Positions 1 through 64,000 of a stretch of 64,000 nt of DNA are shown here, one piece after another. How positions within the stretch are numbered: the stretch's first letter is position 1; the number at the start of each line of letters is the position of its first letter. The notes under the pieces are model-generated. The model saw only the letters and a program-made list of their open reading frames with translations. It searched no databases and had not been told where the DNA came from. The position numbers and the translations under genes were made by a program. This DNA comes from Sabellastarte sp. h YS-2021 (Eukaryota > Annelida > Polychaeta > Sabellida > Sabellidae), in the NCBI GenBank assembly GCA_964017235.1, contig OZ024929.1, forward strand, positions 157,899,609 through 157,963,608, written 5' to 3'.

Positions 1-218
1 CCGTGCTAAATCTAATATGAGATAGTGTATAAAGTTGTGCATTTTTGAATTGTTTGCTTGTACTTTGATTCAGAAAAAGTTTACGGTATATTTTTGGAAA
101 AAAAATTACCCCTGTTCACTTGATGGAACAGCCAACATGGCGGCGTCCTATTGCGTTCACTTGGATAATTTTGTTAATTTTACAAGTGTTTTAGGGTATT
201 TTATTTAAAACAGTCATG

Positions 219-386
219 TTAGAATAGGAATATATTACTCAAACCCGTCCAAACGCAGAATTTTATCACGGGTGGCATTATCAAAGCACTCAGGCTTCGC
301 CTTCGTGTTTTGACAACACCACCCGTGCTAAAATTCTGCGTTTGGACGTTTTTTTTGTGATATATTCCTATAATATTGTATTTCTT
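219..386. repeat. Foldback (palindromic) repeat in FAH intron
   Basis: The two arms are near-perfect reverse complements: the left arm around 245-275 (CGTCCAAACGCAG then ATTTTATCACGGGTGG) pairs with 320-350, and the pairing extends outward (GGAATATAT / ATATATTCC) and inward to a short TTC-containing loop near 298. It has no coding capacity. It resembles a foldback or MITE-type non-autonomous element. I see no clear target duplication. Its position upstream of the first visible FAH exon places it in an intron if the gene continues leftward. Confidence 0.75.
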
Positions 387-641
387 TTATTATCCACTTT
401 GTCAACAGCATGTTTAAAAATGTATTACATTAAGAAATATGAAAGAGTACTGAAATTGCAAACAAGGATAACAATGATGTACATCGATATTCATGATTTT
501 TTGGCTTTTATCAGTATAGATATAGCTTACTCTTGTATCTGATTGACATATGTGGCAGAGTGGATAGTAGAAAACTGTATTTTTTTCCTCCTGTGTTTTT
601 TCCACCTGTACATAATTTTCTATCTTGCACACTGTTTTTAG

Positions 642-717
642 GATCCCAAACCTCTGCCTTACTTGCAACACTCGGATAACTTCAATTTCAACATCCACTT
701 AGAGGTGGCTCTGAAAG
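642..717 (+). CDS. FAH: FAH exon (C-terminal exon 1 of 5 visible)
   Basis: The exon reads DPKPLPYLQHSDNFNFNIHL and ends EVALK plus one base (phase 1). It aligns to the [20 protein letters not shown] segment of vertebrate FAH. The acceptor is TTTTTAG at 635-641 and the donor GTACTT at 718. Only 77 bp separate its donor from the left terminus of the DIRS-A element. Confidence 0.93.
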
Positions 718-811
718 GTACTTGTGATCCAAAACACTTTCAGCTGGAGTAGAGGAATAACAAAACTACATTCTCTGATGCCACTGAAAAATCAATTTTA
801 TTGCGCTAATG

Positions 812-994
812 TATCTTACCTAGTGGACCGGTGCAATAGTCCGGCGCCTAGCTGGTCCCGCCAAACATTAGAAAAAAATGTCCTGAGCTGGGCTCTGGCC
901 TGGACCGGTAGTGTAGTATTCACTCGCCAGGTGTCACCGGACACCCAGCTCCCCTACTGCGCGTGTGCGCACATGCGCACTTCCTCTTTTTGTT
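812..994 (+). repeat. DIRS-A left inverted terminal repeat
   Basis: This 183-bp segment is the reverse complement of 6884-7066 with a few mismatches. It begins TATCTTACCTAGTGGACC and is preceded by the terminal TTTTATTGCG at 797-806. In DIRS elements the left ITR also acts as the promoter region. Confidence 0.92.
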
Positions 995-1108
995 TGGCGC
1001 CATTGTGTTTGAAATCGTGAAAGTTATAAGAGAAACTTTTATTATTATACAAAGTGACATATTGTTTGGTTGGTGATTAAACGTGGATTATTAGTTCATA
1101 TATATATC

Positions 1109-3212
1109 ATGGCATCACCAGGACAATGTAGAGGTAACTGCGGGCACATTATGGCTGCATTTGATGGACATAAAAAGTGTGCCAGGTGTAGAGACAAAAA
1201 GTTGGGGAATGACCCTTGTGTGAAGAACCAATTATGTACTATTTGTGATTCTTTTACCGAACAACAACGTTCTATGCTCTCCACCCCTCAGTATAAAATC
1301 AGGAAAGATAAAAAGTCCGGACTTTTGGTATCCCCCTCCAAGGTTACCGTGGTGGGTGTAGTTCCCCAGGAGGATTTGGGTGGAGACGAAGTAGAGGAAG
1401 AAGACGTTCCGGTTCAAGCTTCCGGTTCCGGTGAACAAGAGGTTTTCTCTATTACCCATCATTCTCCCGAAGAATTTGTCTCAAAACAAGACTTTGACAA
1501 TCTTAACAACAAACTAGAGGAAAAGTTCGCCCGATTCGAGGCATTACTTACTAGGACAAACATCTTCTCTACACCTAAAGTCCCAGTTACCAATACTGCG
1601 GTTACTACTTCTGAACAACCATTCTTCAATCCCTCTGAGCCTGGAGCCACCGGTCCGGTGAGGCCTCCGGCTTCAGACGGGCAAATTTCACATCCAAAGT
1701 ACGCAAAGAATAAGGGCACGGGAAAGAAGCTGAAAAAGAAAAAGACTGTTCCTACTGCTACAGTTGTGTCTGAGGCACCGGCTCCGGTGAAGGAACACAC
1801 TGTAAGCACTTCCCTGCCTACTCAGAATACTGAGCAACCGGCTAAAGTGGACATACCCGTTCCGGGCCCTGCCTTGTCACTTTCTTCCGGTGGTGATTCC
1901 ATCTCCAAGCCAGCTACCCTTTCAGGCTCTTCCACCTTGTCGGCTTCTGTCACCGGTGCTTCCGGTGTCAGTCAGTCCTTCTTTGCTGATCCGGACGCTT
2001 CTGATGTTGAATCAAACCATGACCAGTCTAACAAGGACTCTGATGAAGGTGAGATATCAGACTCTGAGGCCACAGAGCAAAACGAGGAAATGAACTATCG
2101 CGAAACATGTAGAGCTGTCAGGGCCTTTTTAGGATGGACTCATATCCCAGATTTTGAACTTTCAGTATCGGATGGGGATACCTCAAACAACCCGTGGAAA
2201 GGCAAACGACCTAGAAAGACAGGCAAGGTTTCAGTGGAATTTCCCCCAGATGACTGGCTCTGTCACAAGATGGAGAAGTTGAATTGCAGGGTCGCTGAGG
2301 GTTATCCCTCACGTTCACAGGAATCAGCGGCCTTGAAGGTTGACCAGTTCATCCGTACACCTAAAAGCCAATCCAACTGGTACAGACAGCATAGGCTTAG
2401 ACAAGAATCCACTTCTAGACCAGGTAGAACCATCTTTAGTTGGTCGGACTCTGAGGCCCGCCTGAATGCTCAGTACTCTAGGGTAGCTAAAGCCTCAGCT
2501 TATCCTCAGTCTGGTCCCACTTCCCGCCCGGTATCACAGGATATTTTACGCCGGTGGGAAAAATGTGCCAGAGAAGGGACATACATTACCAACCACGCGG
2601 CAGCATTTAACCGATGCACCAGTGAGATTCAAGACAAGATGAACAATCATATCAGTTTACTTAATGATGTTATTGTTAAGGGGAAAGCCCCTAAAGAGGT
2701 TGTAGATGCCATCAGAGATCTCAAAGACTTGTCTTCCTTTCACTCAAGTGTCTCTGTGGCACTAGGAACTTCACTCCCAACACCTTGCGGACGGCTTGTT
2801 CATTCAACTAGCTAACTTCATCTTACTCCGCAGGGATTCTTATCTTGAATTTGCTAAACCCGGTTTGAAACCGGATTCTTGGAACAGATTACGTAATGCT
2901 CTGCTGTTCAGTTCTTCCCTGTTTCCAGATGATATCCTAGCTGCAGCGGAACAGGATATAGCAAAGTTTGAGTCTACACCAAGTGCTCAAGGTCCCAGTC
3001 CGGGCACAGGGCAGCACTCTGGTAGGAAACACCAGTCATATCGTTACAAGCCATATGACAAGAAAGATAGTAGGCAATCAGGCCACTCTTCCTCTCAGTC
3101 TAGCCAGGCTTGGCGTCAGTTTTCTTATAGAGGAAGGGGTCGCGGTCGCGGACGTGGAGGCAGCAATTCCAGTCATTTCTCCAGATCGTCCCGTCAACAG
3201 TCTTATAAATGA
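1109..3212 (+). CDS. DIRS-A gag-like protein (one frameshift)
   Basis: This is the putative nucleocapsid/gag protein of the element. The ATG at 1109 was chosen because MASPG also starts the DIRS-B copies, rather than the in-frame ATG at 1070. The N-terminus carries a Cys/His cluster (C11, H13, H21-x2-C24-x2-C27, C37, C43-x2-C46) that looks metal binding. Residues 60-340 are a Pro/Ser/Thr-rich and acidic linker. From about residue 345 comes a conserved domain (DDWLCHKMEKLN; RRWEKCAREGTYI), and the C-terminus is an RGRGRG-rich basic tail. The first frame stops at 2815; the conserved continuation lies in another frame from about 2779 to 3212. A one-base insertion in a CCC run near 2775 explains the break. 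It overlaps pol. Confidence 0.85.
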
Positions 3213-5500
3213 CTATTGTTTGGTAGATCCTCAGTTAAAGTCAAGTGTGGAGGATCCAATGTGTCAGGACTTAAACAAACCTGTAATCAAGACTGTAAAC
3301 TTAAATGTTGTCTATCATGCATCTTGTGTAACCGGGCTGTCGGAAAACAAAGACATAAGACCCAATCAGGCCCAAAGAGAAATAAAGTGTGTGAAGCCTG
3401 TTTGCTGTGTAAATCATTGTCTTTATGTTCCAACTGTTCAAAATGTCCCTCATGTTGTAGAAAATCCACCTGTGGGGGCCCGACTGCAAAGGTTTTGGCA
3501 GGTCTGGCACTCCCTGGGTGCAAACACAAGAGTAGTTTCAATTCTTCAGGAAGGGTACACCCTACCCTTCAAAGAGAAACCTCCTCTGACAAGGTCACCG
3601 GTAATTATCAGTGGATACGCAAATCCAGTCAAAAACAAGCACATAAAGGACTCTTTACAGGCACTCCTTCAGAAACAGGCGGTAGAAAAGGTGACAACCC
3701 CATCCTCCCTGGCCTTTTACAACCGCTTGTTTCTTGTACCAAAGCCCAACAGGAAATGGAGGCCCATCCTAGATTTAAGTTGGATGAACTGTTACCTAGC
3801 AACCTCATCTTTCAAGATGGAGACACCAGAGACCATCCGACCCTCCCTTCAAAAAGGGGAGTGGGTGACGTCTCTGGATTTCAGCGATGCTTACTTCCAT
3901 ATCCCAATAGGACAAAGGTCGCGGAAATTCCTCAGGTTCTTCCTCCACAGTCAAGCTTATCAGTTCACAGCTCTCCCCTTTGGCCTCTCAACGGCTCCGT
4001 TGGAGTTCACAAAGGTGGCCAAAGAAGTCAAGTTAATGGCACAGGCTCGGGGTATCAGGATCCAACAGTACCTCGACGACTGGTTGCTGAGAGCCCCTTG
4101 CCCGGAAACGTGCCTACTTCATACCCGGACCCTCTTGGACCTATGCCACAGGTTAGGATGGGTAGTCAATATGACCAAGTCGGAGTTGGTGCCTCAGCAG
4201 GTATTCAACTTTGTAGGCTACCGTTTCGACCTCTCTCAGGGGCTGGTCAAACCGACCCAGGAGAGGTGGATGGTTCTGTCCCAAAAGATCAGCGACCTCC
4301 TCAATCAACAGGTGTGTTCGGTCAGACAGTTCATGTCCCTTATAGGGCTACTAACAGCCACAGAGAAACAGGTAGTAGCCGGACGGCTCCACATGCGCCC
4401 TATCCAGTGGCATCTGAAGAGGCAGTGGCATGTCCCGGAATCATTAGAAAAGATTATTCCTCTGCCTCAGTCCCTTCATCCACACCTGAGGTGGTGGTTG
4501 CACCCAGGCAACGTCCTAAAAGGTCAACCTCTACACCCATTGCAACACGCTCTTCAACTGTTTACCGACGCCTCAAACGAAGGTTGGGGTGCTCACTTAG
4601 GTGACTTCACAGCAAGAGGCCTCTGGTCCACGCAAGAAGGCACCTTGCATATAAACTTGCTGGAACTCAAGGCTGTATTACTAGCCCTAAAATGGTTCGA
4701 GCGGTTGTGTTGGAACCAGACCATTCTGGTGTGTTCCGACAACACGACAGTGGTCTCTTACATAAACAAGGAGGGCGGTATGAAATCTGGCTCTCTCTGT
4801 GCTCTCCTCTGGAGGCTGCTGATGTGGTGCAACCAGAGGCAGATTGTATTACGGGCAAGGCATATTCCCTCACCTCAATGTCATTGCGGACAAGTTGTCC
4901 CGACACGGTCAGGTGATACAAACGGAATGGTCCCTCCTCCAGGAGGTCTTCGACCAGATTTGCAGAAGATGGCACAAACCGGAGGTAGACCTTTTTCCGA
5001 CCAAGTTCAATCACAAACTTCCCAGGTTTGTGTCCCCGGTTCCGGATCTACTAGCCTGGAAAGTGGATGCTCTAAGCGTTCCCTGGCGAAATCTGGATGC
5101 CTATGTTTTTCCCCCGGTGGCTCTCCTAGGGAAGGTGGTCTCCAAGTTGATGGATCAAGGATTCCACAGAGTCATTCTCATTGCTCCAGGGTGGCCCAAC
5201 ATGCCATGGTTTTGGGATCTGGTCAGCATGTCGGTACAGATTCCCCTAAGTCTGCCGAAAGTAGGGAACCTATTGACTCAACCCTTCAATCAGTGTCCTC
5301 ACAGAGACCTTCACAGTCTGAATCTGCATGCATGGCTCCTAGGGCCTTTGCCATCCAACAGGCAGGCTTCTCTGAAGAAGTGGCAACACGAATTGAAGCT
5401 CCTCAGAGACGTTCAACCAGAGCCATCTACGAATCAAAGTGGTCCGTTTTTGTCAGATGGTGTGAGGAACATAAGGTGGACTTCAGGTCTCCTTCTATAA
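2968..5500 (+). CDS. DIRS-A pol: RT, RNase H, methyltransferase-like
   Basis: This protein copies the element RNA into DNA. RT motifs include WRPILDLSWMN, SLDFSDAYFHIPI with a catalytic Asp, LPFGLSTAP and YLDD at 4069-4080. RNase H follows with LFTDASNEGWGAHL, LLELKAV and CSDNTTVVSYIN. Near 4873 the frame shifts by an indel of one or two bases, after which the last RNase H motif (IADKLSR) and the DAM-like domain (VDLFPTKFNHKLP, YVFPPVALL, ILIAPGWPNMPWFWDL) continue in a second frame to 5500. The true start is uncertain: the frame is open from 2968, inside the gag tail. The last 169 nt overlap YR. Confidence 0.9.
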
Positions 5501-6408
5501 AGCAGATCTCTGACTTCCTGCTTTTCCTATTTCAGGAGAAATATCTTCAACCTAGCACGATAGATGGCTATAGGACCGCTATATCCGACAAGATAGGAAA
5601 TGGCCAGGTAAACATTGGTAAGGATGAGAATCTCACCAGACTGTTGGACAGTTTCCATAGGGACAAGCCTAAGGGTAGGAGGGGTGTTCCTTCCTGGAAC
5701 CTTTCCTTGGTTCTTCATCAGCTCACGAAACCTCCCTTTGAACCTCTTAGGAAGGCTTCCCTTAAACATCTTACCTTTAAGACGGTCTTCCTTCTTGCCT
5801 TAGGGTCGGGCAAAAGAAGAAGTGAGATTCATGCCTGGGTGCATAAGAACATCAGACATCAGGAGGATTGGTCTAATGTCTCGCTGTACCCTTCCCCAAG
5901 CTTCATCTCCAAGAACCATCTGGCTAAGGAGGGTCCAGGTTGTGTAGCCCCGGTTATAATCCCGGCTCTTGCTCCGACCTTGGACAAGTCTCTTAAGGAG
6001 GACAGGACCTTGTGTCCTGTGAGATCCTTGCGTTACTACATGTATTTAGACAAAACCAAGGACCTTTGGACAGACAAGGAATTGGTTTTCGTCTCCTTTA
6101 GGAAGAGCTTCAAGAAAGACATTGTACCAGCGACTGTCTCTTCCTGGATCAAACAAACGATTGGCTTATGTTACCAACTCTGGGATGAGCAGTCTCAAAA
6201 TTTCAATCAAGTTCGGGCCCATGATGTCCGGGCTTTCGCGGCTTCCAAGGCTTTTCAGGGAGGCGTACCCTTAGATCAAATTCTATCAGTCTGCCATTGG
6301 AAGTCTCATAACACATTCACCCAGTTCTACCTAAAGGATGTAGCCTGGGCAGACTCTGAGCTATACCACTTGGGCCCGGTGGTAGCGGCTCAACAGATTA
6401 GAGATTAA
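5332..6408 (+). CDS. DIRS-A tyrosine recombinase
   Basis: This is the integrase of the DIRS class, which inserts the circular DNA intermediate by site-specific recombination. The frame is intact for 358 codons. The catalytic set is visible: Arg in GSGKRRSEIHAW (5803-5838), His and Arg in HDVRAF (6220-6237), the CHWKSHN motif, and the nucleophilic Tyr in TQFYLKD (Tyr codon 6328-6330). The start is the ATG at 5332 (MAPRAF); the open frame extends further upstream because pol shares this register before its frameshift. It overlaps the end of pol by 169 nt in a different frame. Confidence 0.93.
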   Translation: MAPRAFAIQQAGFSEEVATRIEAPQRRSTRAIYESKWSVFVRWCEEHKVDFRSPSIKQISDFLLFLFQEKYLQPSTIDGYRTAISDKIGNGQVNIGKDENLTRLLDSFHRDKPKGRRGVPSWNLSLVLHQLTKPPFEPLRKASLKHLTFKTVFLLALGSGKRRSEIHAWVHKNIRHQEDWSNVSLYPSPSFISKNHLAKEGPGCVAPVIIPALAPTLDKSLKEDRTLCPVRSLRYYMYLDKTKDLWTDKELVFVSFRKSFKKDIVPATVSSWIKQTIGLCYQLWDEQSQNFNQVRAHDVRAFAASKAFQGGVPLDQILSVCHWKSHNTFTQFYLKDVAWADSELYHLGPVVAAQQIRD

Positions 6409-6531
6409 GTTTTGAGACTCCTTTGCAAATATGTAAAAAAAAAAAAATGTCTCTGCAGTCTACCTTACCTCTCAGGATAGCTGGGAGACCAAATGGAATT
6501 TCTCCTAGTGCTTCCTCAGGACTCCTTGGGA

Positions 6532-6593
6532 CTCTTCTCTCCTCCCCTCTTCATGAGTGTCATATTTCTGAAAGAAAAAGGGGGGGGGGGGGG
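6532..6593 (+). promoter_or_regulatory. DIRS-A pyrimidine/purine block with G14 run
   Basis: A 21-nt all-pyrimidine tract (6532-6552) is followed by a 24-nt all-purine tract (6570-6593) ending in 14 G, between the YR stop and the ICR. The same arrangement occurs in the DIRS-B and DIRS-C copies. The purine tract looks like the polypurine primer of LTR elements, but DIRS replication models do not use one, so the role is unknown. Confidence 0.6.
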
Positions 6594-6730
6594 TAATGTA
6601 ATGTAACCGAGATGGTTAGGAACCGGTCTAGGTTTGTTCCCTCGGTCTATATGATGTTTGGGAGTTATCTCCCATAGTGAGTCCCCTGATTTTTTTATTG
6701 TTCTACCCGCCATCCAATGGGTAGTTATTC

Positions 6731-6826
6731 TGCACCGGTCCACTAGGTAAGATATATTAACGCAATAAAATGGAAAATTTAAGAATTAAATTAAATTTTT
6801 ATAAGATAATATCTTACCTAGTGGAC
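6731..6826 (+). repeat. DIRS-A internal complementary region
   Basis: The first half (6731-6771) is the reverse complement of the left end (about 795-833), and the second half (6772-6826) is the reverse complement of the right end (about 7050-7104). This is the diagnostic DIRS ICR, thought to template circle closure. It contains AATAAA at 6764-6769, a possible poly(A) signal in the sense direction. Confidence 0.92.
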
Positions 6827-6883
6827 AAGGAGAGTCCCACCCTACCTTCCCCGCTTAAATCAGGGGGACATTACTTGGTAGGC

Positions 6884-7066
6884 AACAAAAAGAGGAAGTG
6901 CGCATGCGCGCACACGTGCAGTAGGGGAGCTGGGTGTCCGGTGACACCTGGCGAGTGAATACTACACTACCGGTCCAGGCCAGAGCCCAGCTCAGGACAT
7001 TTTTTTCTAATGTTTGGCGGGACCGGCTAGGCGCCGGACTATTGCACCGGTCCACTAGGTAAGATA
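6884..7066 (+). repeat. DIRS-A right inverted terminal repeat
   Basis: Reverse complement of 812-994. The element continues about 38 bp beyond it in an AT-rich right extension ending TTTTCC near 7104, which matches the second half of the ICR. Confidence 0.92.
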
Positions 7067-7510
7067 TTATCTTATAAGAATTTAATTTAATTCTTAAATT
7101 TTCCAATTAATATTCTAGTTAGTGCTGTCACTCGCTGGTGCAAATTAACATTGAATATCGCCCACGTTGGCCGACCGAGTGCCGGCATATGTCGACTTCA
7201 TAAACTCACAAAACGAAACTATTTAATTAATATGTAAAATAATATTTTATTGCGTTAATACAATGGACAATTGCTTTACCGGTCGGCGCGACCAGTCCCG
7301 CCAAACGCCAGAAAAAGACGTCCTGTACATAGTACCGGCAGGACCGGTCAGTAGTGTGCATTCGCTAGGTGGCGCATCATACTTGCTTCCTGTCTAGACA
7401 GAGTGACGTCAGTTCATCTTTTTCGTTTGGCGCGTGTAGTGTGCAGACGTGTTTTGAAGTGATCTCCAAGTTTTGAAGAAACGCGGCTTATTCTACGAAT
7501 TTAAAGCTTA

Positions 7511-7740
7511 TTTTTATTGCGTTAGTACATCCTATCCAATGGACAATTGCTTATCCGGTCGGCACAGACCGGCCCGCCAAACGCCAGAAAAAGACGTCCT
7601 GTGTTACCACTGGCTGGCCGGTCCGTAGTACTGTACACTCCCCAGATGGCGCCTCGTACTTCCTTCCTGTCTAGACAACCTGACGTCATAGCATCTTTTT
7701 CGTTTGGCGCGTGTACTGTGCAGACGTAGTTTCTACAATC
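7511..7740 (+). repeat. Second, nested DIRS-B left end (solo ITR)
   Basis: TTTTTATTGCGTTAGTACAT begins a second left terminus that interrupts the leader of the first copy. Its ITR is a subtype closer to the copy at 50685 (ATGGCGCCTCGTACTTCC) than to the one at 7245. No matching right end of this subtype is seen nearby, so it is a solo end or part of a chimera. It contains TGACGTCA at 7681-7688. Confidence 0.8.
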
Positions 7741-8370
7741 TCCAGATTTTTTAAAGAAATGTGTGCATTATGGCGGATTTTCAACCTCATATGTGGATAT
7801 TTTCAGTGTAGAAGTGTTATCTACTAATCAAGCACGGATTTACATCTAGAAATCTGCTGGAAACGCTCCCTAGTTGACTCAATTTAGTGTTGATGATAGG
7901 GCAGTAATCGACGAGAAATATCAAGGCAGCCATTTTGCTAGTTTCCTCCCATTCAACCATTGTGTTGTTAGGGGCAGATCGACAATATTGAGGAATTAAA
8001 CATACTATTTACAGGTATTTTTATCCGTGTCTTTTGTTTTGAATGAATCTTCTGTAACCTTCCAGCTACAGTAACCATAGTAACGTCTTTCTAGTACTAA
8101 ATAGAAATCACGGGAAACTTCAGTCTACGTAGTTTTGAACCCTGCAAGGATTTCCCCTATGAAGAGTGCATTCTTCATCAGAGCGCACTGGTACAGACTT
8201 CTCTGCTGTAAAGCATCAGTCACACCAACCGAGCTCGAGTAATTTTTCATCAAAAGCAAGAGATGAATTCTTCAGATTTCTTCAGAGCGCACTGGTCCAG
8301 ACATCTTTGCTGTAAAGCATTAGTAGTCGGCTGGTAAGCTTATATATATATGTACACCTACATAGAAGGA
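7741..8370. other. Non-coding interior of DIRS-B derivative
   Basis: No open frame or similarity to the other DIRS copies is apparent. Short repeated phrases (AGCGCACTGGTCCAGAC and TGTAAAGCAT, near 8185, 8285 and 8525) foreshadow the tandem repeats that follow. Confidence 0.5.
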
Positions 8371-8379
8371 ATTTTATCA

Positions 8380-9110
8380 GAAGAGCATGAAGTTTGATCT
8401 CACGTCTACTGTGATATCAGTCCCTCCCTTGCAGACCCGGCTTTGTTGTCGGTAGTGGGGGTTGTGGATGGCCAGTTCACTGGTTTTATCACGAAAGAAA
8501 GAAGGAATTTCATCTACACATCTACAGAGCGCACTGGTCCAGGCTTCTCTGCTTTAAAAGCATCAGCCGGCCGGCCTGCTTAAAAGAATGCGACCTCTGA
8601 CGTCATATCCAGTCAGCCAATCGCGTGTCCTTCCGACTAATCACGAAGCAGGTCACGTGTTTTCACCGACCAGGAAGATCGGAAGTGCGTTCTTTCAGAA
8701 CTCACGTCTACTGTGATTCCAGTCCCTGCTTTGCAGACCCGACCTTGTTGTCGGTAGTGGGGTTTTGTGGACTGTAAAGTTGCCGGTAAGGCATCACACA
8801 AAGAACGCGAATACTGACGTCATCTCCAGTCAGCCAATCGCGTGTCTTTCCGACCAAATACCGAAGCTGGTCACGTGTTTTCACCGACCAGGAAGGTCGG
8901 AAGTACGTTCTTCAGAACTCACGTCTTTTGTGATTCCAGTCCCTGCCTTGCAGACCCGGCTTCATTGTCGGTAGTGGGGTTTGTGGATGAGCAGAATACT
9001 GCGCGTTTGCATGTTTAAGTATCACAAAAGAACGTCACAACTGACGAGCTCCAATCAGCCAATCGCGTGTCTTTCCGACCAGCAAGCTGGTCACGCGACA
9101 CACCGAACAC
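8380..9110. repeat. Tandem repeats of about 210 bp in DIRS-B derivative
   Basis: About three and a half imperfect units share AACTCACGTCTACTGTGATT, CCAGTCCCTGC, TTGCAGACCCGGC, TTGTCGGTAGTGGGG, TGACGTCAT, CAGTCAGCCAATCGCGTGTC, TCACGTG and GACCAGGAAG. Units start near 8400, 8700, 8920 and 9010. Each carries CRE-like TGACGTCA or E-box CACGTG cores. Nothing is coding. Confidence 0.75.
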
Positions 9111-9239
9111 CAAGTGTTTCTAAAAATAGTTCACAAGGGGTTTCCCAGTAACTGTCAAATCTACAAATAAGACGTGCGATTTAAGAAATACTTTAATTAA
9201 TGGAGGAAACCTACAGCAAGCTGAATTCAACACAGATGA

Positions 9240-9626
9240 TAGTTGTAAAATTGCTTTAGCAACTGTGTACAGAGTGTACTGACTGGTAACACAATTTTGT
9301 ACACTTCAACCACTGGTTACAGAGTGTACCGACTGGTACTGGCTACACAGCCTTGTACACTTGCTTCAACAACTGGTTACAGAGTGTACTGGCTGGTACT
9401 GGTTACACAGCCTTGCACACTTGCTTTAACAACTGGTTACAGAGTGTACCGACTGGTACTGGTTACACAGCCTTGTACACTTGCTTTAATAACTGGTTAC
9501 AGAGTGTACCGACTGGTACTGGCTACACAGTCTTGTACACTTGCTTCAACCTACTGGTTACAAAGTCTACTAACAGGGTGTTGGCTACACAGCCCTTACT
9601 GTACAGTGCTTCAACCCAACTGGTTA

Positions 9627-9627
<1 letters not shown>
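9240..9627. repeat. Minisatellite, about 62-bp unit, six copies
   Basis: Six head-to-tail units contain CTGGTTACAGAGTGTACC, GACTGGTACTGG and TACACAGCCTTGTACACTTG. The array ends at an uninterrupted run of 32 A (9628-9659). The CTGGTTACAGAG core recurs in the interior of the DIRS-B copy at 30166, so the repeat probably grew within the element. Long frames through it are repeat artefacts. Confidence 0.88.

Positions 9628-9659
<32 letters not shown>
9628..9659. repeat. Poly(A) run, 32 bases
   Basis: A pure adenine run follows GGTTAC at the end of the minisatellite. It may be a retroposed tail or slippage; no target duplication is visible around it. Confidence 0.9.
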
Positions 9660-9662
<3 letters not shown>

Positions 9663-9929
9663 GGCTAAATATAGACCAGTGGCTGTCAAAATTCATGGAT
9701 GACTCCAGTCTGCTAGTTTTTTGTTACAGAGAATTACTAGTTACAGTAAAGTACCGAGTATGGAGCCCGGGTCCCGGACAGAGTTACCTCAGGCTTATTT
9801 GGTTACAGAGAATTCTTAGACCGGTCAGTGGTCTTGGTGATATGACAGGGATATGACAGTGTCCCTTATCACACCTCTCAACAACCTGTTATCGGTGCTG
9901 GACTTGACTGGAGAGATAATAAATTTTGT

Positions 9930-10620
9930 CATCATGTCCGGCCAGGGGTCAGACATCTCACAAATGACAATTGCTCTGTAAATACTGCACCTTGCAGGCT
10001 GCTGGCCCAGGGCGAAGAGTCTATTAATGTGAAAATTTGTGTCAGCCCCACAATAAGAACAGAGAGACTGTTAACCTGGATCATTGTCACCAGACCGGAC
10101 CAGTGTCCGGAGGGACAGAAAATGTTTGTCAGAATACCAAATGTCCCAAATGTGGCACACAGTCTGCCTATAGGTCCCAGGCTAAGCCCTTTTTGGGAAT
10201 GTAGGAAGCCTTGGGGGCTGGACCCTAGGTAATACAACTGTTGAAGGAGGGATACCTATGTCCATATACCTATACAAGAACAATCCAGGAAATGCCTGAG
10301 ATTTCACATCCAAGGTCGGGCATACCAGTTCAAGGCCCTGCCATTCGGTTGGTCCACAGCACCTTTGGAGTTCACCGTGATACCAAAGCAGGTGAAATTG
10401 ATAGCCATATACAAGGATTTAAGAAGCCACCAGTACCTTGATGACTGGTTGGTGAGAGCCAGATCCCACCAGGCTTGTCTCCAACATACACAGGAACTAG
10501 TAAATAATGTGTCAGCAACTGGGTTGGCTGATGAACGTAGAGAAATCAGAGCTGGAGCCCAAACAAGACTTCGATTTTGTAGGCTACCAGTTCGACTTCA
10601 CGTCTGATCGGTTCCGACCG
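9930..10620 (+). pseudogene. DIRS-B pol remnant (RT core only)
   Basis: The segment 9930-10240 matches the region before RT in the copy at 50685. From about 10255 there are RT pieces: the palm (YQFKALPFGWSTAP, EFTVIPKQV) and YLDDWLVRA with YLDD at 10434-10445. The N-terminal fingers, everything after the thumb, RNase H and YR are missing, and the frame changes near 10365. The catalytic Asp pair is kept but the protein cannot be functional. Confidence 0.82.
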
Positions 10621-10678
10621 ACTCTGGACTGGTGACAGAACCTTCAAGAGACTGTTAAAACTGCTATCCCTACCGGCT

Positions 10679-10806
10679 TGCCGGTACTATGTACAGGATG
10701 TCTTTTTCTGGCGTTTGGCGGGACCGGTCGCGCCGACCGGTAAAGCAATTGTCCATTGGATAGGGTATTAACTTATAAAAATTTAATTTACTTATTAAAT
10801 TTGCAA
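10679..10806 (+). repeat. DIRS-B derivative right end, truncated ITR
   Basis: It pairs as the reverse complement with 7262-7350 and ends AAATTTGCAA like the copy at 36223. The inner half of the ITR and the ICR were lost in a deletion joining pol to position about 10675. Confidence 0.85.
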
Positions 10807-11429
10807 TATTGTTTCTCACCTGAATACATCATTTTAGGGTCATATTTGTCCTTTTATTTCGGTTGTTTATGGATTGTCAAACGTAGAAACACTTTGAAAA
10901 CGTCAGTATATTAAAACAATTATCTAATTCCGATTTTATAAAGTGCTGCATAATGGCATTATAATATCATGTACGCCTCAAATAAATAGAACTACAGTAT
11001 TTTTAAAGATTATTTGAAAGCTTTACGTCAATTAAATTGACTTACCAAGTGTGAAAAAAATAAAGATGCAGTTCTGAAAATTACATTCGAGCAATGGTTT
11101 AATGCTTTCCTGATAGGTCATGTGACTAGATTTGTACGGACTGTGATGTCAAAGGTCTGAAAATATATTTTAAAATGCTGAATAATGCTTCACTTTTAAA
11201 AGATATTCTATCTTTATTATATAAATATGCTAATATCTTTGCAGTTTAAAATGCAAATGCAAAAACGCATCCGATTATTGCTCATAATGGACCTAGCAAA
11301 CGATAGTATCGGAAGTAGCGAGTGTCGCGACAGCACTAATTCTAGTATATCTTTCATTCTACAATTTAAATTTCCACGAGCATTTTTTCATCTGTTTATG
11401 AATTTAGTTTTTTGATTCACAACTTTTTG

Positions 11430-11665
11430 AGGGGCCATGGTGGTGCATTGTAACACACTTGCCTCCCACTTGTGAGATCAGAGTTCAAATCATGGTCTGA
11501 CCTCAAGTGGGAAAGGTGTTTAATTGCTTGCCATTGGTCGGCAGTTTACAGTACAGAACCTTGATATATACTGTATATACTGGCTTCCTGTGCCCTTCCA
11601 ATTATCCATTGTAATATGACATGCACACTGTTGAAAGCGACATCAAAAACCCCAAATAAATAAAT
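11430..11665 (+). mobile_element. tRNA-derived SINE with AAATAAATAAAT tail
   Basis: The head carries sequences like pol III boxes A and B (TGGTGCATTGTAACAC; AGTTCAAATC). The 3' part contains ATATGACATGCACACTGTTG, AAAGCGACATC and CCCCAAATAAATAAAT. The same tail recurs at 22620-22680, which supports a dispersed family. It lies in the first visible FAH intron. Confidence 0.65.
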
Positions 11666-11714
11666 TTACAAGTTTTGGAAGAGAAATCAAGGATGAATTT
11701 AAACTTATAGAGTG

Positions 11715-11960
11715 TGATCTCTGTTACCAGGTGGTTAGGGTGTTCGTAATATCAAAGTGGAAGGTCAGAGGTTCAGTCCTCACCTGGGGCACTTTGATTG
11801 TAACCTTTAGCAAGGTTCTTTACACATGTCATTCTTTATCCAGCAGTATATACAGAATAGATTTACATTCTTATTTTTTCTATAAATGGGCATCTATCTT
11901 AGTTGGGGAGGTAAACCTACTGCAGACTGACGTCCTGTTCAGCAGAGTACTAATTACAGC
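11715..11960 (+). mobile_element. Second SINE-like sequence
   Basis: It begins with a tRNA-like head (AGGTGGTTAGGGTG, and box-B-like GAGGTTCAGTCCTC), followed by GCACTTTGATTGTAACC and a low-complexity 3' part. It differs from the SINE just upstream. No clear tail or target duplication is visible. Confidence 0.45.
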
Positions 11961-12512
11961 TGTATATATTTGTATAATGACAATAATAATAATAATTCAG
12001 CCCATTTTACATCACTTTATTCTGTATATGCTAGAATTATTGTTCTAAAATTCTGTTGATTTCTTTTTAATTCTGGGCGACCTATGTCTCCCATGCACTA
12101 GATTCTAGTTACCTGTTACCCTGTTAACTCCTGTTATTATCCATCCATGTACTATTGTTTTAGTCCAACAAACACGATTTTATGATAGTTTCACTTGTAA
12201 GCTGAAAAACAGTTCTAACTTCTAATTCTTATCAGCTTGAGTTTAATGTAGCAGATTATTCCTTAAAGCCTAATATTTGTATTTGCTCTTTAAAGCTGTG
12301 TTTCACTAAACAACATTGGCCATTTCATGTACAGAAGTCAAAACTATTCTTGTTTTTCTGTGAACTTGCTCGTCATCAGTTAAATTGGACTAGGCATTTA
12401 TTTAAAGCTTGAACAATGTTTTGGAGCTAGCTGGTGGTTTGTAGAAACTAAGCCAAGATTGAACTTGCTCAATGAACCACCCATGCAATCTTCCAAGTTT
12501 TTGTTTTTCCAG

Positions 12513-12559
12513 TTGATGGCATCAGTTCCCCAGTGACTATTGTGCACAGCAACTACAAG
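12513..12559 (+). CDS. FAH: FAH exon (2 of 5 visible)
   Basis: With the one base carried over from the previous exon it reads VDGISSPVTIVHSNYK, matching GEGMSQAATICKSNFK of vertebrate FAH. The acceptor is TTTTTCCAG at 12504-12512 and the donor GTAAGC at 12560. Its 47 nt preserve the phase on both sides. Confidence 0.92.
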
Positions 12560-12941
12560 GTAAGCTGTATGTAGTCATGTTAAAAAAAATGTTACAAATA
12601 ATCTGCACTTTACATAAGTGTAGATCAGTTGTGCCAGTATATTTGTATCCAGAAGTACTATTACAAAATATTGTGACTTGCTTCTCAGTTGCAACAAATA
12701 AATTGGTGATAAAATAAGAAAAGGACGATAAATCTGAAGTTTAAATTTTTCGTCCAATATCTTTGTAAATTTTTTCTCTGGCAGTGATTTCGGAGAGTAT
12801 ATTTTGTTTTCATAAACTGTTCTTGTTATTAACTGTTCTATCTATTTAGCACAAAACAGTTTTGCATTGGTTCGATGCCACTATGAAAAATATACCACTG
12901 ACCGTATCCCTAATTAACATAATATTTTGTTGCGCTACAAT

Positions 12942-13088
12942 AGCTTACCATGTGGGACTGAATGCTGATCTCGGATGGCCGTAAGGCATCAGGCCAACGT
13001 CTAAGAAAAATAGACATTTATAGTTGGGCAAAGCCTCAAGTTGTCGTCACGTGATAACCTTTGACCTTTCGTCCTACTTTCTTGTTGG
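12942..13088 (+). repeat. DIRS-C left inverted terminal repeat
   Basis: It pairs with 16612-16759 over about 147 bp with roughly ten differences, including AAGGCATCAGGCCAACGTCT and GTTGTCGTCA in both. Confidence 0.88.
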
Positions 13089-13301
13089 CCGTATGGATAT
13101 GTATTCTTTACACAGATATTTTCATTTATTTCTCAGCACATATGTATTGTTGAATGTTCATTTTTAGTCATTTCATTTATTATATATCATAGATTATTCT
13201 GTAAAATTTCCATTTTGACAGGATAAGTATTTTTCATTATATTTGCGTGTTATGAGTTTTCCTCGGTTCAGGTTTTTTGTACATATTTTATTGTGTTTAA
13301 A

Positions 13302-13735
13302 ATGTCTTCCCACCAAACGAATAAAGACAAACCGAGATCCAGCAAGTGTAAGCATTTTTGCTTCCCATTTGACACACATAATTACTGCCCTACCTGTAGG
13401 GAATCTGGCAAGGGTCATGACCCCTGTATCACCTTTGAAAGTCTGTGTCAAATATGTGGTTCTTTTACTCAAGAACAAATGCTGAAAATCTCACAGAAAT
13501 CATTATATTAAAAAGCAAAAAAACTGCAAAAGAGGATGAATTAGATCTACTAGGGGATGACATGGATTCCTTTACTGGCTCCAATGCAGACCTTGAGAGT
13601 GCTGCTAATAACTTATTTACCTCACCCCCGCGTCCTCAACCCCTACCCTTCGGTTCATTGTCTCACAAAACGCCAGCAAAGACTGTCCCACCCACCCCAG
13701 GTACTGCCTTACAGCAGAAAAAAAATCAGAACTGA
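13302..13735 (+). pseudogene. DIRS-C gag N-terminal fragment
   Basis: The ATG at 13302 (MSSHQTNK) opens a frame whose Cys/His cluster matches DIRS-A gag: CKHFCFPFDTHNYCPTCR, then DPC and CQICGSFTQEQ. That frame ends at 13511, and the acidic continuation (AKEDELDLLGDDMDSF) is in another frame to 13735. The reading is then cut at an A8 run and fused to the RT thumb. The conserved C-terminal gag domain is absent. Confidence 0.82.
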
Positions 13736-15043
13736 AACCTACTCAGGTGTTTTCGTTCATGGGCTACAAATACCATCTAGATTCAGCCCTTGTAAAACCC
13801 ACTCAAGAGAGATGGCTTAAACTTCAGGATTTGATCTTACGACTCAAGTCAAAACATGTTTTGACTGCAAGATGTTTGATGTCGCTAATTGGGTTGCTTG
13901 CTTCAACAGAGAAAATGGTCCCAGAGGGACGCCTTCACATGAGGCCCTTTCAGTTTCACCTCAAGGAACACTGGAAATATCCTCAGTCGCTGGACAGCCT
14001 CCTTCCTTGGACAGAAGCCATTTCGGCACACCTAGACTGGTGGCAAAATCCCTCAAACGTGATGAGAGGTGCAGACCTTCATCCCAAAGACCACAGTATC
14101 CAACTCTTTACAGACGCCTCAAACGAAGGTTGGGGTGCTCACTTAGATCAAAGTTCTACAAAGGGTCTGTGGTCAGACCGGGAAAAAAAGGCTACACATA
14201 AACATTCTAGAATTGAAGGCTGTCTCGCTGGCCCTTCGAGACTTCAAGGACCAGTGCCAGAACCAAACAGTGCTAGTTGCAACGGACTACTCAACAGTGG
14301 TAGCCTACATAAACAAACAAGGAGGAACTCACTCAGCAGATGTGTGCTCTCCTGTGGAAGATCATGATCTGGTGCCATCACTATCACATAACATTGAAAG
14401 CCAGACACATTCCAGGGTGTCTGATGTGATGGCCGACCTTCTGTCCAGGTCGAACAAAGTGCAGTCAACAGAATTGTCACTGCATCCGCAAGTGTTCAAA
14501 CAGATCTGCCAAAAGTGGTTCACCCCTCATGTAGACCTATTTGCCACTCATCTGAACCACAAACTTCTGCTGTACGTATCTCCTGTCCCAGACCCAAAGG
14601 CTTGGGACATAGATCCGCTGAACATAAACTGGACAGGTCTCACTGCCTATGCTTATCCTCCAACGGCTCTCCTTCACAAGGTAATTAAAAAAATCAGACA
14701 GTGCTATTGCCTGATCATTGTAATAGCCCCAGGCTGCCCGGGGAAGCCCTGGTTTTGGGACCTAGTGCAGCTCTCAACAGAGATCCCACATCAACTTCCA
14801 GTGTCATCAACTCTTCTCAAACAGTCCCACATTTATGTGTTCCACAGCAATCCACAGCATCTCAACCTCCACGCCTGGTGTCTAGGAGTGGACAACTCCA
14901 AGAACAAGGCTTCTCTGTGGAGGTGGCAGAGAGAATTGCTGCCCCTCAGAGGTCATCAACAAGGACCATCTACAAGTCAAAGAGGGCCTTATTTGAGAAA
15001 TGGTGCAGAGAGAATTCGGTGGATTTCTCCACTCCATCTGTGA
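13729..15043 (+). pseudogene. DIRS-C pol remnant: RNase H and MT-like
   Basis: The sequence starts inside the RT thumb (QVFSFMGYKYHLDS, RCLMSLIGLLASTEK) and continues through RNase H (LFTDASNEGWGAHL, then LELKAVSLAL, ATDYSTVVAYINKQGG, VMADLLSR). A frame change occurs at an A7 run near 14187-14193. The methyltransferase-like part follows (VDLFATHLNHKLLLYVSPVP, AYAYPPTALL, VIAPGCPGKPWFWDLV). The RT core with its catalytic Asp residues is deleted. The frame ends at 15043, overlapping YR by 169 nt from the aligned start position. Confidence 0.88.
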
Positions 15044-15935
15044 AACATATTTCAGATTTTTTCATGTACCTGTACCAAGATCTAAATAGGCGCCCCTCGA
15101 CCATTGATGGTTACAGGACGGCCATTGTTGACACTTTGGGCCCAGCGGGCCACCATATTTCTCAAAGTTCAGACCTTCACAGGTTACTCTCCAGTTTTCA
15201 CAGGGATCGTCCCAAAAGTTCCAGGAATCTTCCAAAATGGAACTTTTCTGTTGTTCTCAATGAGCTTGCAAAAGCGCCCTTTGAGCCTATGAAAGACACA
15301 GACCTCAAACATCTTACTCTCAAAACTGCTTTCTTGCTAGCTTTGGCCTCCGGCAAGCGCCGCAACGAAATCCATGCCTGGGTTGCAAACAAAGAATCTA
15401 ATCTACGCCAATGGAAAAGGGTTGTCTTGTTCCCTTCTTCTGACTTCATAGCCAAAAACCAACTAGCAAGAGAAGGTTCTCAAAGTGTGTCTCCGGGGAC
15501 TATTCCTGCTTTGACCATTGTAGATAGACAGTTCAAGGAAGACAGGACCTTGTGTCCAGTGCAGGCCCTGAGGTACTATCTGGATCAACCAAAGACCCGA
15601 GAGGGTCTCGATCCCTCCTTTTCATCTCCTTCAAGAAAGGACGCACCTCAGACATCAGACAAGCTGCTCTCTCTTCTTGGTTGAAACAAACCATTCTATT
15701 TTGTTATAAACAAGCAGACCAACAAGCCTTGGACTTGGTCCAAGTTAAAGCGCATGACATTCGGGCCTTCGCGGCCTCTAAGGCCTTTTACGGTGGGGTA
15801 TCGGTGGACCAAATCATGCAAGCCTGTCACTGGAAAGCTCACAACATATTTACAAAGTTTTACCTAAAAGACCTTATTTGGTCAGATGACAACAATATGT
15901 ATCTGGGACCAGTGGTGGCGCACAACAAGTCCTAG
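14875..15935 (+). pseudogene. DIRS-C tyrosine recombinase, one frameshift
   Basis: The codon aligning with the DIRS-A start is CTG at 14875 rather than ATG. Catalytic positions are retained: Arg in ASGKRRNEIHAW, HDIRAF, CHWKAHN and FYLKD. One indel near 15600 moves the last third into another frame, ending at 15935. Apart from that break and the missing ATG it is well preserved. Confidence 0.88.
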
Positions 15936-15936
15936 A

Positions 15937-15990
15937 TCCTTCCCCTCAGACCAGGCATCCTCGGAAAGAAAAGAAGGGGGGGGGGGGGGG
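15937..15990 (+). promoter_or_regulatory. DIRS-C pyrimidine/purine block with G15 run
   Basis: A short pyrimidine tract (15937-15947) precedes a 28-nt all-purine tract (15963-15990) ending in 15 G, directly after the YR stop. It is equivalent to 6532-6593 in DIRS-A. Confidence 0.6.
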
Positions 15991-16450
15991 CACATCCGCT
16001 ACAACCAAGTCTTCAGGAGTCTAATCCTAGGATCTAGGTATGGGTTTGCCTCTCAAGATGTTACGGTAAGGTCAATTTTTATTTTTTAGTTATCGAGTAT
16101 ATATGTATTAAGGACTTAGCAAGTTGTCATTAATCTCATAATCGGTGGCAAAAATTTATGAGAATTTCAACCATTGGGCTGGTTTTTCAATCGTGATAAC
16201 CCATAAGGGCTCTTACACCTCTAAGTGAGCATGGCTGCACTTCTCTCCTATCAAACATCTCAACAGTTTTTAGCACTGTCATTCATTCTATTCAGGTTTT
16301 TGGCTCTTTACAGGCCTGGTCTTTGGGATTGGGGCACTGTAAATGGGACTCAGACTGGTTTTTCTAACATTCATTCTAATCTATTGCTTCAAAATCTAAG
16401 AAAAATTGACGTATCTTCCAGTCTCAGCTGTCACTGGGCGGTTGGATTCA

Positions 16451-16552
16451 GCATTCAGTCCCACATGGTAAGCTATTGTAGCGCAATAAAATTGAAAATT
16501 TTAATTACTTAAAGGTAGCTTTTATAAGCTTCAAGCTTACCATGTGGGACTG
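16451..16552 (+). repeat. DIRS-C internal complementary region
   Basis: The first half is the reverse complement of the left end (12924-12966) and the second half is the reverse complement of the right end (16745-16799). AATAAA lies within it at about 16484-16489. Confidence 0.9.
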
Positions 16553-16611
16553 AGAAGAGTCCCACCCTGCCTCCCCTCTGTATTACAGCTGAGGGGTAAG
16601 GTTTAAAATTT

Positions 16612-16759
16612 TCAACGAGAAAGTAGGACAAGAGGTCAGAGGTTATCACATGACGACAACTTCAGGCTACGGCCAACTATAAATGTCAATTTTTCTTAGA
16701 CGTTGGCCTGATGCCTTACAGCCATCCGAGAACAGCATTCAGTCCCACATGGTAAGCTT
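16612..16759 (+). repeat. DIRS-C right inverted terminal repeat
   Basis: Reverse complement of 12942-13088; followed by an AT-rich extension to about 16799. Confidence 0.88.
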
Positions 16760-17129
16760 GTAGCTTATAAAAGCTACATTTAAGTAATTAAAATTTTCAA
16801 ATTTATGAAAATAGCCTGTACATAATTATTTGTAAGTATTCTTATTTTCAGTTATTTTTACATCTCTTTAAGAAAGGGGAATTGTGCTTTCTTTGCCAAC
16901 TGGCTTTCAACTTTTATTTCCATTCATCTAAAGGAAACATTTTACAGGCATCCTTCCAAATTTGCATCTATAGGTCCATTATATTAATAGCCTTCTTGAT
17001 CTTTCAGGCCCATTATAAAAAAAAATACCCACCAGAGTCTCACCCATTATAACATTATACTTGTATACTTTTATTTCCATGTCTCGAGTTTTGGAGATGA
17101 TAAACTTTTGTGGTTGTAAATATTTTCAG

Positions 17130-17231
17130 CATATGTACTGGACAGCTAAGCAACAGCTGGCTCATCACACAGTGACAGGCTGTAATGTCCAGCCTGGTGA
17201 CTTGATGGCCTCTGGAACCATCAGTGGTGAG
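17130..17231 (+). CDS. FAH: FAH exon (3 of 5 visible)
   Basis: It reads [18 protein letters not shown] then [16 protein letters not shown], aligned to the YMYWTMLQQLTHHSVNGC segment of vertebrate FAH. The Thr in GTISG corresponds to substrate-binding T350 of the human enzyme. The acceptor is TATTTTCAG at 17121-17129 and the donor GTAAGT at 17232; phase 0 on both sides. Confidence 0.96.
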
Positions 17232-17260
17232 GTAAGTGACTGAACACTGATTTAAGAGTT

Positions 17261-20200
17261 TTTATGTCGTCACTCTGCGGCGTGGGCGTACGCGTGAACA
17301 ACTTCTCCTCCAAAACTACAAGGTCTAGAGACATGCTGTTTTTTTTAAAAGATACCTTATCTATCGAGGATGAAAAATTGTTCAAGGCATGCAAATCTGT
17401 CTGTTCATCTGTTTGCTAGAGACATTACAAGGGGGGTACCCCCAACAAAAGTGTGAAAATTTCAACACTGTATCACAATTTTCTCAGTGACTATTGAAGG
17501 GATTTCTCTCATATCTTGCATATATGTACTAGGCCAGAGGTAGATTCTCTTGTGTGAGTATGAGACCTGGATCTGTCTTAATTTTTTTTTAATAAATTTT
17601 TTTAATTATTTATGCATTAAAATTCATGAAATCATGCACTAAATCACTTATAACTTGAAAAGTATTGCATTTAGAGCATTTTGTTAAAATATGTTATTCA
17701 GCTACTTTTTTCATAGCTACAACATGGTGAGTAACTTGGGTGTCTGTCTCAATAGCTAAGTGAGTAATAGCTACTTTTGGGCTTTTCAGTAACTTCCATC
17801 ATGAGTAAAATCACTTATAACTTGAAAACTATTGCATTTAGAGAATTTTATATAAATATGTTATTCAGCTACTTTTGGGTCAGCTATAACATAGTAAAAT
17901 TTCAGACCTGTAGCTCATGGCATAGCTGAGTAATAGCTACTTTTAGGTTATCACTGTTGAGTAAATCACTTATAACTTGAAAACTATTGCATTTAGAGTA
18001 TTTTGTTTCAATATGTTATTCACCTATTTTGGGGTCAGCTATAACATAGTGAAGTTCCAGACCTGTGGCTCCTTGCATAGCTGAGTAATAGCTACTTTGA
18101 AGTTCTCACTGTTGAGTAAATCACTTGTAGTTGGAAAACTATTGCATTTAGAGAATTTCATATAAATATGTTATTCAGCTACTTTTGGGTCAGCTATAAC
18201 ATAGTAAAATTTCAGACCTGTAGCTCATGGCATAGCTGAGTAATAGCTACTTTTAGGTTATCACTGTTGAGTAAATCACTTATAACTTGAAAACTATTGC
18301 ATTTAGAGTATTTTGTTTCAATATGTTGTTCACCTATTTTGGGGTCAGCTATAACATAGTGAAGTTTCCAGACCTGTGGCTCCTTGCATAGCTGAGTAAT
18401 AGCTACTTTGAAGTTCTCACTGTTGAGTAAATCACTTGTAATTGGAAAACTATTGTATTTAGAGAATTTCATATAAAGATGTTATTCAGCTACTTTTGGG
18501 TCAGCTATAACATAGTAAAATTTCAGACCTGTAGCTCATGGCATAGCTGAGTAATAGCTACTTTTAGGTTATCACTGTTGAGTAAATCACTTATAACTTG
18601 AAAACTATTGCATTTAGAGTATTTTGTTTCAATATGTTATTCACCTATTTTGGGGTCAGCTATAACATAGTGAAGTTCCAGACCTGTGGCTCATTGCATA
18701 GCTGAGTAACAGCTACTTTGAAGTTCTCACTGTCGAGTAAATCAGTTGTAATTGGAAAACTATTGCATTTACAGAAATTTGTGTAAATATGTTATTCAGC
18801 TACTTTTGGGTCAGCTATAACATAGTAAAATTTCAGACCTGTAGCTCATGGCATAGCTGAGTAATGGCTACTTTTAGGTTATCACTGTTGAGTAAATCAC
18901 TTATAACTTGAAAACTATTGCATTTAGAGTATTTTGTTTAAATATGTTATTCACCTATTTTTGGGTCAGCTATAACATAGTGAAGTTCCAGACCTTTGGC
19001 TCATTGCATAGCTGAGTAACAGCTACTTTGAAGTTCTCACTGTTGAGTAAATCAGTTGTAATTGGAAAACTATTGCATTTACAGAAATTTGTGTAAATAT
19101 GTTATTCAGCTACTTTTGGGTCAGCTATAACATAGTAAAATTACAGACCTGTAGCTCATGGCACAATTGAGCAATAGCTATTTTCAGGTACTGACTGTTG
19201 AGTAAATCAGCTGTAACTTGAAAAATATTGCATTTGGAGTATTTTCTTATAATATGTTGTTCACCTACTTTTGGGTCAGCTATAACATAGTGAAATTACA
19301 GACCTATAGCTCATGGCATAGCTGAGCAATAGCTATTTTCAGGTTCTCACTATTGAGTAAATCAGTTGTAACTTGAAAACTATTGCATTTACAGTAATTT
19401 GCTTAAATATGTTGTTCACCTACTTTTGGGTCAGCTATAACATAGTAAAAATTCAGACCTTTATCTCATGGCACAATTGAGCAATAGCTGTTTTCAGGTA
19501 CTGACTGTTGAGTAAATCAGCTGTAACTTGAAAACTATTGCATTTGGAGTATTTTGTTATAATATGTTGTCCACCTACTTTTGGGTCAACTATAACATAG
19601 TGAAATTACAGACCTATAGCTCATGGCATAGCTGAGCAATAGCTATTTTCAGGTTCTCACTATTGAGTAAATCAGTTGTAACTTGAAAATATTGCATTTA
19701 CAGTAATTTGCTTAAATATGTTGTTCACCTACTTTTGGGTCAGCTATAACATAGTAAAAATTCAGACATGTAGCTCATTGCATAGCTGAGTAATAGCTAC
19801 TTTGAGGTTATCACTGTTGAGTAAATCATTGTATCCACTGGACAGTCGCAGTGTGTAGAGAGATTTCACCATTACCGCTCTAACGAAAAGTACTATAGCT
19901 AGCCTTCTTAAGTTTGCAGGATATATTAATAACCATGAAATGTTGCCTGGGAATATTTTTGGCCTCATTTTGAAAAACAAGACGGCCATCAGGGATGTTT
20001 ATTCGACTTTAAACAAGGACTTTTGTTGGCCCCCTAGAGCAAAGGGTATTATAGGTGGAGATCTCAAATTCACAGGATATGTTCCTCATTTTGAAAAACA
20101 AGATGGCCGCCACAGGTGTTTCTTTGTCAGTCATGAAAAGTGCTTATATCTCCTTTATTATTGGTCCTAGAGGTTTGGTATGGTAAACCAACCTGTAGGA

Positions 20201-20500
20201 AATCATGGGCTGGGAATCTTTTGGTGTGGTCAGATTTGACCTTTGACCCCCCTTCAAGGTCAAATAAGGATAGCCAAACTTAAAAGTGCTTATAACTCGC
20301 TTATTATTTGACCTAGAGGTTTGGGATGGCAAACAGACATATAGGAAATCATGGGCTGGGAATCTGTTGATGTGGTCCGATATGACCTTGGACCCCTCCT
20401 TCAAGGTCAAATGAGGATAGCCAAACTTAAAAAGTGCTTATAACTCGCTTATTATTGGTCCTAGAGGTTTGGAATGGAAACCAACCTATAGAAAGTCGTA
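17261..20500 (+). repeat. Composite satellite repeat, copy 1 (in FAH intron)
   Basis: Three parts occur in order: a leader (17261-17620, starting TTTTTATGTCGTCACTCTGC), an array of about fourteen 155-156-bp monomers (17620-19830), and a tail (19835-20500) with units containing AGTGCTTATAACTCGCTTAT and GGTTTGGGATGG. The same three parts recur in order at 44078-47680. The left boundary lies only 30 bp from the FAH donor. There is no coding capacity. The plan (unique flank, tandem core, unique flank) recalls the bivalve pearl/Helentron elements, but that is inference. Confidence 0.8.
17620..19830. repeat. Satellite array, 155-bp monomer, dimeric order
   Basis: Each monomer holds GTAAATCACTTATAACTTG, GGGTCAGCTATAACATAG, and TAGCTCATGGCATAGCTGAG followed by TAATAGCTAC. 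Unit starts at 17961, 18116, 18271 and 18427 give a 155-156-bp period. From about 17940 to 19050 two monomer types alternate (TTTAGGTTATCAC versus TTGAAGTTCTCAC), giving a 311-bp higher-order unit. Confidence 0.88.
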
Positions 20501-20950
20501 ATGTTATATGACTAATGTGGCAAGGCTCAGTTCTCACTTCCTTCTGTATCTCAGAACAGCGCTAATTCATACAAGACAATATATTGATAGGATACAATAA
20601 GAGTAAGTTATTTGTAAGAGTCTCTGAAAACCTTCAGAATTATTAAGCGTTTACATTTTCTTACACAACAACTGCTGTAGGTCTGTATTGACATTATAAA
20701 GATTGAGCCAAGGGAATCAGCCATTCCATAATTAGGGACCCAGATTGGAGTTTCCGAAGTGGAAACTGCAATCACATCCTTTAAATGATGGATCAGTCTA
20801 CACTAGTAGAAATTCTGATTGAAATCTCCACTAGTAGAATCGCAGATTCCACTAAATCGGAGTTTCCACTGTGAGGAGTTTCATTAAAATGTATTTTTAG
20901 ATATTTTATAAAATTGTACAGTTTAGAGTTTTTTATGAAATTGTACAGTA
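20500..20950. other. Unannotated intron sequence
   Basis: AT-rich sequence without a gene or clear repeat, apart from short self-similar phrases around 20790-20870 (TCCACTAGTAGAA and its inverse). Confidence 0.4.
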
Positions 20951-20954
20951 CAGA

Positions 20955-21640
20955 GACCTCTATAGAATCCGTCCCCTCTTAGACCTTAACACATCAGTTC
21001 TTCTAGCAAATGCTTTGGTGAGCAGCAGACTGGACTACTGCAATTCCTTATTCTTATCACTTACAGATTTTGAGTTAAGAAGATTGCAGTTAGTCCAAAA
21101 CTCACTCTGTAGGGTTGTCACCCGGTCCTCCAAATACTGTCACATTACCCCTCAATTAAAAAAACTGCATTGGCTCCCTATCAAATACAGGATACAATTT
21201 AAAATTGGTCTCATCACATACAAAACTCTCAACCAGGGTGAACCAGTTTACCTTAGAGAATTAATTCATCCCTACACTTCTTTCAGGAACACAAGGCGAA
21301 GTACCTCCAAACTCAAATTCCTTCACACTCCCACTTTCAACCGTAAGGTTCATAAATCAGTCAAACATTTCTCCAATTCTTTCAGTCACTATGCCCCAGT
21401 TCTCTGGAACTCCTTCCCCTTCCAAATAAGAAATAGCCCCTCTGTCACATCTTTCAGGAAACACCTCAAAACCCACCTCTTTAATTCTAGTTTTCCAACT
21501 TAGTTTCCTTCCCTCTTGGTCACACCCACAACTCTGGATTACTGACCTTGAACGCCCCTTGATAATGATTTTGTTAAGTCAGCGCACTGAGTTCCCCTTT
21601 GTGGGGAAGATATTGCACCTGCAAATCAGTAGATTAGATT
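20955..21640 (+). mobile_element. 5'-truncated LINE (L2/CR1-like) fragment
   Basis: This is the C-terminal end of a non-LTR retrotransposon RT protein: SSRLDYCNSL, LQLVQNSLCRVVT, LHWLPIKYRIQFKIGLITYK, PVLWNSFPFQIRN and FRKHLKTHLFNS, stopping at 21503. It is followed by a 3' UTR-like stretch (GCGCACTGAGTTCCCC...). The endonuclease and RT core are absent, as is usual for 5'-truncated insertions. It lies in the third visible FAH intron, in the sense direction. Confidence 0.85.
21015..21503 (+). pseudogene. LINE RT C-terminal domain fragment
   Basis: An open frame of about 162 codons in the post-thumb region of L2/CR1-type polymerases. It has no start of its own and depends on upstream sequence that is no longer there. 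Confidence 0.82.
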
Positions 21641-21659
21641 CAATTTTTATTGCGTTCTG

Positions 21660-22211
21660 GTTTTAGGTAAAGGTTATATTAAATACCTCCTATGCATTAA
21701 CATGGATTTTTTTTGTATGTAAGACATTGGTAGCTGTCAACAATACATTTTACAACTAAAATTGATATCTCAATATTGATACATAAAAAGGAGTTTCATC
21801 TCAGTATTTAACTGCATTTCAGTCCCAACTCAAAGGTGAACACACCTAAATTTGTAATTATAACAACCACAACGCTTACATCGACTCTTTGTGAATCTGA
21901 AGTGGAATAGCTTCATTATGTAGTGACTAGTAGTTCAGACATTAAATAATTCCTCGTGTTTAAAAAAAAATATGCAGTGTAACTGTTATAAATATATGAC
22001 AAATATATTTAACCTATAATTCATGTTAGATCATCACAAAGGAAATCTTCCCTTGGTTTCCCAAAATAAAAGTAATAGCTACAGAAAAATGCATTAAAGT
22101 TTATTACATAAATCAGATGCATAGAAAATATCTTTTCCTTTGGGAAAATGTCTATTTACAAGCAGACTCAAGCAATATGTACATCTTTATATTTGTTGGG
22201 TAATTCAACAG
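21660..22211. other. Unannotated intron sequence
   Basis: AT-rich intron sequence. I see no gene or repeat other than poly(A)-rich patches. Confidence 0.4.
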
Positions 22212-22329
22212 GAGCAGAATACCTTCGGCAGTATGCTGGAGTTGAGTTGGAAGGGCAGTCGTGCAGTTGAACTTGGAAATGGTGTCACCAGAAAGTTTCT
22301 GCAAGACGGGGATGAGGTCATTATGACAG
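22212..22329 (+). CDS. FAH: FAH exon (4 of 5 visible)
   Basis: It reads [17 protein letters not shown] then [19 protein letters not shown] and IMT plus one base. It matches [14 protein letters not shown] and GQTRKFLLDGDEVIITG of vertebrate FAH. The first Glu of SMLELSW corresponds to catalytic E364. The acceptor is CAACAG at 22206-22211 and the donor GTAATT at 22330. Confidence 0.96.
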
Positions 22330-22609
22330 GTAATTGATTTTCAATTACCATAATTAACCGAAACATTGCCCAGGTTTCAATATATATGTAGCAGGCATGT
22401 CTCTGTCCCTATCTTGTAACCATCCCTTTGTCTGTCAGCAGCATTGGCAGTGTCAGAGTCCTACATTTATTTCTAGAAAACTCAAAAAAATTATTTTCAG
22501 GCATGTTTTATCATAATGTAACATGGAGTCCTTCCTACTTATGATTTAAAACTTTACATTTTTAAAGAAAATTTTAATCGTATCCCTAATATGAGTATGT
22601 TGCCATCTG

Positions 22610-22685
22610 TTTTTGAAATACCCGTCGTGATATGACCTGTACAGTGTTGAAAGCGACGTAAAACCCCAAATAAATAAATAATAAT
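22610..22685 (+). mobile_element. SINE 3' tail fragment
   Basis: ATATGACCTGTACAGTGTTG, AAAGCGACGTAAAA and CCCCAAATAAATAAAT match the tail of the SINE at 11430-11665. The tRNA-like head is missing. Confidence 0.65.
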
Positions 22686-22867
22686 TGAAATACAGGGCTG
22701 TAAATATTGAATATACTGGAATATCCTGTCACAGTCACACAACAGTAACCAAACATTGTCAAGGACACAAAACTGCTAATGTTATTCTAGACTATGGTTA
22801 GTTATTCAAAAGATGAGTTTAAAGTCTAAATAAACACTGTTTAGACATATGTCTGCTTTAATTTTAG

Positions 22868-22944
22868 GTTACTGTGAAGGTGATGGCTTTAGGGTGGGCT
22901 TCGGAGAATGCATTGGTAAAGTGATGCCAGCCAATCCCCTGTGA
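22868..22944 (+). CDS. FAH: FAH last exon with stop codon
   Basis: With the carried-over base it reads [20 protein letters not shown] then PANPL and TGA at 22942-22944. It matches the vertebrate end [20 protein letters not shown]. The acceptor is ATTTTAG at 22861-22867. Confidence 0.96.
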
Positions 22945-22979
22945 GAACCAAGATGTTTCTCATGAAGAAACTGTAAAAG

Positions 22980-22985
22980 AATAAA
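22980..22985 (+). terminator. FAH poly(A) signal
   Basis: AATAAA lies 36 nt after the FAH stop codon, so the 3' UTR is probably under 70 nt. Confidence 0.7.
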
Positions 22986-22989
22986 GAAG

Positions 22990-23900
22990 TGCTTGTGTAA
23001 AATCAACATTTATTTTCTGAGGAATATATTACTATACCAAGCATAAGCCTTGTTGAAAGCTGTGAAATATTATTTATTACATGTATATTATCCATTTGAC
23101 AGTATTAAAGTATGAACAAGCCATTGATTATCAATAATATCCAATGTTTCTTTATATTTTACAAATTTATTTTATGTGTATTCACATGAAAGCAAAACAT
23201 AGTCTATAAAATGCAAAAATTTTATTGTATCTATATCTATGTTATTTAATTCTAATGGCAGCTAATGGAATAAATGCAGTGAAACTAAATAATGAGTCTG
23301 CATTAAGGACAACTCTCAAAAGTGGAACTCTCATACATCTTATTCGCATAAACCGAAAGATGTAAGATATAATTTTATGTTGTTCCCTTGTGATCTCTTG
23401 TGCTTTAGTGGGTTGACTGTGAGATGTCCTATCCAAACCTACAAAAAGATTTGCAGCGCCTTTATTTCTTACAAGTAGCCCTTGCATTGTAAACCTCTAG
23501 GTACAAAAATAAACACAACAGAAGAGTGGCTAAGTATTGGAGCCCCCATGGACCTTAAATGAGAGGTTTAAAGTCAAATCTGAATTGGTCAAAATATTTG
23601 CAACCCATTATTTCTTAGTTTTCCTCGTATTTCAAACCTATACAACTAAATTTCTCCAAGTTGTGGCAGGCCTGTTCCTTGTTTCAAGCTAAAGTAGGGT
23701 TAAAACAAATAAGAGAAATAGGAGGGTTTTAGGTATAGAAACCTGATTTGACCTAAGATTAAAAGGTCAAATAGGACCAAGCCAAAGTTTCTATATACTA
23801 GTTTTTCAAAACCCTCATTTGACTTTTAAGCACCTTTTGGGCATCAAGAAATGACTTTTGTGTCGCAAGGATTTATGCTGCGTGGCATATAGGGATTGCT
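22990..23900. other. Intergenic sequence downstream of FAH
   Basis: I see no convincing gene here. The stretch is AT-rich and the open frames are short and featureless. Confidence 0.4.
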
Positions 23901-24231
23901 TCGTCATCCAATTTTGTGGCGTCGTCTGTCATCGTCACACTTTGTATTCCGGACAGTATCTCAAAAATGGCTTGTCAGATTTAATTCAAATTTGGCGTGT
24001 GGATGTAACTGCTTATTAGGGTGTGCTGTATAGTTTGGTTACCTTAAACTCCGACTAGCAAGATACTTATATTGAGTTCAAGTTTTTCGTTTCCAGACAA
24101 TATCTCCAAAATGGCTTGATGGAATCAATTCAAATTTGGCATGTGGTTGTAACTAGTTTTGAAGGTGTGCCCTATTTTAAGGTGACCTTAAACTCCCACG
24201 TATAAAAAACTTATGTCCAGTTTACACTTTT

Positions 24232-24260
24232 ACCCCACAGCCCTTAAGGGCTGTCGGGGT
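24232..24260. repeat. Strong hairpin CAGCCCTTAAGGGCTG
   Basis: A nearly perfect 29-nt inverted repeat: ACCCC, then CAGCCCTTAAGGGCTG, then GGGGT. It marks the change from the CTTAAACTCCC repeats to the following block, as a transposon-end hairpin would. Confidence 0.6.
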
Positions 24261-24285
24261 ATCGTTTTCACCCATGGTGTCCGGA

Positions 24286-24306
24286 GGGGGGGGGGGGGGG
24301 GGGGGG
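24286..24306. repeat. G21 homopolymer run
   Basis: 21 consecutive guanines, 26 bp after the hairpin; prone to G-quadruplex formation and to length errors in assembly. Confidence 0.9.
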
Positions 24307-24319
24307 TGCGGCCATTGGG

Positions 24320-25075
24320 AAGAAGTTTGTCCGGCCTGTATCTCGGATACTGTAAGGTGTAGGAAGTTGATACTTGGTAGTAGTGCTGGGGCGATGTTTG
24401 CAAACTTCGGTATTATTGCTCGCTGGCTCACTGCCAATCAATGACCAGTAAAATTTAAGTACAACCGATGTTTGCTAAATTCATTTCTTTGTAGCCTTTT
24501 GGTCACAATAAAACACCAACCGTATTAATATTTTATTTTTAAAAATCTGAAATATTCATCAGTTAAAATGACAAAGCTAGCCGTGAATGCAATAAAAATA
24601 ACGTAAATAGAAACAACTTGGGGTTTTCCCACTGTTGTCAAGGTAATCATAAAATTAGCCAATCACAAGTGGAGATACATCAAGCATGGTCTGTTAGTGA
24701 GGGAGACGTCTGTGAATGGCTTTTAGATTATATTTTGGTTATATTTGTGGTAATTTGTGTGTATTTTATTTGTTATTATTTAATATTTGATTTTTCTGTT
24801 TGGTTTACAATTTCAACTCCATAATCAGAAATGTTCAAAGTTTGCTCACAAATTTCCGATACGAACATCGACAGGTAAAGTCATGGCGATCTCCCAGCAC
24901 TACTTGGTAGGGACATTGGTTAGGGGGTGTAGGTGTGCAACATCATGGTGTGACCTTGAGTTTGAAAATCTTGTAAGGGCTATATCTCGGAAACCGTAAG
25001 GTGTAGGAAGTTGATATTTGGTAGGGACATTGGTTTGGGGGTGTAGGTGTGCAACGTCATGGTGTGACCTTGATT
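24320..25075 (+). repeat. GGTCA-type repeat units, sense copy
   Basis: Units include TATCTCGGAAACCGTAAGGT, GTAGGAAGTTGATA, TTGGTAGGGACATTGGTT and GTGTAGGTGTGCAAC. They are the reverse complement of the array at 57940-58985. Two to three units are present, with unrelated sequence at 24440-24830 between them. Confidence 0.75.
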
Positions 25076-25830
25076 TGAGCTTTGATGTTGCATATCTGAT
25101 GCTATTTATCTCTCTACAGGGATATCTAATACTATTTTATCTCTCTTACATCTCTCTTATATCTTTTTACTTGAATCTTGGTTGTTGCATCTTTGGATGT
25201 CTTTTGATGTAGATTAAGCACTGTTAAAGTTGTATTAGAATTCGCTAACCGCTTTACTTTTGCAACTTCCCATTATAACAGATGGTATTGCATCAAGTGA
25301 GCCACAGGTTTTGCCCCAACTCCACATAAAAGCATGTATTACCACATCTGTATGTATGGGTAATATTCAAAACATTCAAACCATAATTCGACCATACAAA
25401 TGAATAACAAAATGGGAGAAGTCTTAAAGCTTCATAATTTTTAGTCAACTTCATTGTGCTGTTTTAATACTTAATCTTTACATGCAGTTTCTTTCTCTTA
25501 GATGTTATTTTCTCTACTTTAACATTATTTAGACACTAACCATAATTCGACCATACAAATGAATAACAAAATGGGAGAAGTCTTAAAGCTTCATAATTTT
25601 TAGTCAACTTCATTGTGCTGTTTTAATACTTAATCTTTACATGCAGTTTCTTTCTCTTAGATGTTATTTTCTCTACTTTAACATTATTTAGACACTGACA
25701 CTGCTCTGAAAGTATCCCAATCTGTGTACTGTTTCAGTACTTCTATATCTCATGGTGTTGAAAACTATTTCTCCAGGCTGTGGGGTACGGGCATCTCTGA
25801 TGCTATTTTTTCTTTATCCATGGAGTATAC
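25075..25830 (+). repeat. Dispersed repeat unique part, sense copy
   Basis: Matches the reverse complement of 57440-57930 in several blocks (TGTGGGGTACGGGCATCTCTG; GTGAGCCACAG; GATGTAGATTAAGCACTGTT). It contains the 159-bp perfect duplication described separately. Confidence 0.75.
25379..25696. repeat. Perfect 159-bp tandem duplication
   Basis: 25379-25537 and 25538-25696 appear identical (starting AACCATAATTCGACCATAC, ending TTATTTAGACACT). The lack of differences points to a recent event or an assembly artefact. Confidence 0.9.
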
Positions 25831-28829
25831 TGAAAATAACTTCAGAAATTTCATTCAACTTTTGCATGTATATGTAACTGGTCATAGGTAAGTGCCATAC
25901 AATAAGGTGGCCTTAAACTCCCAGTAATAACGGAATTATATTTACTTAAGTTTGGTAATTTTTGAACAGTTTTTCAAATATTTTGCAATTCTACGCATGT
26001 TTCTGTGACAAACCTTGAACAGAACCTTCAGGAAAAGATTACCTTGAACTCGCTACAATATACAGCAATGCAAACAAACTTTGAGTTTAAAGTTAGGACA
26101 ATATTTTTGGTGTTCGGAAGATATTTATATGCTAATTAGGACTTTTTACATTGATATTCACCCTGTACATATATCTCCACCAAAAATGGTCTTTTTTGTA
26201 AAGTTATAGTAAATTGCTGATATTTTATAAACTTACGAGTTTAAGGTTGCATTAGTGTGTGTCACTTGCAGCTATGATGGAAGACATACATGGTCAGTGT
26301 CATCTTCACACTTACTTTCCAGACAGTATCTAAAAAATGGCTTGATATAAATTCCAATTTGGCATGTTGATGTAATTGTTCCTCAAGGTGTACCCTATTT
26401 AAGGTGACCTTAAACTCACAGTAGTAAGATACTTATATTGAGTTGAAGGTTTTTCGTTTCTGGACAGTATCTCACGAATGGGTTGACTGATTCAATTCAA
26501 ATTTGGCATGTGGTTGTGACTGTTTTTTTTCAAGGCGTGTCCTATTTTAAGGTGACCTTAAACTCTCGTATTAAAAAAGTTATGTTGAGTTTACATTATT
26601 TTTCAATAGAGTATACTGGAAATAACTTGAGAAATTTCATTCAAATCTTGCATGTATATGTAACTGGCCACAGGTAAGTGCCACACAGTAAGATGACCTT
26701 AAACTCCCAGTAATAACAGAATTATATTCACTTTTAAGTTTGGCAGTTTTTTAACAATATATCAAACACTGTGCAATTCTAAGCATCTTTCAAGTTTTGG
26801 ATGTAGCAAACTGTGAACAAAACCTACAGGAAAAGATTACCTTAAACTCCCTCACAGCTGCAAACTAACTTTAAGGTTGAGACAATTTTCTGGTGTTTGA
26901 AAGATATTTAAGACTTTATTCTTTGATATTCGTCATGTACATCCATCTACACCAAAAAAGTCTCTTTCGTAACGTTATAGTAAATTCCTGATATTTCAAA
27001 ACATGAGTTTAAGGTTGCATTACTTTTGTGTCATTATAGCAGGTATGTTGGAGGACAAATATGGTCAGTGTCGTCACAATTCCTTTCCAGAGAGTATCTC
27101 AAAAATGGCATGATGGATTAAATTCAAATTTGGCATGTGCATGTAACTGGTCCTCAAGGTGTGCCGTATTTTAAGGTGACCTCAAACTCCAAGTAGTAAC
27201 AGTTATATTGAGGTTAAGGTTTTTCGTTTCCAGACAGTATCTCAAAAATGGGTTGATGGATTTAATTCAAATTTACCATGTGGTTGTAACTAGTTTTGAA
27301 GGTGTGCCCTATTTTAAGGTGACCTTAAACTCCCATGTATAAAAAACTTATGTCCAGTTTACGTTTTTTCTTTCTCCATGGAGTATAAATTTGGCATGTT
27401 GTTGTTACTGGTTTTCAAGGTGTGCCCTATTCTAAGGTGACCTTAAACTCCCACATATATAAGTTATTTGTTGAGTTTACATTTTTTTCCACAGAATACA
27501 CTGAAAATAACTTTGAGAAATTTCATTCAAATTTTGCATGTATATGTAACTGGCCATAGATAAGTGTCATACAGCATAAGTTCCCAGTAATAAAAGAATT
27601 GTATCCACTTTAAGTTTGACTATTTTTGAACAGTATTTCAAATACTATCCAATTCTAGAACCTTCAGGAAAAGATTACCTTAAACTCTTTACCTTAAACT
27701 AACATTGACCTTAAGGTTGGAACAATTGTTTTGGTGTTTGGAAGATATTTGCCGAGATTTTTTCATTGATATTCATCATGTACATATATTTAGACAAAAG
27801 GAAAAAGGTCTCTTTTGTAAGGTTACAATAAATTGCTGATATTTTAGAAACTTATGAGTTTACGGTTGTGACAGTTTGGTGTCACTGAGCTGTGATGGAT
27901 CACCCATAGGACAACCTATATGTCAAAATTGCTTGTAGGATGAAATTCAAATTTGACATGTGGGTGTTGCTGGTCATTGATATGTGCCCTATTTTAAGAT
28001 GACCTTAAACTCCCATTTATATTGAATTTTACTTTTCCGATTTGTGGGCAATAGCTTAAAGATGACTTCACAGATTCAAATCAAATTTGTATGTGGGTGT
28101 AACTGGTCTTCAAGGTGTGGCCTTTTTTAAGGTGACCTTAAACTCCTAGTGATAACATAACTATATTGAATTTAAATTTTTCAATTTCTGGAGAGTATTT
28201 CAAATCTACATGACATATTTTATTTAAATTTGGTATGTTGATGTATCTAGTCCTGAAGGTGTGCCCTATTTTAAGGTGACCTTAAACTCCCATGTGTAAA
28301 AGAATGTTACTGAGCTCAACTTTTTCTGTGATTCCACAAAGTATACCAAAATGGCATGACATACTTGATCTATATTTTGCAGTTACATGTAACTGATGTT
28401 ACAGAAATGCCCTAAGACACATTTAAAGTTTGGCTATAAGTAACCTAGAACAGAGTCTACATGATTAACATGACCTTAAACTCTTAACATTTGCATTGAC
28501 TTACATTCAGTTTAAGGTAAGGACAAATTTTTTGGCAATATTAAAGTGATAGTTAAGAGTTTTCATTTAAATTAAACATGTACATGTATCTAGTCCAAAA
28601 CAGGATCTTTATTGTAATGTTACCATAAAAACCTGAAAGTTAAAGAAGTGAGTTTAAGGTTACAACTTATTTTAATTATTATATCCATCCTGCAGGACAT
28701 GAATATTATTTTGCCTTTCCCACTGAATCACCCTTCATTGCTGCTCATTTATAGGTACAGTTTGTTACGTGTCTTGGCTAAATTTGGTGTGGAGGTTTAA
28801 TGGCATGAGAGTTTGTGTGTGATTGCTTT

Positions 28830-29910
28830 CTTGGCAATATCTGGCAACAAGTGTTGCCATGGCAACACTTTTTCATGTTTCTTGGGCTTTAATATCTTTT
28901 TTGGGGTTCTTTGCAATGCAAACCCCTGCATGGATTGGAGCTGATTAACTTTTTAACGATAACTGGCAACAAGTATTGCCATGGCAACTTTTTTTTTGTT
29001 TCTTGGACTTACAAATATTTTTATGGGTTTTTGCTTTCCATATCCCTACGCAGTTTGGAGCTAATTAGTTTTTCGGCAACACCTGGCAACAAGTGTTGCC
29101 ATGTTTGCCATGGCAACACTTTTTCTTGTTTCTTCAGCTTAAAAGTCTTTCTTGGTGTTCTTTACACTCCAAACCCCTGCATGGATTGGTGCTGATTAGC
29201 TTTTCAATGATGCCTGGTAACAAGTGTTGCCATGGCAACACTTTTTTTTTGACTTACAAATATTTTTATGAGTTAGTTGTTTTCCGTACCCCTGCACAGA
29301 TTGGAGCTGATTAGTTTTTTGGCATCAACTGGCAGCAAGTGTTGCCATGGCAACACCTTTTTTGTTTCTTGTGCTTAAAAATCTTTCTTGGGTATCTTTG
29401 CATTCCAAACCCTTGCACAGATTTCAGATGATTAGTTTTTCGGCAACACCTGGGAACAAGTGTTGCCGTGGCAACACATTTTTGTTTCTTCGACTTACAA
29501 ATATTTTTATGTTTTTTTTTGCTTAACATATACCTATGCAGATTGGAGCTGATTAGTTTTTTGGCAACACCTGGCAACACTTTTTCTTGTTTCTTGGGCT
29601 TAAAAGTCTTTCTCGGTGTTCTTTACACTCCAAACCCCTGCATGGATTGGTGCTGATTAGCTTTTCATTGATGCCTGGCAACAAGTGTTGCCATGGCAAC
29701 ACTTTTTTTGTTTCTTGGACTCGTAAATATTTTTATGAGTTCTTTGCTTTCCGTACCCCTGCACAGACTGGAGCTGATTAGCTTTTTGGCAACACATGGC
29801 AACAAGTGGCAACACTGTTTTTTCTGTTTCTCTGACTTATATTTCTGTGGATTTTTTGCATTCCAAACCCCTGCATGAATAGGAGCTGGTTATCTTTTCA
29901 GCAATATCAG
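28830..29910. repeat. 120-bp tandem array with X-box palindromes
   Basis: About nine imperfect units of 115-122 bp contain CTGGCAACAAGTGTTGCC, ATGGCAACACTTTTT, TTTCTTGGACTTA, AAACCCCTGCATGGATTGG and AGCTGATTAG. Palindromes GTGTTGCCATGGCAACAC sit at 28851-28868, 29224-29241, 29339-29356 and 29685-29702, with variants at 28973, 29104 and 29460. GTTGCCATGGCAAC fits the RFX X-box consensus. Confidence 0.88.
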
Positions 29911-30183
29911 GCAGCTAGTGTTGGCATGGCTACACTTTTTTCTGTTTCTACATTGTGGATATAAAAAGTCCTGAAGAAGACCTGTATGGTAAAGTGACCT
30001 AACACTCCACAAGATTAGACAATGATCTTGCTTGTTTGCTCTCCCACAAAATGGTGGACAAATATAAGTCCTTCTTTTCTCCATGAAGAGAGGAGGCAGA
30101 CAAGACAGGACATCTTGCACAATTCATTAATTTGTATGGTCATATGACTAGCAGTTAACTTATATTTTTATTGCGTTAATACA

Positions 30184-30357
30184 TCCTATCCAATGGACAA
30201 TTGCTTTACCGGTCGGCGCGACCGGTCCCGCCAAACGCCAGAAAAAGATGTCCTGTACATAGTACCAGCAGGACCGGTCAGTAGTGTGCGTTCGCTAGGT
30301 GGCGCATCATACTTGCTTCCTATCTAGACAGAGTGACGTCAGTTCATCTTTTTCGTT
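30184..30357 (+). repeat. DIRS-B left ITR (copy at 30166)
   Basis: Reverse complement of 36009-36181, with a few mismatches. It contains TGACGTCA at 30334-30341. Confidence 0.92.
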
Positions 30358-30381
30358 TGGCGCGTGTAGTGTGCAGACGCG

Positions 30382-30477
30382 TTTTGAATTTTTTTTTTTT
30401 TTTAAACATATTTTATTCACAATTAGGCAACAATTGATTTAACAATTATATCAAGCCTTCTTGCAATTTTTTGAATT
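30382..30477 (-). mobile_element. Short retroposed insertion in DIRS-B leader
   Basis: About 87 bp beginning with a T16 run (30388-30403) interrupts the leader. It is bounded by TTTTGAATT direct repeats (30382-30390 and 30469-30477). The related leader at 7450 lacks it. The T-run at its left edge indicates a minus-strand poly(A) tail, as left by a LINE machinery. Confidence 0.65.
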
Positions 30478-30567
30478 TATCTCCAAGTTTGACGGAAACG
30501 CGGTTTATTCTACGAATTTAAGGCTTAATTTCATCTGACAATATATATATTGTGTTACTTATATATC

Positions 30568-31140
30568 ATGGCCTCTCCAGGATTTAAACGAGGCATTATC
30601 CAGCACTTTATAACCAGTTTTGAAGAATTTCTGTGTACTTGTCGTCGAGACGAAGTCGTGGGTGAGAGCTCGTGTGTCGTCCCTGCAGCATTCTTCTTCT
30701 GATCAGAGTCTTTATGTCCACGACTCACCCTCCATTTACTTCTTACTTAGTCGAGTAACACTGCGTGTATGTCGATGAGAAGATATTAGAAAGAAAGAAT
30801 AATGCATCGTCTGACGTCATCACTTCCAGCTTATGCTTATCACGTGACAGGGTCCTGGTCACGTGATACGCATTCAACAATGGAGGAATCGTGTTTTCAA
30901 CAGAAGTTTTAGAAGAAAAGACGAGCTTTTACTACTCAACACCCACTTTTTAACTGTCAAGAAGAAATCCAGCAACTCGTCTGTTGGCCTGAAGAAGTTA
31001 GATGACAAATAGTCATTGAACTCTGCGTTTTTTTGCCGGTGCCGGTCATGTGACTTCACAGATCTCAAGACAACTACCGGCAAGCAAATCCCCAGGCGTG
31101 ACTGGTTCAGCTGACAAGAAGTGATGAGTTTTTACCGGTA
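30568..31140 (+). pseudogene. DIRS-B gag start and unrecognised leader
   Basis: ATGGCCTCTCCAGG at 30568 matches the MASPG start of the other gag genes, but after about 12 codons the similarity ends. The following 500 bp has no long open frame. It includes TGACGTCAT and CACGTGA motifs at 30810-30870, like the repeats at 8380-9110. Confidence 0.6.
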
Positions 31141-31189
31141 CCAGTTCTGGTCAGACTACCGGTGGGGAGCACTAGTGATGAGTTTTACC

Positions 31190-31735
31190 AGTTCCAGTCT
31201 GTACAGACTACCGGTGGGTGCTGTTCCTGTGAAGAAACCCCTTCAGTGGTTGTCAGTGATCAGCCCTTTTTGATCCTGGAACCTCCACCAGAGGCCTTTC
31301 CACTGGTGGGACTGTTGGGGTACCGTTTCCAGTCATGTTCCTGTGAAGCTGTCAAGAAACCCCCCTTCAGTGGTTCCAGTGATCAGCCCTGTGTTGATAC
31401 TGGAACCTTCACCAGAGGCCTTTCCACTGGTGGGACTGTTGGGGGTACCGGTTCCGGTCTGTACAGACTACCGGTGGGTGCTGTTCCTGTGAAGAAACCC
31501 CTTCAGTGGTTGCCAGTGATCACCCCTTTTTGATCCTGGAACCTCCACCAGAGGCCTCTCCACTGGTGGGACTGTTGGGGTACCGGTTCCAGTCATGTTC
31601 CTGTGAAGCTGTCAAGGAACCCCCCCTTCAGTGGTTACCAGTGATCAGCCCTGTTTTGATACTGGAACCTCCACCAGAGGCCTTTCCACTGGTGTGACTG
31701 TTGGGGGTACCGGTTCCAGTCTTGTTCAGACCACC
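31190..31735. repeat. 130-bp tandem repeats, two alternating types
   Basis: CCAGAGGCCTTTCCACTGGT recurs about every 130 bp (near 31288, 31414, 31549 and 31676), while CTGTACAGACTACCGGTGGG recurs about every 260 bp. This gives a dimeric unit. It is followed by looser repeats. The frames through it are repeat artefacts. Confidence 0.85.
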
Positions 31736-32640
31736 GGTGCGGCTGCTCAGAGGGTTCACCTACCAGAAGTTGCGGTGACCATTCAGACCCTTATCTCCCC
31801 AGTGCAGAATTGTGGACCGGTACCAGTCCTGTTAAGGTTACCGGTAGGGTCATTAGCCAGCCAGTGATGGGTGATACCGGCACCAGTTCTGCTCAGACTG
31901 TCGGTTGTGGTCACAGAAATCCAGCAAGGGCTACCGGTTAAACAGGATTACCGGTTACACAGAGTTGCTGGTGACACACAGCAGGGCTACTGGTTCAGAG
32001 AATTACCGGCTCCTGAGTGTTGCCGGTGCCTGAGTGCTGCCGGTCCAGGAGTTCTGCTGGTTACAGAGGAATCTGCTGTTCCCATCCTTACTGGCAAGGA
32101 ATCAGCTTCAAAACCAGTGCTGACAGCAGGTTCACCAGTTACAGAGAATTGCTGGTTCCGGAGTGGTGCCGGTTCCCGAGTGTGTTGCTGGTTACAAAGA
32201 AATCTATTGTTCCCATGCTTACTGACAAGAAACCAGCTTCAAATCCAGTGCTGACAATAGGTTCACCGATTACAGAGGTTTACCGGCTACAGAAATTTAC
32301 TGGTGACAAGTTAGTTGGACAGGAAGTTTTCTTCAGAAAAATTCCTTTAACCGACTGGTTACAGAACCTACCCACCAGGTGCCGGCTTGCAAACCTTCAG
32401 GGACAGTTGCTTCACAAGAATCTGAGAGATAATGGTGAAGTAACCAGAGTGAACCTGGAACACCAGTGTACTGGACTGGGAGATCTACCAAGGGATTAAC
32501 CAAGACTACAGAAATGTGATGTCCCAATTCTTTGGTTACAGAGCCTTCTCCCAGAAACTTTGGTTACAGAGAGATGCCCGCCTACCGGTTTGGCCGGTTA
32601 CAGAGATTGTTGGTTACAGAAGCTGCTGAATCCTCCACTG
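31735..32640. repeat. ACCGGTTACAGAG-rich degenerate repeats
   Basis: A dense series of imperfect 20-40-bp units is built on CNGGTTACAGAG and CCGGT. The core is the same as in the 62-bp minisatellite at 9240. The stretch replaces the middle of gag in this copy. Confidence 0.8.
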
Positions 32641-32799
32641 TGCAGGAAGAAGGCAGTTTTCATATGAGCCTACCTGTACAAAGAAATAGTTCAGTTCACC
32701 CAGTTCTGCCAACTCCAATGAGTTTATGCAGAACTGTGGAGCCACCAGGAACCGGTTACAGAGCATTGCTTCACTTATAACCGGTGTTAGGAGAAGTGG

Positions 32800-34670
32800 G
32801 AAGTTCTGGGTTCGAGTCCAAAATTAGTCACCACACTGAGGGAGGGCTACACCCTCCCCTTCCGGTTCAGACCCAGCTTGACAAGGTCACCAACTGTAAC
32901 AAGCAACTACCACAACCCAGCCAAGCAGTCCTTCCTTTTAGAAGCACTGTATCAGCTGGTGAACAAGAATACAGTACAACCGGTAGAAAATCAAAACTCA
33001 CGGGGTTTTTGCAACCGGCTATTTTTGCTACCTAAGCTCAACAACCGGTGGAGACCTGTCCTGGACCTGAGCACCTTGAACACCTTTTTAAACTCAGAGT
33101 CGTTCAAAATGGAGACCCCAGAGGCAATAAGAACCTCCCTACAGGCAGGGGAGTGGGTCACATCCATCGACTTCAAGACGCATACCTCCATATACCAATT
33201 CCCATGGAGTTTCACAGTGGTGGCCCAAGAGGTCAAACTCATGGCACTTCAGAGGGGTATAAGGATTCACCAATACCTAGATGACTGGCTGGTGAGAGCC
33301 TCTACCCTCGACACTTGTCTCCAGCATACACAGACCTTAGTAACCCATTGTCAAGAACTAGGGTGGCTGGTGAAAAGTCAGAACTGGCTCCCAACAGGTT
33401 TTCACCTTCGTAGGTTACCAGTTCGATCTGAAAGAGGGGAAGGTCAAACCCACACCAGAGCATTGGCAGGCCTTGACAGACAAGATCCAGTCAATACTGT
33501 CCGGTCCGCCTGGTCCGGCAGTTCATGTCCCTCATAGGTCTACTCACAGCAACAGAAAAGCAAGTCCACCTAGGGCAACTTCACATGAGGCCCATACAGT
33601 GGCACTTGGAAAACAACTGGAGGGTCCCAGAGTCACTAGAAAAGGTGATCCCGGTCCCCAGATAGCTCCATTTCCATCTAAGGTGGTGGCTGGAGGAAAG
33701 CAATGTGCTGTTAGGTCAACCATTACACCCTCTAAAACATGCTCTGCAAATATTTACAAATGCATCAAAAGAAGGGTGGGGCTCTCACTTAGATGAGCAC
33801 ACTGCAAGGGGAACTTGGTCCCTTTCCAGAAAGCAATTTACACAATAACCATCTAGAGCTAAAGCAGTCTTTCTACTGCAACAAGACAGTACTGATAGCT
33901 ACAGACAACACAACAGTGCTTGCCTATATCAACAAAGAGGGGGGGGGGGATGAAGTCGGGCTCTCTGTGTGCCCTACTGTGGAGAATCCTGTCCTGGTGT
34001 ACCAGGCAGCAAGTAACCCTCAGGGCACGTCACATCCCCGGCCGGGTGAACGTGATAGCAGACAAGCTATCCAAGCTTGACCAGACCATTCAAATCAGAG
34101 TGGTCACTTTATCCAGAAGTGTCCCAAGCTATATGCTCCCGGTGGCATCAGCATCAAGTGGACCTATTTGCCACCACATTCTACAACAAACTCCCACAGT
34201 TTGAGTCATCGGTCCCAGACCCTCAGGGATGGGCAGTGCACACACTCGGCCTTTCCTGGGAGGACCTGGACCCATACGCCTTCCCACCTGCAGCCATCTT
34301 GGGCAAAGTGGTGGAAAAGTTGCAGGACTACTCTTGCAACAGGATAATCCTGATTGCCCCAGGGTGGCCCAACATGCCCTAGTCCTGGGATCTAGTGGCA
34401 ATGTCCAGTCAGATCCCACTATGTCGGCCCAACATACCCAACTGGGTGTCCCAGCCATTCAACCAGTTTCTTCACAGGAACCTGTCAAATCTGGATCTTC
34501 ATGCTGGGCTCCTAGAGCCTCAGCAATCAAGGAGCAGGGCTTCGCTGAGGCAGTGGCAGCACGAATTAAGGCTCCTCAAGAGGATCAACCAGATCTGTCT
34601 ATGAGGCCAAGTGGACCGTTTCTTACAAAGTGGTACCGCAGTAATCAGGTGGACTTCAGGGCACCACCTC
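32800..34670 (+). pseudogene. DIRS-B pol, decayed
   Basis: Recognisable pieces in shifting frames: RLFLLPKLNNRWRPVLDLST, METPEAIRTSLQAGEWVTS, then a deletion removing the middle of the RT palm, and EVKLMALQRGIRIHQYLDDW with YLDD at 33274-33285. RNase H shows ATDNTTVLAYINKEGG and RHIPGRVNVIADKLS (33895-34075). The MT-like domain spans 34100-34400 (VDLFATTFYNKLPQF, PYAFPPAAIL, LIAPGWPNMP) and then meets a stop. The RT cannot be functional. Confidence 0.88.
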
Positions 34671-35594
34671 TGAAAGCCATTGCTGACTTCCTCCTGCACA
34701 TGTTTCAGGACAAGAAGTTGCAACCAGGCACTATTGATGGCGACAAATCAGCCATTGCTGACAACTGGGCAATTGCACCATTAATGTCAGCAAGGATGAG
34801 AATCTCACTCGTCTCCTGGACAGTTCCATAGGGATAGACCCAAGGGCAGGAGGGGCATCCCCTCCTGGAACCTTTCTCTGGCTGACAAGGCTCCCTCTGA
34901 ACCCCTAAAAGAGGCCTCCTTGAACCATCTGACCTTCAAGACTGTTTCCTTGCTGCCCTTAGGTTCTGGTAAATGCAGGAGTGAGATCCATGCTTGGTTA
35001 CATAAGAACATCAGACACCAGTCAGACTGGTCTAAGGTGTCCTTGTACCTCTCGCCCAGCTTTCCATCCAAGAATCAGCTGGCTAAGGAGGGTCCAGATA
35101 GTGTGGCTCCAATGGTCATACCAGCCCTGGCCCCATCTCTGGATAAGTCACTCGAGGGTGACAGGTCCTTATGTCCAGTTAGAACCCTGCGCTACTACTT
35201 GGACAGGACTACAGATCTTAGGCAATAAGGACTTGTTCTTTGTCTCCTTCAGGAAAGGTTTCGACAAAGACATCTCACCTGCCACCATCTCCCCATGGAT
35301 CAAACAGACTGTGATCCTATGCTGTGAGCTATCTGACCAAGAGGCCCTCACTCTGCATCAGGTTAAAGCCCATGATGTCAGGGCCCTTACTGCTTCTAAG
35401 ACCTTCCAATCAAGGGTCTCCTGAGAGCAGTTTTTGTCAGCCTTCCACTCTAAATTACACAACACCTTCACTCAGAATTACACAACACCTTCACTCAGTT
35501 CTATTTGAAGGATGTTTATTGGGGTGACTCGGAGCTTGGCCATTTGGGACCAGTTGTGGCTGCCCAACAGGGGCACCACCAAACCCAAAAATGA
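34505..35594 (+). pseudogene. DIRS-B tyrosine recombinase, broken
   Basis: The start-equivalent codon is TGG at 34505. The Arg of GSGKCRSEIHAW and HDVRAL are kept, but CHWKSHN reads as FHSKLHN after a stop near 35422. A 23-bp tandem duplication (about 35454-35499, TTACACAACACCTTCACTCA twice) displaces the nucleophile segment. At least four frameshifts or stops. Confidence 0.88.
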
Positions 35595-35653
35595 GATGTG
35601 TAAATTTGACTTACTTCTCTAGGGAAGTTTAAGTCTTATGGGACTGAACTCAG

Positions 35654-35707
35654 CCTCTTCCTCTCTCCCTTTTCTTAGATTATTTCTGAGTAAAAAAGGG
35701 GGGGGGG
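35654..35707 (+). promoter_or_regulatory. DIRS-B pyrimidine/purine block with G10 run
   Basis: A 23-nt pyrimidine tract (35654-35676) is followed by a 16-nt purine tract (35692-35707) ending in 10 G, 98 nt after the YR stop. Equivalent to 6532-6593. Confidence 0.6.
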
Positions 35708-35851
35708 CAATGTCGGTAGTCTTCCGGGTAACCGGTTAACTGGTAACCGACCTTGACCTCTCAGGGTTCTCTGACCCTAGGTCTCAGGTTAATTTTTATT
35801 GAGTTCATTGAGTCCCTAGTAGCTTACCCGCCTTCCAAGCGGTAGTTATTC

Positions 35852-35945
35852 AGCAATTGTCCATTGGATAGGATGTATTAACGCAATAAAATTGCAAATT
35901 TAATAAGTAAATTAAATTTTTATAAGTTAATACCCTATCCAATGG
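35852..35945 (+). repeat. DIRS-B internal complementary region
   Basis: Its first half is the reverse complement of 30166-30210 and its second half the reverse complement of about 36170-36223. It includes AATAAA at 35884-35889. Confidence 0.9.
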
Positions 35946-36008
35946 ACAGGCAAGGCCCACCCAACCGACCCTGCTACCAGCTTACTAGGGGTCTAAATCT
36001 GTTTAGAC

Positions 36009-36181
36009 AACGAAAAAGATGAACTGACGTCACTCTGTCTAGACAGGAAGCAAGTATGATGCGCCACCTAGCGAATACACACTACTGACCGGTCCTGCTG
36101 GTACTATGTACAGGACGTCTTTTTCTGGCGTTTGGCGGGACCGGACGCGCCGACCAGTAAAGCAATTGTCCATTGGATAGG
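36009..36181 (+). repeat. DIRS-B right ITR (copy at 30166)
   Basis: Pairs with 30184-30357. TGACGTCA is preserved at 36025-36032. Confidence 0.92.
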
Positions 36182-36223
36182 GTATTAACTTATAAAAATT
36201 TAATTTACTTATTAAATTTGCAA

Positions 36224-36833
36224 TTTTTAAGAAGATGGGGCTTACACCATGACTCAATCCTTTTGAAAGACGGTCTGGATCTGCTAAAATACTGCACGTC
36301 AGCCAACTATTTTGTCTATCCAGCATAATTTATGTCCTTTTGAATTTCATCCGCTTCAGTCTTTAACCAAAGCTGGTGACAGTACAATTCTACTGAATTC
36401 GTGTTATCAAAATACCTAGATACTGGCATTCTCCAACAAAGTTTAATGATTTCTATAGAGTATTACCAGCACCTCAAGCAGAATAAGGGTTGGTCAGACA
36501 AGGCCAGTTTTATGCAGGGCATATATGTATAGTACAGTAGTCCTGTCTCATTTGAGATTACACACATTTAACGCAAGCTGAAAATTTTACAAATGAATCC
36601 AACTTGTATGACAGAGTTGTGCAAGTTCGACTGAAACTGAAAGAGAACTTTATAAACCTTCTTGCATTACCAGCAGCTTTGCTAGAAAGGGGAGGGGTGC
36701 ACATTACTTTGTCCCCCATTGTCGGTGTCATTATCACTCTTTATTTCTGGATGGTATCTAAACAACAGCTTTATGGATAATTTTCAAATTGGGATGTGGA
36801 TGAAACGAACTTTTAAGAGATGTGTTTTGGTCA
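36224..36833. other. Unannotated stretch between DIRS-B and BEL
   Basis: No gene or clear repeat. Its right end (CTGGG) is the target site of the BEL element and continues at 43801. Confidence 0.5.
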
Positions 36834-36838
36834 CTGGG

Positions 36839-37225
36839 TATTAGTTCTTAGTCTTAAATCCCCGGGTTCTTAATCTTAAGTTCTTAACAACAAAAAACTG
36901 GACTTCTTTCTAAAACATTTTATTTCTCTAGAAGATATTTACAAACTCCATTCTCTCTGTTTTATAAACTCAAAGAAAAACAGGGAACATAGGCAGATGT
37001 CCACTCATTCTTTACAAACTCCATTCTCTCTGTTTTATAAACTCAAAGAAAAACAGGGAACATAGGCAGATGTCCACTCATTCTTCAAAAACACCAGCAT
37101 AATAATGATTGTATTAACTTCTGCTGGTGAAATAACTGAACATAATTAAGTGAAACAGTGTTAGCCTTTCTTAACACGTAATATGTTTAAACTAGAAAAT
37201 ACTTGAACTTGGATAATATTTAACA
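36839..37225 (-). repeat. BEL 3' LTR (with 73-bp duplication)
   Basis: 387 bp. Identical by eye to 43473-43795 except for a tandem duplication of 73 bp (36938-37010 and 37011-37083) and the lack of a 9-bp piece containing TTGTCTTTT. Confidence 0.95.
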
Positions 37226-37237
37226 TTCCCCCCAGTT
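37226..37237 (-). promoter_or_regulatory. BEL polypurine tract
   Basis: In element orientation AACTGGGGGGAA directly precedes the 3' LTR (TGTTA...), the expected site of plus-strand DNA priming. Confidence 0.8.
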
Positions 37238-37771
37238 GGAGACGTGGATCGGAGAAGAGGCTCCAACAATCTCAGAAAGTAACTGTGGTTTTAAACTTTG
37301 AACATTTAAGTTTAACATATAATTTTACATTTCGTAAACCTTAACAGCTGGCCAGAATCTAAAGAAGACTGGAGCAACTAGTACAATGATCAGTTTCTGA
37401 TTACACATTTTACAAAGTAGGGAATTAAACAGTATAGCAACTGTGACTTTTCTTGTGCTTAATCTAAGTTGTCTCTTAAGACTCTATAAATCAAATCTTC
37501 TTCTATCTAAACAAAAAACTCTTACTTAAATGAAAATACACATGCAAAGTAAATCTTTACACTCTGTTTCAATAAACATAAGAATAAGTTTATACAAAAG
37601 TGTATGAAACACAAAACTGTTTATACAAGTATATGTCCAATATAATGTTCAATAGTCTTAAACATGATATGAAGGGGTCATTGGGGTAGACTGTCCCTCA
37701 CCCTTTGCATTACTTGGGCATTATTCTGGCCCCAATCTGAATGATAATACTCCTTCAAGGCACTAAGGTAT

Positions 37772-40700
37772 TTACTGTGAGCCATATGTGTGTGGTTTTC
37801 GTACAACCCGACCTGTACGTGTGGTTACATGGATTTCTTTGACAGGTTTCACAGAAGACCTTACTGAAGGCTTTACCAAATGTGCAGTCTTGGATTTCCT
37901 GTGTTTAGTTATTACAGGAGACATTTGGCAATCATCACTGGGCAGTGCTTCATCCTTTGCACTTTCAAGAAGGTGGAGTTTTTGTACAGGCCGAACACAA
38001 CTGCCCTTTGCTGTCTTTAATCTTACAGTCCTGATACGTCCATCGTCTGATGGCATGAGGTCAATAATCCTGGCTAATGGCCATTGGAGTCTTGGAAGAT
38101 TGTCTTCTTTAATGAGAACAACAGATCCCAATAGTAAATTACCTTTCTCTTTAAATGTAGGAACCATCCTTGGAAGTCCTTTTAGATATGAATTACTCCA
38201 CAACTTCCAGAACTTGTGTAGCTGTTGTGTTCCAGTAACTAAGGATTTTTGTATTGATTTTGGTGTGGAGAAGTCAAGGTTTTCTCTGTTTAACACAAAA
38301 TCAGCTGGTGTTAGTGGTCGAATGTCAGTTGGTGCATCAGTAACTGTAGTCAATGGTCTTGTGTTCACCACATACTCGATTTCAGGTAAGACAGTTTCAA
38401 GTTCATCCTTAGTAATTGTCTGGTTTCCTAACACCTTTTTCAGATGTGATTTTACTGTGCGAACCATTCTCTCCCAGCAGCCCCCTTTCCAAGGTGATCT
38501 TGGTGTGATAAACTTCCACTGGGGTGCTTGGTCTCCATACATAATATTAATTTTGTCTCTAGCCTTAACAAACGTTGATGCATTATCAGAATACATTGTT
38601 TGTGGTATACCTCTTCTGGCTGAGAAGCGCCGGAAGGACTTCAGGAAGTCTTCATGTTTTAAACTTGAAGTAAGCTCAAGATGCACAGCTCTGATAGTCA
38701 TGCAAGTGTACAAACATATATAATGTTTCTCATCTGTGTCTGTTACATATAATGGTCCGGCAAAGTCTACACCAGTGACTGCAAAGGGATGTTGTTTGGT
38801 AACTCTCTCTTTGGGCAAATTGGGTGACTGTTGATTGCAAGCAGTTGCTTGAATTCTCTGACATTGGAAACACAGCTTTACTTCTGACTTGGCCATTCTT
38901 CTGAGGCCTATGATCCAATACTTCTGACGGATAGCATTTAACAAAGTTGATATGCCTGCATGATGCATGGATTTGTGATAGTCTCTCACTACAAGTCTGG
39001 CTAACCAACATCCTGGAAGGATAACAGGATGGACAGATTCATAGGAAAGATCAGAGTTTTCCAAGCGTCCCTTGATCCTCATGATTCCTGTGTTGTCCAG
39101 GAAGGGGGTCAATGGGTACAACTTTGAACCTTTTGGAATTGAGCTTCCTTTCTGCAAAAGCTTGATCTCATCTTGAAAGTAAGCTTTCTGGGTGCACCTG
39201 ATCAAAGTTTCTTTTGACATTGCTAACTCTGTAGGGGATATGTGACCCACCATTTTCTTTGCTTTGGATCTGCAGTTTGCTATGAAGCGTAACACAAAAG
39301 CCATGACTCTCATAGCTTTAGTGAACTTTGACCATCTTTCACATGAAATGAATGGCTTTGTGAACCTATTCTCTATTAATGTTCGTGAATCATCTCTATC
39401 ATCTGATTTTATGTCTTCCTGATGGGCATAATAAGACACAGGCCAGCTGGGGCTGTTCGGAGCTGAGTTAATGTCTGAAGAGTCTGGATTCTGATGTGGG
39501 AGCAAATCCATTGCAGGACTGACATATGCATTTACACATCTTATAAACTTTGTAGCAGGTACTCCTCTTGTCAGAGCATCTGCAGGGTTCTTCTCTCCTG
39601 GTATATGGCGCCAAAGTGAGGGATCAGTTGTTTCTTGAATAGCCATAACTCTATTGGCTATGAATGGTTTCCATTTGTCTGGACTTTGCTTGATGTATTG
39701 CAGGGCAATTTCACTGTCAGTATAACATTGGTAGTTAGTTTTCTCAAGGCTTAATGCTGTCTTGACCTTCTTCAGCAATAGTGATCCCATAACACACGCA
39801 ATCAACTCAAGTCTTGGTAAACTGACCTTTTTGATTGGTGCTACCTTTGCTTTAGCAATGATCAAGGAGAAACCTTGGCTGGACTTCAGGTAGATTGCTG
39901 CACCATATGCCTTTTCACTAGCATCACAGAAAACTGTCAAACTCTTGTCTTCATCTGTGTACCTATTTTGTATATACTGTCTTTTAACTTTGAAATGATC
40001 CTTAATTTCTTGGAGGCCTTCAATCCATTTCTTAAACTCTTCATTGATCTGTGGTGTTACTTCTTGATCCCATTCCAGTCCTTGAAACCAAGCTTCTTGG
40101 AACAAAATCTTTGCCTTAATGATATAAGGGCTAATGTATCCCAATGGATCAAACACTCTTGCAATGCAGGACAAGATGAGACGTTTGGTTACAACAACTT
40201 CAACAGGAATCTTGATTCCTCCATAATGAAACTCGTCAGTCTCACTGTCCCAGAATAATCCCAGCACTTTTGTTTCTGGAATGTTGCTATCTTTGAATTC
40301 TTTGACATTTGACCTCCATTTTGCAAGAGGCATGGAGGCATCTTGCATGATCTGATTTGCCTCTCTGTAAAGAAGATTTGCTGCAGTGGCATTATCCTCA
40401 CCAGTCAATAAGTCGTCTACATACAGGTTCCTTTTCAGTTCTTCTGCTGTTTTACTATTGTACTTAGACAGATGGACCTTTAATGTTCCATTCAGGATAA
40501 ATGGAGATGAGTTCAGTCCAAAGGGAAGTCGCCTAAATCGCATAACTCTCAGGGAACCATTTTCAGTTGGTAGGAAGAATCTGCAGCTGTCTTTGTCTTC
40601 TTCACTCAGTTGAATTTGAAGAAATGCCTTTGAAATATCTGCTGTTAATGCTACTTGGTGTGTTCTGAATCTTATCAAGATGTCAACTATGTCATTCTGG

Positions 40701-43159
40701 AGCTTTGGTCCAGTGTACAGGGCATCATTGATTGATAAGCCATTTTGATCAGTAGCACTGCCATCAAAGACTGGGCGGATTTTAGTTGTGATACTTTCTT
40801 CTCTTATAACTGGCCTGTGAGGAAGATAGAAGACTTTTCTTTCTTTGGGGAGATTCATTTCCTCCACAGGCACATCTTCTATTATTTTGTTGTCTTCCCA
40901 TTCTTTGAAGACATTCATGTATAAACTGTGCTGCTCAGGTGACAGTTTGGTGATTTGTTTGATACATCTTTTCTTCGCCGTTTCTTCATTACTTTGGAGC
41001 TGGCTTGAAAGTGGTTTCCATGGAAGCTTCACAGCATATCTCCTTTCATCTTCATCAAATCTTAATTGCCTTTTGAACTTTGTAAAGATGCTGTCTTCTT
41101 CCACCACATTTTCATCAACTCCTAACCATTCTAGGTTCCACAAACATGCTATGTCCTCTTGGGCTGAACACTCATTGTCCTTTTGAACTTGGGTTGACTG
41201 ACAATGTAGATTAAAATCATTTTCCCAGTAGTTATTGCACTGTTCAGAGGATGACCTTACAAATAGCTGATGCGAGAGAACAGCCTTGTCGCTTGATGTT
41301 CCAACTACACCACTCACTATGTGACCAAATGGAGTTTTGTGTGCCACAAGGTTCTCATTCAGTCTGATCACTTGATCTCCCAGAAATTTGTAATAATTAT
41401 CCAACCCAATCAGGATTTCAATCTTCACCATCCCAAATGGTATAGTTGCTAATTTGAGTTCTTGTGGAAGGTTATCAGTGTTTATCTTTGGCTGCACAAG
41501 AGGAGCACAGACTTCTGTTGTCTCTATAGCTTCAATCTTATGTAGATTGCCACATTGATCAGTTAGTTGAACTTCTCTTACCATTTTGAGAGTAGATTTG
41601 GTCTTATGACCACCAAACATAGACACTTGATGTTGAACACTTCTTACTTTCTTACAACCAAGCTTGTCTGCTAATTCCTTCTTTATGTAGGTGCAATTGC
41701 TGCCTGAATCAAACAGAATGTTCACTGAACTGTGAGCTTTAAGTCCACTGGCTTCAACTCTGGTCATCTGCATGATGGTTTCTTTACTTGCATGTGCAGT
41801 GCATGAAACATTCAAGGAGGCACTTGTATCATCTTGTTGAGGCTGTGTTTTTGTCTCCTTGTCTTGGCTCAGACTTTTCTGAGTTATTGGTTGTCTTGAC
41901 TGGTAACTGTTACTTTGGCCTGGTGACTCAGTTTCTTGTCTGGGACGACATATATTACTGTGGTGTCCTCTTCCACACGATGAGCATGTCACTTTGCAAG
42001 TCTTTGCAATATGCCCACTGTTGAGACATTTGTAACATACCCCAGCCTTCTGTATAGCTTCTTTAATTTGATCCCATGTGAAACTTCTTACTGTCCTGCA
42101 TACACTAGCATCATGGCCATTTCTGTTGCAGAAAATGCATCTATTCTCCACTGTGGTCAGGGCAGCTGCAGTTGCTCGACTGAGGTTTGGCTTTGGTCGA
42201 CGCCTTTCTCGGTCAAGATTGGCTGTTGTTTTATCTGCTGGTTTTTCAAGACTTGTGATCCGTACACTTTGGGTCCTTTCTTTAATATGAATTTCTTCAT
42301 TGCACAGATCTAACAGATACTGTAGATCTCTTTCTTTGTTCTTTGATTTTCGGGACCATTCACAAACAATTTCATGTGGAAGTCTTGACAAAATCAGTGG
42401 TACTAGAATTACACCATAGTCAGCACCTTTTATTCCTAAAGTATCAAGTGATCTCACATGTATGTTGACTTGGTCCATCACTGATCTTAGTTTGCTCAGA
42501 TTGTCCTTGTTCTTGCTTTTATCTGTCTCTAGGTGCAGAAGGCAATGTATATGTCGAAAGATTAAGGCATCTGGTCGATGGTATCTTTCTTTTAAGAGCT
42601 CCTTCGCTTCTTGATAGTTTTCTTCTGTGACTCTCAGTTCTTTAACAACATCTGCTGCCTCATCTTCAAGATAGCCAGTCAAGTAAGTAAACTTGTGCAC
42701 TGGAGACAGCTTTGGATCCTTGTCGACTGTGTTGCTGAATAAATCCCAAAACCGTGGGAATTCTAGTATGTCACCCTTGAACTTTGGTAGGTGCAGTTCA
42801 GGGAGGTTGACATGAGCTTGTGAAGTGTTGGCACCAACGTTTGATGTTGGTGGTGGTTTCTTACTCATTTTCTTCTTAGCCTTGATTCTTGTGTCTTGTA
42901 CTTTGGCGAGACAGCTTTCAATCTCCACTGCCATTTGTTCTATTTGTTCTCCAGATTCAATCAGCTCTGACAGGGTATCATAGATCCCTTCAACTTTCTC
43001 ATATCTTTTGTTCAGGTTTTCCAACAGTTCTTGAATAACATCATTATCAGCTTCAGGCTGAGATAATGTGTCCTCTAATCTTTGAAGTGCTTTAGTAACT
43101 TGTCCTTTTTGTGCGGTCAGTGACCTTTTTTTCTTTTCTATTAAATCCTTATCACTCAT
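37772..43159 (-). CDS. BEL/Pao gag-pol polyprotein
   Basis: One intact 1795-residue frame. In order: N-terminal coiled coil (to about 95); gag domain (about 110-290, LPKFKGDILEFPRFWDLF); zinc knuckles (about 335-410, CxxCxxxGHxxxxC type, CYKCLNSGHIAKTC); aspartic protease (DSGS near 484); reverse transcriptase (about 770-1000, LTADISKAFLQI, LPFGLNSSP, YVDD near 911); RNase H (FCDASEKAYGAAIY near 1075); the H2C2 integrase zinc finger (about 1390-1440); the integrase core with DFAG (about 1465), SDN (about 1522) and Glu in GGCWERM (about 1562); a C-terminal domain (about 1670-1770). No active-site residue appears lost. There is no envelope-like ORF. Confidence 0.97.
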   Translation of the reverse strand: MSDKDLIEKKKRSLTAQKGQVTKALQRLEDTLSQPEADNDVIQELLENLNKRYEKVEGIYDTLSELIESGEQIEQMAVEIESCLAKVQDTRIKAKKKMSKKPPPTSNVGANTSQAHVNLPELHLPKFKGDILEFPRFWDLFSNTVDKDPKLSPVHKFTYLTGYLEDEAADVVKELRVTEENYQEAKELLKERYHRPDALIFRHIHCLLHLETDKSKNKDNLSKLRSVMDQVNIHVRSLDTLGIKGADYGVILVPLILSRLPHEIVCEWSRKSKNKERDLQYLLDLCNEEIHIKERTQSVRITSLEKPADKTTANLDRERRRPKPNLSRATAAALTTVENRCIFCNRNGHDASVCRTVRSFTWDQIKEAIQKAGVCYKCLNSGHIAKTCKVTCSSCGRGHHSNICRPRQETESPGQSNSYQSRQPITQKSLSQDKETKTQPQQDDTSASLNVSCTAHASKETIMQMTRVEASGLKAHSSVNILFDSGSNCTYIKKELADKLGCKKVRSVQHQVSMFGGHKTKSTLKMVREVQLTDQCGNLHKIEAIETTEVCAPLVQPKINTDNLPQELKLATIPFGMVKIEILIGLDNYYKFLGDQVIRLNENLVAHKTPFGHIVSGVVGTSSDKAVLSHQLFVRSSSEQCNNYWENDFNLHCQSTQVQKDNECSAQEDIACLWNLEWLGVDENVVEEDSIFTKFKRQLRFDEDERRYAVKLPWKPLSSQLQSNEETAKKRCIKQITKLSPEQHSLYMNVFKEWEDNKIIEDVPVEEMNLPKERKVFYLPHRPVIREESITTKIRPVFDGSATDQNGLSINDALYTGPKLQNDIVDILIRFRTHQVALTADISKAFLQIQLSEEDKDSCRFFLPTENGSLRVMRFRRLPFGLNSSPFILNGTLKVHLSKYNSKTAEELKRNLYVDDLLTGEDNATAANLLYREANQIMQDASMPLAKWRSNVKEFKDSNIPETKVLGLFWDSETDEFHYGGIKIPVEVVVTKRLILSCIARVFDPLGYISPYIIKAKILFQEAWFQGLEWDQEVTPQINEEFKKWIEGLQEIKDHFKVKRQYIQNRYTDEDKSLTVFCDASEKAYGAAIYLKSSQGFSLIIAKAKVAPIKKVSLPRLELIACVMGSLLLKKVKTALSLEKTNYQCYTDSEIALQYIKQSPDKWKPFIANRVMAIQETTDPSLWRHIPGEKNPADALTRGVPATKFIRCVNAYVSPAMDLLPHQNPDSSDINSAPNSPSWPVSYYAHQEDIKSDDRDDSRTLIENRFTKPFISCERWSKFTKAMRVMAFVLRFIANCRSKAKKMVGHISPTELAMSKETLIRCTQKAYFQDEIKLLQKGSSIPKGSKLYPLTPFLDNTGIMRIKGRLENSDLSYESVHPVILPGCWLARLVVRDYHKSMHHAGISTLLNAIRQKYWIIGLRRMAKSEVKLCFQCQRIQATACNQQSPNLPKERVTKQHPFAVTGVDFAGPLYVTDTDEKHYICLYTCMTIRAVHLELTSSLKHEDFLKSFRRFSARRGIPQTMYSDNASTFVKARDKINIMYGDQAPQWKFITPRSPWKGGCWERMVRTVKSHLKKVLGNQTITKDELETVLPEIEYVVNTRPLTTVTDAPTDIRPLTPADFVLNRENLDFSTPKSIQKSLVTGTQQLHKFWKLWSNSYLKGLPRMVPTFKEKGNLLLGSVVLIKEDNLPRLQWPLARIIDLMPSDDGRIRTVRLKTAKGSCVRPVQKLHLLESAKDEALPSDDCQMSPVITKHRKSKTAHLVKPSVRSSVKPVKEIHVTTRTGRVVRKPHTYGSQ

Positions 43160-43454
43160 TTTTGAAATCCTTTAGTTCTTGTACTTGTATTCTTGGAATT
43201 TCTTAATATAACATTAAATCTTGTTATATTTCTTGATTATACTTCTTGATAAATAACACAAAATGTTATTTCTATTATCTCAATACATTTCTCTGATACT
43301 ATTGGTAATGATATCCAGTTGAAATGAATACCATTAGGCAGGAAAATAGATCCTTTGTTCTTGGAAGTTCTATAGACACAGATTTAAATCTATATCCAAT
43401 CTTTTCTTTCTTTTTTCTTCTTTTTTCTTTCTTATTTTACTTTACACTTTTAAG

Positions 43455-43472
43455 TCCCGGGTTCCGGCACCA
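43455..43472 (-). promoter_or_regulatory. BEL primer binding site
   Basis: In element orientation TGGTGCCGGAACCCGGGA follows the 5' LTR with no gap, and the TGG matches the CCA end of a tRNA. I cannot assign the tRNA with certainty. The 295 nt between here and the ATG form the leader. Confidence 0.85.
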
Positions 43473-43795
43473 TATTAGTTCTTAGTCTTAAATCCCCGGG
43501 TTCTTAATCTTAAGTTCTTAACAACAAAAAACTGGACTTCTTTCTAAAACATTTTATTTCTCTAGAAGATATTTACAAACTCCATTCTCTCTGTTTTATA
43601 AACTCAAAGAAAAACAGGGAACATAGGCAGATGTCCACTCATTCTTTGTCTTTTTCAAAAACACCAGCATAATAATGATTGTATTAACTTCTGCTGGTGA
43701 AATAACTGAACATAATTAAGTGAAACAGTGTTAGCCTTTCTTAACACGTAATATGTTTAAACTAGAAAATACTTGAACTTGGATAATATTTAACA
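43473..43795 (-). repeat. BEL 5' LTR
   Basis: 323 bp, the ancestral length form, flanked outside by the CTGGG duplication. Confidence 0.95.
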
Positions 43796-43800
43796 CTGGG

Positions 43801-44077
43801 CAAGCACCGTAGAATTTACCTGTTGCTTTCAAGTTGTAACAGGAAAGCCAAAATATTTTACTTAATTTTTTTAACAATTAAAACTAGAGTATTGCTTCCC
43901 AAGAGTAAAAGAAATTGAAGCGTCCCAATGAGTATTCATGAATTTGTAGAAATGAACATCTTCCTGTGTTTAATATGTTTTTCCATTTGTGCCAAAATGC
44001 AAGGTTTCCTAGATGACTGTATTTTTCCCCCATTTTACTCAGAAATTCAAGATGGCCGCCAAAAACGGTGGGAAATG
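43801..44077. other. Flank of BEL and composite repeat
   Basis: Continues the sequence interrupted at 36833. Near 44035-44070 it contains CAGAAATTCAAGATGGCCGC, also present in the 150-bp repeats at 47970-48300. Confidence 0.5.
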
Positions 44078-47000
44078 AATTTTTATGTCGTCACTCTGCG
44101 GCGTGGGCGTCCGCGTACGCGTGAACAACTTCTTCTCCAAAACTACAAGGCCTAGAGACATGCTATTTTTTTTAAAAGATACATTATCTATCGAGGATGA
44201 AAAATTGTTCAAGGCATGCAAATCTGTCTATTCGTCTGTTTGCTAGAGACGTTACAAGGGAGGTACCCCCACCAAAAGTGTGAAAATTTCAACACTTTAT
44301 CACAATTTTCTCAGTGACTATTGCAGGGATTTCTCTCATATCTTGCATATATGTACTAGGCCAGAGGTAGATTCTCTTGTGTGAGTATGAGATCTGGATC
44401 TGTCTTAGTTTTTTTTAATAAGTTTTTTTAATAATTTTTATTGCATTAAAATTCATGAAATACTGCACTAAATCACTTATAACTGGAAAAGTGTTGCATT
44501 TAGAGCATTTTGTTAAAATATGTTATTCAGCTACTTTTTTCATAGCTACAACATGGTGAGTAACTTGGGTGTCTGTCTCAATAGCTAAGTGAGTAATAGC
44601 TACTTTTGGCCTTTTCAGTAACTACCATCTTGAGTAAAATCACTTGTAACATGAAAACTATTGCATTTAGAGAATTTCTTATAAATATGTTATTCAGCTA
44701 CTTTTGGGTCAGCTATAACATAGTAAAATTTCAGACCTGTAGCTCATGGCATAGCTGAGTAATAGCTACTTTTAGGTTATCACTGTTGAGTAAATCACTT
44801 ATAACTTGAAAACTATTGCATTTAGAGTATTTTGTTTCAATAAGTTATTCACCTATTTTGGGGTCAGCTATAACATAGTAAAATTTCAGACCTGTAGCTC
44901 ATGGCATAGCTGAGTAATAGCTACTTTGAGGTTATCACTGTTGAATAAATCACTTATAACTTGAAAACTATTGCATTTGGAGTATTTTGTTTCAATATGT
45001 TATTCACCTATTTGGGGGTCAGCTATAACATAGTAAAATTTCAGATCTGTAGCTCATGGCATAGCTGAGTAATAGCTACTTTGAGGTTATCACTGTTGAG
45101 TAAATCACTTATAACTTGAAAACTATTGCATTTACAGAAATTTGTGTAAATATGTTATTCAGCTACTTTTGGGTCAGCTATAACATGGTGAAATTACAGA
45201 CCTGTAGCTCATGGCACAACTGAGCAATAGCTATTTTCAGGTACTGTATGTTGAGTAAATCAGTTGTAACTTGAAAAATATTGCATTTAGAGCATTTTGT
45301 TAAAATATGTTGTTCACCTATTTTAGGTCAGCTATAACACAGTGAAATTAGAGACCTATAGCTCATGGCATAGCTGAGCAATAGCTATTTTCAGGTTCTC
45401 ACTACTGAGTAAATCAGTTGTAACTTGAAAACTATTGCATTTACAGTATTTTGCTTAAATATGTTGTTCACCTACTTTTGGGTCAGCTATAACATAGTAA
45501 AATTTCAGGCATGTAGCTCATGGCATAGCTGAGTAATAGCTACTTTGAGGTTATCACTGTTGAGTAAATCACTTATAACTTGAAAACTATTGCAGTTAGA
45601 GTATTTTGTTTCAATGTTATTCACCTATTTTGGGGTCAGCTATAACATAGTAAAATTTCAGACCTGTAGCTCATGGCATAGCTGAGTAATAACTACTTTG
45701 AGGGTATCACTGTTGAGTAAATCACTTATAACTTGAAAACAATTGCATTTACAGAAATTTGTGTAGATACGTTATTCAGTTACTTTTGGGTCAGCTATAA
45801 CATAGTGAAATTACAGACCTGTAGCTCATGGCACAACTGAGCAATAGCTATTTTCAGGTACTGTATGTTGAGAAAATCAGTTGTAACTTGAAAAATATTG
45901 CATTTAAAGTTTTTTTGTTAAAATATGTTGTTCATCTACTTTTGGGTCAGGTATAACATAGTGAAATTACAGACCTATAGCTCATGGCATAGCTGAGTAA
46001 TAGCTACTTTTAGGTTATCACTGTTCAGTAAATCACTTATAACTTGAAAAGTATTGCATTTAGAGTATTTTGTTTCAATACATTATTCAGCTACTTTTGG
46101 GTCAGCTATAACATAGTGAAATTACAGACCTGTAGCTCATGGCATAACTGAGCAATAGTTATTTTCAGGTACTGACTGTTGAGTAAATCAATTGTAACTT
46201 GAAAAATATTGCATTTGGAGTATTTTGTTAAAATCAGTTGTAACTTGAAAACTATTACATTTAGAGTATTTTGTTTAAATATGTTATTCACATAATTTTT
46301 GGTCAGTTATATCATAGTGAAATTGCAGACCTCTATGTCATGCTATAGCTGAGCAATAGCTACTTTCAGGTTCTCACTATTGAGTAAATCATTGTATCCA
46401 CTGGATAGCCGCAGTGTGTAGAGAGATTTCACCATTACCCTCTAATGAAAAAAATATTATAGTTAGCCTTCTCAAGTTTGCAGAATATATTAATAACCAT
46501 AAAATGTTGCCTGGGAATATTTTTGAAAAACAAGATGGCCGCCAGGGACGTTTATTCGACTTTAAACAAGGATTTTTGTTGGCCCTCTAGAGGAAAGGGT
46601 ATTATAGGTAGAGATCTCAAATTCGCAGGATATGTTCCTCATTATAAAATCTTGACTGGGAATATTTTTGGCCTCATTTTGAAAAACAAGATGGCCGCCA
46701 CAGGTGCTTCTTTGTCAGTCATGAAAAGTGCTTATAACTCGTTTATTATTGGTACTAGAGGTTTGGGATGGTAAACCAACCTATAGGAAATCATGGGCTT
46801 CAAGGTCAAATAAGGACAGCCAAACTTAAAAGTGCTTATAACTCGTTTATTATTGGTCCTAGAGGTTTGGGATGGTAAACCAACCTATAGGAAATCATGG
46901 GCTGGGAATGTTTTTGTGTGGTTGGATTATTATTCAAGGTCAAATGAGGATAGCCAAACTTAAAAGTGCTTATAACTCACTTATTATTGGTCCTAGAGGT

Positions 47001-47960
47001 TTGGGATGGTAAACAGACATATAGGAAATCATGGGCTGGGAATCTGTTGATGTGGTCCGATTTTACCTTGGACCTCTTTTCAAGGTCAAACGAGGATAGC
47101 CAAACTTAAAAGTGCTTATAACTCGCTTATTATTGGTCTTAGAGGTTTGGGATGGTAAAACAACATATAGGAAATCATGGGCTGGGATTCTTTTGGTGTG
47201 GTCAGATTTGACCTTGGACCCCTCCTTCAAGGTCAGTTGAGGATAGCTAAACTTAAAATTGCTTATAACTCGCTTGTTATTGGTCCTACAGGTTTGGGAT
47301 GGTAAACCAACCTACAGGAAATCATGGGCTGGGAATCATTTGGTGTGGTCAGATTTGACCTTGGACCCCTCCTTCAAGGTCAAACAAAGATAGCCAAACT
47401 TAAAAGTGCCTATAAATCGCTTATCATTGGTTCTAGAGGTTTGGGATGGTAAACCATCCTATAGGAAATCATGGGCTGGGAATCTTTTGGTGTGGTCAGG
47501 TTTGACCTTTGGACCCCTCCTTCAAGGTCAAATAAGGACAGCCAAACTTAAAAGTGCTTATAACTCGTTTATTATTGGTCCTAGAGGTTTGGGATGGTAA
47601 ACCAACCTATAGGAAATCATGGGCTGGGAATGTTTTTGTGTGGTTGGATTTGACCGTGGACCCCTTCTTCAAGGTCGTACGAGGATACTGCATTTGCAGT
47701 ATTTCTTTAAATATGTTTTAACCTACTCTTTACACTTAAACAGTTACCTTGTTACTTTCCTTCATAATACCATTTGCAGGGCACAACTTTTTTGTCCTTT
47801 TCTTCTGTCAGGTTCAGAATTTCTTTTGAACATGCTGTTCAATTACCATTTACTGTACTTCTGTACAGCGCTTTCCCTGATAATTATGCTTTCCTCTCAT
47901 GATTACCTTCACAAATCAAAAACACTCAGTCAGCTGACACAGTGCCCGTTCACGGGCACT
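44078..47960 (+). repeat. Composite satellite repeat, copy 2
   Basis: Same order as copy 1: leader (44078-44460), satellite array (44460-46400, about twelve 155-bp monomers), and a tail with the AGTGCTTATAACTCGCTTAT / GGGCTGGGAATCTTTTGGTG unit repeated about seven times (46420-47680). It ends with a unique part (47690-47960) closing in the hairpin GTGCCCGTTCACGGGCAC at 47942-47959. That unique end recurs inverted at 49579-49720. Non-coding. Confidence 0.8.
47942..47959. repeat. Terminal-type hairpin GTGCCCG-TTCA-CGGGCAC
   Basis: Perfect 7-bp stem with a 4-nt loop at the right edge of composite copy 2; a near-identical hairpin sits at 49579-49594 at the edge of the inverted copy 3. A short 3' hairpin is a Helitron/Helentron trait. 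Confidence 0.7.
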
Positions 47961-47964
47961 CTCC

Positions 47965-48320
47965 TCTTGTTAGGAAAGTCGCCAGTAGACTCTGCACATA
48001 CCCTGTGGGTAAAAACTTTTGTGGAAATCGCTCTATCTTGCACTGTTTTCGAGATAAATGCGTTTTTACCTTTTACTTAGAAATTCAAGATGGCTGCCAA
48101 AAAGGGTGGGAAAATGATTTCTGGGAAAACGCCAGTAGACTCTCCAGATACTGTGTGGTCAAAAGTTTGGTCGAAATCGCTCTATCTCTCACCATTTTTG
48201 AGATAAATGTGTTTTTGCATTTTACGCAGAAAATAAGATGGCCGCCAAAAATAGCGGGAAACAACTTTTGGGAAAAGTCACTAGACTCTATCTTGCATCA
48301 TTGCTGAGATATTAAAGATT
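47965..48320. repeat. 150-bp tandem repeat, about 2.3 units
   Basis: CGCCAGTAGACTCT recurs at 47980 and 48131, with GAAATCGCTCTATCT and AAGATGGC(T/C)GCCAAAAA in each unit. Non-coding. Confidence 0.75.
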
Positions 48321-48850
48321 TTTCATTTTCAGCGTTAAGAAAATCGTGGTGTTAATCATTAATAAGTCGGCCATTTTGTAATGGATCACTTCCAAAAGTT
48401 AATGATTTCCAGACATCTATATAACAAACCTACTTGTGAATAGTGCTTTTTAAGTTATCATCCGGACAAGCACACCCTTTGAAAAACACGTTTCTGGTCA
48501 TGTGACTTCTCTGATTGGTTGAAATGTTATGACACCATATTCAAAAAAATTTCCTAGGGCTACTTCATACATGTGCTAAATTTGAACATCTTTTTCGTTG
48601 TCTGAACCTCAATAATCCCCTAATAAGCTGATAGTGGGGTCATCTGGGAGGGCCTTACCTGTCCACTGACTGAGTTATTGGTGTATATGCCCAGCAGTCA
48701 CCACTGGACCCAGGTGGATGAGCTCTCAATAAGCTCAAGCCACATCCTTTAGGTAGAATTGTGTGAAGGTGTTACATGACTTCAAATGGCAGGCTGATAA
48801 AACATGAAACTTGTTCTAAGGAAACTCCTGGATGGAAGAATTAAGAAACA
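48320..48850. other. Unannotated stretch
   Basis: No gene or repeat recognised. Confidence 0.4.
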
Positions 48851-49560
48851 GCAAAGGCCCTCACCTGATGTAACGTGAGGGCATCCTGTTCAGAGAGCTC
48901 ATAATCGTAGGATCACTGTCTGCTTGATCCATAAAGAAATAGTAGCAGGAGAGATATTTTTGTTGAAACCTTTCTTGAAGGAGACAAAGACAATGATTTC
49001 ACTATGAATTCCTATCCAGATAGTAGCACAGGGTTCTAACTGGGCATAGGGATCTATCAGCCTTGATTGATTTGTCCTGAGGGCTGGGATAACCACTGGG
49101 GCCCCACTGTCTGGACCCTCTTTGCCCAGTTGGTTCTTGGAAAGAAAGCTGGGTGAGGTTTCAAGAGACACCATGGATCACTTTGATGTTATTATTTCGC
49201 CAAGCTCCTGCGTTTGCATGAACCCAAAACTAAGAGGAAGACAGTCTTGAAGGTCAAGTGCTACAATGAGGCCTCTTTAACGGGGTTCAAAGGGAGCTTT
49301 TGTAAGTTGGTGAAGTACAGGGGAAAGGTTGCAAGAGGGAATGCCCCTCTGGCCCTTGGGTCTTTCTCTATGGAAACTATCCAAAAGAAGAATGAGATTT
49401 TCATCTTTGCTAACATTAATGGGGGAATTTCCCAGTTTGTCTGCAATGACTGATTTGTAGCTGTCAATAGTACTTGGCTGTAACTTCATGTTACAGGAGG
49501 AATTTAGCTATGGATTTCATAGGTGGTGCCCTGACATCCACCTAATTACTTCAGCGCCAT
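48850..49560 (-). pseudogene. DIRS tyrosine recombinase fragment
   Basis: On the minus strand, YR pieces closest to DIRS-B are seen: LQPSTIDSYKSVIADKLGNS, NLILLLDSFHRERPKGQRG and VLHQLTKAPFEP (49490-49280), then SFLSKNQLGKEGPDSGAPVV and FVSFKKGFNKNISPATISLW (49160-48900). Both ends are missing, as are the active-site HxxR and Tyr segments. It lies between the two head-to-head composite repeats. Confidence 0.85.
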
Positions 49561-49578
49561 TTTGTAAAGAAGCAATCA

Positions 49579-50684
49579 GTGCCCGTGAACGGGCTCTATG
49601 TCAGCTGACTGTGTGTTTTGAGTTTCAGAGTAGAAGTGAATGAAAAAAAGGACACAAAAGTTGTGCCCTGCAAATGGTATTCAGAAGTAAAGTACAAAGT
49701 TAACTCTTAAGATGTAAAAAGTTGGTGAAAAACATATGTAAAGAAAATACTGTACATGCAATAGATTTCAAGTTACAAGAAATTTCCTCAACAGTAAGAA
49801 TCTTAAAGTACTTTTGCTCAGCTATACAATGGGCTACAGGTCCCATTTTACTATGTTATAGCTGACCCAAAAGAAGGTGAATAACTTATTTAAAGAAAAA
49901 TCTCTAAAATGCAATAACTTTCAAGTTTTAATTGATTTACTCAACAGTGAAAAACTGAAAGTAGCTATTGCTCAGCTATACAATGAGCTACAGGCCTGCA
50001 ATTTCACTACGTTATAGGTGACCCATAAGTAAGTGAATAACATATTTAAACAAAATTCTATAAATGCAATAGTTTTCAAGTTACAACTCATTTACTAACC
50101 AGTGAGAACCTGAAAGTAGCTATTGCTCAACTATGCCATGAGCTACAGGTCTACAATTTCACTATGATTTTGCTGACCCATAAGTAGGTAAATAACATAT
50201 TTAAACAAAATTCTCTAAATGCAATAGTTTTCAAGTTACAACTAATTTACTTAACAGCAATACTCTGAAAGTAGCTATAGCTGAGCTATGCAATGAGCTA
50301 TAGGTCTGCAATTTTACTATGTTATAGCTGACCCAAAACTAGGTGAACAACATATTTAAACAAAATAGTCTAAATGCAATAGTTTTCAATATACAACTCA
50401 TTTACTCAACAGTGAGAACCTGAAAGCAGCTATGGCTCAACTATGCAATAAGCTACAGGTCTACAATGTCACTATGTTATAGCTCACCCATAAGTAGGTG
50501 AATAACATATTTAAACAAAATTCTCTATATGCAATAGTTTTCAAGTTACAACTCATTTACTCAACAGTGACAACCTCAGAGTAGCTATTTCTCAGCTATG
50601 TAATGAGCTACAGGTCTGCAATTTTTCTATGTTATAGCTGACCAAAAATTAGAAGAATATTTAAACAAAGTACTCTAAATGTAA
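49579..50684 (-). repeat. Composite satellite repeat, copy 3, proximal part
   Basis: Minus-strand copy: hairpin end (49579-49594), unique end, then about six satellite monomers (49790-50670) in reverse orientation. It is interrupted at 50685 by a DIRS-B insertion; the array resumes at 56677. Confidence 0.8.
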
Positions 50685-50703
50685 TTTTTATTGCGTTAAT
50701 ACA

Positions 50704-50888
50704 TCCTATCCAATGGACAATTGCTAATTCGGTCGGCGCAGATTGGCCCGCCAAACGACAGAAAAAGTCGTCTTATATGAGTGCATAATGCCCCCACAAG
50801 CTGGTCGGTCCCACTGTGCACTCGCCAGATGGCGCCTCGTACTTCCTTGCTGTCTAGACAACGTGACGTCATAGCATCTTTTTCATTT
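50704..50888 (+). repeat. DIRS-B left ITR (copy at 50685)
   Basis: Pairs with 56429-56605. Contains TGACGTCA at 50864-50871; the partner site in the right ITR is degraded. Confidence 0.9.
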
Positions 50889-51011
50889 GGCGTTTGTACT
50901 GTGCACACAGATTTTTTTGTGAAGTGTCAGAACTGTCAACATTTGTTTTAATCGGACAGATTTGAACTTTTATTGTGTGATATTTTATTTCTGTGAGTAT
51001 TGTGGATCATT

Positions 51012-53085
51012 ATGGCTTCTCCTGGACAACGGAGGGGAGTTTGGGCCATGCAATGGCTGGTTATGATCAACATGCGCATTGTGCCCGTTGTCGGGATAAG
51101 AAGAAAGGAACTGATCCTTGTGTCAAAAATCAACCTTGCCCCTCATGTAACGTACTCACAGAAGATCAGAAATTAAAGTTAGCCACTCCATCATACCAAA
51201 AGAAAAAGGAAAAGCGTGAACTGAAAATGCAGGCGGAACAGTCGGGTAGCACTCTGGTGGACCCTGCCCTTGTGTCTGTTATTGGGGTGGTGAAAGATGG
51301 TGAATCTAGGAGCTCAGAAGAGGTGAGTAGCACCCCCACGGGTGCGAAAGTCAAGAAGAATGCAGTGAGCTCAGAAGAGGCGAGTAGCTCCCCTGTGAAA
51401 GCCAAGAAATCTCAACAGTCACCAGAAGATTGAGTGGTGAAAGATAAGGGCAAGAAGAAACCATCTCCACCGGCCAGATCTTCAAGATCAACCACTGACT
51501 CTAAATTGGAAGCTATGGACCTTAAATGGTCAGAAACATTCAGTCGGTTAGAAGCTATGTTGCTGTCAAAGACCCTCTCTCAGACTGAACCGTCTTTTCA
51601 GCAGATGCAAAGACCCTCTCTCAGACTGAACTGTCTTTTCAGCAGGTGAAAATTATGCCTTTCAAGGCTCCACCAGCCGGTGTTATACACTCAACAGGAC
51701 CCTTTTTTGAGCCTGCTCCACCGACCAACCGACCAAAGTCTCCAGTTCATCTGACATCAGACCGACCTCGGTCATCTCACCGACCTTCATCTACCCGACC
51801 AGGCACTTACCGACCTTTCATGTCAACAAAAGGTCGGTACTTTTGGTTCAGACCCTTCTCAGCAGCTGTCAGAGTCAGATATGGATACTGACTCTCTCTC
51901 TGATTCCGGTTCAGTTGTTCATGTGTCCGGACAACCAGAAGAAGGTGAACTCTCTGACTTAGAACAGAATTTATCTCTCACTGATACAGATCAAGCCTTA
52001 TCAGAGGAACAGACGTACAGAGAGACAATGCGTGGAATAAGATCTTACATGGGGTGCTCCCACATTCCCAACATTGATTCCACATCTTCAAATGCAGAGG
52101 ATAGCCCCTTTACTGCTCCAAAACAACAACCGGCAGAAAAAATAAGTGTCAATTTACCCACAGACGACTGGCTATGTCGCAAGATGAACAAGCTTAATTT
52201 AACCCTGGTCCAGGGGTATCCCTCCAAGAGTTCCGAGTCCGGACGACTGCAAAAAGATCACTCTGTGAAACTTGCAAAATCTCAAGTTAAATGGTATGGC
52301 TTACACCCAAGTCAAGACAAACCTGCCGTATCTGTAGCCTTCTGGCATTGTGATGTTGCAAAACTGAACAGTTCATATAGCAGAATTGCCAGGTCATCAG
52401 GCTTAACTTCCCCTGCTCCAGCTTCTCGTACTATCTCACAGGACACCCTTAGAAGGTGGGAAAAGAGTGCATGTGAGGCTACATATGTTTGCAACCAAGC
52501 TGCTGGACTCAGTAGATGTATAAACAGGGTACAGCAGGGGATGAGAGCTCTGTTGAAGATTATTCAATCAAAACAGTTCAAAGGCAAGTCGGTTAACAAG
52601 GTCGGTACAGCTACGGAGGAGCTACAGTTCATGAATTTCAACTCCTCCATCTCTCAATGTATGGCCAAAACTATGGAACACTTGTCAGACTTTGCATTTG
52701 TTAGTATGTATCACATCACTTTAGCTTGCAGAGATGCATACCTGGCCCATACAAGATCTGGGATAAAACAGGACACTTTGGCTGCATTGGAAATACCTTA
52801 CTTACTTAGGCTCCACTGGAAATACCTACCCTATTTCCTGACAATATACTGAAGAAGGCTGAGGAGGATATCTCAAAGTTTGAAGACAGGGGGGTCACAC
52901 TCATACTAGTTCCTCAGTTCACAAGGATAATCGTTATCATCCTTACAAGAAGCCAGATAAACATTATGAAGCCAAGTCTGGGAAGCCAGCCTCGAAAAAT
53001 ATTGGTCGGTTAAGTAAGAAGAAAACAGGTCCCAGGCCAACAAGTACTCATCGCGACCTGCCAGGAGTCAGGCTTCGTTTAAATG
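51012..53085 (+). pseudogene. DIRS-B gag, several breaks
   Basis: ATG at 51012 (MASPG), with a frameshift about 30 nt later leading into HCARCRDKKKGTDPCVKN and CPSCNVLTEDQ, the same Cys/His cluster as in DIRS-A. A TGA at 51431 and a 41-bp tandem duplication (51569-51650) that shifts the frame follow. The C-terminal domain is open from 51881 to 52852 (DDWLCRKMNKLNLTLVQGYP, RRWEKSACEATYVCNQAAG, RSGIKQDTLAALE). A decayed basic tail reaches 53085. It shows what the gag lost in the other B copies looked like. Confidence 0.85.
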
Positions 53086-53139
53086 ACAATTACTGTTTAA
53101 GTGTCCCCTTAGGAAGTCTGACCCCCGGGAAACATCAGT

Positions 53140-55028
53140 AGGGTTGACAGACTTGATAAATGTACAACAATCTTATCAGACTGGACCAGTGTCCGGAGAG
53201 ACAATAAACAGTCTAAAGTTTTCAACAGTTGTAAATCCTGGTGTTGTAGATCATGTACTTTCTGTGAAAGGGCAGCCACAAAAGAAAGGCATAAGTCCAG
53301 TCTTTGTACCACAAAAACAGCCATTGAAGTATGTGAACAATGTGTTTTTGTGTAGATTCTTTGTGTTCTGTCAGACCTGTACCAAATGTTGCACAAAACC
53401 TACCTGTAGGGGCCCGACTGAGCCTTTTTTTGGGAAACTTGGAATGCCCTTGGGGCAAGTCAAAAGGTAGTACAAATGTTGAATCAAAAAATCAAAAATC
53501 ACTGGGGTTTTACAATAGACTGTTTTTAGTCCCAAAACCCAACAACAAGTGGCGCCCTATACTAGATCTGAGCAATCTCAACAAATTCCTCAAGGAGGAA
53601 AAATTCAAAATGGAGACTCCAGAAACTATCCGAACCTCAAACAGGGGAGTGGGTAACATCCATCGACTTCAAGGATGCCTACTTCCATATACCCATTCAG
53701 AACCTGTCAAGAAAATATCTCAGGTTCCATGTACAGGGCAAAACATACCAGTTCAAGGCCCTACCTTTCGGTTTATCAACAGCTCCTCTGGAGTTCACTG
53801 TTGTAACCAAAGAGGTCAAACTAATGGCTTTACAGAGAGGTATAAGGATCCACCAGTACCTCAACGACTGACTGGTCCGGGCGAAGTCCCACCAAGCTTG
53901 TCTCCAGCATACTCAAACACTGGTAGCTCTTTGTCAGGATTTAGGTTGATTAGTCAACATAGAAAAGTCAGAACTGGTCCCCAAACAAGTTTTCGACTTC
54001 GTAGGTTACCAGTTTGACCTGAAAGAGGGCAAAGTCAGACCTACCTTGGAACGGTGGCAGACCTTGACAATAAAAATCAAAAATTTGTTAGCCGGACTGA
54101 CTTGTCTGGTCCCAAATCACTCCACCCTTCAAAAGAAGGCTGGGGCGCTCACTTAAACAATCACACTGCAAGGGGAACTTGGTCCCTTCCAGAAAGCCAG
54201 TTGCATATCAATTATCTGGAACTAAAGGCGGTATTTTTGGCCCTAAAATAGTTCTAATAGCCACGGACAACACTACAGTGGTTTGCTACATAAACAAAGA
54301 AGGGGGGGGATGAGGTCAGGCCCTTTGTGTGTCCTTCTGTGGAGGGTACTGACCTGGTGTACCAGAAAACAGGTCACTTTCAAAGCTCGACACATCCCGG
54401 GCCGTCTGAATGTGGTAGCAGACAAGCTATCCAGACTGGGCCAGATCATACAAACAGAGTGGTCTCTCCTTCCAGAGATATTCCAGGCAATATGCAACAG
54501 GTGGCACACACCAAATATCGACCCTTTTGCCACAAGGTTCAACAACAAGCTGAGTCAGTTTGTTTCCCCAGTACCAGATCCCCTGGCTTGGGCAGTGGAC
54601 GTCCTCAGCCTACCATGGGAGGATCTGGACCCTTATGCCTTTCCCCCAGTTGCCATCTTGGGCAAAGTAGTGGAGAAATTGCAAAACAGCCCATGCCACA
54701 GAATCATTCTGATTGCTCCGGGGTGGCCCAACATGCCTTCTGGGACCTGGTGACAATGTCCAGCCAAATCCCACTGAGCCTGCCCCACTTACCCAATCTA
54801 CTCACCCAGCGGTTCAAACAGACTCCTCACAGGAATCTATCAAATTTAAATCTTCATGCTTGGCTCCTAGAGCCACAGCAATCAAGCAGCAGGGTTTCTC
54901 TGAGGCAGTGGCAGCAAGAATTGAGGCTCCTCAAAGAGGATCCACCAGATCAGTCTATGAGGCAAAGTGGTCCATTTTTACAAAATGGTGCCACAGTAAT
55001 CAGGTGGACTTCAGGGCACCCCCTGTAA
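53140..55028 (+). pseudogene. DIRS-B pol with YLND-stop in RT
   Basis: RLFLVPKPNNKWRPILDLSN and METPETIRTS are followed by a frameshift into the palm (53640-53870). The active site reads YLND and then TGA (53857-53871), so the second half of the catalytic pair is changed and the chain ends. RNase H pieces follow (GWGAHLNNHTARGTWS, LHINYLELKAVFLALK, then ARHIPGRLNVVADKLSRLG). The MT-like domain is well preserved (54500-54750: DPFATRFNNKLSQFVSPVPD, DPYAFPPVAILGKVV). A small deletion shifts it into the frame ending at 55028. Confidence 0.9.
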
Positions 55029-55929
55029 AGTCAGTGGCTGACTTCCTTATGTACCTTTTTCAAGATAGGAAGTTATAGCCCAGTACTATTGATGGGTACA
55101 GGTCAGTCATTGCTGATAAGTTGGGAAATTCACCCATTAATTTCAGCAAAGAGGAAAATCTCACACATCTCCTGTATAGTTTCCACAGAGACAAGACCCA
55201 AAGGACGATGGGAAATACCATCTTGGAATCTGTCTCTGGTTTTACACCAGCTGACAAAAGCTCCTTTTGAACCATTGAAGGAGGCCTCCTTGAAACATTT
55301 GACTTTCAAGATGGTTTTTCTATTAGCCCTAAGGTCGGGCAGACGCAGAAGTGAGATACATGCTTAGCAAAACAAGAATATCAGACATTAGACAGATTGG
55401 TCTAAGGTGTCTCTGTATCCATCACCCAGCTTTCTTTCCAAAAATCAGCTGGCGAAGGAGGGACCAGATAGTATGGCCCCAGTGGTTATACCAGCCTTGG
55501 CTCCAACTCTGAAAGTCCCTCAAATCTGATAGATCCCTATGTCCAGTAAGAGCATTGCGTTATTATCTGGACAGGACCTCAGACATCCAGCAGAATAAGG
55601 AGTTGGTCTTTGTCTCCTTCAAGAAAGGTTTTGACAAAGATATCTCACCTGCCACCATCTCCTCATGGATCAAACAAACTGTGATCCTATGTTATGAGCT
55701 CTCAGATCAGGAGGCCCTCACCTTACATCAGGTTAAAGCCTATGATGTGAGGGCTTTTGCCGCTTCTAAGGCCTTCCAGTCAGGAGTGTCCTTGGAACAG
55801 ATATTGTCACCCTGTCATTGGAAGTCACACAACACCTTCACACAATTTTATCTGAAGGACGTGGCTTGGGCTGATTCAGAGCTTTTCCACCTGGGCCCGG
55901 TAGTGGCTGCTCAGCAGATTCACAAGTAG
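54860..55929 (+). pseudogene. DIRS-B tyrosine recombinase, His to Tyr
   Basis: The start-equivalent codon is TTG at 54860. TAG at 55076-55078 and a frameshift break the middle. The Arg of GRRRSEIHA remains, but the HxxR box reads YDVRAF (His changed to Tyr, about 55740-55757). CHWKSHN and FYLKD are intact. It ends at 55929 and overlaps pol by 169 nt. Confidence 0.9.
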
Positions 55930-56087
55930 CCCTTAGAGGAGATATGTAGACATGTATATATGTACATAGTGTAGTTAATATTTACATGTACATAATAATA
56001 ATAAAAAAAACACAAAAAAAATACAAAAAAAACTGTGACATGCTTCCTTCGGGAGGTTTATTTCTACTTCTTATGGGACTGAACTCA

Positions 56088-56137
56088 TCCCTCTCTTCCC
56101 TTACCTCAGAGCAGTTCTGTTTAGAAGGGGGGGGGGG
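56088..56137 (+). promoter_or_regulatory. DIRS-B pyrimidine/purine block with G11 run
   Basis: Pyrimidine tract 56088-56102 and purine tract 56123-56137 ending in 11 G, about 190 nt after the YR stop. Equivalent to 35654-35707. Confidence 0.6.
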
Positions 56138-56289
56138 TACTGTCGGTAAACCGGTTGCTTATCTGACTATGGCCTCAGGGGTCTACCGAACTCAGGGTTG
56201 ACCCAGGCCTTTTGTTAGAATTTTGTTAGTTTTCTTTATGAGTTCCTTTTAAGTCCCTAGTAACTTACCCACCAACCAAGCGGTAGTTA

Positions 56290-56370
56290 TTCAGCAATTG
56301 TCCATTAATGCAATAAAACTGCAAATTTAATAAGTAAATTAAATTTTTATAATACCCTATCCAGTGGAGA
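56290..56370 (+). repeat. DIRS-B ICR, slightly eroded
   Basis: Reverse complement of both ends, but with short deletions (TCCATTAATGCAATAAAACT instead of the longer form). AATAAA lies at 56312-56317. Confidence 0.82.
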
Positions 56371-56428
56371 GACAAGGCCCTCCCAACGCCCCGCTATCAA
56401 CTTACTAGGGGTTTCATAGGTTTAGACA

Positions 56429-56605
56429 ATGAAAAAGATGCTGTCACGTTGCCTAGACAGCAAGGAAGTGCGAGGCGCCATCTGGCGAGTGCACAGTGGG
56501 ACCGGCCAGCTTGTGGGGGTATTACGCACTCATATAAGATGACTTTTTCTGTCGTTTGGCGGGCCGGTCTGCACCGACCGGATTAGCAATTGTCCATTGG
56601 ATAGG
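56429..56605 (+). repeat. DIRS-B right ITR (copy at 50685)
   Basis: Pairs with 50704-50888; followed by a degenerate AT-rich extension to about 56676. Confidence 0.9.
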
Positions 56606-56676
56606 GTATTAACTTTAAAACTTTATTAACTTTTAAATTTAATTTACTTATTTATTTATTTTACTTATTTATTTTT

Positions 56677-57440
56677 GCCATGAGCTACAGGTCTGCAATT
56701 TCACCACGTTATAGCTGATTCAAAAGTACATGAATAACATATTTAAACGAAATTCTCTAAATGCAACAGTTTTCAAGTTACAAGCAATTTACTCAACAGT
56801 GATAACATGAAAGTAGCTATTACTCAGCTATGCCATGAGCTACAGGTCTGCAATTTTACTATGTTATAGCTGACTAAAAAGTTGCTGAATAACATGGTTA
56901 TACAAATTTCTGCAATAGTTTCAAGGTACTCCACAGTGATAACCTCAAAATAGCTATTGCTCAGCTATAATATAAGCTACAGGTCTGCAAATTTACAATG
57001 TTATAGCTGATCCAAAAGTAGATGAATAACATATTTAAAAAATACTCTAAATGTAATAGTTTTCAAGTTCTAACTGATTTACACAACAGTGACAACCTCA
57101 AAGTAGCTATTACCTGTACTCAGCTATGCAATAAGCTACATGTCTGAAACCTTACTATGTTATAGCTGACCCAAAAGTAGCTCAATAACATGTTTATACG
57201 AAATTCTCTAAATGCAATAGTTTTCAAGTTACAAGTGATTTTACTCACTATGGAAGTTACTGAAAGTCAAAAAGTAGCTATTACTCACTTAGCTATTGGG
57301 ATAGACTCCCAAGTTACTCACCATGTTACAGCTACGGAAAGAGTAGCTGAATAAGATATTTTAACAAAATGCTCTAAATGCAACACTTTTCAAGTTGTAA
57401 GTGATTTAGTGTATGATTTCATGTATTAAGTTTAATGTAT
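56677..57440 (-). repeat. Composite satellite copy 3, distal part
   Basis: Continuation of the satellite array on the minus strand after the DIRS-B insertion; about five monomers, the last ones being the divergent edge type also seen at 17640-17760. Confidence 0.8.
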
Positions 57441-57940
57441 CAAAAAAAAAATAGCATCAGAGATGCCCGTACCCCACAGCCTAGGGAAATATTTTTAACA
57501 CCATGAGATATAGAAGTACTGTATCAGTACACAGTTCAGGATACTTTCAGAGCACTGTCAGTTATATAAAATTTTTAAATAGAGAAAATAATGTCTAAGA
57601 GAAAGATAATGCATGTAAAGATGAAATATTAAAACAAGACAATTCAATAACAAGATGATAGCATTAATCAGTAAACTAAACTTTACCACACTCTTTATCT
57701 ACATCTGGCACGGCCGAATTATGGTTTGGATGTTTTGAATATTACCATGGCATGTATACAGAAGTGGTAATACACTCAATGAATGCTTATGTGTGCTGTT
57801 GGAGCAAAATCTGTGGCTCACTTGATGAAATTCCATCCGTTACAATGGGAAGTTGTAAAAGTAAAATTCTTAATCAATTCTAGTATGAATTAACAGTGCT
57901 TAATCTGCATCAAAAGACAGACCCAAAGGTGCAACAAGAT
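57440..57940 (-). repeat. Dispersed repeat unique part, antisense copy
   Basis: Reverse complement of blocks in 25200-25830 (GCATCAGAGATGCCCGTACC; CTGTGGCTCACTTGATG; AACAGTGCTTAATCTGCATC). It links the 155-bp satellite to the GGTCA array in this copy. Confidence 0.75.
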
Positions 57941-58985
57941 TTTAAAGGTTATGATCAATACGACAAGGTCAAAGGTCAAATCAAGGTCACACCATGATGA
58001 TGCACACCTACAACCCCTAACCAATGTCCCTACCAAGCATCAACTTCCAACACCTTACGGTTTCCGAGATATAGCCCGGACAAGATTTTATAGGTCAAGG
58101 TCACTATGGCAAGGTCAAATCAAGGTCAGACCATGATGTTGCACACCTACACCCACTAACCAATGTCTCTAGTAAGTATCAACTTCCTACACCTCACAGT
58201 TTCCGAGATATAGCCCAGACAAGATTTTATAGGTCAAGGTCACTATGACAAGGTCAAAGGGCAAATCAAGGTCAGACTATGACATTGGACACCTACAACC
58301 CCTAACCAATGTCTCTACCAAGTATCAAATTCCTACACCTTACGGTTTCCGAGATATAGCCCGGACAAGATTTTATAGGTCAAGGTCACTATGGCAAAGT
58401 CAAAGGGCAAATCAAGGTCAGACCATGACGTTGCACACCTACAACCCCTAACCAATGTCCCTACCAAGTATCAACTTCCTACACCTTACATTTTCTGAGA
58501 TATAGCCCAGACAAGATTTTATAGGTCAAGGTCACTACAGCAAGGTCAAATCAAGGTCAGACCATGACGTTGCACACATACACCCCCTAACCAATGTCCC
58601 TACCAAGTATCAACTTCCTACACCTTACAGTTTCCGAGATATAGCCCGGACAAGATTTTATAGGTCAAGGTCACTACAGCAAGGTCAAATCAAGGTCAGA
58701 CCATGACGTTGCACACATACACCCCCTAACCAATGTCCCTACTAAGTATCAACTTCCTACACCTTATGGTTTCCGAGATATAGCCCAGACAAGATTTTGT
58801 AGGTCAAGGTCACTACGGCAAGGTCCAAGGTTAAATCAAGGTCAGACTATGACATTGCACACCTACACCCCCTAACCAATGTCCCTATCAAGTATCAACT
58901 TCTTACACTTTACGGTTTCCGAGATATAGCCTGGACAAGATTTTCAAACTCAAGGTCACTACGGCAAGGTCAAAGGTCAAATCAA
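57940..58985 (-). repeat. GGTCA-rich tandem array, about eight units
   Basis: Units of about 125-150 bp: CAAGGTCAGACCATGA, GTTGCACACCTACACCCCCT, AACCAATGTCCCTACCAAGT, ATCAACTTCCTACACCTTAC, TTTCCGAGATATAGCCCGGA and CAAGATTTTATAGGTCAAGG. Length varies by an optional AAGGTCAAAGG piece. Reverse complement of units at 24320-25075. The array ends abruptly at the DIRS fragment. Confidence 0.9.
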
Positions 58986-58989
58986 GGTC

Positions 58990-60270
58990 AGACCATGATT
59001 TTGTAATCATTTTGCCAAAACTGGACCTCGTGTCTCCTTCTTTGTTTATATAGTCAACCACTGTGGTGTTACTATCATGTTTGGACAGAGGTCTTGGAAC
59101 TCCTTTAGGGCCAGAAAGACCACCTTTACTTCCAGATAGTTTATATGTAACTTGCTTTCTGGAAGGGACTAAGTGCCCCTTGCAGTGTATTCCCCTAAGT
59201 GAGCACCCCACCTTTCTTTTGATGCGTCTATAAAAATTTGAGAAGGCGAGAGAGTGTAAGCACTCTAGGGTTGGTCTGACCTTGCCCCCCTTGAGGTTGA
59301 TCTGGTAACCTACTAAGTCGAAGACTTGTTTGGGGTCCAGTTCTGATTTTTCCAAATTCACCATCTGACTTAATTCCTGACACTGAGCTGCTGGAGTTTG
59401 TGTATGCTAAAAGCAGGTTTGGTGGAATCTACCACTGACCAACTAGTCATCTAGGTACTGGTCGATTTTTTTACCCTTGTGTAAAGCTATCTGTATGACT
59501 TCCTTCGCCAGTACTGTAAATTCCATGGGTGCTGTGGAAAATGGTAGTGCTTTAAATTGGTAGGATTGACCTTGGATGTAAAAATGCAGGTATTTCCTGG
59601 ATTGTGTGTCTTTTGGGATGTGGAAATAGGTGTCCTTGAAGTCTATGGATGTTGCCCATTCCTCCGGCTAAAGGGAGGTCCTTATAGTTTCTGGCGTTTC
59701 CATTTTGAATTTCTCTGTCTTTTGAAATTGGTTCAGACTACTGAGGTCCAGTATAGGTCATCACCAATTGTTAGGATTTGGGACCAAAAAAAGTCTGTTG
59801 AAAATTTGTCGGATCCAGAAGGGGAGGATGTAGATTTCACTGAGGATTCTTATGACCTTGGGCTGGCTCCTAGAGCTGCCCATGCTGCCCAAAATTGGTG
59901 CAATCTGGCCCCTACAGGTAGATCTGGAGCAACAAACTGGGACATTTGTGACTCTCTGGACAAAACTCAGTTGATCTACAGTACACAGTAAACATCAATG
60001 ATCTTTCACACACTTTAATGACTTTACTGGCTTTACAATAACAGGACTTAAAACATTCTTTTTGTGGATGCCTGATAACAAAAGGTACATGATCTGCAAC
60101 AAATGAGTTTATATTTAAAGTCTGATACTGTTTTAAAGTCTCTTTGTTCCCGGTCAGTCATGTCACACATACTGGAGCTACATAGTAATTGTCATTTGAC
60201 CCTTGGCCGTTCGGTAGGTGTAGTTGGTAGACTTGCCCCGACCTTTCTTGCTGTGTCCATGGATGTTCCA
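58990..60270 (-). pseudogene. DIRS pol fragment (RT and start of RNase H)
   Basis: Read on the minus strand from about 59770: FKMETPETIRTSL, TSIDFKDTYFHIPK, SYQFKALPF, STAPMEFTVLAKEV and KIDQYLDD followed by a stop. Then KSELDPKQVFDLVGYQINL and RNase H pieces (FYRRIKRKVGCSLR, TTVVDYINKEGD), ending at the GGTCA array. The RT Asp pair is present but stops and frameshifts interrupt it. Closest to family B. Confidence 0.85.
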
Positions 60271-60279
60271 CGTGGTCGG

Positions 60280-60860
60280 TCAGACCAACTGTTTTCTTTG
60301 GAAGACTGCTGGATTTCTTGTAAGGGTGATAACGTCCCTTCTTATGTTTTCAAACTGTGTTATGTCTTCCTCTGCCTTTTTAAGAACACTATGCGGGAAG
60401 AGTGTGGCCAAATGCAAGGGAGCAGTTCTGAGAGCATTTAAAGTGTCCTGTTTAATGCCAGATCTTAGGTGGTCCAGACAGGAGTCTCTTCTTGCTAATG
60501 TGACATTCGTCATCAAGATGAACATAAAATCAGACAGGTGTAGTACAGTCTTGGCCATAGCTAAACTGGTGCTCTGATTAAAGTCCATAAGGTACTGTAG
60601 TTCATCTGTGGCAGTCTGACACTTATTAGAAGACTTTTCTTTCTTTCTAGTTACCCTGAATGACGTTCAGCTGCGTTTGCATAGCATCCTGTACTCTCAG
60701 GAGACACTGGTTGAACCCTGTGGCCTGATTAGCCCGATTACATATGTAACTGGATTCTTTCGCTGCTTTCTCCCACATCCTCAGGGTTTCATGGGAGATT
60801 GGTTTGGATGCTGGTGGAGTAGCTGACAGACCTGAAGATCATGTGATATCGCTGCAGGAA
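60280..60860 (-). pseudogene. DIRS gag C-terminal fragment
   Basis: STSLAMAKTVLHLSDFMFIL, TLARRDSCLDHLRSGIKQDT and LKKAEEDITQFE match the gag C-terminal domain of the copy at 50685. Upstream pieces (60590-60800) match ACEATYVCNQAAG and KMNNH regions in other frames. It is cut at about 60870, where the right end of DIRS-D begins. Confidence 0.8.
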
Positions 60861-60904
60861 GTTTCTCTACATGTACACAATACCTGCTTTTTTACATTCA
60901 TAAA

Positions 60905-61080
60905 TTTAAAAAATTTTTATTAGATAAGTGCTTACCATTTCCTGACCATAGCTATATGTTGGTGCCATCCAACTCACTGGCCAACGTTGAGAAATGTTTT
61001 AAGCTACCTTAAGAGGTCAATGAGTGAGTGTGAAATAGAATGTCCCCCTAGTGGTTATGTGACCATGCTAGTAAACAATC
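60905..61080 (-). repeat. DIRS-D right terminal repeat
   Basis: The outer part (60905-60945) is the reverse complement of 61155-61192 in the ICR. The partner left ITR is outside the window, so the inner boundary is a guess. Confidence 0.7.
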
Positions 61081-61154
61081 TTCATTATTTTTGTTGCAGA
61101 AAATACTCCCCTAGTACTGAATCTGCAGGGAGGAAGGGTGGCACTCTCCTGGTC

Positions 61155-61255
61155 AGGAAATGGTAAGTATTTATCTAATAAAAATTGAAATTACAACAAA
61201 ATGTTTCAATTTTATTGCGAAAAATACACTTAACATGTCTTGACCATAGCTGAAT
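61155..61255 (-). repeat. DIRS-D internal complementary region
   Basis: One half (GGTCAGGAAATGGTAAGT, ATTTATCTAATAAAAATT) is the reverse complement of the right end. The other half contains TTTTATTGCG followed by CTTAACATGTCTTGACC, presumably matching the left end beyond the window. Confidence 0.8.
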
Positions 61256-61839
61256 GCAGCCTTCATGGAAGGACGACAGTACTAGAATTTAAAGATCCAG
61301 TACACAGCCCTAAACAGTTACCATGCACAAAACAACCATACAGGCATTCAAACCCAAAACTCACTTCCCCATGAGGCAGTGGGACTGATGAGCACTGCAA
61401 AACAACAAAGCCTTGTAGGAAAGAGGAAATTATTTAGAAACCAAACTAAGCTACAGCTAAACATCATGAGAAATTTACATTGAAATTTACACGCCTTCAA
61501 AACATATAAACTTCCAACAATCACACATACCATCCAAAAACACCACTAAATAGTAGTATGTAGTTGTAGTTCTCATAATGCGGAACACTGTTTGTACAGC
61601 TGTTGAATGTTGTAAATAGACAAACATACAACACCCACACCAGATCAAACCCCAAACTTGAAAGTGTCATCAGCATAATGCATAACGTTTTTCAAGTCAG
61701 GATAAAGTAAAACTGTTGTGTAGTACAAAACATACAGTGTGCAGACATACATGCAAATGCATACAAAAGTACAAATATAAGTATGAACCTATACTTATAA
61801 AGTAACAAAGTGTAGGAACTAATTTCAAAAACTGACCCC

Positions 61840-62830
61840 TAGCCAACAGAGGACATGAGTCAGAAATTGGTAAAAATATTATGGTTTCTGGTAACATGCA
61901 TTCAAAATCATGTACAAAAACACCACCTTTAAAAGCTAAAGATGCAGTCATAAGACATACATCATGAGCTTTGATCTGACATAATTGCTGAGACTCAGAA
62001 TCTGACTTCTCCCAAGCCAAAAGGATAGTCTGCTTCAACCAGGATGAGATAGTTTCCCTGGAGATATCTCCTATAAAGCCCTCCTTAATAACTACTAACA
62101 AAAGATTCTTATGCCTCCTTAAATCCTTTGTCTTACCTAAGTAGAATTAGAAAGCCCTTATGGGACAAAGAGATCAATCTTGAGTGAAGCTGCTGTCCAA
62201 ATGAGGATTGAGAGCTGGAATGACCACAGGCTTAATTGCAGCAGGCCTATCCGAAGCCAACTGGTTCCTGGCTAATATGGCAGTTCATGGCCAGAGCCAC
62301 CAGTGACCAATTCTCCTTACAACTAAGAGAAGAATATGTCCAAGCATGAATTTAACTTCCTCTTTTGCCTAATGCCAAAGACAAAAGAAAGACTATCTTG
62401 AAAGTTAATAACTTCCAGAAGCCTTCCACAAAGGCTCAAAGGGTTGTTTGGTGAGACCAAGCAAGACCAGCGACAAATGACAAGGAGGGATAAACCCACT
62501 GACTACTGGTTTTTCTCCATAAAATGTTGCCAATAATCTATTCAGCTCAAGACATTTAGAGACTTATTCACCCTTCAAGCCCAACCCATCTGCAATTGCT
62601 GTTCTGTAATCAGCAATAGTAGATGGCTTAAGATTCATTTCCTCAAACAAGTAGTTTCTACATCTGAAAAAGTGGGATTTGAGATGTCCAAAAATGGATC
62701 ACCTTGAGTCATAAATTCTCCTTAAGGAAGCCTCTTAGGAACCTTAATTTGCTTTGCCACTTCCTCTGAAAATCTTTGTGAAAGTACATGACTGACTCCA
62801 GATGCCAAGCATGAAGATTCAAGTAAGCTT
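61840..62830 (-). pseudogene. DIRS-D tyrosine recombinase, HxxR lost
   Basis: The best piece is GFIGDISRETISSWLKQTIL and QIKAHDVCLMTASLAFKGGV (62080-61910). The second catalytic Arg is Cys (HDVC). Further on the frame shifts and the position of the nucleophilic Tyr reads as a stop. N-terminal parts (62700-62100) are traceable only in scraps. Confidence 0.78.
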
Positions 62831-64000
62831 GTTGAATGACTGAGTCAACAGATTCACCCACAAGAGAAGCCTTAAAGGGACTTTTGTGGACAGATCCACC
62901 AGATCCCAAAACCAAGCCACTGCTAGCCTCCCTGATGCCATCCTAATGATTCTGCACCTGTAGGTGGTCATCTTTTGAATCACCTGAGGGATTAAGGCCA
63001 CTGGACCAAACACATAGCCATCCAGAACCCTCCAAGAGATGTTCAATGCATGTGCTCTCACAAGCCTGACAATCTTGTCTAGGACAGGAGACACACACAT
63101 TGAAAGCTCTTGATTCAACTTGTTGGAAAGAAATCCATCAATGGTTGATGCCAGCAAACTTGATTGAACACCTGAATCAACAGATTATTAAAAACTGATT
63201 CAATTGAAACACCCCGTCTTTCCAGGACATGGAATATGCTAGAACACTTAGATTCCCTGGGATGTGATCTAGCCGAATCTGAATCCAAGCCTGAAAATGT
63301 AGGACATATATACATTGGAAGCTTGTGATTCAACATTGTTGCAAACAAATCCATCATTGGTTGATCTGATCAATGGCAGATTTGACTGAACACCTGATTG
63401 AACAGATGATTCAAAACTCATTCAATTTGAATCACCATGTATTCCTGGATGAAGAATCTGGCAGAACACTTAAGATACCCGTGGATGTGTTTTGGCCGAA
63501 TCTGAATCCTCCTGGCATTCATCCAAGCCTTGATTCTCCATATTAATTCACACATTCCCTGAATGTGGGTACCTCCCTACTAGTTCAGATAGGTAACCAC
63601 TGATGAACTGTCTGTGGAAATCAACAGATTTAGATTCAGAAGCTGACTTCCTAATGATTCTAAAGCTAGTAACCCTGTTAATGTGGAGCCTTGATCCTTC
63701 ATGATACCACTGGCTTTTTGATGCTTCAATTGAGCATCCTAACCCTTAAGGAAAGTATCTATGAACAGAAGGAGATTGTGCTCCTTCTGATGAAGTGGTG
63801 AGCCCTCCTTCAAACTTGAAAAGTTGGTCCACCACTGAAGATAATCACTGATAACCTGAGACACAGAAACTGGGATATCACAAGACTGAGGATATCTCTG
63901 GTGCATTTGCAGATAGCCTTGGGGTAACCTGATAAAAAATGACCCAATGGCATTGTCTTCTCCTATGAAGCCATGCCGCCAACCAGAGACATGGCTTCCT
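62700..64000 (-). pseudogene. DIRS-D pol remnant (thumb, RNase H, MT-like)
   Basis: Minus strand: the RT thumb at the window edge (MSLVGGMAS then EKTMPLG), RNase H (ISTDSSSVVTYLN and IWRIKAWMNARRIQIRPKHI, about 63650-63480), and two versions of the MT-like start (MDLFATMLNHKLPMYICP and MDFFPTSxxNQELSMCVSPV) caused by a 218-bp tandem duplication. Then GYVFGPVALIPQVI and MASGRLAVAWFWDLVDLS. Multiple stops. Confidence 0.82.

Follow-up and report, generated by a model that had tools for sequence, protein, structure and literature searches.

Each of the four forward DIRS-type retrotransposons of the window, by which we mean the whole analysed stretch of 64,000 nt (Sabellastarte sp. h YS-2021, contig OZ024929.1), carries a purine tract that ends in a long G-run and lies between the end of its tyrosine recombinase (YR) region and its ICR. 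The same arrangement was observed in most copies sampled from this genome, and we consider the tract to be probably the plus-strand primer (polypurine tract, PPT) of DIRS retrotransposons. The sequence-only reading had listed an RNase H-resistant primer among several roles; the anatomy of the sequence and its conservation in this genome favour that role, while priming itself is what we infer from them.

Analysis of the window led to four forward elements (E1–E4) and two minus-strand copies (E5 and E6). As in DIRS1-like retrotransposons, inverted terminal repeats (ITRs), an ICR complementary to both termini and RT, RNase H-like and YR-like regions occur together in a single element, a structure that has been described for the group (PMC3266345). 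The reverse transcriptase of E1 matches PF00078 (E-value = 1e-18). Concerning the RNase H-like region, PF17917 is below the cut-off in E1 (17.6 vs 24.8 bits) and above it in the relative P0031 (27.4 bits). For the recombinase, PF00589 is below the cut-off both in E1 (14.5 bits) and in the relative P0034 (25.9 vs 27.1), and several relatives carry precomputed PF00589 labels. The ITRs are complementary over 183 nt in E1 (98%), 146 nt in E2 (92%) and 168 nt in E4 (93%), and inverted-repeat matching within the window found no left ITR for E3. Both halves of the ICR could be matched to the termini in E1 and E2, and E4 presents a short terminus match only (23 nt at 91%). The right ITR lies 3' of the ICR in E1–E4. 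E3 and E4 belong to related families, being 84% alike over a 251-nt YR segment. Additionally, the minus strand carries a Bel-Pao LTR element (37772-43159). The window gave no match to Rfam at the gathering threshold and none in a tRNA scan. Several arrays of tandem repeats of about 155 nt, partly inverted, lie near DIRS copies (17653-19813, 44482-46329, 49890-50659 and 56587-57378). The features are listed below; ITRs, the ICR of E2 and the right terminus of E3 come from inverted-repeat matching, and the purine and pyrimidine tracts were read from the sequence.

792..994, plus strand: left ITR of E1
2968..6408, plus strand: E1 reading frame with RT, RNase H-like region and YR (1146 residues)
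6532..6552, plus strand: E1 pyrimidine tract, clade-specific
6570..6593, plus strand: E1 purine tract GAAAGAAAAAG14, candidate plus-strand primer of HIV-1 PPT-like form
6731..6826, plus strand: E1 ICR, with inverted matches to the left (792-835) and right (7050-7111) termini
6884..7111, plus strand: right ITR of E1, of which 183 nt are 98% complementary to 812-994
12924..13087, plus strand: left ITR of E2
15963..15990, plus strand: E2 purine tract GGAAAGAAAAGAAG15
16448..16553, plus strand: E2 ICR
16613..16806, plus strand: right ITR of E2
35654..35676, plus strand: E3 pyrimidine tract
35692..35707, plus strand: E3 purine tract A6G10
35850..35948, plus strand: E3 ICR, right half (35888-35948) 100% complementary to 36167-36227, left limit set by eye
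36167..36227, plus strand: right terminus of E3
37226..37233, minus strand: GGGGGGAA abutting the 3' LTR (TGTTAAAT...) of the Bel-Pao LTR element, for in-window comparison
50705..50872, plus strand: left ITR of E4
56123..56137, plus strand: E4 purine tract AGAAG11
56298..56370, plus strand: E4 ICR, limits set by eye
56438..56657, plus strand: right ITR of E4, ending at about 56657
61235..61870, minus strand: E6 interval (YR end at about 61870, ICR at about 61225), a decayed DIRS copy with an ICR and no tract, a counter-example

The four purine tracts claimed by the sequence-only reading were all found at these coordinates, with G-runs of 14, 15, 10 and 11 in E1–E4, and their placement 3' of the YR end and 5' of the ICR was borne out in every case. 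All four consist of purines only, an A-tract followed by a G-tract on the plus strand, and the G-run is followed by CA in E2 and E3 and by TA in E1 and E4. The window holds seven G-runs of at least 8, every one on the plus strand, and no C-run of that length. Six of the seven lie inside DIRS copies, namely the four tracts and two runs in RNase H coding sequence at 33939 and 54302. A G21 at 24286-24306 lies outside any recognised DIRS copy. Under a first-order Markov model (40 simulations), about 1.1 G/C runs of 8 or more would be expected per 64 kb on both strands, whereas the four YR-to-ICR intervals, 1,468 bases in total, hold four of them; the occurrence of the tract is thus far above chance, which is a poor explanation for it. 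Concerning the minus-strand copies, the YR-to-ICR interval is deleted in E5, and that of E6, scanned for a G-run, contains none longer than 4.

DNA-level sampling covered the window's own genome (1.79 Gb), whose copies share ancestry. A tract-free YR protein probe of one family led to 150 scored places from 52,452 first-look candidates. The first 50 copies fetched were the best 30 loci and 20 more distant places at 88–93% amino-acid identity, and where a copy had no ICR motif its first 400 nt were scored instead. Together with an E2-type YR probe, a G-run of at least 6 was present between YR and ICR in 57 of the 60 fetched copies (47/50 and 10/10). Among the first 50, a run of at least 8 G was found in 42, while C-runs of at least 6 occurred in seven and of at least 8 in none. 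The tract is missing from L020, where the ICR is present and the interval shortened, and from L043 and L044, in which no ICR motif was detected. The probed copy of L056 carries G14 at 150 nt 5' of the ICR motif. All ten E2-type loci fetched have a G-run of at least 8, and one of them (L059) has lost the A-tract and kept the G-run. Over the 173 YR residues of the probe, no difference was seen among the 150 places scored for the E2-type family (L059–L068 listed), which suggests a very recent burst.

A search by pattern was made as well. The exact 18-mer GAAAGAAAAAG8 occurs at 948 genomic places and its reversed-letter control at none. The eight places fetched all lie in DIRS-like sequence; seven broadly match a YR, ICR or ITR stretch of E1, and the remaining one (L006) has an E2-type tail and one shorter match. 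As background, the YR-bearing loci, with the interval set aside, held five G/C runs of 8 or more in 144,294 bases, and 15 arbitrarily chosen stretches held three in 45,000 bases, none of these three having the A-tract/G-run/CA form. The two outcomes that the sequence-only reading had set against its own proposal, absence from most intact DIRS copies and equal frequency in arbitrary DNA of the genome, are therefore not what was found in this genome. Collections of viral contigs, other genome contigs, plasmids and phages yielded no DIRS DNA.

Conservation was followed in 19 representatives less than 88% alike in the interval (three from the window, four tract-pattern loci and 12 YR-probe loci, the 16 locus representatives being required to have the ICR motif). 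The copy scored in L056 was here a neighbour of the probed one, on the opposite strand, and that used from L008 a neighbour of the pattern hit. A G-run of at least 6 is present in 19/19 of them against 0.48 expected from mononucleotide shuffles, and one of at least 8 in 16/19 against 0.58 from dinucleotide shuffles, although not all representatives are independent of the tract. Column identity averages 0.78 in the G block, against 0.47 in the preceding 40 columns and 0.53 in the spacer; it is 0.87 over the stretch that leads from the ICR-side hairpin into the ICR itself. YR, tract and ICR follow one another in this order in each of the 42 YR-selected copies that have a tract as well as an ICR motif. 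In 41 of these the end of the G-run lies 147–163 nt from the AATAAA motif of the ICR, and in the other one 126 nt. The same distance is 168, 492, 175 and 172 nt in E1, E2, E3 and E4, respectively, and 185 nt in the neighbouring copy of L056. The junction is also shared, with CA following 38 of 48 runs in the first sample and 10 of 10 in the E2 type. The length of the G-run is hypervariable, ranging from 6 to 33 in the first 50 YR-selected copies and from 8 to 24 among ten copies that do not differ over the stretch covered by the YR probe. An A-tract with an intervening G is found in several families; in several, the A-rich part includes C or T, and the tract of such families is thus not purely purine. 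Just 5' of the ICR, E1-like families have a block of strong conservation that contains a short stem of the TACCC...GGGTA type, at 6700-6740, 35820-35860 and 56260-56300 in the window and in most representatives; it is a possible recombinase site or polymerase stop.

The form and placement of the tract recall the primers of retroviruses. The HIV-1 PPT has eight A with a single intervening G, then six G, and is preceded by a U-tract (PMC5766924); in E1, too, the coding strand shows eight A, interrupted by one G, before a G-tract. E1, E3 and part of the families have a T-rich stretch 5' of the tract, and others do not. As is established, LTR elements begin plus-strand DNA at such a tract just 5' of the terminal-repeat block (PMC5766924), and the DIRS tract resembles it in lying 5' of such a block and in belonging to an element that itself encodes RT and an RNase H-like region. 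The Bel-Pao element of the window offers a nearby parallel, with GGGGGGAA immediately 5' of the TGTTAAAT of its 3' LTR. The DIRS G-run measures 6–33 against the six G of HIV-1, and its A-part contains pyrimidines in some families. Unlike an LTR PPT, the tract does not abut the terminal repeat and lies 126–163 nt from the ICR motif in YR-selected copies, 168–175 nt in E1, E3 and E4 and 492 nt in E2. HIV-1 also has a central PPT, a second copy inside pol (PMC5766924), with which the second G-runs in the RNase H coding sequence of E3 and E4 can be compared; unlike the central PPT, these break the reading frame, and E1 has the motif without a run.

If the tract is the primer, the element's own RT-RNase H would copy the transcript into minus-strand DNA and degrade the RNA except for the purine fragment. 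This fragment would be cut just 3' of the G-run, most often at G|CA, and would then prime plus-strand DNA. Plus-strand strong-stop DNA, measured from the G-run to the right end of the element with the ends placed by eye, would span 816 nt in E2 and about 520 nt in each of E1, E3 and E4; it would hold the ICR, followed by the right ITR. The 3' end of this DNA could fold back onto the ICR of the same strand, because the right half of the ICR is complementary to the right terminus (62 nt at 95% in E1, 68 nt at 96% in E2, 61 nt at 100% in E3). Copying of the ICR would then complete the right terminus and add the left one, and the new end, being complementary to the 3' end of the minus strand, would permit strand transfer and the closing of a circle for integration by the YR. 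This path of priming, cleavage and transfer is proposed from sequence anatomy. It draws on the frequency of the tract in YR-selected copies (57/60) and representatives (19/19), the pattern control (948 vs 0), the near-fixed distance to the ICR, the HIV-1 PPT-like form, the coding capacity for RT and an RNase H-like region, the placement ahead of the terminal repeats, the column conservation of the G block and, in one family, the independence of the run from the frame. Against the primer stand the variable G-run (6–33 instead of six), the pyrimidines in the A-part, L059 without an A-tract, the decayed E6 without any tract, the distance from the terminal repeat and the origin of all DNA evidence in one genome whose copies share ancestry; moreover, slippage of G homopolymers alone could help to keep a run.

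Slippage can also be taken further, the tract being then a slippage-prone G homopolymer handed down from an ancestor and without present function. The range of lengths, 8–24 among ten copies with an identical YR probe region and 6–33 in others, would agree with this, as would the G/C runs of 8 or more seen elsewhere (three in 45 kb, five in 144 kb and the G21 of the window). We nevertheless hold it to be quite unlikely, since all 19 representatives keep the run at one place, whereas the spacer columns average 0.53 identity, the reversed-order control gave 0 against 948, and interruptions are few (8/128 parsed protein tails, from listings that favour the tract). Long G-runs can form quadruplexes, and a role in RNA or double-stranded DNA, as a G-quadruplex or as a 3' UTR element for pausing or stability with an effect on 3' end formation, export or packaging, has to be weighed too. 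The tract is indeed a 3' UTR feature, or in the E2 type sits at the extreme end of the frame, and other UTR motifs are conserved nearby. However, a quadruplex or a pause would need neither the A-tract nor the common G|CA junction (38/48; 10/10), and pairing between pyrimidine tract and G-run is not general, which makes a role of this kind unlikely in our view.

That pairing bears equally on the idea that the pyrimidine tract and the G-run function as one unit, a hairpin or triplex. An all-pyrimidine tract had been claimed upstream of each purine tract; it is long and clean in E1 and E3, but interrupted in E4 and only about 10 nt long in E2. Beyond the window it is present in L001–L005, L007, L008 and the neighbouring copy in L056, and absent from the L009 family and others among the YR-selected copies inspected, so that several families lack it and it is treated here as clade-specific. 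By eye, the pyrimidine tracts might also be read as 3' splice acceptors (YYYYCAG), a reading that would leave the families lacking them unexplained. In each of the four window copies the G-run is indeed paired with pyrimidines upstream of it in the minimum-energy fold, yet the RNA folding z-scores are -0.95 in E1, +0.91 in E2, -2.93 in E3 and -0.94 in E4, and folding on the G-run goes clearly beyond shuffles in E3 only. A hairpin as a general feature is hence not supported and was rejected, its pyrimidine arm being missing in several families, and we regard a hairpin or triplex as the functional unit as very improbable.

A coding feature, either a glycine tail of the YR or a programmed frameshift, was suggested by the E2-type family, in which the YR frame extends across the tract in 130 of the 142 proteins listed and stops short of it in 12. 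A glycine-coded G-rich run appears in 129 of the 130 read-through proteins, P0189 having lost it, and the run is interrupted in eight of 128 parsed protein tails; these listings favour the tract, as some of the queries contained it. The frame after the G-run is nevertheless distributed over the three phases at similar rates (51/40/37 of 128 parsed), and the run is therefore not maintained for its protein product. The tract of the other families seen is located well 3' of the stop codon. A coding or frameshift role is thus scarcely credible, and we reject it on account of the free downstream frame and the non-coding position in the other families seen. A central PPT was also considered for the second G-runs of 11 and 8 G at the INKEGG motif of the RNase H coding sequence (E3 33939-33949, E4 54302-54309). 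It is unsupported: E1 spells the motif without a run (GGCGGT), and no glycine expansion at the motif was seen in the listed related proteins. With the run absent from E1 and the frame disrupted by the runs of E3 and E4, slippage is more likely there.

The accepted model of DIRS copying includes no purine-rich primer site like that of retroviruses, and the tract, at its near-fixed place 5' of the ICR, would be a candidate for the second-strand primer of these elements. In the portions of the literature consulted, stem-loop priming has been postulated for DIRS RNA (PMC3601003) and the replication mechanism with the ICR as template is called 'experimentally not fully proven' (PMC5633606). Circular DIRS-1 cDNA has been reported for laboratory strains of Dictyostelium (PMC5633606). 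The word 'purine' does not occur in the main text, as far as it was available, of six papers that describe DIRS elements (PMC3266345, PMC2685390, PMC6681497, PMC5633606, PMC9210276 and PMC3783388), where ITR/ICR structure or templating is described. The polypurine passages retrieved from PMC3587641, PMC5445492, PMC8775202, PMC3601003, PMC8905726 and PMC5006619 concern LTR elements, the title of a reference or abbreviations, not DIRS. No report of a purine tract in DIRS was found in these excerpts; the classic DIRS papers are outside their scope and may hold an earlier mention.

We also entertain, at slightly less than even odds, a wider reading in which DIRS elements start their second strand from a true PPT and use the ICR as a fold-back template on the strong-stop DNA, the PPT being a remnant of an LTR-type ancestor that exchanged its integrase and direct LTRs for a recombinase and inverted repeats. 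If so, folding back onto the ICR would perform the strand transfer that LTR elements make with direct repeats, and DIRS and LTR elements would be tied by a common replication signal. The primer reading predicts the 5' end of plus-strand DNA to the base. The tract can additionally serve as a landmark for annotating DIRS copies.

Finally, other motifs of the YR-to-ICR interval deserve mention. TGTAHATA, which we take to be the consensus of Pumilio/PUF sites, occurs one to four times in the first 130 nt after the YR motif in 50/50 copies (L009–L058), against an expectation of 0.023 per copy from mononucleotide shuffles. In the window, three such motifs are found in E4 (55953-55994) and none in E1–E3. 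They may tie DIRS RNA to germline PUF proteins, and the term UGUAHAUA occurs in PMC4995099. An A-rich stretch follows 3' of the TGTA motifs, well 5' of the G tract, in most representatives.
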